IMG/VR virus record: IMGVR_UViG_3300007352_000036
Location: 1 to 32,978 of that record
Length of the DNA stretch: 32,978 nucleotides
Strand: one strand, 5' to 3'
From: a virus
How positions within the stretch are numbered: position 1 is the stretch's first letter; each line of letters starts with the position of its first letter. The notes beneath the pieces were generated by a model. That model worked only from the letters and a program-made list of their open reading frames with translations. It was not told the DNA's origin and made no database searches. Of the stretch, positions 1 to 32,978 are shown piece after piece. A program made the translations under genes and the position numbers.

Positions 1-2
1 TC

Positions 3-263
3 GAAGTCGGCGCGAAAAGAGATGGCGAGTGGCTGCAATTCTGGATACGCGATAACGGTCCGGGCGTCCCACCCGCAGACCGCGAACGCATCTTCGATAA
101 ATTCACCCGCCTGCGCGGAAAGAACACACCCGGCGGGCTGGGCGTTGGACTGGCCTTCTGCCGCCTTGCGGTGCAGGGACATGGCGGCCGCATCTGGGTG
201 GGGGCACCACTCTATAGACGCAGTATCCAGTTTGTTATACGTCGACAACGACGATCACCTTGA
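3..263 (+). CDS. Sensor histidine kinase, C-terminal ATPase fragment (5' truncated by contig start)
   Basis: This is the only credible plus-strand gene. It is open from the first bases and ends at TGA 261-263. Its 86 residues contain the HATPase_c signatures of histidine kinases: a DNGPGV G1 box, an IFDKF F box and a GGLGVGLAFC G2 box, followed by the usual HGGRIWV strand. Such domains bind ATP and phosphorylate the dimerisation-domain histidine of a two-component sensor. After RIWV the sequence (GAPLYRRS onward) no longer resembles the usual ESxPGxGSxFxFxLP ending, so the true end of homology may be near base 203 and the rest may belong to a junction. The gene converges on the phage fibre gene, with one base between the two stop codons. 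It looks like host DNA beside phage DNA, through integration or a chimeric assembly. Confidence 0.8.
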   Translation, partial: EVGAKRDGEWLQFWIRDNGPGVPPADRERIFDKFTRLRGKNTPGGLGVGLAFCRLAVQGHGGRIWVGAPLYRRSIQFVIRRQRRSP

Positions 264-264
264 A

Positions 265-894
265 TCACACAAAATAAAAACCAGAAAACCGTAAAATGCC
301 AACGCTTTCCATTGCGATTGGAGCCAGTGACCCGCTACCAATCGAATATATATTAATAATACTGGCATTGGCAGGAATAACGGCTATAATTTTGTCGCCT
401 GCTGGCAAGGTGATATTGTTCCAGGTGACCGTGACGGAAGTATAGTCGCCAATATTTTGACTCGTAAATGGCAACCCAGTTATTTTCATGTTCCCAGTTC
501 CTGTATGGGCAGTCCAATTCAGCGAAATCTCGAAAAAAACAATATTTCCCAATCTGCTATAGTACCCAACTTGGGTTGTGTATGTACCTTCGCCAGCAGA
601 GGTCATGCCTTCCAATGCTGGCGTAAAGGCCGTTACATCTACAAACGCTGGCAGAGCGTCCAGTCGAGCCTCAACCGTCGCGTAACTCCCAGCGGGGTCC
701 GCACCAAGAGTATCGTCTATTCCATCCAGACGATCTTTAACGGTCGAATATGTACCCGCAGGGTCCGTGCCCAACTCTCCCTGCACAGCCACAATCCCAT
801 CCTGCAACTCATTGACGTCTGCGGCCAGGTTGTCATCCACGCCATCTGTATTGGACATGAACGAATCCAACGCACTAGGATAAACCGAACTCAT
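265..894 (-). CDS. Tail fibre protein
   Basis: 209 aa. This is the last gene of the late operon and its start overlaps the stop of the metallopeptidase gene (ATGA, 891-894). Residues ~20-82 carry two copies of a fibre-type repeat (ELGTDPAGTY followed by VKDRLDGIDD, then LGADPAGSY followed by VEARLDAL). Such amphipathic segments trimerise as coiled coil in phage fibres. Residues ~85-209 are rich in Gly, Thr, Ser and aromatics, with a predicted beta-rich distal domain (VGYYSRLGNIVFFEISLNW) of the kind that often contacts a receptor. Its position after the tail tip genes supports a receptor-binding role. The family is assigned from architecture, not from a conserved motif. Confidence 0.75.
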   Translation of the reverse strand: MSSVYPSALDSFMSNTDGVDDNLAADVNELQDGIVAVQGELGTDPAGTYSTVKDRLDGIDDTLGADPAGSYATVEARLDALPAFVDVTAFTPALEGMTSAGEGTYTTQVGYYSRLGNIVFFEISLNWTAHTGTGNMKITGLPFTSQNIGDYTSVTVTWNNITLPAGDKIIAVIPANASIINIYSIGSGSLAPIAMESVGILRFSGFYFV

Positions 895-1349
895 TTCTCA
901 CCTCGCATTTTCTGGACGAGCGTCTCCGCCCGATCCCAATCGTAGAATTCTTGAAAAATCTCAGGCATCGCATCTCGGTGCCCGCCTGAATACTCGAACG
1001 CCGTCGCATAAATCTCTGCAGGCCTATCCCCGAAATAACCATCCCATGTGAATGCGCCTGGCAGGTTGATGATCCTCTTCGCCAGTTCACTCGGATGTCC
1101 GCCTGCAAACTCCACCAGCATGTACGTCTTCGCCGCCTCGCCGAATTCTTTCTGGTGGCTCACCCATCCCGCTTCCTGATCCAGCCGATGGCCGATCTCA
1201 TGCAGGCACGCGCTCTCCGTCTTGCACCACATCAGCCTGCTGATAGTGTTGTATGCTCCGTTCCGATCGCTGTTCGGAAGGGGGGCCAACAACAGGACGG
1301 ATGCAACCGCGCACAAAACAAAAAGGATCACACGCAGGTGGGAATTCAT
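891..1349 (-). CDS. Secreted or membrane-anchored HExxH zinc metallopeptidase
   Basis: 152 aa. Residues 5-23 form a hydrophobic signal peptide or anchor after a short basic N-terminus. The motif CLHEIGHRLD gives a classic HExxH zinc-peptidase site (H50, E51, H54). A later acidic segment (AEIYATAFEY, about residue 108) could supply the third zinc ligand, as in gluzincins. C42 and C48 could form a disulfide just before the active site, which fits an extracytoplasmic location. It lies between two fibre genes and overlaps the downstream one by 4 bases, so it is part of the late operon. It could process a surface protein during entry or release, or act as a lysogenic cargo enzyme. The substrate cannot be read from the sequence. 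Confidence 0.7.
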   Translation of the reverse strand: MNSHLRVILFVLCAVASVLLLAPLPNSDRNGAYNTISRLMWCKTESACLHEIGHRLDQEAGWVSHQKEFGEAAKTYMLVEFAGGHPSELAKRIINLPGAFTWDGYFGDRPAEIYATAFEYSGGHRDAMPEIFQEFYDWDRAETLVQKMRGEK

Positions 1350-1355
1350 ACGCTC

Positions 1356-2051
1356 CTACGGCCCAACATCAATGATGTAGAAAAAACACCGATTCGCAGA
1401 AAGATTAACTGTATCGCCAGTGTTCTGCCAGACATAAGCCTCGAAATAATCTCCCGCGCTCGCCGCCAGCAACCCGATGGTGTTCAACCGCACTGCCACC
1501 CCCCCCGCCGCAACAGAATACGCAGAATCTTCCAGGTACACACTGCTCCCGTTCTTATAGATTTTCAGTTCGCCATAGCCCGTGTAACCGAACGCGGCAA
1601 ACTCGGCCTTTGCACCGATCAGGAAATTGCTGGTGCGCGGGATCGTGAACCTCGTCGGACTGCCGCTGGCATAGAATGCGGCCGTATCCAGTACTTCGCT
1701 GTTCCATGATATGGCTGTATACGATGATGTCGCAATGGATTGATTCGTTGTCCGTTTGACACTTGCCCCACGCATCCCCCCCCATGCAGAGTTCGTCCCA
1801 TCAGATCTCAACGCCTGTCCAGCCGTACCCAACGCCAGCCACGCGGGCGCGCTTCCCGTCGAAAGTAGCAGCGCTCCAACACCCCCGATCCCCAGCCGCG
1901 ATAATTGATTCGCCGCGCTCGCATACGCAATATCGCCCGCCGTCGTCCATACCCATACCGCCTGGAAATTCGTCCTCACCCACGAATTCCAGTTCGTTGC
2001 CGTCATCGTCTGCCCTGTCACTACCTCAGGCGGTTCTGTATAAACAGCCAT
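1356..2051 (-). CDS. Tail fibre / receptor-binding protein with C1q-like distal domain
   Basis: 231 aa from the ATG at 2051, which overlaps the upstream TGA as TGATG. The GTG one codon earlier is less likely. The N-terminal ~35 residues (TGQTMTATNWNSWVRTNF) resemble the attachment segment of many siphovirus fibres. Residues ~45-92 hold GIGGVGALLLSTGSAPAWLA followed by GTAGQALRSDGTNSAWGG, the Gly-rich shaft repeat typical of fibres. The last ~135 residues are beta-rich, with aromatic pairs and the ending FFYIIDVG, similar to C1q/TNF-like jelly rolls at fibre tips. It follows the tail tip genes in order. The distal fold is an inference. Confidence 0.75.
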   Translation of the reverse strand: MAVYTEPPEVVTGQTMTATNWNSWVRTNFQAVWVWTTAGDIAYASAANQLSRLGIGGVGALLLSTGSAPAWLALGTAGQALRSDGTNSAWGGMRGASVKRTTNQSIATSSYTAISWNSEVLDTAAFYASGSPTRFTIPRTSNFLIGAKAEFAAFGYTGYGELKIYKNGSSVYLEDSAYSVAAGGVAVRLNTIGLLAASAGDYFEAYVWQNTGDTVNLSANRCFFYIIDVGP

Positions 2052-2638
2052 CACTCACCTTCCTTCTGCGTATTCCCCTCTCCAAATGATGCTCTTTCAT
2101 TTGGGGAGGGGTCAGGGGTGGGGCCTGCCTTCTCCAGCGCCTCCATCATCCCATTCTGCCTCCGCAGGTCATCCACCGTCTCGTCATGTTTCCACGAACG
2201 GCGCATCACCACAGGTGCGCCATCCACCATTCCAGCCAGCGCGGGCAGCTTCATCAGCATGCGGTCAATCTCGTTCGTCCCGCCCGCCTCGATCATGGGA
2301 CGATCCAGCAGCAATCGCTCGATCTCCTCCATCATCTCCCTCGGCGGAAACACCACCGCCCGCGGCCTCCCCTTCGTTTTGAAATTCCCGCAGTTGAAAC
2401 AATAAAAGATCGGCTCATCCACGTCCACGGCCTCCAGCCCGCCGCACTCGCACCGCGCCCGCCACTGCCCATCCCCAACCTCCGCCAGCACAGGCGTCCC
2501 CGCGGGCGCGCCGCCCACAAATGGAGTGTCCAGCAATCGCCGCCGCACCATCTGCGCCGAGAGCCTCGCGATCCGTTCCACCACACTTCTCGCCCCCTCG
2601 CGCTGTGCATAATCCTTTGCCTGAATAATTCGATCCAT
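2051..2638 (-). CDS. Tail-region protein with zinc ribbon, family unknown
   Basis: 195 aa. It sits between the tail tip protein and the first fibre. Four cysteines (C63, C65, C80, C83; RCECGG and FYCFNCG) form a plausible zinc ribbon in the centre. The N-terminal 40 residues and residues 90-170 are charged and helical. Residues ~172-188 (PTPDPSPN through FGEG) are translated from a family A palindromic element, so the natural C-terminus has probably been extended or replaced. No enzymatic motif is visible. The position suggests a baseplate or fibre-assembly protein, but that is inference. Confidence 0.7.
   Translation of the reverse strand: MDRIIQAKDYAQREGARSVVERIARLSAQMVRRRLLDTPFVGGAPAGTPVLAEVGDGQWRARCECGGLEAVDVDEPIFYCFNCGNFKTKGRPRAVVFPPREMMEEIERLLLDRPMIEAGGTNEIDRMLMKLPALAGMVDGAPVVMRRSWKHDETVDDLRRQNGMMEALEKAGPTPDPSPNERASFGEGNTQKEGE
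2075..2123 (+). repeat. Family A palindromic element, copy 1 (inside CDS)
   Basis: Stem arms CCCCTCTCCAAATGA and TCATTTGGGGAGGGG, then the G-rich tail ending GGGGTGGGG. It is read in frame at the C-terminus of the 2051-2638 gene as a proline-rich peptide. Confidence 0.9.
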
Positions 2639-2647
2639 ATTGCCTCG

Positions 2648-4147
2648 CTATACTCCATAAGTGGAACTGACGCCGATCTCGGTGGGAAACGTCCAATACG
2701 ATCCGCTCAGCGAAAGATGCGGCTCCAACAGCCATTCGGTTTCCACCAGGTAGCCCGTCCGATTGAGCCATCGGTGCTTGATCCACGCAATACGATACGT
2801 TCCAGCGATACCAAGGTCCGCAACACTCACGTCCACCAGCGAATTCAAATCCATCCCAAATTGAACGTCTGGTTGGTTCACGAGTTTCACCCGCACGAAT
2901 GCTCGGCCAGAAAGGTACAACAAAAGGAAATCCACGAACGCCACAGCCACCGTTGTAGATTGGATCCACGGCAGGTCCAGCGTGAATGTTTGGTTGATGC
3001 TCGTCCCCGAAGATTTTTCCTGGTAGGTTGCATTCGGGCTGTCAATCACATCCCCGCGCAGTTTCATCAGCGTCAGGTAGGCCGTGCCCGCTCCATTGTT
3101 TTTGATCTCCAGCTTGGCGCTCTTGCCGAAGGTCGTCATCGTGATCGAAATATCGGCTGTCAAGTCTGTCCCCAACCCGTCGCTCTGGCTGTTCGCCGTG
3201 TAATCAGTGGTCGCCGCGGGGGTCGTGACCGTTTTTGCTGGCACGCTGTTATTGTTGTATGTGAAATCTGCCCAGATCTCGAGCGTCGCCCCTGCCGCAA
3301 GGGCTGGAAATTCCTGGTATCTCCATATTTCAACCGCCGAAACCAGCACCCGCGGGCGCACCCACACCCGCACGGCATTCCGCACGATCTCCCACGGCCG
3401 CGCCACTTCGATTCCCGCCCTGAAGTTCGTCCCATCCAGCGCGGCCGCACTGCTCTCAGCCGCGTTGCGATTTCGGAAGGTCGCCTTCCCGTCTGCCGCC
3501 AGGTAAAACTGACCCAGCTCGCTGTTCACCAGGTCGAAGATCTCGCTGTATGCGCTCCTGCCGTCCACCCACCAATACGGTCTCACATCCACCCCGATGT
3601 CCAGGTCGCTTCCCCACGTCGCGGGCCACCCAATGGACGCCAGCATATCTGTGATTGCCTCGTCTGTTCGATACCCCTCCTGCACGGCAATCGAAACATT
3701 CTGGCGCAGAAAACGGATGCCGTCCTCGCCCGTGACTCTCGCCCGTTTTGCCCTCGATGAATCGGGTCGTATATCGCTGATCATCCCCGTCATCACGTGA
3801 TAAATGTTTCCTGCAGGCGTCCTCACTCGCAATCGGAACAACCTCCCAGGCTCGATGTTTGGATACAAAGGGCTGAGAGTATTGTATGGGTCGTACCGCC
3901 CATCGTTGTTTTCCCACAACCCATCCAATCGCCCGATCTCCTGCGTTTCGAACCCATTCCCGCTGGCCTTCACCCAAAACTTCCTCCCGCGCTCGATGCT
4001 CAACGCAGAGAGTTTCCACGCATCGTTATCGCCGCTCCACTTGCCGTCATTGTCCCAATCAATATCCAGACCCCACGCCAGGTCGCTCGGCGGGGATGCC
4101 CCATAGGTCGTACTGCCGTATTTGACGGTCCCGTATCGCGCACCCAT
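2648..4147 (-). CDS. Tail tip / baseplate hub protein
   Basis: 499 aa. The ATG at 4147 is preceded by a strong GGAGG five bases upstream and directly follows the tape measure stop. The N-terminus (YGTVKYGSTTYG, then DLAWGLDIDWDNDGKW) and the motif LDGLWENNDGRYDPYN are typical of siphovirus proteins encoded just after the tape measure, which form the distal tail or hub. Residues 100-240 (GRLFRLRVRT, FLRQNVSI, TDEAITDMLASIGWP, LGQFYLAADGKATFRNR) look like a gp44/gp27-type hub fold. Residues ~270-400 are a beta-sandwich-like insertion. The C-terminus (GMDLNSLVDVSV, then IAWIKHRWL) resembles hub endings. No peptidoglycan hydrolase motif is seen. Confidence 0.75.
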   Translation of the reverse strand: MGARYGTVKYGSTTYGASPPSDLAWGLDIDWDNDGKWSGDNDAWKLSALSIERGRKFWVKASGNGFETQEIGRLDGLWENNDGRYDPYNTLSPLYPNIEPGRLFRLRVRTPAGNIYHVMTGMISDIRPDSSRAKRARVTGEDGIRFLRQNVSIAVQEGYRTDEAITDMLASIGWPATWGSDLDIGVDVRPYWWVDGRSAYSEIFDLVNSELGQFYLAADGKATFRNRNAAESSAAALDGTNFRAGIEVARPWEIVRNAVRVWVRPRVLVSAVEIWRYQEFPALAAGATLEIWADFTYNNNSVPAKTVTTPAATTDYTANSQSDGLGTDLTADISITMTTFGKSAKLEIKNNGAGTAYLTLMKLRGDVIDSPNATYQEKSSGTSINQTFTLDLPWIQSTTVAVAFVDFLLLYLSGRAFVRVKLVNQPDVQFGMDLNSLVDVSVADLGIAGTYRIAWIKHRWLNRTGYLVETEWLLEPHLSLSGSYWTFPTEIGVSSTYGV

Positions 4148-5992
4148 CTACGCCTCCTGCTCCAGCCGCCTGCGGACCGCATCGGCGATCATCGGGGCCA
4201 GCACCTGCTCCGCCTCGTACCGATCCCCCAGGCTGACCGCGGGCGAATAACTAAACTGGATGATGATCCCGCCTTCCGCCAACGCATCGCTCCTCGACCT
4301 GATGGCGGGCGCGCTGTCGAGTGCCGTTGTCGTGGCTGTTGCCAATGCAGGCGTGAACGCATTCGGCGTCAACGTATCGTTCCAGCCTCCGATTGTCCCG
4401 AGTGCTAGGTTTGTGCCAATGTAGTCGTGCATCAACTTCGACTCTGAATGGATTCCGAAGAACCCCGCCAGCACATCCGCAATCGCCTGCCCAAACGAGA
4501 CGATCTGATTCAGCGCCCAGCTCGCCATGGACATCAAGCCGTTCACGATTCCCTCTGCGATCATCCTTCCAAGATGACCCCAGTCCGTCGTCGTGAAGAA
4601 ATTGATGACGCCGTCAATCATTCCCTTCACAATGATCTTGATGTTGTTCCACGCGGTCTTCAACACTTCCCCGATCAACTTCCAGTTTCGGTCCCATATC
4701 TTTCGCAGTTCCTCGCCGAACCCATGCCAATCCCCCTGAAAAGCCAGGGAGAATAGTCTGAATATGCTCTTGATATTTTCAACCGCCGTGTTGAACCACA
4801 GCTTGATCAACTCCCACGTGTTATGCCACGCCTGCGAAATGAACCCCAGTTTGCCAGCGGTAAAATCGCTCATGAACTGCATCCCTGCCTGCAATATCCC
4901 CTTCACAAAATCAATCCCCGCCCTCGTCTTCTCCTGGATGCCTCCCCAGTTTTCTGTCCATGCTCGATACAGCAAATACCCGATGGCGATCAACGCCGCA
5001 ATGACCGCGATCACGATCAACACAGGCACAGTGATTGCCCCGATCACCCCGATGATCGCGCCGAGCGCGGTAATCAGCGTACCGATGATTACCAGCAACG
5101 GCCCCAGAATCGCCAGCGCCGCCCCGATTCCAATGATCCATTTCTGCTGTTCAGGGCTGAGCGCCTGGAACTTCTCGATCAGTCCGCTCAACCATTGCAC
5201 GAATTGCAACGCATACGGCAACAACTGCACCCCCAGCGCCGCCGCCGCATTCTCGAACTCCGCCTTCAAAATTCTCTGCTGGTTGGCCAGTCCATCCGAT
5301 GTCCGCGCAAAATCTCCCGCCGCATTTGCCGATTGTTCCAGAATAAGTGCGTAGCGCGCCTGTGCCAAAGCGGCCGCGGTGAGCGAACCATCCGCTCCCG
5401 CCAGTCCCATCTCCATCGCCTTCGCTTCCACCGCCGTCTGGCTTAAGTTGATACCCAATGTCCTCAGCGGTTCCACCTCCCCCACCAACCCCGAACGCAG
5501 TTTCTCTAACACCTCGGTCGGGTCCATGTTGTTGAACGAAGCCAGGTCGCTCGCCAACTGCACCAGCCCCATGGACATATCCGCCGAAGCATCCTGCCCC
5601 AGCCCCATCGTAGTAAACAGGTTGCCAAACGTTCCCGCCGCCGAGAGTGCTGTGTTCTGGCTCATCCCCATCGCCTGCGCTGATGTCGTGCTCCAATCCA
5701 GCACGCCTCCAGACATCTCCCCAAAAACGACCATGACCTTATTCTTCGTTTCCTCCAGGTCGCTCGCATAGTTGATCGCCGCCATCCCTGCCACCGCCAT
5801 CGGCAGGGTTAGAAACGTGGTTGCCTTCATCCCCAGATTCGTAATGTCCCCGCCCACACTCTTCATGCTCTGGCTGACGCGTCCAGACCATGTCTGCGTC
5901 GTTCGTTCCGCCGCATCCATGGCCTGCGTAAAAGCCGCCGCATCCGCAATCAGTTTTACTGCCAGTGTCGCAATCGTTGTCATAGTTTTCAC
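4148..5992 (-). CDS. Tail tape measure protein
   Basis: 614 aa. A helical scaffold inside the tail tube that sets tail length and is ejected before DNA. The N-terminal region (FTQAMDAAERTTQTWSGRVS) and residues ~60-270 (LEETKNKVMVVFGEMS, GLVGEVEPLRTLGINLS) match the TP901-type core. Residues ~284-345 are a long hydrophobic stretch with two to three membrane-type segments (IIGIGAALAILGPLLVIIGT, then IVIAVIAALIAIGYLL). At about 0.15 nm per residue the tail would be near 90 nm. The start is uncertain: GTG at 5992 has GGGGA seven bases upstream, while the ATG at 5983 has no good ribosome site. It follows the gpG/gpGT pair as expected. Confidence 0.9.
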   Translation of the reverse strand: MKTMTTIATLAVKLIADAAAFTQAMDAAERTTQTWSGRVSQSMKSVGGDITNLGMKATTFLTLPMAVAGMAAINYASDLEETKNKVMVVFGEMSGGVLDWSTTSAQAMGMSQNTALSAAGTFGNLFTTMGLGQDASADMSMGLVQLASDLASFNNMDPTEVLEKLRSGLVGEVEPLRTLGINLSQTAVEAKAMEMGLAGADGSLTAAALAQARYALILEQSANAAGDFARTSDGLANQQRILKAEFENAAAALGVQLLPYALQFVQWLSGLIEKFQALSPEQQKWIIGIGAALAILGPLLVIIGTLITALGAIIGVIGAITVPVLIVIAVIAALIAIGYLLYRAWTENWGGIQEKTRAGIDFVKGILQAGMQFMSDFTAGKLGFISQAWHNTWELIKLWFNTAVENIKSIFRLFSLAFQGDWHGFGEELRKIWDRNWKLIGEVLKTAWNNIKIIVKGMIDGVINFFTTTDWGHLGRMIAEGIVNGLMSMASWALNQIVSFGQAIADVLAGFFGIHSESKLMHDYIGTNLALGTIGGWNDTLTPNAFTPALATATTTALDSAPAIRSRSDALAEGGIIIQFSYSPAVSLGDRYEAEQVLAPMIADAVRRRLEQEA

Positions 5993-5999
5993 TTTTCAT

Positions 6000-6048
6000 C
6001 CCCTCTCCATCGGGTGTTTTTCCCGATGGGGAGGGGCTAGGGGTGGGG
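6000..6048 (+). repeat. Family A palindromic element, copy 2 (intergenic)
   Basis: Arms CCCCTCTCCATCGGG and CCCGATGGGGAGGGG, then the G-rich tail. It fills the gap between the gpGT stop and the tape measure start. On the transcribed strand its purine-rich end supplies the GGGGA ahead of the tape measure start. Confidence 0.9.
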
Positions 6049-6056
6049 TCTAGGGG

Positions 6057-6458
6057 TTAGGTCTTCTTCGCCGCTGCCAAAGCCGAGAAATACGCATCCA
6101 CCTTCATCGCGATCTCCATCTTCTTCCTCATCTCGGCGTCTTCATCCTCTTCACCCCCCTCTCCAAATTCGTTCTCTGAATTTGGGGAGGGGTCGGGGGT
6201 GGGGCCAAACCTCGGCAAAAAATCCTCAGGCTTCGCAACAGGGTCGCTCTCCTTCGTCCGCGTCATCGCGTTCACCGTTGCCGCCGCCAGGATGCCCATC
6301 CGCAGGTCAGCCCGTTCCTCGCCGAACGGCTCCATCTCCGCATACACCGACCATTCGAGCAACTGCTGGCCTGTCATCCTCGCCAGCATTCGGTCCACGT
6401 TTGGTTGCCCCAGCGCCAGCGCTAATCGGTAGGCGAATCGCCGTCTGGGGTCTCGGAG
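6057..6458 (-). CDS. Tail assembly chaperone, -1 frameshift extension (gpGT-type T domain)
   Basis: This frame is entered by a -1 ribosomal frameshift from the upstream chaperone gene. After the slippery A AAA AAC, the shifted frame reads LRDPRRRFAYRLALALGQPN and continues VDRMLARMTGQ, without a stop for 133 codons. The segment FAYRLALALG..., MTGQQLLEWSVYAEMEPFGE and RADLRMGILAA matches the DUF4035 family found as T domains in gpGT-like products. The fused protein would be about 258 aa. The in-frame GTG at 6398 would truncate the conserved motif, so independent initiation is unlikely. Near the C-terminus (6156-6204) a family A element encodes PTPDPSPN...FGEG. The long form recruits tape measure protein to the tail initiator in lambda; the same role here is inferred. 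Confidence 0.8.
   Translation of the reverse strand, partial: LRDPRRRFAYRLALALGQPNVDRMLARMTGQQLLEWSVYAEMEPFGEERADLRMGILAAATVNAMTRTKESDPVAKPEDFLPRFGPTPDPSPNSENEFGEGGEEDEDAEMRKKMEIAMKVDAYFSALAAAKKT
6156..6204 (+). repeat. Family A palindromic element, copy 3 (inside CDS)
   Basis: Arms CCCCTCTCCAAATTC and GAATTTGGGGAGGGG with the G-rich tail, read in frame within the gpGT extension as PTPDPSPN...FGEG. Confidence 0.9.
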
Positions 6459-6832
6459 TTTTTTTCCGCGGCCTCGTTGGCTTCTTCGCTCATCCCGCTT
6501 AATTCAGAAGCCTTGGCCGCCAGCCTCTTCAACACCATCGCGCTCTTCCTTCCGAGCGCTTCCACCTGCTCCACCGTAAACATGCGCTGGTTGGTCTGCG
6601 GATCTCGGATCGTATCTGCCAGCAACTTCGCCATGAAATTGTCCAGCCCCTGCGCCACTGGCTTCCCGTTGACGATCCTCACCATCCGCTTGCTGAACTG
6701 CGACGCCTCGCGCCCGTCCAGGCCAACGAGATGCACCCATCCCCCCCACTCGGGCACATACTCATCGCAGCTCGGAATATCATCCGCGCTCAGGATTTCT
6801 TCAACGCTCAAAAACTTTTTCTGCTCTTCCAT
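6422..6832 (-). CDS. Tail assembly chaperone (gpG-type)
   Basis: 136 aa. Encoded between the tail tube and tape measure, the conserved position of tail assembly chaperones, which bind the tape measure during tube polymerisation. The N-terminus (FLSVEEILSADDIPSCDEYV, then PEWGGWVHLVGLDGREASQF) is typical of siphovirus gpG-type proteins. The acidic C-terminal tail (ASELSGMSEEANEAAEKN) leads into the slippery site. Most ribosomes would terminate at TAG 6422-6424, giving the short form. A minority shift at 6458-6464 and make the long form. Confidence 0.8.
   Translation of the reverse strand: MEEQKKFLSVEEILSADDIPSCDEYVPEWGGWVHLVGLDGREASQFSKRMVRIVNGKPVAQGLDNFMAKLLADTIRDPQTNQRMFTVEQVEALGRKSAMVLKRLAAKASELSGMSEEANEAAEKNSETPDGDSPTD
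6458..6464 (-). promoter_or_regulatory. Programmed -1 ribosomal frameshift site A AAA AAC
   Basis: On the minus strand the codons read GCG GAA AAA AAC TCC, giving the canonical X XXY YYZ heptamer A AAA AAC in the correct phase. GAGG lies about six bases upstream, a possible internal Shine-Dalgarno stimulator, and GGCGATTCGCC downstream can form a small hairpin. The -1 frame then joins the conserved FAYRLALALG segment exactly. Conserved location between tail tube and tape measure supports function. Confidence 0.8.
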
Positions 6833-6847
6833 GTTTCCTCTTCATCT

Positions 6848-6901
6848 CCCCTTTCTCCATCCGTGCTTTTTCGGATGGGGAAAGGGGCAGGGGGATAGGG
6901 G
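6848..6901 (+). repeat. Family A palindromic element, copy 4 (long variant, intergenic)
   Basis: Variant with arms CCCCTTTCTCCATCCG and CGGATGGGGAAAGGGG and a tail ending GGGGGATAGGGG. It lies between the tail tube stop and the gpG-type chaperone start. It is followed at 6904-6935 by a gactatcagaccaacgac-like low-complexity stretch. Confidence 0.85.
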
Positions 6902-6939
6902 TCTTCGACGATCCGACTATCAGACCAACGACTACGAGA

Positions 6940-7365
6940 CTAACTAACCGTCACCGCGCCGCTGATCTTCAGCGTAATGTCAGCGGCCAGTTTCCCCTTC
7001 ACAGCCGCTTTCGGTTTGAATTCCGTCAACATGGCAGTGAACGAAAACGTTTTGATGCTGTTCGGCAGCACGATCTTCCAGTTCTTCCTGGTCTTGTTCA
7101 GGATGGCCGCCAGCATGCCCGTTGTCTCGTCGTGCGTCGCGTGGGTTGGAACCCAGTTGATCGGAAACTTCGGTTCGCCGCCGCTCAACAGGATTCCGAT
7201 ATGCTCATCCCACCCGCCGCTGTCATGGCTCGTCACCTCTTCTGTGAGTTGCTTGATCCCTGGCAGGTCAATGTCGCCCACCTCGGCAACAGTGGTAAAC
7301 GTTTCAGGCGATCCCCCATCGCCCATCTTCACAAAAGTCCCAAAGGACGAAAGTGCTTGTGTCAT
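6940..7365 (-). CDS. Major tail tube protein
   Basis: 141 aa. Small beta-rich protein directly before the tail chaperones, the usual place for the tube protein. The N-terminus contains a pattern common in siphovirus tube proteins (VAEVGDIDLPGIKQLTEEVT, then SHDSGGWDEHIG) that precedes the long tube loop. The central LSGGEPKFPINWVPT and C-terminal FSFTAMLTEFKP and ADITLKISGAVTV segments fit the two-sheet tube fold. Polymerised hexamers would form the tail conduit around the tape measure. No C-terminal Ig-like extension is present. Confidence 0.85.
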   Translation of the reverse strand: MTQALSSFGTFVKMGDGGSPETFTTVAEVGDIDLPGIKQLTEEVTSHDSGGWDEHIGILLSGGEPKFPINWVPTHATHDETTGMLAAILNKTRKNWKIVLPNSIKTFSFTAMLTEFKPKAAVKGKLAADITLKISGAVTVS

Positions 7366-7386
7366 GTTTCATCTCCTTGTTTTTCT

Positions 7387-7435
7387 CCCCTCTCCATTTG
7401 CGTTCTTTGCAAATGGAGAGGGGTCGGGGGTGGGG
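7387..7435 (+). repeat. Family A palindromic element, copy 5 (abuts stop codon)
   Basis: Arms CCCCTCTCCATTTGC and GCAAATGGAGAGGGG. Its G-rich end touches the stop codon (TAA, 7436-7438) of the upstream gene, and its other end lies ~20 bases before the tail tube start. Confidence 0.9.
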
Positions 7436-7792
7436 TTAGAGCGCCATCACCGCAAACTTCACAGCCGCGTTCTCGGCTTCGACATAGATCTTGCCGTCGC
7501 TTTGCTTCCATCCCGCGTCCTTGAAGCGGAACGCCGCGATCTCGCTCGCGCCGATGGAATAAGTGGTGACATCTCCCGTGCGCTTCTTATCGTCTGCCAC
7601 CGAAGTGAACGTAACGGTGTACGCGCTCGCGCCCGTGTTCCAGGCCACCAGGATGTCGTCACCCGCTCCCGCAAACTGGTTCTTGTTCGCCACATCCGCC
7701 GCCTCGAACGTCAAGTCCAGCAGGTTGGCGGTCACGGGAAGGGTCGGATACGGACCCTGCAACGTGCTCTTGGTAATACTTGTTCTTGCCAT
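7436..7792 (-). CDS. Small beta-rich virion protein, possibly decoration or tail-associated
   Basis: 118 aa. Located between the neck genes and the tail tube. The sequence begins MARTSITKSTLQGPYPTLPV and continues with DLTFEAADVANKNQFAG, ILVAWNTGASAYTVTFTSVA and IAAFRFKDAGWKQSDGKIYV. I recognise this as a small phage structural family that recurs beside capsid or tail genes, with an expected compact beta-sandwich. Its exact role (decoration, head-tail seal or fibre base) is not established from the sequence. Confidence 0.7.
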   Translation of the reverse strand: MARTSITKSTLQGPYPTLPVTANLLDLTFEAADVANKNQFAGAGDDILVAWNTGASAYTVTFTSVADDKKRTGDVTTYSIGASEIAAFRFKDAGWKQSDGKIYVEAENAAVKFAVMAL

Positions 7793-7795
7793 GGT

Positions 7796-8182
7796 CTACT
7801 CCTTTACTGTGAATGTCTTGTGCTCATTGCCTTGCTCATCAACCGTCGAACCGATCTCCCTCAGCTCGACCTCGAACACCTCCGCATCATCCCCCTCTCC
7901 AAATGCGCTCGTTGCATTTGGGGAGGGGCTAGGGGTGGGGTCAGCGGGTGGTTGATTTACCGTCCCCAGCCTGTGCGCCTCGATATGCTCGAACATCGCA
8001 TTCTCATCCAGCGTATCGAACTCGCACGACAGACACCGATACTGCCGCAACCCCGCCCACGTCCCAACTAAGTACGCAGGCTCTTTCAACTTTCTCAACA
8101 TCTCGTGCGCTTCTCCCCTCTCCAAATCGTGTTCTTTGATTTGGGGAGGGGGCGGGGGTGGGGTTTCTCTCTTCTTCGCCAT
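7796..8182 (-). CDS. Neck-region protein with zinc-finger-like motif and two repeat-encoded inserts
   Basis: 128 aa from the ATG at 8182, preceded by AAAGGAG five bases upstream. An in-frame start farther upstream (8242) lacks that signal. The core YRCLSCEFDTLDENAMFEHI, then EAHR, is a Cys2His2-like finger (CxxC...HxxxH). Residues ~6-22 and ~81-97 are translated from two family A elements in different phases, giving TPPPPPPQIKEHDLERGE and PTPSPSPN...FGEG. So two of the protein's linkers are of repeat origin. Its function is unknown. It lies between the tail terminator and the small structural gene. Confidence 0.7.
   Translation of the reverse strand: MAKKRETPPPPPPQIKEHDLERGEAHEMLRKLKEPAYLVGTWAGLRQYRCLSCEFDTLDENAMFEHIEAHRLGTVNQPPADPTPSPSPNATSAFGEGDDAEVFEVELREIGSTVDEQGNEHKTFTVKE
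7892..7940 (+). repeat. Family A palindromic element, copy 6 (inside CDS)
   Basis: Arms CCCCTCTCCAAATGC and GCATTTGGGGAGGGG with the G-rich tail, read in frame as PTPSPSPN...FGEG. Confidence 0.9.
8115..8163 (+). repeat. Family A palindromic element, copy 7 (inside CDS)
   Basis: Arms CCCCTCTCCAAATC and GATTTGGGGAGGGG with the tail. It is read in a different phase from copy 6 within the same gene, giving a Pro-rich N-terminus ending DLERGE. Confidence 0.9.
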
Positions 8183-8229
8183 GCTCACTCCTTTCACTGA
8201 TGACTGATCACCGATCACTGAAAACTGAC

Positions 8230-8604
8230 CTACGAATACCAAATCTCGATGTCCACGCTCACCCAGTGCCGCCCCGTCTCTGGATCATGGTTATCGCGTT
8301 CATCTTCGGCAAACCCTGCGCCGCATGTGGACTGCCCTATCTGTCCCCTGTATCCATCCAGTGCAGTGACCACCTGCTCAGCCAGCGCGTGCGCCGCCAG
8401 ATACGTCTCCGCGAAACAATCCAACTGCCAGCGCGGGTGTCGCAATTCGCTCCTGCCATCGTGAGTGTGCTCTGGCGGGTCGCTCACCTGAAAATATTTG
8501 ACGGCAGGCATCGTTGCGTTCTGCGGCAACTCATTCGGATAAATTCTGCTCGCCGCGTCTGTTGCCTGGTCGCTCAAAAAAGAAAATAAGTCCTCAACAA
8601 ACAT
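8230..8604 (-). CDS. Tail terminator / tail completion protein (DUF3168-like)
   Basis: 124 aa, start ATG 8604 with GAGG four bases upstream. Residues MFVEDLFSFLSDQATDAASR, then IYPNELPQNATMPAVKYFQV, and the block RWQLDCFAETYLAAHALAEQ, then VVTALDGYRGQIG, match the small tail-completion family that caps the tail tube and joins it to the head. The ending GRHWVSVDIEIWY is a typical final beta strand. It follows the gp10-like protein, as in HK97-type neck clusters. Confidence 0.75.
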   Translation of the reverse strand: MFVEDLFSFLSDQATDAASRIYPNELPQNATMPAVKYFQVSDPPEHTHDGRSELRHPRWQLDCFAETYLAAHALAEQVVTALDGYRGQIGQSTCGAGFAEDERDNHDPETGRHWVSVDIEIWYS

Positions 8605-8617
8605 TCTTCCTCTATCT

Positions 8618-8662
8618 CCCCTCTCCAAACGTACTCGTTTGGGGAGGGGGTCGGGGGTGGGG
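8618..8662 (+). repeat. Family A palindromic element, copy 8 (next to stop codon)
   Basis: Short variant with arms CCCCTCTCCAAACG and CGTTTGGGGAGGGG. Its G-rich end lies two bases from the stop codon of the gp10-like gene. The other end supplies purine-rich sequence ahead of the tail terminator start at 8604. Confidence 0.9.
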
Positions 8663-8664
8663 TT

Positions 8665-9219
8665 TTATTCGACCGCCGCCTTCGTCACCAGCGTCCGAAA
8701 ACTGCTCGCCATCGTTTCTTGCGCCTTGCCCTGCTTCTCATCGAAGGCAGGCCGCATGTATGGCCTCGCGGGAATCTCCACGCTTTTCTTCAGCACATAC
8801 TGCACCTTCCCGCTCGCGTCCACCATCACCAGGTTTCCTTTCACCGTCTTGCGAAGCTTCAGGTCTGCATGTGTCCGCGGGCTTCCTGTGTAACTTCCCA
8901 CAGGGATCGCCAGGTACTTCGATGTCTTCGGCTTGACCACGCCGCCAAACTCGTGGATTGCCGCATACTCCAGATTCGTCCCGATCTGCCCCTCCGCGCG
9001 GTCTCCGCTCTGCGAAATGATCTCCTCATGGATCGAGCGGATCAATGTCCTCGTCTTGATCAGTCCCTGCGACTTCACCTTCCTCTTCGCCGCGTTCCCG
9101 ATCACCACCAGCCCAGACATGAGCGTATTCGCCAAAGCCTGCCCGCGCACCGCCTCCTCCATGCGTCGAAATTTTGCGATCAACTCTGCCTTGCCAACGA
9201 TCACACCATCATCGCTCAT
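8665..9219 (-). CDS. HK97 gp10-like neck protein
   Basis: 184 aa from the ATG at 9219, which overlaps the upstream stop as ATGA (9216-9219). The larger frame upstream is a shadow of the connector gene. The region VIVGKAELIAKFRRMEEAVR, then VIGNAAKRKVKSQGLIKT, and the central TNLEYAAIHEFGGVV are hallmarks of the HK97 gp10 family. The ending PYMRPAFDEKQGKAQETM is also typical. These proteins act at the head-tail interface during maturation of the neck. Confidence 0.85.
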   Translation of the reverse strand: MSDDGVIVGKAELIAKFRRMEEAVRGQALANTLMSGLVVIGNAAKRKVKSQGLIKTRTLIRSIHEEIISQSGDRAEGQIGTNLEYAAIHEFGGVVKPKTSKYLAIPVGSYTGSPRTHADLKLRKTVKGNLVMVDASGKVQYVLKKSVEIPARPYMRPAFDEKQGKAQETMASSFRTLVTKAAVE

Positions 9220-9581
9220 CTCACAATCCTCGTTTCCAACCTTGTCATGATCCCTTCCGCATCCTTTGCCGCCAACAGGATCTGATATTCCTGCCCATCC
9301 ACCTCCGCCAGCCATTCTTCCGTGAGATCATGGAATTGGCCTTTCAGGACGATGCGGTGTGTTGCGTCCAGATACGTGTAATTGTTGCCGCGCCGCTCGC
9401 CGCCTCCAGCAGGTCCTACACGACAAGGGATCGCCTCGTAACCTGGCTTCACGTCATGCGTCACCTTCTCCGCGCCCGTCGAGTCCTGGCTTTTCGTTGG
9501 TTTCTTCAACGCGCACAATTGCGTGAAAAAATCACGTTGCAAGTACTCCATCATTCGTGGATGCACAATTCTCGAAGTCAC
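9216..9581 (-). CDS. Head closure / head-tail joining protein
   Basis: 121 aa. It uses a GTG start at 9581 with AAGGA eight bases upstream. The alternative ATGs at 9554 and 9551 have weaker signals. The sequence LKKPTKSQDSTGAEKVTHDV, then YEAIPCRVGPAGGGE, THRIVLKG and GQEYQILLAAKDAEG fits the SPP1 gp16-like head closure family, a small beta barrel that seals the portal after packaging. It sits between the gp6-like connector and the gp10-like protein, the expected order. The leader just upstream (9582-9599) is an AACCACAAAGGAACACAAAG-like repeat. Confidence 0.75.
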   Translation of the reverse strand: MTSRIVHPRMMEYLQRDFFTQLCALKKPTKSQDSTGAEKVTHDVKPGYEAIPCRVGPAGGGERRGNNYTYLDATHRIVLKGQFHDLTEEWLAEVDGQEYQILLAAKDAEGIMTRLETRIVR

Positions 9582-9599
9582 CTTTGTGTTCCTTTGTGG

Positions 9600-10001
9600 T
9601 TACAAGTCTTCACGCTCAGCCTGTTTCAAAACGCGCTCGCGTTTGGTGAACTCATCGACCACCATCTCGCCATAGTCAAGCAGGCCGCCATCCTCCGCTT
9701 CCGCCGCCGCATCCTCGTTATCGGCCAAGGTCCGCAGTTTATCGGCGCGCTCCATCAGTGACTGTGCCGTTGCCCGACCATCGGTTCTCAGGTCCATCAG
9801 CGTGATGACCTTCAACGTCAACGCCTGGTCACTGGCGATCATGTCCAGCGCATCTGCCGCCGCATAGCGTACATCGTCACCGTTCATGTCCAGGTACGCT
9901 TCGATCTCCTCATCCGTCAGGAGCGCGTCGCTCCCCACACGGTCAGGGATCATCATTCGCACCTTGCCGATGTCGCTCGTTGGGTCGTATGTGAAGGTCA
10001 T
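9600..10001 (-). CDS. Head-tail connector protein (HK97 gp6-like)
   Basis: 133 aa. Begins TYDPTSDIGKVRMMIPDRVG, then ALLTDEEIEAYLDMNGDDVR and AAADALDMIASDQAL, the usual pattern of gp6-like connectors, an all-helical ring protein that adds to the portal. The start ATG at 10001 is preceded by family A copy 9 and GAGATG-type purines. It is encoded directly after the major capsid gene. Confidence 0.85.
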   Translation of the reverse strand: MTFTYDPTSDIGKVRMMIPDRVGSDALLTDEEIEAYLDMNGDDVRYAAADALDMIASDQALTLKVITLMDLRTDGRATAQSLMERADKLRTLADNEDAAAEAEDGGLLDYGEMVVDEFTKRERVLKQAEREDL

Positions 10002-10013
10002 CTCTACTCACTT

Positions 10014-10067
10014 CCCCTTCCCCCAAATCTGTTCTTCGATTTGGGGGAAGGGGTCAGGGGATGGGGG
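10014..10067 (+). repeat. Family A palindromic element, copy 9 (long variant, abuts stop codon)
   Basis: Variant with arms CCCCTTCCCCCAAATC and GATTTGGGGGAAGGGG and a tail ending GGGGATGGGGG. It directly abuts the capsid gene stop codon (TAA 10068-10070) and ends ~12 bases before the connector start. Confidence 0.9.
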
Positions 10068-11228
10068 TTACGAACCCGAACCGTTGCTTCCAACGGTCAT
10101 CTTCGGATCCATGCGCGTCCCGCCAAACACGTGGCGCAGTTTGTGCTCGATGGCGTCCGTCTCGAAGTCGCCATCCATCGCATCGCTTCCACCGCCTACG
10201 CGGGTCTGGTTCGGGGTCTTCATGAAGATCTCGGGCTCCTCGTGGCCGATCAAGAAACCCAGTTCCATCGCGGGGCGTCCGTTGTCGGGGTTCGCGAACA
10301 GGAACCACGAAGTGTTCCCGTTGGCCGTGCTCGCCACAATCGGGATGTACGCGTTCTTGTTCGGGCGGAAGGTGGTCTTCATCCAGTTCTGGAGCGTCAA
10401 CTTTCTGGCGCTCGTGCCGCCTTTCTCGGTCGCCTCGATGGTGATCGCGTTCAGGATGTTCTGCGCCGTCACTTCCAGAACAGGCGGGTAGACCAGCTCG
10501 ACCGTATCAATCACGATCGGCTCGCCGTTCTGGTCAACCTGGCTCGAAAGTTTCTCGAGCGCGGTCTGCAAACCCGCAATCGAAAGTGCAGGGTTGCCCG
10601 TGACGATGTTCGCGTTGCCTACGGTGTAGAACGAAGCGTGCGGACCGCTCGCGTCCACGAACAACTGCGTTGCGAATTTCTCCTCCGAACGCCGCGCCGC
10701 GCGTCCCAGTCGTTCAGGCTGGTCTTTCAGCGCGTCCAGGTCATCGTTGACCATCGTTTCCCAGGCGAAGCGGATCTTGCGGCCATACTTGCTCACCGCG
10801 TAGGAATAGGGCGTATCCTCGTTGATCTCCTCGTAGGGATATTCTCCCTTCTCGCCAACGACAGAGCCAAGCACCTGATCCGCGCCGTACACGCCGAAGC
10901 GTTTCACCGTGCGGAAGTCGCGCACGCGGCCGCGTTTGCAATAGTTCTGCCACGTGGTAGGCCACTCGCGATACGATGCCAACACCTGGCGGTCCAGGAT
11001 GTCGCCGAAAAGATACGGGAAGTCGCTGGTCGTCATTGCTTCCTGCAGGTAGTGCATTGGCCGCTTGCCGTTGTACACATCCGCAACCAACTTTACAGCC
11101 TCGCTGAGCTTCGCCAGATATTGTGGACTGTGCCTGCCGACGCGCACGCGCTGTCCTTCCCCTCCAAACAACCGTTTCACGCTCGCTTGTTCCGAGCGCA
11201 TGGTTTCGAGCAGTTCTAGCATTTCCAT
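10068..11228 (-). CDS. Major capsid protein (HK97 fold, Mu gpT-like)
   Basis: 386 aa. The block YAVSKYGRKIRFAWETMVND, then DLDALKDQPERLGRAARRSE and EKFATQLF is the characteristic spine-helix region of Mu gpT-like major head subunits. The C-terminal half contains the P-domain segment IDTVELVYPPVLEVTAQNIL and the ending PEIFMKTPNQTRVGG, typical of this group. The N-terminal ~60 residues are helical and may act as a scaffold-like arm. It follows the decoration protein and the protease-scaffold gene in standard order. It forms the icosahedral shell. Confidence 0.9.
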   Translation of the reverse strand: MEMLELLETMRSEQASVKRLFGGEGQRVRVGRHSPQYLAKLSEAVKLVADVYNGKRPMHYLQEAMTTSDFPYLFGDILDRQVLASYREWPTTWQNYCKRGRVRDFRTVKRFGVYGADQVLGSVVGEKGEYPYEEINEDTPYSYAVSKYGRKIRFAWETMVNDDLDALKDQPERLGRAARRSEEKFATQLFVDASGPHASFYTVGNANIVTGNPALSIAGLQTALEKLSSQVDQNGEPIVIDTVELVYPPVLEVTAQNILNAITIEATEKGGTSARKLTLQNWMKTTFRPNKNAYIPIVASTANGNTSWFLFANPDNGRPAMELGFLIGHEEPEIFMKTPNQTRVGGGSDAMDGDFETDAIEHKLRHVFGGTRMDPKMTVGSNGSGS

Positions 11229-11241
11229 GTTTCACCTCTTC

Positions 11242-12180
11242 TTACTTGCGCGTGTACTCGATCCACGCGCCCAGCAGCTGCACTTTATCGGTGGTATGTG
11301 CGCCTGGCACAATTCCCACACTCGCGCCTGTCGGAGCCGCGCCCACAGCCGCGGCCGCGATCTCCACGGTCACTTCGGCCAGCGTGTCGCTCAACGCCGC
11401 GGTGTTCCCGCCCGCGTTAGAATCTCCGATCCCTTCGAAGTACGAGACCGCAATCGTAGGCGTGTCGGTCGCGCCGTCCATCTTCGCCAACAGGTGGACG
11501 GTCACAACCGCCGAGTCGTCCAGGTCGGGCGGATAGACGAAGTCCCACGCGATCTCGTCACTGTTGCTCGCGGCCCACTCCACGTACAACTTCTTATCGG
11601 TCGCGCCGTTGGTGCGCTTCAGGATCGGCGTGGAGTCGCTCGCCAAAATTCCGCCATGTGCGGCTAAGGCGGCGATGTCGTTGGAAGCAATCTCGCGCGC
11701 CGCCGCCAGTGGGAGTGGGATAAATCCCGTTGCCATGGTCGCGGTCAATTTGCCAGCGGTCACACCGTTGTTCGCCAGTTGCGTGGTGCCAATGGAACCA
11801 GCCGCCAGCGTCCCCGTCCCCATCGCAGGCGGATGCCAGACGTTGATCGTGTCCGTCTCACCCGAAGCAATCGTCTCCAGCGCAAAACCGTAGAAATATC
11901 CTGTGGCCTTTTTGCTGAGTTTTGGCGTGTCCGCGTCCACGTACCATAGCGGGTCGTACAGGGCGACCGCGCTGTTGCCGCTTCCATCCACAGCCTTGAC
12001 GGAAAGGTCTGCAACGAATCCGCCGATGTCAACGGTGGTCTTCCCATCAGACCTCTCATCAGTCAACGCCAAGCCCGTAACATTTCCACAGCGCACGGGA
12101 TCTCCGCTTGCGGGGGTCGTAGGATCTGAACAGACCAGATCCAATTCCAAGCCTGGTTTATGAACAATATTCTTTGCCAT
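11242..12180 (-). CDS. Capsid decoration-type protein with C-terminal extension (DUF2190-like N-terminus)
   Basis: 312 aa. The N-terminal ~115 residues (PGLELDLVCSDPTTPASGDP, VRCGNVTGLALTDE, GGFVADLSVKAVDG and the end ALYDPLWYVD...YFYGFALETI) look like DUF2190, a small family of head decoration proteins that bind the capsid surface. Residues ~118-312 form an extra domain: a flexible Gly/Thr linker (GTGTLAAGSIGTTQLANNGV), then a beta-rich region ending VQLLGAWIEYTR. That combination suggests a surface-displayed head fibre or spike. It lies directly upstream of the capsid gene. Confidence 0.75.
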   Translation of the reverse strand: MAKNIVHKPGLELDLVCSDPTTPASGDPVRCGNVTGLALTDERSDGKTTVDIGGFVADLSVKAVDGSGNSAVALYDPLWYVDADTPKLSKKATGYFYGFALETIASGETDTINVWHPPAMGTGTLAAGSIGTTQLANNGVTAGKLTATMATGFIPLPLAAAREIASNDIAALAAHGGILASDSTPILKRTNGATDKKLYVEWAASNSDEIAWDFVYPPDLDDSAVVTVHLLAKMDGATDTPTIAVSYFEGIGDSNAGGNTAALSDTLAEVTVEIAAAAVGAAPTGASVGIVPGAHTTDKVQLLGAWIEYTRK

Positions 12181-12188
12181 GCTTCACC

Positions 12189-13622
12189 TCACACGCGGCC
12201 TTTCGCCGCAATCTTCGCGCCAGCCTCGCTCAGGTCCAGCGCGGCAAACGACTCAGCCAGCGACTCCTCCAACTTCTCGGGGGTGCCGTATTCATCGTCC
12301 TCGTTCTGGCTCTCGCCCAGCCCGCGGATCTTGCCCACGCCAGCCACCTGCTCCAGGTACTTGGCCTCGGCCTTCACCGCTTCCTCGATGCGCGTCTTGA
12401 GCGTCGCGCCGTCCAGCGCGCCATCCTTCATCGGCGGGTTCGCAGACAGGGCTTCGAGCAAGCGCGCCTTCGTCACGTCGGGCATGGTGCTGGCGGCCAA
12501 CGCCTCCCGCACTATGTCCTTCGCATCACGCAACGCCAGAGCCTCTTGCATCCTGGCATTGTTGGCCTTCACCTCGTCCAGATTGGTCTGGAGCGTGGCA
12601 TTGGCCTCCTGCAGTTTTTTCAACTCCAGTTCGTCCATACGTGCCTCCTTCATGGGGTTTGATTCCAGGTCTCCAGACCTGGTTGAATTTTGAACGGCGC
12701 TACCGCTTCCACCCCCCTCTCCATCGGTACTCCGATGGGGAGGGGTCGGGGGTGGGGTTAGGCTTCTCGCCGCCTCAAACAAAGAAAGGATCTGACCTCC
12801 AGCGCCAGGCGCGGTCACAAAATCCACGCTCTTCGCCTTCGTCAGTTCGGTGATGATGGCTCCCTCGCGTCCTTCCATCGCGCCGTGCTGGGCTTTGCCA
12901 AACGCGCGGATGCTCACGCCGATGTGAGGAGCCAGGTCATCCACAGGGGTTTTGTATGTTTCGAATACTTTGGCATCGGCATATAGTCCCGCTCCCGCAG
13001 GTCCATTAGCCTGGTACCGCGCATTCGTAACTAATTCAGCCGCCAGCGCATTTAGGTCGCCTTCGGGACGCTCTGCCTCCTCGCTGGGTGTCTGGTGATT
13101 CCAATACATCTTTGTCCCCCTCTGGAACACCTTCGGCCCATCCCGCTCCAGCACCTCCGCAGGGTAATACCCGCTCGATCCCCACCCTGGCCTGATGATC
13201 TTCACAGGGATGGTGCCATCCGAACGCACCGCCTTCTCGATCAACGGAACAAACATGGACCTCGCCCCGCTCTCGGTCAACTCAATGCCATCATCATCGG
13301 CATCCTCCGCTTCGCTGACTGCGCTCCCGCCATCCACTGCTTCAGGCGCATCATCCCACGGCCTGCGCTGGAACAACTGCGCCCCGTTCTCCTGCAGGAA
13401 GTTGTGATAGGAATCGAGCGCCACGCCGATCGCACCAGAAAGAATCTTCCTCTCGTCACGCGTCACGTTCCCATTGCCGAACATCTCATCGGCAATGCGC
13501 GTCAACTCCATATGCAGGCGGCTCTCCAGCCACTCCGCCAGGTTGGACTTCTCGAGCAACGGAAGCATCTCTTCGATCATCCGCTCGCGCAAACTCTTGT
13601 TATGCCTGTTTCTCTTTGCCAT
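12189..13622 (-). CDS. Prohead protease-scaffold fusion protein
   Basis: 477 aa. Residues ~1-90 form a helical N-terminal domain. Residues ~110-285 contain a prohead-protease-like region with candidate catalytic His in MYWNHQTP and Ser in HIGVSIRAFG, plus VKIIRPGWGSSGYYP and SVDFVTAPGAGG. Residues ~320-420 (MDELELKKLQEANATLQTNL, then DEVKANNARMQEAL) are a coiled coil of scaffold type. The two halves are joined by a linker encoded by family A copy 10 (TPPPTPPHRSTDGEGGG) and a palindrome at 12667-12684. In many phages these are separate or nested genes. The protease would cleave the scaffold after assembly. Confidence 0.8.
   Translation of the reverse strand: MAKRNRHNKSLRERMIEEMLPLLEKSNLAEWLESRLHMELTRIADEMFGNGNVTRDERKILSGAIGVALDSYHNFLQENGAQLFQRRPWDDAPEAVDGGSAVSEAEDADDDGIELTESGARSMFVPLIEKAVRSDGTIPVKIIRPGWGSSGYYPAEVLERDGPKVFQRGTKMYWNHQTPSEEAERPEGDLNALAAELVTNARYQANGPAGAGLYADAKVFETYKTPVDDLAPHIGVSIRAFGKAQHGAMEGREGAIITELTKAKSVDFVTAPGAGGQILSLFEAARSLTPPPTPPHRSTDGEGGGSGSAVQNSTRSGDLESNPMKEARMDELELKKLQEANATLQTNLDEVKANNARMQEALALRDAKDIVREALAASTMPDVTKARLLEALSANPPMKDGALDGATLKTRIEEAVKAEAKYLEQVAGVGKIRGLGESQNEDDEYGTPEKLEESLAESFAALDLSEAGAKIAAKGRV
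12667..12684. repeat. Short palindrome CCAGGTCTCCAGACCTGG
   Basis: Inverted repeat CCAGGTCT / AGACCTGG with a two-base centre. It lies in frame in the linker of the protease-scaffold gene, just beside family A copy 10. It is probably a separate dispersed palindrome type. Confidence 0.6.
12714..12757 (+). repeat. Family A palindromic element, copy 10 (inside CDS)
   Basis: Short variant with arms CCCCTCTCCATCGG and CCGATGGGGAGGGG, read as TPPPTPPHRSTDGEGGG between the protease and scaffold domains. Confidence 0.9.
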
Positions 13623-13636
13623 ACTTCTCCTTTACT

Positions 13637-13685
13637 CCCCTCTCCAAATTCGTTCTTTGAATTTGGGGAGGGGACGGGGGTGGGG
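13637..13685 (+). repeat. Family A palindromic element, copy 11 (abuts stop codon)
   Basis: Arms CCCCTCTCCAAATTC and GAATTTGGGGAGGGG. It directly abuts the head morphogenesis stop (TGA 13686-13688) and ends 14 bases before the protease start at 13622, which has its own AAAGGAG. Confidence 0.9.
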
Positions 13686-14657
13686 TCACTGTTTCTTCAC
13701 TCTCGTCAACAAGTCGCATCTACACCCAGGGAACCGCAATGGCCTCTGGTGTCCGCTCGGAAATGACGCATCCAGCTTGATCCAGCCAGCCGCCGCGTTC
13801 GCCTTGCAACCATCGGAGACCTTATCGTCCCCGACCGTGTCCCAAAACTTCTCCATATCCAGGCCTGCCGCTTCCAATTCTTGTGCCGCCTGCAACCGTC
13901 CTTCGGTGTATGCGTTCCCTGTTTCGGTCACGGCAATCAGGTGTGCGCGGCTTTCAATGTGCGCTTGCGGCTTGCCGATCGCAAACTCCTCGTACCGCTC
14001 GATCAACGCCTCCGCAATTCGGTCATACGACCACCCCTCTTTGGTCGCCTGCTCAAGGATGGTCTCGATGTAATCCCGCGTCGTCTCGTTGATCTTCGTC
14101 ACCATCCTTGCGCCGTACTGATCCAGGTACGCCACTGCGCTCGGGTTCACCAATGTGAACGATATGCCAGCGCCCAAACTCGCGATCTCTTCCAGTGCGC
14201 CTGCCAGAAGCGACTTCTTCACCGCATCGTCAATCGGCTTCGAGAACAACATCAGCGTCTTCTGCGCCACCGCATGGAACACAAACATCCACTCCGTTGG
14301 CAGGATGGCCTCCGATAGCTCCCTTTCTCCATCTGTACTCAGATGGGGAAAGGGCGGGGGGATAGGGGCCTCTCCCCTCTCCAAATTCGTGCTCTCCGAA
14401 TTTGGGGAGGGGCTGGGGGTGGGGCTAAACCGATCCCGAAACTTCCTCAACCCTCGCTCGAACTGCCTGCCCTGCTCGCGGAACGCTTTCCGCATTGCCA
14501 GTTCAAGACTCCGCTCGATCCTCTCCCTGCGCTTCATCTTCTGCGACCGCCGCACGGCCTCCACGAACTCCTCAGCCAATTTCAACAAGACATCACTCTC
14601 CTCGAGCAACGTCTTGGACTGCGCGCTGACGACTGCGGACTGATCACCGATTCCCAT
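13686..14657 (-). CDS. Phage head morphogenesis protein (SPP1 gp7 / Mu gpF type) with two repeat inserts
   Basis: 323 aa. The C-terminal half carries the family hallmarks: HLIAVTETGNAYTEGRLQAA, then DMEKFWDTVGDDKVSDGCKA, and the ending HQRPLRFPGCRCDLLTRVKK with paired cysteines. The family consists of minor head proteins that bind the portal and are ejected or stay inside the capsid. Residues ~78-112 are two back-to-back family A elements read as SPTPSPSPN...LERGE and PIPPPFPHLSTDGERE. They separate a basic N-terminal helix domain from the conserved domain. The start overlaps the portal stop by 14 bases. Confidence 0.85.
   Translation of the reverse strand: MGIGDQSAVVSAQSKTLLEESDVLLKLAEEFVEAVRRSQKMKRRERIERSLELAMRKAFREQGRQFERGLRKFRDRFSPTPSPSPNSESTNLERGEAPIPPPFPHLSTDGERELSEAILPTEWMFVFHAVAQKTLMLFSKPIDDAVKKSLLAGALEEIASLGAGISFTLVNPSAVAYLDQYGARMVTKINETTRDYIETILEQATKEGWSYDRIAEALIERYEEFAIGKPQAHIESRAHLIAVTETGNAYTEGRLQAAQELEAAGLDMEKFWDTVGDDKVSDGCKANAAAGWIKLDASFPSGHQRPLRFPGCRCDLLTRVKKQ
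14321..14368 (+). repeat. Family A palindromic element, copy 12 (inside CDS)
   Basis: Long-tail variant with CCCTTTCTCCATCTG and CAGATGGGGAAAGGG, ending GGGGGGATAGGGG. It is read in frame within the head morphogenesis gene. Confidence 0.9.
14374..14424 (+). repeat. Family A palindromic element, copy 13 (inside CDS, tandem with copy 12)
   Basis: Arms CCCCTCTCCAAATTCG and CGAATTTGGGGAGGGG, five bases from copy 12 in the same orientation. It gives SPTPSPSPN...LERGE in frame. Confidence 0.9.
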
Positions 14658-16368
14658 CAGCCACCTTCGCCATCTCAGACCTGATCCCCTCGATCAACTT
14701 CCGCGCCGCTTCCTTCACCAACGCCTCGCTCGGCGTCAGTTTCCCGTTCCCCATCGGTGGTCGAGTAGCCGTACTCGGCGTATCGAGACCAGGGGTGGGG
14801 CTAGGTTCCCCTCTCCCTGCAGGCACCGTCTCACCATCAGGGAACAACTCCGCCATGATCTCGTCCACATCGTCTTCGGCCATCGCCCTTAAGATCAAAC
14901 GCGTCGCGGTCTGCTCATCCAGCAAAGTCAACTGCTGGCCATTCAACGTCAGCGCCGTCACCACTGCCTGCACTGCCGCCTGAATGTCCTTCTCCAAAAT
15001 GGGCGGGAAATCAATATCGAGCATCGTATTCACGCCGCTATTCCACACAATCGTTTCTTCGATCTCATCGCCATCGGGCGTCTTTTCAATGCGGCCCAGC
15101 TTCTTGATCGGCGAATCATTTGCCTTCATCGCCTGCAACAAAACAAAATTGAAAATAGATCGAAACACATCCGTCCAGAACGTTTGGCGTTCCTTCATCG
15201 CCAGTTCGGTCGGTCTGTCCATCGTCTTCGCCGTCGCAAACGTACCAACGCTCACGTCGCCGAAATAGGTCTCAGGCAGTCCCACGCCCGCCGCCACCAT
15301 CAACAGGAAGCGCCTGCCATCCTCGGCAGAGATCGCCGCCCCGCGTAATTGCATCGGTTGCAGGTCTGTCCCCTCTCCCAAAAACGCCATCGCCCCAGTG
15401 ACGGGCGGCGGGTTCGTCTCACTCTCACTGCTTCCGCCGCTGGCTAGCGTTGTTGCCAATTTCGCCTTTTCCGCCGCAATTGCCTTCTTCCCCTTCGTGA
15501 TTCGCTTCCACGCAAAACGGCTGTAGGCGCGCATCAGGCTCGCTACGTCTTCCAAAAATTCCTTATATGCCCGCGCCCAGTCAATCGCGCAATACACCTG
15601 GCTCACCCCAAATTTCCATGCGCTCATTCCGCCCGTCTTCACGTGATAAACGGGATAGTTCCACATCACCTCGGTATCGCCGATCTTCGCGGGCTTCACC
15701 TTCGGCGTGTATTTCCAATCTGGGTAATAGGCTTTGCGTTGTTTCGTGCTGGTGCGTCCCGTCGCCTTGTTCAGTTTCTTCTCAGACCATCGGCGCAGGT
15801 AATACCAGGAAGTCTTGGAATCTTCAGGATCGCTCACGATCTCCGCGACCTCGTCGAACGGCAGGGTACGGACGCGCACGCGTCCATCCGAAGGCCGCGT
15901 GAAAAAGACAAAGAATATATTGCTTTCGACTTCGTAATCCACCTGCTTGAGCATCTGCGCCTGGTGGCTGGTCAACTCCGTGCGGTTCTTCTCATCGTCC
16001 CAGAAATCCTGTAATACTTTGTTCAAGTCACGATTCTTGTATTTGACACTGACGCCCTGCGCCCACACATACAAAGACATCACCAGCACTGCGCGGTTGA
16101 TCAGCGGATTCTTGATGTACATCATCCTCGCCAGGTCGGTGATCTTGCGGATGCCGTCTCGCGTGAACTCATGTTCGCTCTCGAACATCAGGCGCATCCA
16201 ATTCGCATCCTCCAGCGCCAGTTCCAGTTCGGCCATACGTTCGGTCAGCACTTCCTCGTTGAACTCCGCCTGCCTGGCTTCCTCGCGCAAAGACTCAATC
16301 GTCTCCTTCACATCAGAGAGATTGATGCCAGTAAAACGCTCGATCACAGTGCTTCGAAAATCGGCCAT
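14644..16368 (-). CDS. Portal protein
   Basis: 574 aa. It lies between the large terminase and the head morphogenesis gene. The N-terminal coiled coil (LSDVKETIESLREEARQAEF) is followed by portal-type sequence: DLARMMYIKNPLINRAVLVM, then VSVKYKNRDLNKVLQDFWDD, and VASLMRAYSRFAWKRITKGK. The segment FLLMVAAGVGLPETYFGDVS, then FATAKTMDRPTELAMKERQ is a strong portal signature. The dodecameric ring at the capsid vertex is the DNA gate and the terminase docking site. Residues ~525-537 are translated from a family B palindrome, and the sequence around it retains scraps of family A tail and head. Confidence 0.9.
   Translation of the reverse strand: MADFRSTVIERFTGINLSDVKETIESLREEARQAEFNEEVLTERMAELELALEDANWMRLMFESEHEFTRDGIRKITDLARMMYIKNPLINRAVLVMSLYVWAQGVSVKYKNRDLNKVLQDFWDDEKNRTELTSHQAQMLKQVDYEVESNIFFVFFTRPSDGRVRVRTLPFDEVAEIVSDPEDSKTSWYYLRRWSEKKLNKATGRTSTKQRKAYYPDWKYTPKVKPAKIGDTEVMWNYPVYHVKTGGMSAWKFGVSQVYCAIDWARAYKEFLEDVASLMRAYSRFAWKRITKGKKAIAAEKAKLATTLASGGSSESETNPPPVTGAMAFLGEGTDLQPMQLRGAAISAEDGRRFLLMVAAGVGLPETYFGDVSVGTFATAKTMDRPTELAMKERQTFWTDVFRSIFNFVLLQAMKANDSPIKKLGRIEKTPDGDEIEETIVWNSGVNTMLDIDFPPILEKDIQAAVQAVVTALTLNGQQLTLLDEQTATRLILRAMAEDDVDEIMAELFPDGETVPAGRGEPSPTPGLDTPSTATRPPMGNGKLTPSEALVKEAARKLIEGIRSEMAKVADGNR
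14758..14791 (+). repeat. Family B palindrome, copy 1 (TGGTCGAGTA...TATCGAGACCA), inside portal gene
   Basis: Imperfect inverted repeat with arms TGGTCGAGTAGCC and GGCGTATCGAGACCA. It is directly followed by AGGGGTGGGG and, four bases on, CCCCTCTCC, which look like tail and head fragments of family A elements. It is read in frame as GLDTPSTATRP. Confidence 0.75.
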
Positions 16369-16379
16369 TGTTTCCTTCC

Positions 16380-16428
16380 CCCCTCTCCAAATTCGTTCTT
16401 TGAATTTGGGGAGGGGACGGGGGTGGGG
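16380..16428 (+). repeat. Family A palindromic element, copy 14 (one base from stop codon)
   Basis: Arms CCCCTCTCCAAATTC and GAATTTGGGGAGGGG. It lies between the large terminase stop (TAA 16430-16432) and the portal start at 16368. On the transcribed strand it ends in GGAGAGGGG just before AAGGAAACAATG. Confidence 0.9.
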
Positions 16429-16429
16429 T

Positions 16430-18013
16430 TTACACAGGTGATATGCTCACCCGCTCCTCGAAAATTACTTCTTCGTCATCGTCGTTCTTCAACTGCTCCA
16501 CGATCTGACGCAGTTGGTTGTACGCGCTCGATGCCGCGTCCACACGGTCCTTGAATCTGCCCTTCGGAAATGCCGCCATCTCATCCAGGAACGCATCGTT
16601 CCACGCGCCTCGCACCACGCGCACACGCCCGCCCTTGGCCTTCGTGGCCAGCATCCCTGCATAGAATTCTTTACTGCCTGTTACCTGGTCGAATGTTCCG
16701 ATCAATCCGTTATCGGCCAGCAAATTGTTAAACGCCTGCGCACTGTCCAATCCAGCCGAGCCAGGGTCTTGCGGATGCCAGATGATGAACGGTCCATCAT
16801 TGGCATAATCTTCCTTCCCCAACGAAACCATGAACTCATCCCGTTCCGCAGATGACAATTGCTCCGCAACGGTGTGCTCGATATAAATAAAATCGTCCTT
16901 GCCCCAACTCATCTTCACGCCGCTCGTGCGCGCCCCGCCCCCAGAAGTGGCCGCCTTATCCCAGGCGCGTATCCGCGCCCATACGTCACGCGGCGGAGCA
17001 TCCACGATTGTGAACCAATCTCGCTTGAACATATTCCCCTCTTTGGAAAACGGGCTCTGCTGATACAACGCCTCGAAATCGTACAGCCCCACATCCGCCT
17101 TCGTGGATGCCAGCCATGCCTCGTCATACCACTCTGGACACAACGCCGCCCCACCCGACCTTCCCAACGGATCAGCCAGCGGAAGGAACACACCATCCCG
17201 CATCATCTTGCGCTGTTCGTCCTCAGTGGGATACTTCTCCAGCGCCAGCGCAGGCATGCACACGATCTCGTACTGCGACGTCAGCGGATCACTAACCATC
17301 CTCTGCATCAACCTCCCCGCTAAATCATCGGGATGCCACCGCGTGTGGAAGATGACCACCGCCGCATTCGGCCTGAGACGAGTGCGCGCCGCACTTTTAA
17401 ACCAGTCATCCACCAGGTCGCGCCGCCCCTCGCTTTCGGCTTCCTCACGGTTCTTGAACGGATCGTCAATGATGAATAGATGCGCGGGCAAGCCCGTAAT
17501 ACCGCCGCCCACGCCCGCCGCCTTTACCCCGCCTCGGTAGGGTTTTGCAAGGTCCCATGCCTCGGTCGAGCGTGAATCGGATGACAGCTCCACAGGCCAG
17601 ATCTTGTTGCTCTTGCTCCCGAAGATCGCCTGGTATTCTTCGGTCGTGACCATGTCGCGGATATGCCTGCTGTGCGTGGTGGCCAGGCTCTCACCATAGG
17701 ACGTCAGGATGATGCGGCTATCGGGTAACAATCCCAACAGCCATGCAGGGAAGTGACGGCTTGCCAGTTGACTCTTGCCATGCTGGGGCGGCATGAAAAT
17801 CATAAGACGTCCGATGCCGCGCTTGCCTCCGCTGGCAATGTATAAAGCCACCTGCTGGAGTTTTGCCGCCAACAAGCGAATGTGCGGCTGATCCTCGTAA
17901 CGCGGATCCACGAACTGGCAATAAGCCATGAAATTCCTGCGTGCCTTCACGCGCAGGTCTTTCTCTGTCCTGGCTTCCGATGGTGTCATCAGCAGGTCAG
18001 CCGCTGGAAACAT
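16430..18013 (-). CDS. Terminase large subunit
   Basis: 527 aa. The ATP-driven packaging motor. Walker A is PPQHGKS at residues 75-81, after LMIFM. Walker B is HLFIIDDPFKNREEAES with D183-D184 and the catalytic acid nearby. The IILTSYGESLATTHSRHIRD segment is the usual adenine-binding/C motif region. The C-terminal nuclease domain begins at IRAWDKAAT (about residue 344), whose aspartate should bind metal, and continues with MSWGKDDFIYIEHTV. The start ATG 18013 has GAGGA upstream and overlaps the small subunit by 17 bases. Confidence 0.95.
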   Translation of the reverse strand: MFPAADLLMTPSEARTEKDLRVKARRNFMAYCQFVDPRYEDQPHIRLLAAKLQQVALYIASGGKRGIGRLMIFMPPQHGKSQLASRHFPAWLLGLLPDSRIILTSYGESLATTHSRHIRDMVTTEEYQAIFGSKSNKIWPVELSSDSRSTEAWDLAKPYRGGVKAAGVGGGITGLPAHLFIIDDPFKNREEAESEGRRDLVDDWFKSAARTRLRPNAAVVIFHTRWHPDDLAGRLMQRMVSDPLTSQYEIVCMPALALEKYPTEDEQRKMMRDGVFLPLADPLGRSGGAALCPEWYDEAWLASTKADVGLYDFEALYQQSPFSKEGNMFKRDWFTIVDAPPRDVWARIRAWDKAATSGGGARTSGVKMSWGKDDFIYIEHTVAEQLSSAERDEFMVSLGKEDYANDGPFIIWHPQDPGSAGLDSAQAFNNLLADNGLIGTFDQVTGSKEFYAGMLATKAKGGRVRVVRGAWNDAFLDEMAAFPKGRFKDRVDAASSAYNQLRQIVEQLKNDDDEEVIFEERVSISPV

Positions 18014-18662
18014 CGTCTTCCTCCTCGCCAGCCAGACCCTGATTGATTTCGGTTACGCCTGCCGCCAGTTCATCCAGCGTGTCATCGTCAATTTCACGCG
18101 GCCCGCTTGAGCCTTTTCGCTTAATCAATGCCACCAACTGGGATGTGGGCACATCGTCGCCCGTCATCCGCAGAAACATTTCCAGGTGCTTGGCGAATTT
18201 GTAATCGGTTCCAGCCCGCTTCACGCCTTCCACCAACTGCTGGAACGCATCCGCGCGGTGATCCCATAATTCTGCGGATTGCAAAACCGCTACCATCGCA
18301 TCAATAGCGGGGTTCTTTTTCCGCCACGTGCTGATCGCTCGATCGCTGGTCAAGTTCAAAACCCGCTTCGCAAGTTCCTCCTGCGACTTCGGTATCCGTC
18401 CGTTTTTGGGCATGGATGCCCACGCAATAAATGCGGCCTGTCTCCATGGCCACCCCCCGTTGATCAGTTGCTCGAATCGCTCGAACCATACAGGTTGATT
18501 CGGCATCCCCTTCAACGCAAATAGAGCCGAACGCCCCGCCTCGGATTTCAGGCGGGCTTCTTCGACAGACATTTCATCCAGCTCGACCTCGGGCAATTCC
18601 AGCCCGAGCGCCAACTGGCGAAATTCTTCTGGCAGGTCAAACTTCGGCTTTGCGACAGGCAT
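17997..18662 (-). CDS. Terminase small subunit (phBC6A51-type)
   Basis: 221 aa. It recognises the packaging start site and delivers DNA to the large subunit. The central block AAFIAWASMPKNGRIPKSQE, then ELAKRVLNLTSDRAISTWRK has the AW...PK..R.PKSQEELA pattern and helix-turn-helix of this small terminase family. The N-terminus (LPEEFRQLALGLELPEVELD) and acidic C-terminus (residues ~195-221, ending EEEDDVSSG) frame the DNA-binding core. It lies immediately before and overlaps the large subunit. Confidence 0.85.
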   Translation of the reverse strand: MPVAKPKFDLPEEFRQLALGLELPEVELDEMSVEEARLKSEAGRSALFALKGMPNQPVWFERFEQLINGGWPWRQAAFIAWASMPKNGRIPKSQEELAKRVLNLTSDRAISTWRKKNPAIDAMVAVLQSAELWDHRADAFQQLVEGVKRAGTDYKFAKHLEMFLRMTGDDVPTSQLVALIKRKGSSGPREIDDDTLDELAAGVTEINQGLAGEEEDDVSSG

Positions 18663-18673
18663 TCTTCTCTCAC

Positions 18674-19416
18674 TTACGGGTTATAGGGATGCGGCGGCAT
18701 CTGATAGACAGGTCCCAGCCGATCCACCTGAATGAACTGCGGCGTCAATGCCACAAATGGAAAACAACAATGCGCGCCGTTGTTATTCGGGAACGGATTG
18801 CATCGCCACGGCCCAGTGTCCGTCCACTTGCCATCGAAACCGAACGGCGTGGACGTGACCGCCACATGGATCAACCACGGAGTTTTCTCGCGGTTCACAT
18901 CTGCGATGGACGGCGGATTCCGCCTCCCATCCAATGTCTCCACCTGTTGCCACATTTCGCCTGCTTTGGAAACAGGCTCACCGATCAACTTCACGATGTT
19001 CCCGCCCATCGTGATGGACTGCAGTCCTGGCAGTCCCAATTCCATGCCCGTCCCATTGATGTAGTCCCGATGGTCCTTCGTGCGGTCCTTGCTGAAACCG
19101 TGTTTGTTCGTCAGTGCTTGCCCGTGTCATAAAAACTTCGCCACGAACTCTTGCGCTGCGCGAGAGTCATGCTCGCTGGCGAATAGAGCGATAGCACGCC
19201 AAACTCGAATTTCTGCCATTGCTCCGTCATCGGCACAAAGTGATACTCATACGCGGGACACATCTCTGGAAAGCCCTTGTCATCATCCAGCAGATACCCT
19301 GGACTGATCGAGCGCGGCAGATAGTAAGGCGCCCTCTCATAGTCATGCAGGATGCGCTTATACCCACTCAGCGCACTGCCGCTTTTTGTCCACAGAGCAG
19401 AGACCTGATAGTTCAT
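18674..19416 (-). pseudogene. Late-operon gene split by a one-base frameshift, function unknown
   Basis: Two frames form one protein. Frame 1 (19416 to ~19121) begins MNYQVSALWTKSGSALSGYK and runs to SWRSFYDTGKH before TGA. Frame 2 continues as ALTNKHGFSKDRTKDHRDYI, then NGTGMELGLPGLQSI, to the stop at 18674. Its first ATG (19045) lies well inside protein-like sequence, so it has no proper start. Adding one G to the GGG run at 19121-19123 (CCC on the plus strand) joins them into a 247-residue reading frame of exact length. The start overlaps the endolysin stop (ATGA). I do not recognise the family. The sequence has many aromatics and prolines. It lies between the endolysin and the terminase. 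Confidence 0.65.
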
Positions 19417-20540
19417 TTCAACTCGATGGTTGCGGTTCCAGTCTTGCCAGTGCTGGTGCGGACATCGAACGAGATCGTCTCGACCGCTGGCGCTTCGTCA
19501 TAGACCAGCAACCACGACGCGCAATAACCGTTCACGGGCTGGTTGGTGGTATGCGCCCATTTACTGCCATCCGCCGCGGTAATGATCTCGTCAATTTCGA
19601 GTTGCGTATTGGCAGGCATGAGCCTGATGATTTCGCCCATCGGGGCTTTTCGCAAATTCAATTCATTAGGATTATGTGCATTCATCGTTTCTCCAATCGG
19701 CGGCTCAGGCGGAATCATCACCTCCCCGCCAGTCTCTGCGGCCCACTCTTCCTGCGAGCCGTTGAAAACACTCACATCGCCAGTGAAACCCTGCAGTTTG
19801 CCTTTATCGCTGTACTGCCACGTCCACCACCCCATCGCATTGATCGGCAAATACGCTGGCGCAGACTGCCCGTCTGGGTCATACGGATATTGCGCCCACC
19901 ACCCCTTGTAATCCTTCACCCACGCGGGACTTCCAGCCGCCGCCAGTGTCCACTTGCTCGCATACAGAATCGGGCGGACCTTCAACTCCGCTTCCACCAG
20001 ATCCAGCCACGCCTTATATTGCGCGGCCAACTGACTCGCCGTCACCGCGCTCGTCAACCCCGCAAACACAGATTTCTTCGCCATGTCTGCCCGCATCGCC
20101 CTCACCACCATGGCGGGGTTCCGCGCCAGGTGCCGCTCAGGGTCCTGCAGGTCGAGCAGTTTCTTCTGCGAGAGTCTCGACTTCGTGATACCAACCGCCA
20201 TCGAAAGCCGCGCCACCGCCGAAGTCAACTCGATCTCCGCATCCAGCACAGGCTCGATCTCTCCCATCCATCTCCCCGAAACGATCGCACCCACGTCCTC
20301 GCAGGCTGTAAAAAAATTCTCCACCTGCGTCGAGACATCGTTCAACTCCATAAAGTGATACGCCGAGCGCGGACGCTTCACGCGTCCCGCCCCGAGCCAT
20401 TGACTGGTGAACGTCGGGTCCACGAAATACTTCCCCTGCGTGGCCTTCATGATCACGCCCACCACTCGCGGGTCAAGGATGTCCCAATTCGGCACATCCC
20501 AGTGAGACGTATCAATGATGCACGGCTCTTTGATAATCAT
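19413..20540 (-). CDS. Endolysin: GH25 muramidase with SH3-like domain
   Basis: 375 aa. The catalytic domain occupies residues ~1-215 and has the GH25 pattern: IIDTSHWDVPNWDIL with D10, MKATQGKYFVDPTFTSQW, RSAYHFMELND and the active-site motif PVLDAEIE (D100, E102). It cleaves the N-acetylmuramic acid to N-acetylglucosamine bond. The C-terminal part (NELNLRKAPMGEIIRLMPAN, then WAHTTNQPVNGYCASWLLVY) is an SH3-like wall-binding domain. No signal peptide is present, so export should depend on the holin. It overlaps the upstream holin-like gene by ATGA. Confidence 0.9.
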   Translation of the reverse strand: MIIKEPCIIDTSHWDVPNWDILDPRVVGVIMKATQGKYFVDPTFTSQWLGAGRVKRPRSAYHFMELNDVSTQVENFFTACEDVGAIVSGRWMGEIEPVLDAEIELTSAVARLSMAVGITKSRLSQKKLLDLQDPERHLARNPAMVVRAMRADMAKKSVFAGLTSAVTASQLAAQYKAWLDLVEAELKVRPILYASKWTLAAAGSPAWVKDYKGWWAQYPYDPDGQSAPAYLPINAMGWWTWQYSDKGKLQGFTGDVSVFNGSQEEWAAETGGEVMIPPEPPIGETMNAHNPNELNLRKAPMGEIIRLMPANTQLEIDEIITAADGSKWAHTTNQPVNGYCASWLLVYDEAPAVETISFDVRTSTGKTGTATIELK

Positions 20541-20779
20541 TTGAAAACCAGTTCCACTTTCCCTGTGATGATCCCGCCGATCAGTCCAAGGATCGAAAGG
20601 CCCAGACCACTGAAAAACCAGATTCCGATTTTGTAAAAGGCGATCATCGGCTCCAGGTGTTCATAGATGTCAATGACGGCAGTGAATAGCAAACGGTCAC
20701 GCGTCTGGATATCCACCGCCTTGCCTTCCTTGATGATCTCCCGCATCTCTGCGATGACTGTTGTGTTTCCGTTTGCCAT
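20537..20779 (-). CDS. Holin-like or haemolysin XhlA-like membrane protein
   Basis: 80 aa from ATG 20779. A charged N-terminal helix (IAEMREIIKEGKAVDIQTRD) and a heptad-like region precede one hydrophobic membrane segment (FYKIGIWFFSGLGLSILGLI, then GGIITG) near the C-terminus. This is the layout of XhlA-type lysis proteins. The four-base overlap with the endolysin supports a lysis role. The start at 20788 (MIL before MAN) is also possible. The ribosome site is weak. Confidence 0.7.
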   Translation of the reverse strand: MANGNTTVIAEMREIIKEGKAVDIQTRDRLLFTAVIDIYEHLEPMIAFYKIGIWFFSGLGLSILGLIGGIITGKVELVFK

Positions 20780-20792
20780 AAGAATCACCGTA

Positions 20793-20813
20793 GGGGCGGG
20801 GTTTCCCCGCCCC
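20793..20813. repeat. Perfect short palindrome GGGGCGGGG-TTT-CCCCGCCCC
   Basis: Nine-base perfect arms and a three-base loop in the 53-base gap between two lysis-region genes. It is similar in style to the palindrome at 30848-30870. Without a T-run it is unlikely to be a terminator. Confidence 0.6.
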
Positions 20814-20832
20814 TTCTTGTTTCATCAAATCA

Positions 20833-21231
20833 TTATTTCTTCGCGCGGACGGGCTGGAAACCCTTGACGGTCTTGTGGATGCCGAAAGCGCTCAAGATGG
20901 AAACGAGTAGGGTCAGCGCAATAGCCACCGATGGCGCGGCCGCGGCAGGGATGGCCGAGAGCAGTGCATTGAAGAAATAGACAACGGTGGTGACGATCGA
21001 CGCCGTGAGCACTGCGGCCCATCCGCCCAGGTCCTTGCCAAACAGGGTCGAGAGCGACTTGAGACCAGCGGTCACGAGAAAACCGATGCCAGCCGCCAGC
21101 AACGCTTCCAACTCGGTCGGAAGCACCACCTCGCCAACGGGCGGTTCCTCGCCCTGCGCGAACGCGGGCATCACGAAGAACGCGGCCACGATCAGCACGA
21201 CCAGAAGAACGAACAAACGATTGACTTTCAT
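20833..21231 (-). CDS. Holin-like protein with signal peptide
   Basis: 132 aa from ATG 21231, preceded by AAAGGAG at good spacing. Extension farther upstream only adds non-coding sequence. Residues 5-25 form a signal peptide (LFVLLVVLIVAAFFVMPAFA). Residues ~40-125 contain three membrane-type segments (LEALLAAGIGFLVTAGL, WAAVLTASIVTTVVYFFNAL and PSVAIALTLLVSILSAFGI). The C-terminus is basic. This fits a holin whose export could be timed. It is the first gene after the terminator and directly precedes the XhlA-like protein and the endolysin. Confidence 0.75.
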   Translation of the reverse strand: MKVNRLFVLLVVLIVAAFFVMPAFAQGEEPPVGEVVLPTELEALLAAGIGFLVTAGLKSLSTLFGKDLGGWAAVLTASIVTTVVYFFNALLSAIPAAAAPSVAIALTLLVSILSAFGIHKTVKGFQPVRAKK

Positions 21232-21296
21232 GGAATTCTCCTTTTTCTGATTTCCCCGCTCCGCTCGGAGATTACAAAGTCCCACGCACGTTGTGG

Positions 21297-21339
21297 GAAA
21301 ACAAAAAGCGCCCGCCGTGCAAAATGCACGACGAGCGCT
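21297..21339 (-). terminator. Rho-independent terminator
   Basis: On the minus strand AGCGCTCGTCGTGCA and TGCACGGCGGGCGCT pair with two mismatches around a short loop and are followed by TTTTTGTTTT. It separates the early/middle genes from the late operon. Confidence 0.75.
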
Positions 21340-21365
21340 CACTTCGTCAAAAACGGCCCCGCCAT

Positions 21366-21420
21366 TAGGCGAGATGGCTTCCTGCCATCATCGCCTATGT
21401 CAGTGAAACGAGTCACTGAC
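21366..21420. ncRNA. Two-hairpin structured element, copy 1
   Basis: Hairpin 1 pairs 21366-21378 with 21384-21397 around loop TTCCT with one bulged A. Hairpin 2 pairs GTCAGTGA with TCACTGAC around AACGAG. It matches copy 2 (23646-23700) with no gaps, and all stem differences preserve pairing. It lies between a stop codon (21465) and the terminator, in transcribed non-coding sequence. Confidence 0.7.
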
Positions 21421-21464
21421 GTTGCTAGGCCTGCGGAGTTATTTAGTTGTGCCTCAATTTTAAA

Positions 21465-21770
21465 TCAGGTTCGCCTGCGCGTCAAGTGTTGGGCGCAACT
21501 TTTAGAACGTGTGTTTTTTGATCGTCTTATTACTCTCATCCTTTCTCGGCTGGCTTTTCGATGAACCTCGCAATATTTGAATTGGCCAGATGGAGCGCCG
21601 CATTGGACACAGAGATGGTTTTCTCTACGGCGCAGAATAAGCCGCTCTACGCGTTCCTTTGCTTTCAGACAGAGTCCGCCATTCTTCCCGCAATGCGGAC
21701 ATCTCCCCCGCGCTCTCATCTTGATCTGCCATCTTCGTTGGCGAGAAACCTTTTCCTTCTTCTGGATCAT
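21465..21770 (-). CDS. Small basic zinc-binding protein
   Basis: 101 aa. Start overlaps the upstream stop as ATGA (21767-21770). Very basic, with two cysteine pairs and further ligands (C24, C27, C34; C54, C57, C67, H70: GRCPHCGKNGGLC, and HLCVQCGAPSGQFKYCEVHR). The pattern is of a small phage nucleic-acid-binding zinc protein. The C-terminus is Arg-rich (residues 70-101). It is the last gene before the terminator. No specific family is recognised. It shares its transcript with the 21767-22192 gene and is therefore under the structured leader. Confidence 0.7.
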   Translation of the reverse strand: MIQKKEKVSRQRRWQIKMRARGRCPHCGKNGGLCLKAKERVERLILRRRENHLCVQCGAPSGQFKYCEVHRKASRERMRVIRRSKNTRSKSCAQHLTRRRT

Positions 21771-22192
21771 ACCGCCGCCCTCGCCGCCTTCAATTCTTCG
21801 CCGATCCAGCCAACGGGCGAGAGCACCATCTTATGCTCATCCAGATACGCGCTGACGATCAACCACGTCAGCCTCTTATTTGCCAGGACCGACCGCAACA
21901 ACATCTCCAGTGCTTCGCGATCCGCCTGCATGATCTCAATGTCCGTCCTGTCTGGCCGCGCCTTCCCGCTCATCGGCGTCAAAATCGTACGACGAGACGA
22001 TGCTCCTAGTTTCAATACATCCGCGTCCCGCATCGTCTGGATGTGCTTCACGAAATCCCGCTTCGTCTTCCCCTTCTTGCCTGCCAGCAACTTGGCCACT
22101 TCATCGGCGGGCATGCTCTTGACGCGCTTCAAAAGTTCTTTGCGCCTTATCAGCGCTTCAACGTTCCTGCTTGCTTTACCTTTCGTGTTCAT
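21767..22192 (-). CDS. Small basic phage protein under a structured leader, function unknown
   Basis: 141 aa from ATG 22192. The site AGGAG lies nine bases upstream and a TTG three codons earlier is less likely. The protein begins MNTKGKASRNVEALIRRKEL, with a helical Lys/Arg-rich N-terminus, then AKLLAGKKGKTKRDFVKHIQ and a second half of alternating acidic and hydrophobic residues (EALEMLLRSVLANKRLTWLI). It has no zinc pair. It could be a nucleic-acid-binding regulator, but no family is recognised. The gene is the first after the promoter at 22374-22402, and its ribosome site can be masked by the leader. Confidence 0.65.
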   Translation of the reverse strand: MNTKGKASRNVEALIRRKELLKRVKSMPADEVAKLLAGKKGKTKRDFVKHIQTMRDADVLKLGASSRRTILTPMSGKARPDRTDIEIMQADREALEMLLRSVLANKRLTWLIVSAYLDEHKMVLSPVGWIGEELKAARAAV

Positions 22193-22194
22193 TT

Positions 22195-22367
22195 GTGCCA
22201 ACTCCTTTTATAACGCAAAGTCCTGCCACAGAACCGACATCGACGGGAGTTGGCACTCTTGCGGCGACACGTATCTCTGTGGCAGGAATCTGCCTGCGAA
22301 TATAGATTGTGGTGAAGACGCTATCGGTTAAATAATGCGTGCCGCCTTCACAGTGAGTGCCAACTCT
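22195..22367 (-). promoter_or_regulatory. Structured 5' leader with mutually exclusive helices (riboswitch-like)
   Basis: On the transcript three segments compete. The 5' arm (22355-22366, GAGTTGGCACTC) is perfectly complementary over 12 bases to the middle arm (22247-22258). The middle arm also pairs over 11 bases with the segment containing the ribosome site (22195-22205, GGAGTTGGCAC). A further 11-base helix encloses the middle arm (22222-22232 with 22276-22286). So pairing of middle with 3' hides the ribosome site, while pairing of 5' with middle frees it. Predicted transcription starts at 22367, exactly at the 5' arm. Confidence 0.65.
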
Positions 22368-22373
22368 GCGGTC

Positions 22374-22402
22374 ATTTTACAACCAATCCTTTCGTGGGTC
22401 AA
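22374..22402 (-). promoter_or_regulatory. Promoter TTGACC-N17-TAAAAT
   Basis: On the minus strand -35 TTGACC (22397-22402) and -10 TAAAAT (22374-22379) are spaced by 17 bases, each matching five of six consensus positions. The predicted start is about 22367. A TTGACA just upstream (22424-22429) could be an alternative -35 with a weaker -10. The LexA-type palindrome lies between these. Confidence 0.6.
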
Positions 22403-22405
22403 TCC

Positions 22406-22419
22406 AGAACGCTCGTTCT
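22406..22419. promoter_or_regulatory. Operator-like palindrome AGAACGCTCGTTCT (LexA/DinR-type GAAC-N4-GTTC)
   Basis: A perfect GAAC-N4-GTTC palindrome abutting the -35 of the downstream promoter, and between -35 and -10 of a possible second promoter. It matches the Gram-positive LexA core. A one-mismatch version (31489-31502) occurs in the other main regulatory region. Confidence 0.5.
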
Positions 22420-22425
22420 ATTTTG

Positions 22426-22863
22426 TCAAGCGTCAAAGAAATGAATTGGCGTAATAAAAGAGAAATCTCCAGCTTTTATTTTTTGTTTGATCTCAGGCCT
22501 CAACCCCCATTCATGAACATGATTCAGAGAAACACTCGGCCCCCCAGCACCTTGCGCCCACTCGCCTTTTCCAGCAAGAACGAGTTCACTCGCGCAACTA
22601 TGGCAACGAAAATGGCCATCCGAGCAGGAATGTACCTGGCAATAGTTCAAGCAGAAACAACAATCCCTGATTGTTGCTGGCGCTACTCGTATTTGAATCA
22701 AGTCGCTCATTCTGCCATCCACTGCAACACACGGAGCAGGCAACAACGCGGAACACTCTGAGCAATAAAGACAATGCTCTTTTCCGCCAGGAAGACTATC
22801 GGTGTCAAAGAATTCTATGTTGCCACACTCGGCACAAACAATTTCAATAAGATAGTCGCTCAT
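22426..22863 (-). CDS. Cysteine-rich double zinc-ribbon protein
   Basis: 145 aa. Overlaps the upstream stop as ATGA (22860-22863). Two zinc sites are visible: an N-terminal one with C10, C13, C31 and C34 (VCAECGNIEF and HCLYCSEC), and a central cluster RDCCFCLNYCQVHSCSDGHF with RCHSC, which looks like a phage zinc module. The C-terminus (WGLRPEIKQKIKAGDFSFIT) is helical. Base composition is lower in GC than in the late operon. It may bind nucleic acid. The gene ends directly upstream of the promoter region. Confidence 0.7.
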   Translation of the reverse strand: MSDYLIEIVCAECGNIEFFDTDSLPGGKEHCLYCSECSALLPAPCVAVDGRMSDLIQIRVAPATIRDCCFCLNYCQVHSCSDGHFRCHSCASELVLAGKGEWAQGAGGPSVSLNHVHEWGLRPEIKQKIKAGDFSFITPIHFFDA

Positions 22864-23030
22864 TCTTCCTCGGCATTATGCGTTTCAAACACTTTTTTTC
22901 CATCAACATAGATTTCAAATTCATAAAGCGAATCATCAAACCAATTCACGATATTTTCTTCAAACCACATCAAATCGTCTATCTTTTTACGTTCTCCAGA
23001 CGAAATCTCTATTGCGTAAATTTCTATCAT
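22860..23030 (-). CDS. Small acidic protein (56 aa), unrecognised
   Basis: A 171-base reading frame not visible as a long frame. The ATG at 23030 is preceded by GGAGG four bases upstream. The stop overlaps the next start as ATGA. The product begins MIEIYAIEISSGERKKIDDL, continues MWFEENIVNWFDDSLYEFEI and ends with an acidic tail (NAEEE). AT-rich codons differ from the late operon. Good coupling signals on both sides support it as real. Function unknown. Confidence 0.65.
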   Translation of the reverse strand: MIEIYAIEISSGERKKIDDLMWFEENIVNWFDDSLYEFEIYVDGKKVFETHNAEEE

Positions 23031-23080
23031 TCTTCCTCCGTCTCGTTTTCATACCTTGGCTCCATCGTAAACTTGACTGG

Positions 23081-23272
23081 CTACCCATGATAACTCCCAT
23101 GAAATACTAATCTGGATGCAATAAATTCCCGCCAAACACTTTCTGCCATCAGAAACACGCGCTCGCCATCTTTGCCGCAAATATGAATACCCGTTTTAGC
23201 CTTTGCACCACAATTCGGGCATATCTCTCCGATGACAAGATTACCAGTCACTGTTGTAGTAAGTTTATCCAT
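23081..23272 (-). CDS. Small zinc-ribbon-like protein (63 aa)
   Basis: The ATG at 23272 is preceded by GAGAGG at good spacing. An ATG at 23299 lies two bases after the preceding stop but has no clear ribosome site. Residues include C18, C21, H30 and C32 (EICPNCGAKAKTGIHICG), a plausible zinc ribbon. The C-terminus is WREFIASRLVFHGSYHG. Unknown function. Part of the zinc-protein run. Confidence 0.6.
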   Translation of the reverse strand: MDKLTTTVTGNLVIGEICPNCGAKAKTGIHICGKDGERVFLMAESVWREFIASRLVFHGSYHG

Positions 23273-23300
23273 TTCATCCTCTCGTCTGCTTGTCTCCATT

Positions 23301-23630
23301 TTACTCCGCCAAATACGTGGACGCCAGCAACTCCGCCACATCAGGCGCGGGATGCCACTCCTCGATACACCCACAGCCAGCCACCGAGCACCGCCACCGC
23401 ATGGACAAAATCCTGCCATCCACCGCGCCGCATACCTCGATCTCTGCTGGCCGCTCGATCTCTAGGTCCACAGCCTGCCGAAACAGGGCTAGGCGCGTCG
23501 TGAAATACCGCAGAGACTTCCCGTTCACCTGCAACTCGGCCTTGACCCGTTCTGTCACGCCAAGCACGTGGCCATTCGCACATTTCCACTGCTTCGCGCC
23601 GTCCAATAACTGCCCGTCCAGATTTTCCAT
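23301..23630 (-). CDS. Small phage protein with Cys/His motifs, unknown function
   Basis: 109 aa. Start ATG 23630 has GGAG seven bases upstream and lies 15 bases after the two-hairpin element copy 2. The N-terminus QWKCANGHVLGVTERV has a CxxxH pattern. A second cluster is RWRCSVAGCGCIEEWHP. Central residues (SLRYFTTRLALFRQAVDLEI) suggest a helix. The family is not recognised. The structured element in its leader may affect its expression. Confidence 0.65.
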   Translation of the reverse strand: MENLDGQLLDGAKQWKCANGHVLGVTERVKAELQVNGKSLRYFTTRLALFRQAVDLEIERPAEIEVCGAVDGRILSMRWRCSVAGCGCIEEWHPAPDVAELLASTYLAE

Positions 23631-23645
23631 TCGTTATCTCCGTCC

Positions 23646-23700
23646 TGGACAAGGCGGCTTCATGCCGCCATTGTCCGTGTCAGCGACATGAGTCGCTGAT
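23646..23700. ncRNA. Two-hairpin structured element, copy 2
   Basis: Hairpin 1 pairs GGACAA-GGCGGC with GCCGCC-A-TTGTCC around loop TTCAT. Hairpin 2 pairs GTCAGCGA with TCGCTGAT around CATGAG. It aligns base for base with copy 1 over 55 positions, 38 identical, with six compensated pairs. It sits 15 bases before a start codon. Confidence 0.7.
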
Positions 23701-23711
23701 GCAATCACACT

Positions 23712-23762
23712 CCCTTCCCCTAAACGCGCTCTTCCGTTTGGGGGAAGGGTCGGGGATGGGGG
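23712..23762 (+). repeat. Family A palindromic element, copy 15 (long variant, intergenic)
   Basis: Arms CCCTTCCCCTAAACG and CGTTTGGGGGAAGGG with a tail ending GGGGATGGGGG. It fills most of the space between the two-hairpin element and the stop at 23774. Confidence 0.85.
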
Positions 23763-23773
23763 TCTCTCCATAA

Positions 23774-24178
23774 TCAACCGATCACAACACACTTCTCAGG
23801 CGCCCACCCCGCCCGAATCAGCACACAGCCATAAACATCCATCCCATCCTCTGCCCCCGCTGGCAAAAAACGGATGAACGAAAACTGTGCCGCCTGCCGC
23901 GCCGTCAACTCGAATAACTCTCGCGCCATGCGGATCGCCTCGCTCACCCGTTCCCCATCCAGCATCCTCCACACGCACAGCGGACGCCTCATCGCACGAT
24001 GAACCAACACCCTGCGAAACGGAAAGCTCGCCTGCACGTGCCACACTCCCCCATCCTGCCACCGCTTCACATCCGAACCATCGGGGAACCGCCATCGAAT
24101 CTCCTCATTGCTCATGTAATGCAAAAATTGCATCCAATCCGCAGAGAGACCATTCTCGATCCTGATCAACGAGTCCAT
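23774..24178 (-). CDS. Phage protein of unknown function (134 aa)
   Basis: Start ATG 24178 with GGAGG four bases upstream. The longer frame from 24208 lacks such a signal. It overlaps the end of the polymerase X-like gene. The sequence DSLIRIENGLSADWMQFLHY, then EEIRWRFPDGSDVKRWQDGG and FPFRRVLVHRAMRRPLCVWR is mixed alpha/beta with many Trp and Arg. No catalytic motif is recognised. It is followed by family A copy 15 and the two-hairpin element. Confidence 0.6.
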   Translation of the reverse strand: MDSLIRIENGLSADWMQFLHYMSNEEIRWRFPDGSDVKRWQDGGVWHVQASFPFRRVLVHRAMRRPLCVWRMLDGERVSEAIRMARELFELTARQAAQFSFIRFLPAGAEDGMDVYGCVLIRAGWAPEKCVVIG

Positions 24179-24810
24179 CTCGCCTCCCGCTCCCCAGGCT
24201 CGATCCACCCCAACCCGAGAAAATTCAGAAAATCAATCTCCTCAGGCATGGACAGTTTCGTACTCGGATCAGGGTTTTTCTCCTCTCGATCGCCCAGCCA
24301 CACCGCCCCATCCTGCACCCGATGCGTGTTCTTCATCGCGCCGCCATTGCGGACCCGCGTCACACACCAATGGCTGAACTCCGCAGGCCCCGTCCGTATC
24401 ACCATCTGCACGCCCCACTCCGCAGGCGGCGTCACCAGAAACAGATCAACTTTTACTGGATGAATGAGGGTTGTACTACCGCCCCAAGGCTCACCATCAA
24501 CGCCAAATTCCTGTGGATCAATGATCAGTTTTTTATACTTCTCGCCATCCTTTTCGCGCTGAAGTTTATTCTCCTGAAACAACTCTTCGAGAATCGCATC
24601 CAGTTTTGTCTTGAACATTTTCGGAATTGGCTTCCCAAACTCCGCCCGCGGACGGGGGACAGGCGTCAGATCAGGGATCGCCACGATCTCGATATCCTTC
24701 ACATCCGCCTTCCCGCGTCGGATCGAGCCAGCAATCTCAATGCGCGTACAGACAGGCCGCAAGCACTCCACCAGTTCCTCGGCAATCTTCAAAGCATCAG
24801 CGTGTTTCAT
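24166..24810 (-). CDS. Stand-alone family X polymerase-like nucleotidyltransferase
   Basis: 214 aa from ATG 24810, which overlaps the upstream stop as ATGA and has GGAGG five bases upstream. The palm motif IEIAGSIRRGKADVKDIEIV matches the pol beta/X fold: GS near residue 28, then D39 and E41, with a third acid D122 in KVDLFLVTPP. The thumb-like VQMVIRTGPAEFSHWCVTRV follows. There is no N-terminal 8 kDa lyase or PHP domain. Possible roles are DNA repair, end addition or nucleotide transfer. The D-x-E pair in place of the usual D-x-D is noteworthy. Confidence 0.8.
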   Translation of the reverse strand: MKHADALKIAEELVECLRPVCTRIEIAGSIRRGKADVKDIEIVAIPDLTPVPRPRAEFGKPIPKMFKTKLDAILEELFQENKLQREKDGEKYKKLIIDPQEFGVDGEPWGGSTTLIHPVKVDLFLVTPPAEWGVQMVIRTGPAEFSHWCVTRVRNGGAMKNTHRVQDGAVWLGDREEKNPDPSTKLSMPEEIDFLNFLGLGWIEPGEREARWTR

Positions 24811-25433
24811 CGCATCCTCCGTGCTTCCCATGCTGTCTTGAATTCTTCGTCCGACAAATCTTCTGGCGGGCCATCATAAATATCTAAGTGCGGAACTTCA
24901 AAACTAAACCTAGTAATCCGATCCGCATAAACATCCTCGAATTTTCTCCCGACTAGACAACGTGTTTTCCCCCACGTTGTTCCAGAAAATATATAAACTT
25001 TTCTTAGGTTTGAAGCGCTCCACATCTTCACCCCAGGGATCACCTCCACTCTCCTCGGGTCCCACCAGATGATCTCGAAATCATCCAGCATCTCATCCCG
25101 ATACTGCTTGAAGAAATCGAAAAACGCCAGCAGATCAGCAAAACCATCTCGCTCTGCCAACTCGCCTACCTCCCGCAACGACATCCACTCATAAACTCCC
25201 GCCTCATCTGCCCTCAATATTTTGCGCTCCCACGGGTACATAATGATCGGCTCGACCTTGATACACGGAGCAATAGCGAACCGAACCACATTCTTCGTCC
25301 GCCAATTCACAAACATCTGAATCCGATCCCCTGGCACGGTCGGTCTCTTCACCCTCCGCCTGCGAACCGTGTGCGGCTTTGCCCCAATCAAAATCGGAAA
25401 CACAAACCTAGTTTGAAATGGATACGCTGGCAT
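24807..25433 (-). CDS. ASCH-domain protein with extra C-terminal domain
   Basis: 208 aa. Start ATG 25433 has GGAGAG five bases upstream. Residues ~1-115 resemble an ASCH domain (FPILIGAKPHTVRRRRVKRP, then TVPGDRIQMFVNWRTKNVVR), a beta-barrel found in RNA- or modified-base-binding proteins of phages. The next segment DEMLDDFEIIWWD could end that domain. Residues ~130-208 (KMWSASNLRKVYIFSGTTWG, then KTRCLVGRKFEDVYADRITR) look like a second small domain, so this may be a fusion. It overlaps the polymerase X-like gene by four bases. Confidence 0.7.
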   Translation of the reverse strand: MPAYPFQTRFVFPILIGAKPHTVRRRRVKRPTVPGDRIQMFVNWRTKNVVRFAIAPCIKVEPIIMYPWERKILRADEAGVYEWMSLREVGELAERDGFADLLAFFDFFKQYRDEMLDDFEIIWWDPRRVEVIPGVKMWSASNLRKVYIFSGTTWGKTRCLVGRKFEDVYADRITRFSFEVPHLDIYDGPPEDLSDEEFKTAWEARRMR

Positions 25434-25703
25434 CTTCGCTCTCCTTTTTCACCTTCACAACCTTCCGACACTCCAGACAATACGGGTGGCCGCCTTTCCC
25501 TCGGCACTCATCACATAGGCGATAATCGCCAGGCTGGTACCACAACGGATCCTCGAATTGCAGTTCTTCCCATCCCATCCGCCCTCCCCGCCGCAATTCC
25601 AGCACGGAAGCCAGGATGTGCGATTACCGCACTCCGCGCATTCCAACCCCATGCCGATGTTCTCCAGATCATCAGGCAATTCCCGCACGCCAGAATCAGC
25701 CAT
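25408..25703 (-). pseudogene. Zinc-finger protein (DnaJ CxxCxGxG-like) split by a one-base frameshift
   Basis: The first frame (25703 down) reads MADSGVRELPDDLENIGMGL, then ECAECGNRTSWLPCWNCGGE and GGWD. The second frame continues EELQFEDPLWYQPGDYRLCD and ECRGKGGHPYCLECRK to 25408. Four CxxC pairs (CAEC, CWNC, CDEC, CLEC), with CxxCxGxG-like pieces, are complete only when joined. Adding one G to the GGG run at 25569-25571 restores a 98-residue frame of exact length. The start overlaps the upstream stop by 8 bases. Confidence 0.65.
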
Positions 25704-25920
25704 CTTTGGCCTCCTTCTCCAATTTCTTCAACTTCCTGCGAAGCAGAAGCGCCTTTGTCTTCTCGCCGCGCCGTTCACACCATTTCAATCCCAGTCGGAT
25801 GACAGCAATATCATCCTCGTTTGCCTCATAATGCTCCAGAGACGATTGCAAATCATCCACCGACGTATTCACCAAAAATTCAGCCCGCTTGAAATTGACT
25901 TGACCCTGTTTGTCGTCCAT
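25696..25920 (-). CDS. Small charged helical protein (74 aa)
   Basis: ATG 25920 overlaps the upstream stop (TGATG). The sequence MDDKQGQVNFKRAEFLVNTS, then LQSSLEHYEANEDDIAVIRL and a very basic C-terminal helix (CERRGEKTKALLLRRKLKKL) suggest a helical adaptor or nucleic-acid-binding protein. No conserved motif recognised. Confidence 0.6.
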   Translation of the reverse strand: MDDKQGQVNFKRAEFLVNTSVDDLQSSLEHYEANEDDIAVIRLGLKWCERRGEKTKALLLRRKLKKLEKEAKDG

Positions 25921-26117
25921 CACACACCTGCCTTCCGCACCGCGCTCCCCTTCCCTTTAGGGAAGGGGCTGGGGGTTAGGTTCTTCCTCTCCGCCTTCCC
26001 CGCGCACCCTTCGCACAGCGCATACCGCCGATACCCCTGCGGCCCAATCATCAGCACCTGGCGATATTTCTCAGCCAATTCCTTCTTACACACCGCACAC
26101 TTCGGTTTCAGATTCAT
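25920..26117 (-). CDS. Small zinc-ribbon protein (65 aa), C-terminus from a repeat element
   Basis: ATG 26117 is preceded by AGGAG. A start at 26159 has no such signal and overlaps the upstream gene. Two CxxC pairs (C7, C10; C35, C38: PKCAVCKKEL and YALCEGCAG) form a zinc ribbon. Residues ~47-58 (LTPSPFPKGKGS) are translated from family A copy 16, so the original ending has been replaced. Unknown function. Confidence 0.65.
   Translation of the reverse strand: MNLKPKCAVCKKELAEKYRQVLMIGPQGYRRYALCEGCAGKAERKNLTPSPFPKGKGSAVRKAGV
25947..25980 (+). repeat. Family A palindromic element, copy 16 (minimal form, inside CDS)
   Basis: Minimal form with arms CCCCTTCCCT and AGGGAAGGGG and tail CTGGGGGTTAGG. 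It encodes LTPSPFPKGKG at the end of a small zinc-ribbon gene. Confidence 0.8.
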
Positions 26118-26127
26118 AACAGCGCTC

Positions 26128-26307
26128 CTATTGCGAATAGATGTTTTGTTGATATGCAATCAAAACCAAACTTCCGCCATCATTCTCCCAAACCCCATAC
26201 ACATCATCATCCACGCTCTGAATGATGGCATTCTCTTCGGCATCCTCGATCTCATCGAAAAATTCACAATTCACATCGGGCCTTTGCAACACAGCAACAC
26301 GATACAT
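26128..26307 (-). CDS. Small acidic protein (59 aa), unknown
   Basis: The start ATG 26307 is set by a GGAGG five bases upstream and lies one base after the upstream stop. The earlier in-frame ATG at 26319 is inside the neighbour and lacks a ribosome site. The product begins MYRVAVLQRPDVNCEFFDEI, is acidic (EDAEENAIIQSVDDD) and ends LVLIAYQQNIYSQ. Function unknown. Confidence 0.6.
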   Translation of the reverse strand: MYRVAVLQRPDVNCEFFDEIEDAEENAIIQSVDDDVYGVWENDGGSLVLIAYQQNIYSQ

Positions 26308-26308
26308 T

Positions 26309-26533
26309 TCAGCCTCCATTGACTAAAATAATCTCGCCACATGTTGGGCATTTGACTTTAATACCTTCACGCCATAACCATTCCTGGCATTTAGGACATC
26401 GCATTACACCAGGATCGGCATTCATGGCAGCGAACCAGTTCACCTCTCCGTTTTCATCAACTGCATTCAACATATTCTTTTCGCCATCCTTCCAATCGAA
26501 GGGTTGGCCTTCGATGATGATTGGTCTTTGCAT
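26309..26533 (-). CDS. Small zinc-ribbon protein (74 aa)
   Basis: C46/C49 and C62/C65 (RCPKCQEW and KCPTCGEI) form a classic zinc ribbon in the C-terminal half. The N-terminus (MQRPIIIEGQPFDWKDGEKN) is unmotivated. It is probably a nucleic-acid or protein-binding ribbon. It directly follows the 161-residue gene and precedes the 59-residue gene. Confidence 0.65.
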   Translation of the reverse strand: MQRPIIIEGQPFDWKDGEKNMLNAVDENGEVNWFAAMNADPGVMRCPKCQEWLWREGIKVKCPTCGEIILVNGG

Positions 26534-26536
26534 CTC

Positions 26537-27022
26537 TTAGTCTCCGACTACTTCACCGTCAACGGACTCATCTCCGCCTGGCAACAACGGCGGCATCTTC
26601 CCGCTCTGATAGATCGCATCCAGTTGCGGCATCATCCATTGACCGACCGTCTGCCCGTTCGGAAGAACCATCCACGGCAGGAACTCTGTTTCCACCGTGC
26701 TGATATTGCTATTCACGGCTTCCAACTTGGCCTTGATCACCAAAGCCAGCGCGCGCCAGCGTTGACGAAGCGCCTGCTCATGGGCATTCGACATCTGCGT
26801 TACCGTTCGACTGCGGCCACGCTCGCTCTTTCGAAATGCGTCACGCGCAGGAATTTCGAGAACTGCTCGATACTGCCTTCCATTCAGCATGAACCCAATC
26901 ACCGCGCCGCGCTCCGACCAGCCGTACATGAAGCCAGTCGCTCCATAGCGTTGCAACGTCCGCTCGATTTCTGCCCGCGAACGATCAGGCGACACACTCG
27001 TTTGATTTGCATACACCGCCAT
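26537..27022 (-). CDS. Conserved phage protein (161 aa), function unknown
   Basis: ATG 27022 with AGGAGG five bases upstream. The N-terminus VYANQTSVSPDRSRAEIERT, then LQRYGATGFMYGWSERGAVI and FMLNGRQYRAVLEIP matches a small protein often seen in phages and prophages. Further on, HEQALRQRWRALALVIKAKL, then VETEFLPWMVLPNGQTVGQW fits the same family. I know of no solved function. It directly follows the ParR-like gene, with the stop of one overlapping the ribosome site of the next. Confidence 0.7.
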   Translation of the reverse strand: MAVYANQTSVSPDRSRAEIERTLQRYGATGFMYGWSERGAVIGFMLNGRQYRAVLEIPARDAFRKSERGRSRTVTQMSNAHEQALRQRWRALALVIKAKLEAVNSNISTVETEFLPWMVLPNGQTVGQWMMPQLDAIYQSGKMPPLLPGGDESVDGEVVGD

Positions 27023-27031
27023 CTCAGCCTC

Positions 27032-27286
27032 CTAATCATCATCAACCACAAACGCCGCGATAATCTCATCCGCCGCCTTGCGCGCCGCAACCACATCCCC
27101 ATCCTCGATGACAGTCTCGATCACCCCCCCCATCATCAGGCGGCGCATCACCAACGGAAAGCGTTTTCTCGGCGGCAATCCATCCAGCCACTCCAGCAAC
27201 GCATCCACCTGCGGATCAACGCCCCGCTTCAAATACCCGTCAATCCGCACACGCTCACTTGGTACTTTATCTTTTGGTCTCGCCAT
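27032..27286 (-). CDS. ParR-like small DNA-binding partner protein
   Basis: 84 aa. Its position just downstream of the ParM-like gene is the usual parMR order. The sequence RVRIDGYLKRGVDPQVDALL, then EWLDGLPPRKRFPLVMRRLM and MGG resembles ribbon-helix-helix ParR-type proteins (a beta strand, then a helix with basic residues, then a Leu-rich helix). The C-terminus is acidic, as in proteins that cap actin-like filaments. ParR binds centromere repeats and links the DNA to filament ends. Assignment is by size, position and pattern, so moderate. Confidence 0.55.
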   Translation of the reverse strand: MARPKDKVPSERVRIDGYLKRGVDPQVDALLEWLDGLPPRKRFPLVMRRLMMGGVIETVIEDGDVVAARKAADEIIAAFVVDDD

Positions 27287-27302
27287 GGTTCACTCCTCAT
27301 CT

Positions 27303-27360
27303 CCCCCTTTCTCCAAACGAGTTCTTCCGTTTGGGGAAAGGGGGACGGGGGGATAGGGGG
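27303..27360 (+). repeat. Family A palindromic element, copy 17 (long variant, intergenic)
   Basis: Arms CCCCCTTTCTCCAAACG and CGTTTGGGGAAAGGGGG with a tail ending GGGGGGATAGGGGG. It separates the ParM-like and ParR-like genes, with its purine-rich end next to the ParR-like start. Confidence 0.85.
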
Positions 27361-27367
27361 CTGGGGG

Positions 27368-28345
27368 TTACTTCCTATTCGCCAACTTCCACAACCCGCG
27401 CGCAATGCTCAACACAGGCAGATTCGGCACAAACGCCTTCATCCCGAACTGCGCCGTCAGCGCATCCTTCAAAATCAGTGCGCCGCCACCGACAACGATC
27501 ACCCTCGCAAAGCGGCGATAAGACTGCCCCCAACGCTTCTCGATCTCGCCGTTCACCTCGCGGCCCCAGATGGGAAGCGCAGATTTCAACTCGCTCTTCA
27601 TCCGTCCCGCCCGCAAGCGTTCATCCAGCTCGCCGAGCGAAAACAAACCAGCGTGATTCATCAGTTCCAGCAAACGACGCACACCGATGGTGTTGCCCTG
27701 CGTAAACCGCTCCACCGCGCCCTGGTCTTTTACTACCATCAACTCCACAGTGTTAAAGCCCACGCTGATCACCCCCACCTCGTCCAACAGCGCATCCGCT
27801 CGCTCCGCCTGAATTTGACCAGCCTCATCCAGCACATAATCAAACAGCGCGCCCACGGGCTGGCTCGTCAATCGCACCTGTCCAACCTCCAATTTGTGCG
27901 CCTTGCCGTCCACCTCGAATTCGTGGACACCCTTCAACCACGACTTCACGCCGCTCTGGAATTCCTTCGCCTTCTCCCCCACCATCATCTGCAACGGCAG
28001 TCCCACCATCAGCGAGATCGGCACGGCGAAAGCGCCATGCATCGCCTGATAATCCGCCAGCGTCCCATACAGCAACGCCCGCATTTCAGGCGCGCCCGTC
28101 AAACGGTCAAAATCCAGGTTCTCCACAGGACGCCCATACTCGTGCGCTCCCTGCCCGATGTAGAACGCGCCGAAACCACCGCGCACCTCCATCGGACGGC
28201 GCTTCGCCTTCAACCCAGTCATCCCTTCCAGGTGTCCGCCCGCGCTCGTTGCCACCTGGCTCACCACCTGCAACCCGCCTGCAGGTCCCCAAACCTTATT
28301 CGCCCCCATCCCCAAGTCCTCGCCGATGTAGATCATGTCGTTCAT
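27368..28345 (-). CDS. ParM/Alp-type actin-like ATPase
   Basis: 325 aa. Start ATG 28345 with GGAG seven bases upstream and overlapping the translocase stop. Actin-fold motifs are visible: phosphate 1 at YIGEDLGMGANKVW (D10), phosphate 2 in GVISVGFNTVELMVVKDQG and an adenosine-type motif VIVVGGGALILKDAL near the C-terminus. The sequence GGFGAFYIGQGAHEYGRPVE fits ParM-like plasmid actins. Such proteins form filaments that push sister plasmids apart. With the ParR-like gene, it is a candidate segregation system for an extrachromosomal phage. Confidence 0.75.
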   Translation of the reverse strand: MNDMIYIGEDLGMGANKVWGPAGGLQVVSQVATSAGGHLEGMTGLKAKRRPMEVRGGFGAFYIGQGAHEYGRPVENLDFDRLTGAPEMRALLYGTLADYQAMHGAFAVPISLMVGLPLQMMVGEKAKEFQSGVKSWLKGVHEFEVDGKAHKLEVGQVRLTSQPVGALFDYVLDEAGQIQAERADALLDEVGVISVGFNTVELMVVKDQGAVERFTQGNTIGVRRLLELMNHAGLFSLGELDERLRAGRMKSELKSALPIWGREVNGEIEKRWGQSYRRFARVIVVGGGALILKDALTAQFGMKAFVPNLPVLSIARGLWKLANRK

Positions 28346-29763
28346 TCCGTAACTCCTTTCGATAGATGATTATTGACGGTTAAGAATTTGCCAACATTTC
28401 TGGCGGCCACAAACCCTGAACTGGTTTGGACACCGTCTGTGCGCTCGGACGCCGTTTGGACGGGTTTGGACGCCCAGGGCGTTTGGACAAAAAACCAGGC
28501 ATTATTGGCGTTCGCCCGCTTCTCGATCAACCCGCGGCTCGCCCAGTCATCCCGAATTCGCCGCGCCGCCCGCTCGTTCATGCCGTAGACCTCCTGGATG
28601 CCCGACAGATCTGCCCTACCCTCGAACTGCTCAACCATCTGTCCGATCTTCACTTTCTCCGCCTCGCTCACCTGCGGACCCTTAGCCTGGTCGCCGCTTC
28701 CGAGCGCATCCTTTGCTACCAGGTACGTCTGCACCAGTCCTGATGGCATCATTGCTCGCCCTGGATAAATCAGCCGCTCCGCGCCGCGTCGCCCGATCAC
28801 GACATCCGACGTGCTTGGGCGTTCCACACGGAAACACAACCTCGTTCGCATCTGCTCACGCACAGGTCCAACAATATCCTTGCTGAAATCCTGCCCAGCC
28901 AAAACCAGGCGGATTCCAAACTTCAACCCGCGCCACGCGATCTGCGTTGCCATCTTGGCGAACTCACTGTTCGGCCCGCCCAGTGCAAGCACGATGCTCG
29001 AAAATTCATCCATCATCACCATCACAGGCGGGAGCGGCTCGCTTGCTTTCTCGTTGTACTCGCTCAAATTATCTGGATGCCAGTTCGCTTCCTCGAACAA
29101 ACGCACACGCCTTTTTAACTCGCCAACTGCCATCTTGATCAAGTTGGCAAATCCCTCCTCATTGTTGACGATCGGCATCATCAGGCTCTGGTCGCCCTTC
29201 ATGCGGCTGAACGTTCGCCCATCCACATCGCCCAACAAAAACCGATGTCCCTCGGCCAGCGCCTGAAGCAAGAGTAGACGCAGGAACGTGGACTTGCCAA
29301 ATTGCGTTTCACTCGCCACCAGCACATGCCCCAACTGATCCCACGTCATATTCAGCGGACGTCCGTTCGAGCGCATCCCGATCTGCACCACGCCCTTGCG
29401 TACGCCAGGGAAAAGGATCTCCTTCGGCAGCGCAGGCCGATCAGAAAGCAACACTGCATAACGGAAGCCCGTTGTATTGCTGATAAAAACATCCCGTCCT
29501 CGCAGACTTGTGCTCAATGCGTGCAACGCAGTCACCCACGGCTGGTAACTCTGCACGCGCAGGTCATCCACCACCGCAAATAACAGCGCCTCGCCTTCGT
29601 TGGTCTCTGTCAACACCCAGCGCTCGATCAGGCTCGGGTCCGTGCCGCGTAAAGACTTCAGCACTTCCAAAATGATCTCAGCCGCTGTCTGTGCCGCTGG
29701 AACATAGCGACTTGACGCACGCACGGGAACCTTGCTCAAGGAAGAAGCCATATTTGCGATCAT
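28342..29763 (-). CDS. FtsK/SpoIIIE-HerA-like DNA translocase with winged helix
   Basis: 473 aa. ATG 29763 with GGAGG four bases upstream. The ATPase core has Walker A GHVLVASETQFGKSTFLRLL (K157, S158, T159), Walker B PPVMVMMDEFSSIVLAL (D252, E253) and the FtsK-type strand IRLVLAGQDFSKDI. The C-terminal GIQEVYGMNERAARRIRDDW, then ASRGLIEKR is a winged helix, likely DNA-binding. The protein is soluble, without membrane segments. Such motors move double-stranded DNA during division, conjugation or plasmid transfer. It neighbours a ParM-like protein and a lipoprotein with a membrane segment. Confidence 0.8.
   Translation of the reverse strand: MIANMASSLSKVPVRASSRYVPAAQTAAEIILEVLKSLRGTDPSLIERWVLTETNEGEALLFAVVDDLRVQSYQPWVTALHALSTSLRGRDVFISNTTGFRYAVLLSDRPALPKEILFPGVRKGVVQIGMRSNGRPLNMTWDQLGHVLVASETQFGKSTFLRLLLLQALAEGHRFLLGDVDGRTFSRMKGDQSLMMPIVNNEEGFANLIKMAVGELKRRVRLFEEANWHPDNLSEYNEKASEPLPPVMVMMDEFSSIVLALGGPNSEFAKMATQIAWRGLKFGIRLVLAGQDFSKDIVGPVREQMRTRLCFRVERPSTSDVVIGRRGAERLIYPGRAMMPSGLVQTYLVAKDALGSGDQAKGPQVSEAEKVKIGQMVEQFEGRADLSGIQEVYGMNERAARRIRDDWASRGLIEKRANANNAWFFVQTPWASKPVQTASERTDGVQTSSGFVAARNVGKFLTVNNHLSKGVTE
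28424..28488. repeat. Four GTTTGGAC repeats just upstream of the ParM-like gene
   Basis: Copies at 28424, 28454, 28464 and 28481, all in the same orientation (spacing 30, 10 and 17 bases). They lie inside the 3' end of the translocase gene, 79-143 bases ahead of the ParM-like start. Candidate centromere (parC-like) or operator. Confidence 0.45.
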
Positions 29764-30791
29764 CGCGCCTCCTTATCGTCTGCCTGGCGGGTCACATCCT
29801 CCACCCATTCCTTCACCACCTCGGCGTCCACGATCTCGATCCTTGGTTTATCCTGTTGAACATTTCCAAAAACATTGTTGTAAAGACTTGTAGACATCTG
29901 CGGCGGCACATTCGCAGGAAGAGCCTTCAATGCCTGCACACCCTGCGCCCTGCGTGTCACTTCTGACTGCTCTTTTGGATCGACATGCTCAGCGCCAACT
30001 TCCAACAACATAAGCGGCCGCGCCATCAACTGTGGCTTGAATGCCTTCTTGTTATCCATAATGACCGCATCAGTCTCGCCAGTCTCATCATTCTTGATCT
30101 CCCGCACCCGCGAGCGGCGGATCACATACATCGAAACCAATGCAGTCATGGCAAGCGAGATCAGAAATGGGATCAACCATTCCAGCGTATTCTTATCGCT
30201 CTGTTGTTTCACTTCCAGGTTGCTCAACTCGACCTCGTTCGTTGCCAGCGCCTGCTCGACTGCAACCGCCTGTTGTGTCCACTGATCGTGAATCGGAAGC
30301 ACCTGCAGGGTTGCCGCGTTCCACGTCGCCACCATCTGCGCCGTGGCAGTCCCGATCACATTCTGTCTTCCCTGCTCTGCGGTCGCCTCCAAATCCCGCC
30401 GCGCCTGTTCGGTCGCCGCTTCATCACGTTTGCGTTGTTCCGTTGCCGCCGCGTCATCCCGTTTCTGCTGTTCTGTCGCCGCCGCATCCTGGCGGTTCCG
30501 TGCATCGGTCGCCTGCGCATCCTTGCGCGCCTGCTCGGTAACTCCAAGCGCCGCCTGCGTGTTCTGCACATTCTGCGTCACCCAGATCACCTGGGCGGTT
30601 GCAGTGAACTGCACATTCACGGCCATCTGCGTCGCCTCGGCATCCACCTTCTGCGCCATCATCGTCATCGCAATCTCCGCAGGGTTGGCAGGAATAGGCG
30701 TGGGGATCGGCGCGGGCTCATCCCCGCATCCCGCCAACAAAATGGCCGCAAACGGCAAAGCCAAAACCAAAAGAATGATTGTTCGTTTCAT
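29760..30791 (-). CDS. Coiled-coil lipoprotein with a membrane segment
   Basis: 343 aa. ATG 30791 has GGAGAG upstream. The signal peptide ends in a lipobox LLAGC (C22). Residues ~50-150 are a long Ala/Gln/Thr-rich coiled coil with ten-residue-type repeats (DAAATEQQKR, DDAAATEQRKR, DEAATEQARR). Residues 204-224 are a membrane segment (EWLIPFLISLAMTALVSMYV), followed by a ~115-residue cytoplasmic-type tail. It would sit as an envelope rod anchored at both ends. The next gene downstream is the DNA translocase, and they overlap by four bases. A role anchoring DNA transport or segregation at the envelope is an inference. Confidence 0.7.
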   Translation of the reverse strand: MKRTIILLVLALPFAAILLAGCGDEPAPIPTPIPANPAEIAMTMMAQKVDAEATQMAVNVQFTATAQVIWVTQNVQNTQAALGVTEQARKDAQATDARNRQDAAATEQQKRDDAAATEQRKRDEAATEQARRDLEATAEQGRQNVIGTATAQMVATWNAATLQVLPIHDQWTQQAVAVEQALATNEVELSNLEVKQQSDKNTLEWLIPFLISLAMTALVSMYVIRRSRVREIKNDETGETDAVIMDNKKAFKPQLMARPLMLLEVGAEHVDPKEQSEVTRRAQGVQALKALPANVPPQMSTSLYNNVFGNVQQDKPRIEIVDAEVVKEWVEDVTRQADDKEAR

Positions 30792-30799
30792 GGTCTCTC

Positions 30800-31141
30800 C
30801 TAAAATCTCAGATCCAGCGGCGCATCATTATTAGGATCCTGATTGTTGGGGCGGACCTGAGTGTCCGCCCTGGGACTCTGTCCCGCCAACTGCGCCAATG
30901 CGGTCAAGACCCGCGCCACCGTCATCCTCGGCTCCTTCACAGTAGCCTGGACAGGCAGACGAGTCGCGCGTCCACTTCTCCAGCGAGCGTTCGGCCCACT
31001 CGCCCATCGTCCAGTGCGAATAAACTTCTTCACAGGCCGAAACCATCGGCGGCCATGCTTCATTGCCAGCGTCAACAGTGCCATGATCAGCGCACTCAGA
31101 GCAAACCGCAACACAGCCATGATCAATTCATCGAATTTCAT
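30800..31141 (-). CDS. Small membrane-anchored protein (113 aa)
   Basis: ATG 31141 with GGAG eight bases upstream. The longer frame upstream has no ribosome signal. An N-terminal membrane segment (FDELIMAVLRFALSALIMAL, then LTLAM) is followed by a basic region (KHGRRWFRPVKKFIRTGRWA). Residues ~90-98 are translated from a palindrome (30848-30870). Encoded just ahead of the lipoprotein and translocase. No family recognised. Confidence 0.6.
   Translation of the reverse strand: MKFDELIMAVLRFALSALIMALLTLAMKHGRRWFRPVKKFIRTGRWASGPNARWRSGRATRLPVQATVKEPRMTVARVLTALAQLAGQSPRADTQVRPNNQDPNNDAPLDLRF
30848..30870. repeat. Short palindrome GGGGCGGAC...GTCCGCCC
   Basis: Arms GGGCGGAC/GTCCGCCC around CTGAGT, inside the C-terminal part of a membrane-protein gene. 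Similar in core to the palindrome at 20793-20813. Confidence 0.5.
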
Positions 31142-31206
31142 TTCATCAACTCCAATGCCAATCCAACCACGCACCATCTGCTACAGCATTACCAGCTCCA
31201 AACATG

Positions 31207-31335
31207 TCAAACCTTCCTTTTCTTCAAATCATCCAGCGCCTTCCACCGCACCTCATCCGCCGCCCCCCCCAACGCCAGCGCGCACCCGATCCACAAAACC
31301 ATGCCGATCACGCAAAGCAAACCGATCCATTCCAT
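31207..31335 (-). CDS. 42-residue single-span membrane protein
   Basis: Too short for standard calling. ATG 31335 has AAGGAAGG just upstream. The product starts MEWIGLLCVIGMVLWIGCAL, followed by a Gly/Ala stretch, and ends in a basic helix (DDLKKRKV). It is a typical small N-in single-span protein. A 19-codon frame follows (31146-31205) with a start two bases after the stop. Near the envelope and DNA-translocation genes, it could be a partner of the lipoprotein or an early lysis regulator. Confidence 0.6.
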   Translation of the reverse strand: MEWIGLLCVIGMVLWIGCALALGGAADEVRWKALDDLKKRKV

Positions 31336-31352
31336 CTCAACCTTCCTTTCCG

Positions 31353-31687
31353 ATGAACCAAATGAACTTGGATGAACTTGGCGTTCCGCCCAAGGACCAG
31401 CCGCCCAAACCTTCTTTTAGACCCATAACAAATGAAAGCCGAAAGCAACCTGTAAGTACATCGAAGTTCATTAAGTTCATTAAGATATAGAATAATCGTT
31501 CTAAAATAGCCTTCCAATGAACCAAATGAACCTCGATGAACCACTTTTTGGGGGCGGCAACTACATTTGTTTTGTAACCAGCCGCCCAAAACGCACACTT
31601 ACGCGCAATAAACGCCATTTTTCCCGCGACAAAACAAAGTGAATCGCAGGATGCGAAAACATGTTCATTAATGTTCATTTGGTTCAT
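31353..31687. repeat. Four clusters of triple ATGAAC repeats (iteron-like)
   Basis: Each cluster has three ATGAAC units spaced 9 then 10 bases: 31353-31377 (+), 31456-31480 (reverse, one unit degenerate ATGTAC), 31517-31541 (+) and 31663-31687 (reverse). Alternating orientation over 335 bases of otherwise non-coding sequence between the replication ATPase and the next gene. The last cluster overlaps the ATPase stop. Confidence 0.75.
31489..31517 (-). promoter_or_regulatory. Possible promoter with overlapping operator
   Basis: On the minus strand -35 TTGGAA (31512-31517) and -10 TATTCT (31489-31494) are 17 bases apart, each with four of six consensus bases. The -10 overlaps AGAACGATTATTCT (31489-31502), which resembles the LexA-type palindrome at 22406-22419. 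The -35 overlaps ATGAAC cluster 3, and the predicted start lies at cluster 2. Confidence 0.35.
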
Positions 31688-32919
31688 TAATCCACCTCCT
31701 CATCGAACATCGCACCCTGTTCAAGATTTTCTGGTCGAGTAGGCGCGGCGTTTTTCGCCATATCGAGACCAGCGTCATCATCCCTCATCGCCGCCCGCAA
31801 CGCATCTGTCAACCCATAGCGGATCTTCGCCACTTCCAACTTGTCCTCGTCGAACACGATCACAAAACCTTTCCCCATACGATGGCTTGGAAGCATCAGC
31901 GTATCCTCGCAAATACTCCCCGCTGTTTTGGTCGTCAGGCTCTTGCCGCGCCGCTTCGCCTTTTGTTCCTCCTCGGCGTTCTCCTCCCCATCGCCCAGGT
32001 TCATCTCATCCATGACCTCGTTTGCCACCACCGCAATGTCACGCGTGAAAGCGTATTTCGCCATTCCGAATCCATTCAACTCGCCCATGTACAAATACTT
32101 GGAATACTTCTCGTTTTCCAGGATGGCGATCACCGCATCCAGCACACGTGCATCCAATCCCTGAGATCGCTTCATCACACTATGGTGATACAGTGACCGC
32201 GCGAACATCTCGATGTCCTTCAACATGGATTCATCGTCTTTTGCAATATATTTCAACGGCCTGATCACCTCATTGTGGCGGGTGCTGATCGTGTAATCGG
32301 TCAAATCCTCATTGATGCTGAATTCGTCCACTTGCCATTTTTCCAAACGCCAGCGCAGGAGTTTATTCACCACCGTCTGCCGTTCTGTATAAAACCTCGG
32401 TGGCAATTCCTGGGGGATTCCCTTTTTCTTCAATTCCAGCGGTGAATGCTGTGACATTTCAAAGGTCACACATCGATTCTCCGTTGCATCGTCCTTGAAA
32501 CGGCCATACATCGTGATGATCTTGGGACCGTACACATACGCCATCTCGGAACGTTGCCGCCTCGTCCCATCAGGCATCATTACCTCCACCATCTTCCAGA
32601 CTTTGCCCGTTTTCTTTTTATATCCCACGTTCAATAGCACGCCGCGGTCGTCGAACTTATCGCTGATGTCCATCTCGTCCATGAACAGCACCCCGCGAAA
32701 CGTGTCAATCGCGTCCTTGTAGGATGCAGTCGTGCTGATGCCCGTCGAGATGATCAGCCGATAGCACAAATAACCAATGCGGAGCATCACCTCCGTCTTG
32801 CCCGTGTCCGTCCCGCCCCGCGCCCGCAGGTATGGGATCGCTGGAAAACAATCGTAGAGATAGGTCAACATCACGTAATACGATGCCAGCCTGTACTGCA
32901 ACGGATTGTCGAAGAGCAC
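31687..32919 (-). CDS. AAA+/SF3-like replication ATPase, truncated at the contig end
   Basis: 410 codons visible. The apparent GTG start at 32919 is only the last codon before adapter sequence, so the N-terminus is missing. Walker A is ARGGTDTGKTEVML with the conserved GKT. Walker B is GVLFMDEMDISD. A sensor-type block follows (VYGPKIITMYGRFKDDATEN, then RCVTFEM). The C-terminus has a winged-helix-like segment (GKGFVIVFDEDKLEVAKIRY). Family B copy 2 (31732-31771) encodes GLDMAKNAAPTRP near the end. Most similar in pattern to helicase/primase-type ATPases of phages and plasmids. It is followed by the ATGAAC iterons, which fits a replication module. Confidence 0.6.
   Translation of the reverse strand: MLFDNPLQYRLASYYVMLTYLYDCFPAIPYLRARGGTDTGKTEVMLRIGYLCYRLIISTGISTTASYKDAIDTFRGVLFMDEMDISDKFDDRGVLLNVGYKKKTGKVWKMVEVMMPDGTRRQRSEMAYVYGPKIITMYGRFKDDATENRCVTFEMSQHSPLELKKKGIPQELPPRFYTERQTVVNKLLRWRLEKWQVDEFSINEDLTDYTISTRHNEVIRPLKYIAKDDESMLKDIEMFARSLYHHSVMKRSQGLDARVLDAVIAILENEKYSKYLYMGELNGFGMAKYAFTRDIAVVANEVMDEMNLGDGEENAEEEQKAKRRGKSLTTKTAGSICEDTLMLPSHRMGKGFVIVFDEDKLEVAKIRYGLTDALRAAMRDDDAGLDMAKNAAPTRPENLEQGAMFDEEVD
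31732..31771 (+). repeat. Family B palindrome, copy 2, inside the ATPase gene
   Basis: Arms TGGTCGAGTAGGC and GCCATATCGAGACCA. It is read in the same frame as copy 1 (14758-14791), giving GLD...TRP in both proteins. Confidence 0.75.
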
Positions 32920-32920
32920 A

Positions 32921-32978
32921 AGATCGGAAGAGCGTCGTGTAGGGAAAGAGTGTAGATCTCGGTGGTCGCCGTATCATT
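32921..32978. other. Illumina TruSeq universal adapter (sequencing artefact)
   Basis: The last 58 bases start AGATCGGAAGAGCGTCGTGT and end GGTGGTCGCCGTATCATT, the exact reverse complement of the full-length TruSeq universal adapter. They are not biological. The minus-strand frame beginning MIRRPPRSTLFPYTTLFRS is a well-known adapter artefact in protein databases. Confidence 0.97.

Follow-up and report, generated by a model that had tools for sequence, protein, structure and literature searches.

The window, meaning the whole stretch of viral DNA analysed here (32,978 nt), carries two copies of an element built from two hairpins, and the genes around both copies lie on the minus strand. On that strand, copy 2 ends 13 nt upstream of the start of an ORF (23301-23630), and copy 1 is preceded by a sigma-70-like promoter (21485-21457) and followed by a strong terminator-like hairpin (21340-21306). 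This bears out the initial annotation, which had placed one copy before a start codon and the other before a terminator. Gene contexts were taken from our own codon-based gene caller, not from longest-ORF calling. The features of the two sites are:

21365-21422, minus strand: copy 1, the double-hairpin unit of 58 nt, an exact insertion into a phage leader relative to the related phages L003/G108 and L002
21400-21419, minus strand: first hairpin of copy 1, 7-8 bp with a 6-nt loop (fold and covariation)
21367-21396, minus strand: second hairpin of copy 1, two 6-bp stem parts separated by one bulged base, with a 5-nt loop (fold and covariation)
23645-23701, minus strand: copy 2, double-hairpin unit (extent from family conservation; model score; position)
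23680-23699, minus strand: first hairpin of copy 2 (fold and covariation)
23647-23676, minus strand: second hairpin of copy 2, with bulged base (fold and covariation)
21457-21485, minus strand: promoter-like sequence upstream of copy 1, matching 10 of 12 consensus positions; conserved in G108, without the element there
21306-21340, minus strand: terminator-like hairpin downstream of copy 1, 16 pairs and a T run; conserved in G108 and L002, without the element
20833-21231, minus strand: gene downstream of copy 1 and the terminator; without PHROG match; 63% identical to its ortholog in G108
23301-23630, minus strand: gene downstream of copy 2; without PHROG match; its ortholog in phage G102 (47%) is likewise preceded by an element copy

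The comparison of the two copies was reproduced exactly as first described. Positions 21366-21420 and 23646-23700 align without gaps and are identical at 38 of 55 positions. Twelve of the 17 differences form six two-sided compensated pairs (21367/21396, 21369/21394, 21371/21392, 21374/21388, 21375/21387, 21404/21415), two others alter one side only, giving G-T (pairs 21366/21397 and 21399/21420), three are unpaired (21382, 21407, 21409), and no stem is broken. The true unit, set by the empty site described below, is slightly longer than this alignment (58 nt, 21365-21422), and family conservation (columns 5-62) independently supports the same ends. An architecture descriptor matched both copies and found no structure in 60 dinucleotide shuffles; its one extra match in the window, at + 6017, lies inside another palindromic repeat. 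DNA folding z-scores of the copies range from -7.2 to -8.2. Covariance model R1 scores copy 1 at 87.7 bits, a value given by construction, and R2 scores copy 2, which was among the sequences behind its model, at 79.5 bits. Rfam gave no gathering match in the window and none over the copies in three loci at E up to 1, and blastn, within its sensitivity, matched an 81-nt stretch with one copy to no annotated phage or plasmid.

Across 62 distinct copies, 18 of the 19 pairs covary and 96.7% of cells are paired, and on every measure 0 of 500 shuffles were as high. These data strongly support selection on the structure of the element, as the initial annotation had proposed. Two hairpins in tandem make up the unit, with a bulged base in the second, and compensatory change maintains both. 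Conservation across copies extends to several unpaired bases, namely TC in loop 1, the bulged T, and GA in loop 2, which suggests specific recognition.

Searching further genomes and contigs with a covariance model built from the copies, a check suggested at the outset, uncovered a real family of ~58-nt two-hairpin DNA elements dispersed in bacteria and their phages. In the host's taxonomic family, 30 of 152 genomes gave matches, with up to 35 copies per genome; so did 24 of 400 genomes sampled from the order and 9 of 400 sampled from the phylum. All nine belong to the order, so that this phylum sample holds no element outside it. Phage contigs carry up to 14 copies each. As expected of a REP-like multicopy intergenic palindrome, 96 of 105 distinct bacterial copies lie outside predicted genes; some copies fall inside ORFs, tandem and nested copies occur, and no target motif is conserved among copies. 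Identical bacterial copies were collapsed for this count (109 to 105). Contig G107, a near-duplicate of G104, and contigs G205, G208 and G213, which have the same copies as G201, were left out of the counts, and G204 was kept in the phage placement count, though the stretch around its copy shows 100% protein identity to G201.

Copy 1 is a clean insertion into a pre-existing phage leader: where the window has 58 nt, the related phages L003/G108 and L002 have two bases, and the surroundings persist without the element (the terminator in both G108 and L002, the promoter in G108). Such a recent insertion points to a mobile repeat and not to a conserved RNA gene. The cleanest insertion site shows no sign of a target duplication. 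Copies are likewise present or absent at other homologous intergenic places. The rplU-rpmA site is occupied in G055 and empty in all five congeners; L156 has five copies and its relatives L159 and L160 (90% and 82% identical in one protein) have none; L161 has copies and its 84% relative L162 has none. Presence differs at most orthologous phage junctions, the majority of which lack the element. Some copy positions are common to diverged phages (window/G102, G103/G105, G104/G209, G201/G211), and thirteen copies in tRNA-Glu leaders are kept in seven genera, which together suggest long retention at some sites. The tRNA-Glu places were found in 137 of 152 genomes; 30 were examined, one of them too short to read. 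Among the recurring neighbour genes of bacterial copies, two gene sets correspond to these leader sites.

Placement differs between phages and bacteria. Outside three doubtful contigs, all 53 phage copies are sense to the genes, and among the 35 intergenic ones 22 end 7-14 nt, and 27 within 45 nt, upstream of a start codon. On the clear phage contigs, copies are thus sense and usually just ahead of a ribosome-binding site. Bacterial copies are random to gene direction, with both flanking genes sense in 16 cases and both antisense in 26. The initial annotation had held that a location unrelated to transcription would speak against its reading; we found such a location in bacteria and not in phages.

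Orientation in bacteria tends to follow GC skew, with moderate support. In 11 of 12 multi-copy bacterial contigs the copies lie on a single strand, and on the element strand third-position GC skew is positive for 50 of 76 contigs (p=0.008). The figure is 28 of 34 for contigs with skew above 0.03, a threshold picked post hoc, and 17 of 18 for viral contigs, including three with genes running the opposite way. A plain sign test of strand bias gave 42/76 (p=0.42), the Wilcoxon test p=0.02, and the 20-kb subset 25/40 (p=0.15); in three contigs of genus g8 the bias is reversed. A skew ratio of 63:20 counts copies, not independent contigs, and is weaker at the contig level. Since the coding strand is the G-rich strand in most phages, the sense orientation there could reflect RNA selection.

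The placement of the phage copies invites an explanation as a cis-acting phage RNA, in which each copy, as an element of the 5' leader, would control the downstream cistron by binding a protein, the ribosome or RNA polymerase. The series of promoter, two hairpins and terminator at copy 1 fits this idea, as does the excess of G-U over A-C on the sense strand of phage copies (40 versus 8). That excess shrinks to 12 versus 6 when collapsed by phage lineage, and we dropped the argument for RNA-strand selection drawn from it; in DNA, too, G-T pairs better than A-C. The same leader and terminator occur in two related phages that lack the element, most orthologous junctions are free of it, and bacterial copies are random to transcription, and we consider a general cis-acting RNA quite unlikely. 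In an antiterminator version, copy 1 would let polymerase pass the terminator at 21340-21306 in the manner of the HK022 put RNA. The window copies resemble put as it is described in PMC9378689: about 70 nt, two bulged stem-loops, two similar copies in one phage, one of them just past a promoter; put binds the zinc-binding domain of the RNA polymerase beta' subunit and suppresses termination (PMC9378689). In our element, two stem-loops stand between a promoter and a terminator at copy 1 only, and the element does not belong to the promoter-terminator module of related phages but was inserted into it (G108, L002). Unlike put, it also reaches 14 copies per phage contig and has bacterial copies unrelated to transcription. 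The put-like interpretation of copy 1 is thus not supported. The start-associated sequences of cluster K mycobacteriophages (SAS/ESAS) are similar in that they recur a few nucleotides before many phage start codons, nearly all in one orientation, and ESAS adds inverted repeats (PMC3203893). In that account SAS measures 13 bp, is non-palindromic, lies close to the start codon and is rare in the host, whereas the present element has 58 nt and two hairpins and is dispersed in hosts.

Closer parallels are found among mobile palindromes. REP, BIME and REPIN sequences are described as short, intergenic, many-copy palindromes with bulged hairpins, some of them in ORFs, and REPs are thought to be processed as single-stranded DNA (PMC3733652, PMC6006769). 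A strict REP family mobilised by a RAYT (TnpA-REP) would account for the intergenic dispersal, the GC-rich bulged hairpin and the copies in ORFs; hairpin-bulge-hairpin REPs are reported for one RAYT subclass (PMC6006769), and 147 of the family's 152 genomes have Y1_Tnp genes. Being nearly universal, these genes cannot discriminate carriers of the element, and we dropped a RAYT link by gene presence. We found no gene mobilising the element when Y1_Tnp presence was compared across the 152 genomes. Among the Y1 places listed, at least one contig is shared with a copy (G168:C39, ~16.3 kb apart), and none of these places showed a REPtron arrangement. Of 115 copies, no more than 2 have the REP tag GT[AG]G or CGTC 0-2 nt 5' of a hairpin foot, whichever foot, strand or tag is considered. 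Our element further differs in joining two unlike hairpins, always in one order and orientation, into a single unit, and in its abundance in phages and before start codons, REPs being described as lying mostly after genes (PMC3733652, PMC6006769). Strict membership of the REP family is therefore very unlikely. A dispersed hairpin that has no enzyme of its own and spreads through template switching, replication errors and recombination at single-stranded hairpins would agree with the lack of a transposase tied to the element, the tandem and nested copies and the lack of a target motif. We regard it as rather unlikely: the unit has sharp ends on which empty site and family agree, and the conserved loop 1, bulge and loop 2 bases suggest specific recognition. 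Integron attC sites carry R'' and R' boxes (RYYYAAC ... GTTRRRY); such boxes were found in 0 of 115 copies with 20-nt flanks on either strand, and we rejected this candidate.

Both window copies are likely members of a mobile, dispersed ~58-nt double-hairpin element common to Anaerolineales chromosomes and their phages. Where the initial annotation had left a choice between an RNA and a mobile palindromic DNA, the clean insertion of copy 1, the dispersed copies and the empty bacterial site favour mobile DNA; an RNA as general function is disfavoured by the bacterial copies and by the promoter and terminator that exist without copy 1. The element is probably a REP-like double-hairpin mobile palindrome, moved as single-stranded DNA. 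Its folded single strand would be recognised by the mobilising machinery, given that conservation covers the structure and some unpaired bases but not the flanks, and that the cleanest site shows no target duplication. Insertion may have a strand preference tied to replication, by analogy with IS200/IS605 on the lagging-strand template. In densely packed phage operons, a copy would be tolerated solely in the gap that separates a stop codon from the following ribosome-binding site; lying there, copies would belong to the 5' leader and may have acquired a use. At individual sites, in phage leaders and tRNA-Glu leaders, an RNA role is possible.

The double-hairpin elements (DHE) of fungal mitochondrial DNA (Paquin, Laforest and Lang 2000, as cited in PMC10085805) offer a further comparison, by description and with no sequence relation claimed. 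According to PMC10085805, DHEs are potentially mobile; both consist of two tandem GC-rich hairpins, mainly intergenic and common to several species, and our element also varies in presence at homologous sites. It differs in lying in bacterial chromosomes and phages instead of mitochondria, and in its bulged base, wide compensatory change, strand preference and clean empty site. Tentatively, it could be the prokaryotic counterpart of DHEs: a gene-less mobile unit travelling between Anaerolineales and their phages, which an enzyme would recognise on the lagging-strand template in the form of two folded hairpins of single-stranded DNA. In phages it would serve as a portable 5' leader carrying or abutting the ribosome-binding site, and in several host genera it would have become a fixed leader of the tRNA-Glu transcript. 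In the literature searched, we found no described double-hairpin unit with a sharp empty site common to a bacterial order and its phages.

Mobile palindromic repeats are already known from bacterial chromosomes and mitochondria. The present family adds a caution, in that strong covariation and placement ahead of start codons, commonly read as the mark of a riboswitch-like RNA, can arise from a proliferating DNA hairpin. Because phages are small and compact, their insertion histories are readable, and the phage copies would make the mobilising mechanism testable.

The window is a phage contig (C22 of a 3.94 Mb genome in 149 contigs). The minus strand carries all of its genes according to our own gene finder, and PHROGs profiles recognised a large terminase, matched in 2372 phage records, and an endolysin. 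The double-hairpin unit is described here as read on the minus strand, and both copies are intergenic:

21365-21422, minus strand: copy 1 of the double-hairpin unit
23645-23701, minus strand: copy 2 of the double-hairpin unit

The two copies and the alignment proposed in the initial annotation were borne out exactly, and its tally (six pairs changed on both sides, two that became wobbles, three differences at unpaired positions) was reproduced exactly. Besides the two copies, a structure descriptor picked up a single additional match in the window; it had none in 60 dinucleotide shuffles. At the right end of the window (32920-32978), the last bases are absent from the contig of its own genome; their translation is a peptide that we take to match a known sequencing-adapter artefact.

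Scanning the GTDB collection for an exact pattern gave 13 loci, all in MAGs labelled Chloroflexi, Anaerolineae or Anaerolineales. A first covariance model, built on the two window copies, matched 16 of 101 genomes with E values up to 0.5; a second, built on 65 matches and applied at E 0.001, matched 30 of 152 genomes from the host's taxonomic family (up to 35 copies per genome), 24 of 400 at the order level and 9 of 400 at the phylum level, every one of these within the same order. In IMG/VR, two scans by pattern returned 8 and 24 stretches. The second model had strong matches in 7/8 records of the first viral set, the eighth (G108) reaching only E 0.36, and matches in 14/14 of the second set, as expected from the selection of these records.

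In a set of 62 distinct copies, two-sided changes occur at 18 of 19 pairs and 96.7% of cells are paired, against 26 to 54% for slid structures. None of the covariation measures was reached by any of 500 shuffles (0/500). Because the structure guided the alignment, the test leans in the structure's favour; even so, with 203 two-sided cells observed versus 38 in shuffles, the effect is not subtle. Unpaired bases are also conserved: TC in loop 1, the bulged T (51/62) and GA in loop 2 (60/62 and 58/62). Conservation spans alignment columns 5 to 62; bacterial copies have little in their flanks, and phage copies just a purine bias there, which is the ribosome-binding site. Copies from different genomes or contigs have a mean identity of 0.65; for copies sharing a genome or contig the mean is mostly 0.69 to 0.93 (exceptions: viral record G211, 0.60; bacterial genomes G010, 0.63, and G033, 0.54; the window, 0.68), a pattern consistent with local proliferation in many lineages, not all.

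In some copies a stem or the bulge holds a nested insert of ~21 nt; these inserts are hairpin-like themselves and resemble one another:

G101 (viral), 14063-14146: copy with nested insert
G211 (viral), 24786-24869: copy with nested insert
G210 (viral): copy with nested insert
L210 (tRNA-Glu leader of bacterial genome G050): copy with nested insert

Comparison of filled and empty sites points to insertion. Among related phages with a long contig, G108 is the closest (terminase 73% identical), and its counterpart of the gene that follows copy 1 is a 63% identical ortholog. Its leader matches that of the window at 51/60 nt on the left, all 36 nt beside the junction being identical by eye; the junction itself holds 58 nt in the window versus two bases in G108, followed on the right by ten identical bases and a conserved terminator hairpin. 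Another relative, L002 (terminase 77%), is empty at this site in the same way. Since two relatives are empty and one is filled, the simplest history would be insertion of copy 1 in the window's lineage; no target duplication is visible there between the window and its empty relatives. Other phage comparisons agree in kind, with rougher junctions: phage L156 has five copies, against none in its relatives L159 and L160; phage L161 has copies, its relative L162 none. In bacteria, genome G055 has a copy immediately 5' of the rpmA ribosome-binding site, with ~30 extra nt adjoining the unit, where 5/5 other genomes of its genus have a short empty junction.

In bacteria, 96/105 distinct copies lie outside predicted genes; 42 lie between two same-direction genes, 16 sense and 26 antisense (p=0.16), and for six a sense start codon is within 45 nt. 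In viral contigs, 53/63 are sense with their neighbours, and the ten antisense copies are confined to three short contigs, possibly of host origin. Given gene calls from our simple finder, with approximate starts, 22/35 sense intergenic viral copies end 7-14 nt 5' of a start codon, and 18 sense copies lie within predicted ORFs, many in the 3'-terminal part of the gene upstream. The presence of a copy mostly differs between orthologous phage junctions; shared ones are window copy 2/G102, G103/G105, G104/G209 and several of G201/G211 (all viral records). Sense placement of phage copies before ribosome-binding sites may reflect selection, strand preference or the sole available space.

A second palindromic repeat family, with a C-rich arm, a variable palindrome and a G-rich arm plus tail, has 16 copies by pattern in the window, in a single orientation and many within ORFs. 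Its copies often lie right beside the double-hairpin unit (at window copy 2 and in G102, G207 and G209). Examples from the window are:

2068-2126: second palindromic repeat
6149-6207: second palindromic repeat
7380-7438: second palindromic repeat
13630-13688: second palindromic repeat
16373-16431: second palindromic repeat
23711-23757: second palindromic repeat
27304-27350: second palindromic repeat

Elsewhere in the window, a leader of ~180 nt (22374-22192, minus strand) follows a good promoter-like site (22402-22374). A 9-nt sequence near its start recurs at the ribosome-binding site, and an intervening complementary stretch could pair with either (folding z-score -2.8, 0/200 shuffles). The leader could sequester the ribosome-binding site, and resembles an RNA switch upstream of ORF 21767-22192.

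Thirteen of the 105 bacterial copies, from 10 genomes and 7 genera, end 2-12 nt 5' of a gene for tRNA-Glu; both anticodons are represented, and the copy is antisense to the tRNA in every case. They sit between a -10-like box and the tRNA, and would therefore be predicted to form the leader of its transcript. Most of the 29 readable upstream regions (one locus per genome) are without the unit, which was seen by eye, whole or partial, in 5/29; the window's own genome apparently has the second hairpin alone. The association may be either a hot spot or an old inheritance. One bacterial copy (L111, 3013-3075) directly adjoins a tRNA-Ser(gct) gene on the gene's 3' side, and a T-box leader match slightly under the Rfam gathering score (L120, 3591-3837, minus strand) is located shortly after a tRNA-Glu gene with a copy in its leader.

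Counted per copy, the element strand is G-rich in 63 cases and C-rich in 20. Per contig, at least 300 nt from the element, skew is positive in 42/76 (p=0.42; Wilcoxon 0.02), at third codon positions in 50/76 (p=0.008), and in 28/34 (p=0.0002) when only contigs beyond a skew of 0.03 are counted, a cut-off set after the fact; a 20-kb subset gives 25/40 (p=0.15), and the coding strand, in the same contig-level test, 29/76. All copies share one strand in 11/12 multi-copy contigs, part of which tandem duplication may explain. The G-rich strand carries the element in 17/18 viral contigs, in three of which the genes run the opposite way. Together these counts give moderate support to a replication-linked strand preference, like that described for IS200/IS605 elements in PMC6006769.

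The most economical account of the double-hairpin unit is a mobile palindromic repeat whose two hairpins form one unit. It is similar to REP elements in dispersal, but failed a test for the REP tags. It is similar in anatomy to the DHE of fungal mitochondrial DNA (Paquin et al., 2000, as cited in PMC10085805), but is not mitochondrial, and our literature searches returned no description of it. Because of the conserved structure and unpaired bases, the strand preference and the lack of visible target duplication, we infer a candidate single-strand mechanism through which the unit may have moved. In L159, another short repeat occupies gene junctions (~4930-4990, 7000-7075, 2530-2760) where its relative has double-hairpin copies, so that one repeat type seems to replace another at such junctions over time.

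Follow-up and report, generated by a model that had tools for sequence, protein, structure and literature searches.

A leader with competing helices at the ribosome site behind an SOS-type promoter in a probable phage-plasmid, and its parallel with the c4 leader of phages P1 and P7

The window analyzed here is the whole 32,978-nucleotide stretch of the virus record IMGVR_UViG_3300007352_000036. Its recognized genes all have minus-strand orientation; to the left of the leader that is the subject of this study are those for capsid, portal, terminase, endolysin, and tape measure, and to its right are those for an FtsK-like protein and an actin-like partition protein (ALP_N, phrog_691; 27368-28345, minus strand). 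Because the latter two proteins are encoded, the virus is probably a phage-plasmid. The leader lies on the minus strand between a promoter at 22402-22374 and the ATG at 22192 of a gene for a charged protein without a Pfam match, P0001. The features of the locus are as follows, in the order of transcription.

22401-22429, minus strand: upstream promoter-like element, TTGACA, a 17-nt spacer with the LexA-type box, and a weak -10, TGGATT; string shared with related phages
22407-22418, no strand assigned: LexA/SOS-type operator GAACGAGCGTTC, a GAAC-N4-GTTC box as in the host lexA promoter
22374-22402, minus strand: downstream promoter TTGACC-17-TAAAAT, a 10/12 match, with a start at A22367 placed by spacing
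22355-22366, minus strand: 5' arm, sense copy 1, like a1 of P1, GAGTTGGCACTC (repeat scan)
22338-22346, minus strand: 5' strand of the 9-bp inner stem within helix A, pairing with 22263-22271 (folding)
22281-22294, minus strand: local hairpin GCAGG/CCTGC, competing for helix C (folding)
22276-22287, minus strand: 5' arm of helix C, second antisense segment, like b' of P1, TCCTGCCACAGA, 12 bp perfect with 22221-22232
22263-22271, minus strand: 3' strand of the inner 9-bp stem (folding)
22246-22258, minus strand: middle arm, antisense segment, like a' of P1, GAGTGCCAACTCC (repeat scan)
22221-22232, minus strand: 3' arm of helix C, TCTGTGGCAGGA (repeat scan)
22195-22205, minus strand: ribosome-site arm, sense copy 2, like a2 of P1, GGAGTTGGCAC, Shine-Dalgarno (SD) sequence included (repeat scan and folding)
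21767-22192, minus strand: controlled gene P0001, 141 residues, no known family
21465-21770, minus strand: P0003, 101 residues, Cys-rich (zinc-finger-like), its start overlapping the P0001 stop by 4 nt

Three helices, A, B, and C, of 12, 11, and 12 bp, all perfect Watson-Crick pairings, lie within the leader at 22195-22366. Helix A pairs 22355-22366 with 22247-22258, helix B pairs 22246-22256 with 22195-22205 and covers the GGAG of the SD, and helix C pairs 22276-22287 with 22221-22232; the middle arm is common to A and B, and helix C crosses both. The original prediction, made from the sequence of the window, had described a three-arm family with two arms competing for the middle arm, an 11-base helix around the middle arm, and a small local hairpin; the competing arms and the hairpin were found as described, and the surrounding helix is perfect, but its length is 12 bp rather than 11. 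The helices are not a chance occurrence: when perfect inverted repeats of at least 11 bp were counted in 3000 dinucleotide shuffles of the leader, one was present in 8 and two in none. The observation of alternative pairings stands as a whole. Elsewhere in the window, only four perfect inverted repeats reach this size within ∼200 nt, none in triple form, and a sense/antisense/sense triple (9-mers or more, within 220 nt) is present once, in the leader, compared with 2 of 60 shuffled windows.

As DNA, the leader was found only as itself in its own genome, 60 relatives, and 50,697 phage records. Helices A, B, and C are without covariation support because the collections searched contain no homologue of the leader. 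A search for the 10-mer inverted repeat at 90-120-nt spacing gave four loci, all of which were chance-like and were rejected. The host genome contains no further sense copy of GGAGTTGGCAC, and hence no second target of a trans-acting RNA was found there.

The promoter region reads CTTGACAAAATAGAACGAGCGTTCTGGATTGACC. The original prediction had transcription beginning exactly with the 5' arm; the promoter for this, TTGACC-17-TAAAAT, is present, but the exact start would hold for one of two candidates, A22367, which is predicted by a 7-nt rule. The upstream element (TTGACA-17-TGGATT), whose -10 is poor in the window, would start transcription ∼27 nt before A22367. The promoter also carries the LexA-type box, which the original prediction overlooked. 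The end of the box is 4 bp from the second -35, and LexA bound to the box would be near enough to interfere with the second promoter. The string CTTGACAAAATAGAACGAGCGTTCT (22406-22430) is also present in related phage contigs, where it is accompanied by a -10 of TAAAAT or TACAAT.

GAAC-N4-GTTC is known from Firmicutes and Actinobacteria as the LexA motif (PMC3323433). In the host, the promoter of the lexA gene (L031) is TTGACA-CAGAACGCCTGTTCGAG-TATAAA, given also as GAACGCCTGTTC, and that of the recA gene (L035) is TTGACT-ACTCGAACATCTGTGC-TATACT. With up to 3 mismatches, TTGACAAAATAGAACGNNCGTTCT is present at ∼130 places distributed over 83 of the 396 genomes from the host's class, versus 7 places for a reversed control pattern in the same class genomes, and the genes behind the combination of TTGACA and box in the class include two RecA-like and two UvrB-like protein starts, as read by eye from their N termini. 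It should be noted that, on its own, GAAC-N4-GTTC shows hardly any enrichment in the host genome (51 versus 43 in controls) and is clearly enriched only together with TTGACA. The promoter in the window thus has the host LexA box, and because the same box is found at host lexA, and TTGACA with the box precedes recA and uvrB across the class, GAACGAGCGTTC is, as judged by sequence, a host-type SOS operator.

The RNA corresponding to 22368-22185 folds at −62.1 kcal/mol (z = −3.1 versus shuffles). The free minimum of the RNA 22367-22170 (−67.2 kcal/mol) contains helix A and the inner 9-bp stem, as compared with −59.6 kcal/mol when the RNA is forced into helix B and −58.4 kcal/mol when it is forced into helix C; helix C could in principle form a pseudoknot with A or B, and these energies are for folds free of pseudoknots. 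In the ensemble of the full-length RNA, helix A has a probability of ∼1; of the four SD bases (GGAG), three have unpaired probabilities of at least 0.78. RNAs that start past the 5' arm (at 22354, 22346, or 22300) fold with helix B, and the SD is hidden. The folding of prefixes shows that helix A can form once the middle arm has been made, ahead of the ribosome-site arm. With helix A and a mostly open SD in the full RNA and helix B in the 5'-shortened RNAs, the full transcript is predicted to be on and shortened transcripts are predicted to be off. Both of the expected conformers are seen in the computed folds, B emerging from RNAs without the 5' arm, and the mutual exclusivity of helices that would hide or free the ribosome site is backed by sequence and folding.

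Relatives of the phage provide a context for the promoter. Two IMG/VR contigs encode terminases with 73-77% identity to that of the window, and L036, a relative found via another gene, has an identical promoter string. Six related phage records with this string were obtained in a pattern scan that demanded it, and it should be recognized that the identity of the string is the result of selection, whereas the features downstream are not. In all six, a -10 of TAAAAT or TACAAT is next, followed within 6-8 nt by a strong hairpin whose top, GCGGGCCCGC, is invariant and whose arms covary, and then by an SD and a gene related to the terminase-adjacent gene of the window. For 15 pairs of the hairpin, the pairing is 96.6% over the six sequences, with six pairs changed on both sides; sliding of the register reduces pairing to 30-41%. 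Because the +1 hairpin with covarying arms is present in 6/6 records, the SOS-type promoter with a hairpin at +1 is evidently a conserved design of this phage group. The window retains the promoter and a +1 helix, but its leader differs, as does the gene there (P0001), and the antisense-to-SD arm is unique to it, the leaders of the relatives being without such an arm.

These relatives lend support to a reading in which the 5' end of the mRNA is protected by helix A and the inner stem, or these are an RNase III site, and the match to the ribosome site plays no part in switching. Not only do all six have the same SOS-type promoter followed by the +1 hairpin, but the SD is outside the hairpin in those with short leaders, and the full-length RNA of the window itself folds with helix A and the inner stem. 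However, a role restricted to stabilization leaves both the perfect 11-bp complementarity of the middle arm with the SD arm and the 12-bp helix C unexplained, and it is regarded as unlikely.

Several further observations were made on the relatives. The +1 hairpin, with GCGGGCCCGC as an apical palindrome (L036 13015-13070, L039, L040, L041, L042, and L043), has no match in Rfam; it may represent a new family of structured leaders, or else a nested DNA site. L036 (13145-13642 and 17922-18695) and L040 (∼11656-11087 and ∼8039-7446, minus strand) each have a pair of paralogues of the terminase-adjacent gene, one of which is behind the SOS-type promoter; the window keeps only the terminase-adjacent copy of the pair. 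L002 and L003 were set aside as sources of covariation, the homology of L003 starting only downstream of P0003 and the leader and L002 having no counterpart of the region.

The original prediction had raised the alternative that the three related sites bind a protein as DNA. A repressor would here occupy the three copies of GAGTTGGCAC (and the two of CTGTGGCAG) around the start site. In favor of this, sites 1 and 2 show GAGT-N4-ACTC symmetry, site 1 is at the transcription start, and the exact 8-mer GTTGGCAC is found within the window at these three places only. Site 3, however, has half of the symmetry yet keeps the asymmetric center, the boundaries of the copies fit the SD and pairing, a second, distinct perfect inverted repeat surrounds the middle arm, and the promoter already has a recognized LexA-type operator; DNA operators are consequently a distinctly unlikely explanation. 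A metabolite-sensing riboswitch or an RNA thermosensor switching between helices A and B, the layout named in the original prediction, agrees with the mutually exclusive helices at the SD but is not sustained by other properties of the leader, and is very improbable. A thermosensor hides the ribosome site by default, whereas the SD-hiding fold is not the default of the full RNA, the SD-free fold being favored by ∼8 kcal/mol at 37 °C. For a riboswitch, no conserved, aptamer-like ligand-binding core was found in Rfam or in any relative; the leader has no match in Rfam at the gathering score, and at E ≤ 10 the only match is one snoRNA, judged to be due to chance. The view that the triplication is a functionless by-product of mutation, template switching having copied one 12-mer three times, can draw on the perfect pairing of all the helices, as in fresh copies, and on the lack of a homologue that preserves them, but it can hardly be credited in view of the placement of the copies at +1, in mid-leader, and on the SD, the second 12-bp pair, and the very low chance rate in both the leader shuffles and the shuffled windows.

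The reading that we favor, with rather more confidence than doubt, is that this is the leader of an SOS-inducible phage operon in which the ribosome site is under sense-antisense-sense RNA control, like that of c4-icd-ant in P1 and P7. LexA would hold the promoter down, and DNA damage would free it. The middle arm, an antisense copy of the ribosome site, would when free pair with the SD region of P0001 and stop its translation and also, through the 4-nt overlap, that of P0003. The 5' arm would act as a decoy copy of the ribosome site, starting near +1, that captures the middle arm during transcription, so that new full-length transcripts would be translatable. In transcripts or processed fragments without the 5' arm, the middle arm would be free to silence the site in cis, and the same fragment, as a small RNA, may silence in trans. 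Against a c4-like reading are the lack of homologues of P0001, P0003, and the leader in the collections searched and of covariation in the helices, the downstream order (C arm, then ribosome-site arm), which is not colinear with the core as in a P1-type two-site trans duplex, and the 12 bp of helix A, which, without cleavage of the RNA, would quench its action in trans.

The closest parallel to the leader, which the original prediction overlooked, is the c4-icd-ant leader of P1 and P7 (RF01695, RF03163), alike in layout, without descent. Control of the P1 antirepressor by C4 has been described (PMC8198154). In annotated P1, a C1 operator lies over the tandem promoters P2c4 and P1c4, followed by a1 and b1, the 77-nt C4 RNA, and a2 and b2 at the icd ribosome site, and icd and ant1 overlap by 4 nt; the scan used here recovers a'/a1, a'/a2, b'/b1, and b'/b2 in P1 as repeats of 7-8 bp. 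The two share an operator over tandem promoters (promoter-like elements in the window), a copy of the target close to the 5' end, a structured middle with antisense segments, a second copy of the target at the ribosome site, with the antisense segment complementary to both the upstream and downstream copies, two genes with a 4-nt overlap (icd/ant1 and P0001/P0003), and a phage-plasmid setting. They differ in that the arms of the window are 11-12 bp, its downstream targets are in reversed order, its middle arm is outside the core stem, and its operator is LexA-type rather than a phage-repressor site. There is also no sequence match, and the Rfam C4 and c4-a1b1 models, which match P1 as a positive control with 68.8 and 51.0 bits, do not match the window at E ≤ 10. 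Of the characteristics of C4, an antisense segment complementary to an upstream copy and a downstream ribosome-site copy is present, but two target pairs in the same order up- and downstream are not, the second upstream target being a 5-bp match only. The leader may therefore act in cis, and perhaps also in trans, as c4 does, but it is not filed as a C4 RNA because of the lack of a model match, the reversed target order, and the position of the middle arm. That it is a sequence-unrelated counterpart of P1 c4, evolved independently in the phages of an unrelated host class under host SOS, in which the 5' decoy makes translation require an intact 5' end, is a tentative proposal and open to considerable doubt.

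Other systems resemble the leader in part. In hok mRNA (tac/ucb/dcf), the 5' end and an SD arm likewise compete for one middle arm; control there is by 3'-end trimming and the product is a small membrane toxin, neither of which is seen in the window. By analogy, the CI RNA of P4 and IsrK of Gifsy-1 can be considered further cousins in mechanism. The CI RNA of satellite phage P4 is antisense to two copies, one upstream and one downstream of it, within its own transcript (seqA-CI-seqC) (PMC4825925). Compared by description, P4 is similar in having an antisense segment flanked by two copies in one transcript but different in acting by transcription termination, whereas the second copy in the window covers the ribosome site; the P4 stretch, scanned as a positive control, contains no repeat of at least 8 bp. 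The Gifsy-1 IsrK-orf45-anrP leader has alternative helices at the ribosome site before a small ORF and an antirepressor (PMC4825925), as does the window at its own ribosome site, but IsrK is an sRNA with its own terminator that activates in trans, and no terminator was recognized in the window leader. LexA-controlled antirepressors are known in Gifsy (GfoA/GftA), 186 (Tum), and N15 (AntC) (PMC3121763). These operons have in common with the window a LexA-type phage promoter and small genes that could trigger induction, but the window has a structured leader in addition.

Neither P0001 nor P0003 gave a match above cut-off to Pfam, PHROG, or NCBIfam models, and no relatives were found in viral contigs, GTDB genomes, plasmids, or phages; two short fragment matches (L005 and L006), including a match of only 12 residues for P0003, were set aside as chance, and an AlphaFold model of P0001 alone was of no use (pLDDT 47). 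The two genes directly precede the promoter of a late operon, and the leader from this promoter has a strong terminator at its end. The gene for the Q antiterminator occupies the same place in lambda. Because of this position, P0001 and P0003 are perhaps candidates for an antirepressor or late-gene regulator. If the favored reading is correct, RNA-gated prophage induction of the P1/P4 kind arose anew in an unrelated phage lineage, and the RNA gate is wired straight to LexA, joining two layers of control that are usually in separate operons. It would also provide a handle on prophage induction in a poorly studied host class, and related phages could be searched for their induction gene with the SOS-type promoter string as a tag.

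At 21290-21485 (minus strand) there is a TTGACG-17-TAAAAT promoter, followed by an RNA motif, CGCAGRYCYAGC..UGGCGGRYC, a strong terminator, and then the lysis/head operon. The same arrangement is present in L002 (∼1010-1130), L003 (∼2355-2470), L040 (∼9415-9300, minus strand), and L042 (∼10640-10500, minus strand), and the motif is conserved, with compensatory changes. With a layout like that of lambda pR'-6S-tR', the element is a candidate antitermination control site. Elsewhere, ATGAACC/GGTTCAT repeats in both orientations are found beside the same gene at 31348-31690 in the window and at 6740-7084 in L036; they are candidate origin iterons or a centromere, and the ORF at 31337-31687 may be spurious. 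The right end of the window (32920-32978) reads AGATCGGAAGAGCGTCGTGTAGGGAAAGAGTG..., which we take to be Illumina adapter left in the assembly.

Follow-up and report, generated by a model that had tools for sequence, protein, structure and literature searches.

A probable actin partition pair beside a short FtsK-like motor and its stepped repeat array in a tailed phage of Anaerolineae-type Chloroflexota

The viral record IMGVR_UViG_3300007352_000036 (32,978 nt; this whole stretch of analysed DNA is called the window) probably derives from a temperate or plasmid-like tailed phage in which two modules adjoin each other, an actin partition pair and an envelope-anchored pump for double-stranded DNA. 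We give this reading a probability of about 0.55. The module under study lies at 27032-29763. The host is a Chloroflexota bacterium of Anaerolineae type, and the sample comprised 396 genomes of the class. The window has the gene features of a phage-plasmid, with tailed-phage structural genes, plasmid-type partition genes and replication genes of its own. Its features are the following.

1..201, plus strand: host histidine-kinase gene, 3' part, with the phage junction at about 201
4148..5992, minus strand: tail tape measure protein (phrog_1535)
10068..11228, minus strand: major capsid/protease-type protein (phrog_133, phrog_4523)
14644..16368, minus strand: portal protein (phrog_10963)
16430..18013, minus strand: terminase large subunit (phrog_38)
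27032..27286, minus strand: ParR-like adaptor, small and basic, 84 aa, probably a ribbon-helix-helix protein (conserved neighbour, profile test)
27368..28345, minus strand: ParM-like actin, 325 aa (Pfam, PHROGs and profile matches)
28342..29763, minus strand: short FtsK-like motor, 473 aa, with a C-terminal winged-helix-like region and without an N-terminal membrane domain
28424..28488, minus strand: four exact GTCCAAAC units forming an array with steps of 17, 10 and 30, within the ftsK end; candidate motor loading site
29760..30791, minus strand: lipoprotein, 343 aa, with signal, lipobox LAGC and a coiled region
30800..31177, minus strand: 125-aa protein at the operon start, with a weak relative in locus L020
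31354..31723, no strand: iteron-like region with 12 GTTCA/TGAAC repeats; candidate replication origin
31687..32919, minus strand: primase-helicase, C-terminal part only, as the contig ends within the gene
32921..32978, plus strand: Illumina adapter read-through

PHROGs matches reveal a siphovirus-type structural operon with terminase, portal, capsid/protease, major tail protein, tape measure and endolysin, as the original prediction had it; no viral match was found for the tail-fibre protein. The partition/motor operon adjoins the primase-helicase gene and the iteron-like region, a plasmid-like layout, and this region is the probable starting point of replication. The original prediction had also proposed a phage-plasmid episome, arguing from the lack of a visible integrase. 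The window indeed has none, but this is an artefact of truncation, because the contig breaks off at 32920 in the adapter, inside the primase-helicase gene, and tyrosine recombinases are found in near-complete relatives. They are present in 8/14 viral relatives, in all six relatives whose records were read whole and in Virus Rctr41k. In the record of the closest relative, L020 (actin 95% identical), the tyrosine recombinase lies upstream of the primase, past the point where the window contig ends. The integrase argument for an episome is therefore lost, and the host-gene junction is a point against a purely extrachromosomal life. The plasmid-like layout is in keeping with the phage-plasmid reading, as are the related modules in Anaerolineae genomes, 11 of 13 of which show no terminase (phrog_38) match. 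A phage-plasmid life, in which the phage genome is kept as a plasmid, is plausible.

It is possible, but on the unlikely side, that the element is an ordinary prophage with a tyrosine integrase and an attachment site in the histidine-kinase gene, its ParM and FtsK being accessory or lytic-only. The left end breaks sharply, about 60 bp beyond the last phage gene, into this host gene, and the recombinases of the relatives suit such a prophage as well. That end could be an integration junction or a chimera; the window and C22 differ by 20 mismatches within 47-146, which hints at an unreliable contig end, and no viral match was found for the junction 25-mer. A second junction is not seen, circular-type end overlaps occur in 2/6 relatives read whole, and the relatives examined retain the ParM pair, all of which argue against the prophage.

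The genes of the 84-aa protein, the actin, the motor and the lipoprotein are all on the minus strand. The motor matches PF01580 in Pfam (3e-8) and phrog_1358 in PHROGs (1.5e-32). No N-terminal membrane domain was found on it (highest 19-residue hydropathy 1.4). The winged-helix pattern is visible in the alignment, with Pfam HTH_23 at E 0.26, below cut-off. The Walker A motif of the window motor, SETQFGKS, deviates from that of the others. NCBIfam TraB does not match the window motor and gives 0.0012, under the cut-off, for its homologue in L023, so the motor is not classed as TraB but only as working like TraB. The lipoprotein has a second hydrophobic segment around residue 202, and the lipoprotein-FtsK pair recurs in relatives with a cis array of its own. 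A viral scan with a single FtsK sequence found no match; a later scan with an FtsK alignment gave 15 loci, chosen by FtsK similarity alone, and 7/14 contigs of this set carry a terminase. The closest module is that of L143, in which FtsK is 69% identical, the GTCCAAAC unit is the same as in the window, and lipoprotein, ParM, ParR and terminase stand together on one 42-kb contig.

Across the family, the array consists of 8-bp direct repeats stepped by 8-9-10-10 bp at the 3' ends of short ftsK genes, in plasmid-like elements as well as tailed phages. It was detected (threshold p ≤ 3/100 shuffles) at 28/33 short FtsK loci, the exceptions being L034, G116, L107, L108 and L111, versus 0/8 longer FtsK. 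The later viral set has it in 13/15 rows, equal to 10/12 new distinct loci, and not in L147 and L154. The lattice of the window is degenerate, with exact units at 0, 17, 27 and 57 and mismatches at points 8/9, 37 and 47. A unit-blind scan of 98 loci (1.005 Mb) met the gap triple 8,9,10 ten times, where the average for the 216 triples is 0.65, and its nine distinct cases all lie at ftsK 3' ends. Among control gene ends, 7/60 pass the loose array test, mostly with constant-step, iteron-like arrays. The sequence of the unit varies between lineages while the spacing persists. Unit and winged-helix region covary (Mantel 0.54; 0.40 in the partial test given the motor domain; each 0/500 permutations). 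The array was also considered as a peptide repeat of the FtsK tail. This was rejected for most loci, where the spacings are not multiples of three, and arrays beyond the stop codon (L031, L114, L156) counter it too; three of the four window units share a reading frame, so the window alone does not decide the matter.

FtsK proteins perform Xer-linked multimer resolution for chromosomes, with KOPS as the context for FtsK loading, and SpoIIIE belongs to the same superfamily. The motor might similarly load at the array in KOPS-like fashion and activate an element-encoded Xer-like recombinase, resolving dimers before ParM segregates them. L020 and L023 do have XerC/XerD-like recombinases (below NCBIfam cut-offs) close to the module, and recombinases are near it in several other elements, but they also occur in relatives without the window-type FtsK, and dimer resolution has no need of a lipoprotein partner. 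We consider this role unlikely.

The first idea for the array was a centromere, parC, whose repeats the 84-aa protein would bind and couple to ParM filaments, with FtsK a mere neighbour. The array does stand 80-145 bp upstream of parM with a phasing of ~10 bp (window, L020, L022-L028), next to a ParR-type gene. However, parM has no such array in front of it in loci whose FtsK is missing or encoded at another place, the array of L031 is at the ftsK end and far from parM, and arrays are present in stretches in which ParM was not found (own-MAG contig C77, L130 and L132; in the viral set L144-L146, L148-L150 and L155-L157). Because the array tracks FtsK, the centromere was downgraded to an improbable reading. 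The array looks instead, by analogy with clt, like the candidate loading site of the motor itself. The envelope-linked partition or transfer device of the original prediction is upheld in that the lipoprotein-FtsK pair recurs with a cis array; since this array follows FtsK and not ParM, the motor is a second module and not part of the ParM-ParR system.

The ParM-like identity of the actin, also predicted originally, is borne out by Pfam matches to ALP_N (6e-9) and MreB-like_C (PF21522, 7e-8), both above the gathering threshold, and by phrog_691, "partition protein" (5e-27). Against solved structures, the actin alignment profile finds pCBH ParM (1e-7), the ParM 3js6, presumably of pSK41 type (7e-5), Alp12 (0.002) and CorM. 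An MreB identity was rejected, as MreB is missing from the five structure matches at E ≤ 1 and no MreB_Mbl match at E ≤ 1 was found in Pfam. Judged by its sequence, the actin is of ParM type and not of MreB type. The phosphate-2 aspartate has a recognised role in the actin family. It is present in pCBH ParM (IDVGFKT), whereas the window actin family has serine at this position (ISVGFNT, 20/20 aligned members). The gene of the 84-aa protein stands beside the actin gene in all relatives examined. Curated families gave no match for this protein; a profile test on plasmid ParM loci agrees with a ParR-type neighbour. Its model 1 matches 2q2k, which we take to be pSK41 ParR, weakly (44/44 residues, Z 3.5, rmsd 2.1), and model 2 has no fold match. 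On these comparisons, it is probably the ParR-type partner of the actin, as foreseen, and a candidate DNA-binding adaptor. A role of the actin in placing phage DNA under replication, or capsids, in the infected cell rather than in segregating an episome, with the motor a superinfection or packaging accessory, is very improbable: distant actins are indeed known from Bacillus phages, SPO1-like ones among them, and PHROGs files phage FtsK-like proteins under moron/host takeover, but the best actin matches are plasmid ParMs and the same pair is found in genomes without a terminase match.

In the two-module reading that we prefer, the plasmid-type actin and its adaptor, recognised by sequence, would drive the sister copies of the phage genome away from each other. 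The C-terminal winged-helix domains of the motor may bind the array and so place a ring of the motor on the DNA of the element itself. The lipoprotein would tie the motor to the envelope, and we propose therefore that double-stranded DNA is pumped through the septum or into a neighbouring cell in a TraB/clt-like manner. With more reserve, we suggest that an envelope-anchored system for DNA translocation, so far undescribed, might be common to tailed phages and plasmids of Anaerolineae-type Chloroflexota; made of a lipoprotein with a membrane segment, a short FtsK-like ring motor and the stepped 8-bp array, it is a doubtful generalization at present. The phage genome would then cross septa or enter neighbours as double-stranded DNA without virions, and ParM-ParR would retain it in both daughter cells. 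If true, some phages carry a plasmid-style kit for transfer and partition, which bears on their persistence and spread in Chloroflexota communities. If the array is the loading site, the geometry of its steps limits the ways in which FtsK/TraB-type rings can form on DNA, and a data set for a recognition code is at hand in the many natural units, each with its winged-helix region. Motor plus array can serve as a marker for finding such elements. No earlier account of the system was found in the literature on phage-plasmids, ParM, Chloroflexi and TraB/clt, nor any combining Anaerolineae, phage, FtsK and plasmid, in mostly non-subscription journals.

Among known systems, type II ParMRC (pCBH ParM, pSK41-type ParM, Alp12) resembles the first module in its actin with a small basic adaptor gene downstream and supplies the best solved-structure profile matches of the window actin. 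It differs in that the array upstream of parM tracks FtsK here, and a ParR-specific centromere is not assignable. The FtsK/SpoIIIE chromosome translocases share the motor domain, whereas the window motor is short and without their N-terminal membrane domain, and longer FtsK lack the array. The Streptomyces TraB/clt systems (pWTY27, pIJ101, pSVH1) likewise combine an FtsK-like motor with direct repeats beside or overlapping the end of the motor gene. The clt of pWTY27 comprises 16 bp inside traA and a further 159 bp (PMC3583192), and TraB of pSVH1 is reported to recognise 8-bp repeats by a winged helix (PMC3583192, PMC12857230). In contrast, the window system has a separate lipoprotein partner. 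The stepped array was found in 0/8 cases among the tra 3' ends of four Streptomyces plasmids, pIJ101 included, and four FtsK from Bacillota, so the link to clt is by analogy only. One replicon combines genes of phage type with a partition gene of actin type in Bacillus pBS32 (AlfAB; PMC6751061), and likewise in Paenibacillus phage API480, whose actin is only distantly related (23%), and plasmid NZ_CP019718. The FtsK-lipoprotein-array module was not seen in 6.9-kb stretches of this group of actin-bearing phage-plasmids. A compost plasmid-like element is reported to have both ParB and ParM (PMC10462680). Virus Rctr41k (KX853513) has two tyrosine recombinases and no FtsK or lipoprotein relative by BLAST, but its actin is 56.6% identical over 100%, and its terminase and tape measure families are related to those of the window.

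The ORFs claimed in the original prediction are present at their positions on the minus strand, and a search for the centromere added a repeat array at the end of the motor gene.

27032-27286, minus strand: 84-aa ParR-like protein
27368-28345, minus strand: 325-aa ParM-like actin
28424-28488: four exact GTCCAAAC units at the end of ftsK, directly upstream of parM
28342-29763, minus strand: 473-aa FtsK-like motor
29760-30791, minus strand: 343-aa lipoprotein, upstream of ftsK

The actin is ParM-like, as proposed. Its Pfam hits are ALP_N (6e-9) and, for the MreB-like C-terminal domain, PF21522 (7e-8), each above the gathering score. It also matches phrog_691 'partition protein' (5e-27), and the ParM and PRTRC-D models of NCBIfam below their cut-offs. 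A profile of 15 actin relatives matched five solved sequences at E<=1, namely two of pCBH ParM, ParM (3js6), Alp12 and CorM, and MreB was absent among these five. Residue 194 (window 27371-28345), in the phosphate-2 motif, is serine (ISVGF) in 20/20 aligned actins and aspartate in pCBH ParM (IDVGF); given this serine, nucleotide hydrolysis may be altered. Related actins occur in 14 IMG/VR loci (67-95% identity), in the named virus Rctr41k (56.6%) and in 14 loci of Anaerolineae/Chloroflexi genomes (48-64%). The 84-aa family follows the actin in 14/14 viral loci by BLAST and follows it in 14/14 genome loci by position and alignment, BLAST having recovered four of the latter and position having selected the other ten; a related ORF also follows the Rctr41k actin. 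Against 241 ORFs of eight plasmid and phage ParM loci, ranks 1-4 of the family profile are ORFs directly after ParM, with ranks 1 and 2 identical copies and rank 4 at E 0.31. The ParM pair is a further case of an already known kind of system, and ParM and ParR would segregate the phage genome.

The four GTCCAAAC units are every copy in the window. Shuffled sequences hold 1.35 copies on average, and 5 of 100 hold at least four; the signal is therefore how the units cluster, not how many there are. At the same place, the closest viral relative (L020) has GCCAAACC-type units in steps of 8, 9, 10, 10 and 9, and loci L022-L028 have variants of the unit. Pooled phasing peaks at about 9.5-10 bp, which 0 of 500 random placements equalled. 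In L031 the array sits with ftsK, distant from parM. FtsK relatives were searched in 396 genomes of the host's class, and 30 genomes at E<=1e-30 supplied further loci. Short FtsK genes (341-647 aa) passed the array test (p<=3/100 shuffles) in 28/33 cases, comprising 9/9 of the discovery set and 19/24 others, of which seven were inspected beforehand and many had already been run through an earlier version of the test. Longer FtsK genes (636-892 aa, the shortest overlapping the short class) passed in 0/8; L110 and L117, loci without an FtsK ORF, were left out. Among later viral contigs fetched by FtsK similarity alone, 13 of 15 rows have the array, or 10/12 without L020's own record and with two duplicate pairs counted once. 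Seven distinct loci of this set have the array without ParM within the stretch covered, and a terminase match is found in 7/14 records, one of them weak. The closest module, L143, has an FtsK 69% identical to that of the window and GTCCAAAC units in steps of 17, 10, 11 and 19, with lipoprotein, ParM, ParR and terminase all on one 42-kb contig. Three loci without an ftsK array (L033 after 7221, L012 after 9266 and L014 after 9834) have direct repeats in 22-bp or 14-bp steps directly after parR, which are candidate alternative centromeres.

A unit-blind scan (four 8-mers at any three gaps of 7-12; 216 gap triples) covered 98 loci and 1.005 Mb, chosen loci and not random genomes. Gaps of 8-9-10 were seen ten times, nine of them distinct (duplicates were removed by hand, one remaining), all at ftsK 3' ends on the sense strand. 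The mean was 0.65 per gap triple, and 7-7-7 (31) alone exceeded 8-9-10. Seven of 60 control gene ends from these loci passed the array test, including one ftsK array read on the other strand and several with constant 9-, 11- or 22-bp steps, and none had 8-9-10 steps. None of eight further genes passed, four of them Streptomyces Tra-type and four Bacillota FtsK. Across 23 loci with an array, which are partly related and hence not independent, unit similarity against winged-helix similarity gave 0.54, and 0.40 after allowing for the motor domain (0/500 permutations each). This covariation supports, and does not prove, a link between motor and array, and the FtsK-like motor would bind the stepped array.

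The predicted pairing of a lipoprotein with a DNA motor is likewise borne out. The 473-aa protein matches FtsK_SpoIIIE (3e-8), and in the 343-aa protein a lipobox is accompanied by a second hydrophobic segment at about residue 202; the lipoprotein may anchor the motor, which would pump DNA. Among the 14 viral loci with the actin, several of which are short on the upstream side, relatives of both were found in L020 alone. Automatic scoring used a strict lipobox pattern that missed some evident signals; it gave a lipobox plus membrane segment in the ORF upstream of the motor for 11/23 short-FtsK loci having such an ORF, and for 8/14 of the viral set fetched by FtsK similarity. BLAST ties the upstream proteins of L128, L129, L130, L131 and L133 to the lipoprotein family. 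Contig C77 (L128) of the window's own genome bin has at 6581-9048 a second lipoprotein-FtsK pair, without ParM and with a tyrosine recombinase nearby; its own stepped array has unit TGTCAAAC and steps of 8, 9, 10, 20 and 11. At G116:C15 62839-73225 (L067, L068), on a 133.6-kb contig, a lipoprotein-FtsK-ParM-recombinase-primase module adjoins contractile injection system genes (eCIS core, sheath, baseplate).

The counterpart of the window is C22, a contig of 32,879 b in a genome bin (3.94 Mb, 84% complete, 149 contigs); the two sequences differ at 20 positions, all inside 47-146. We infer a Chloroflexota host, because the same-class genome G182 has the ParM locus of the named Chloroflexi record behind L031. 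The phage structural operon was correctly recognized. Eleven of the 13 genomes that contribute the 14 genome loci gave no terminase (phrog_38) match; G019 and G024 have one. A 161-aa protein at 26537-27022 (phrog_17260, 3.6e-59) has homologues in Leptospira phage LE1 and in mycobacteriophages such as MooMoo, Yoshi and Sparky. Self-matches reveal a dispersed, often intergenic repeat family of ~50 bases (about 2074, 6154, 7383, 7892, 8110, 8615, 13637, 14374, 16380 and 27283-27362), one member of which sits between parR and parM.

Window 1-201 is host DNA, the 3' portion of a histidine-kinase gene joined to the phage with a sharp break at about 201; homology in the host's relatives ends at 187-201. 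The first 27 bases are identical to the last ones of bin contig C145, and the C145 reading frame runs on into the window. This junction, about 60 bases beyond the last phage gene (ORF 265-894), may be a true prophage end or a chimera. Positions 32921-32978 are an Illumina adapter left at the contig end, and its bases form part of the minus-strand ORF 32705-32977. The contig end truncates a primase-helicase ORF, leaving its C-terminal part; full relatives score above cut-off for a DnaG-type zinc ribbon and weakly for Toprim. An origin-like region lies 3' of the primase gene, with an excess of GTTCA repeats in 8/10 loci (window 12 vs 1.35 expected); L011 and L016 have none or one in a fixed 600-bp stretch. 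Exact end overlaps of 127 bp are found in 2/6 viral records read whole, one offset by 1,949 bases, and G007 has diverged similarity between its ends. The overlaps are consistent with circular or permuted DNA and do not separate a plasmid from packaged phage DNA. A phage-plasmid had been proposed from the partition genes and the absence of a visible integrase. The observation is confirmed and its interpretation partly supported; the argument from absence fails, as Phage_integrase is present in the window's viral relatives (8/14 viral records, all six records read whole, and Rctr41k). On one phage contig (L013), a tyrosine recombinase at 659-1648 scores above the NCBIfam integron integrase cut-off (411 bits).

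Actin partition on a phage-like plasmid has a precedent in pBS32, as excerpts of its description indicate (PMC6751061). A Paenibacillus phage is a further precedent, and its neighbourhood recurs in a circular plasmid. The Paenibacillus larvae circular plasmid NZ_CP019718 and phage API480 (MK533143; L081/L085) have in common ParM, a small downstream gene and a MazEF block, and the pair suggests a phage-plasmid with actin partition. The more surprising part is the lipoprotein-FtsK-stepped-array module, of which sequence families, gene order, array geometry and the association of array with motor are direct observations. It is probably a new form of FtsK/TraB-type system with a candidate function in DNA transfer, partition or resolution. 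The nearest described logic is that of Streptomyces tra-clt, a plasmid motor gene with clt repeats beside it. In the excerpted accounts, the clt repeats of pWTY27 lie in and past the end of the motor gene, and the winged helix of pSVH1 TraB recognises 8-bp repeats (PMC3583192, PMC12857230).
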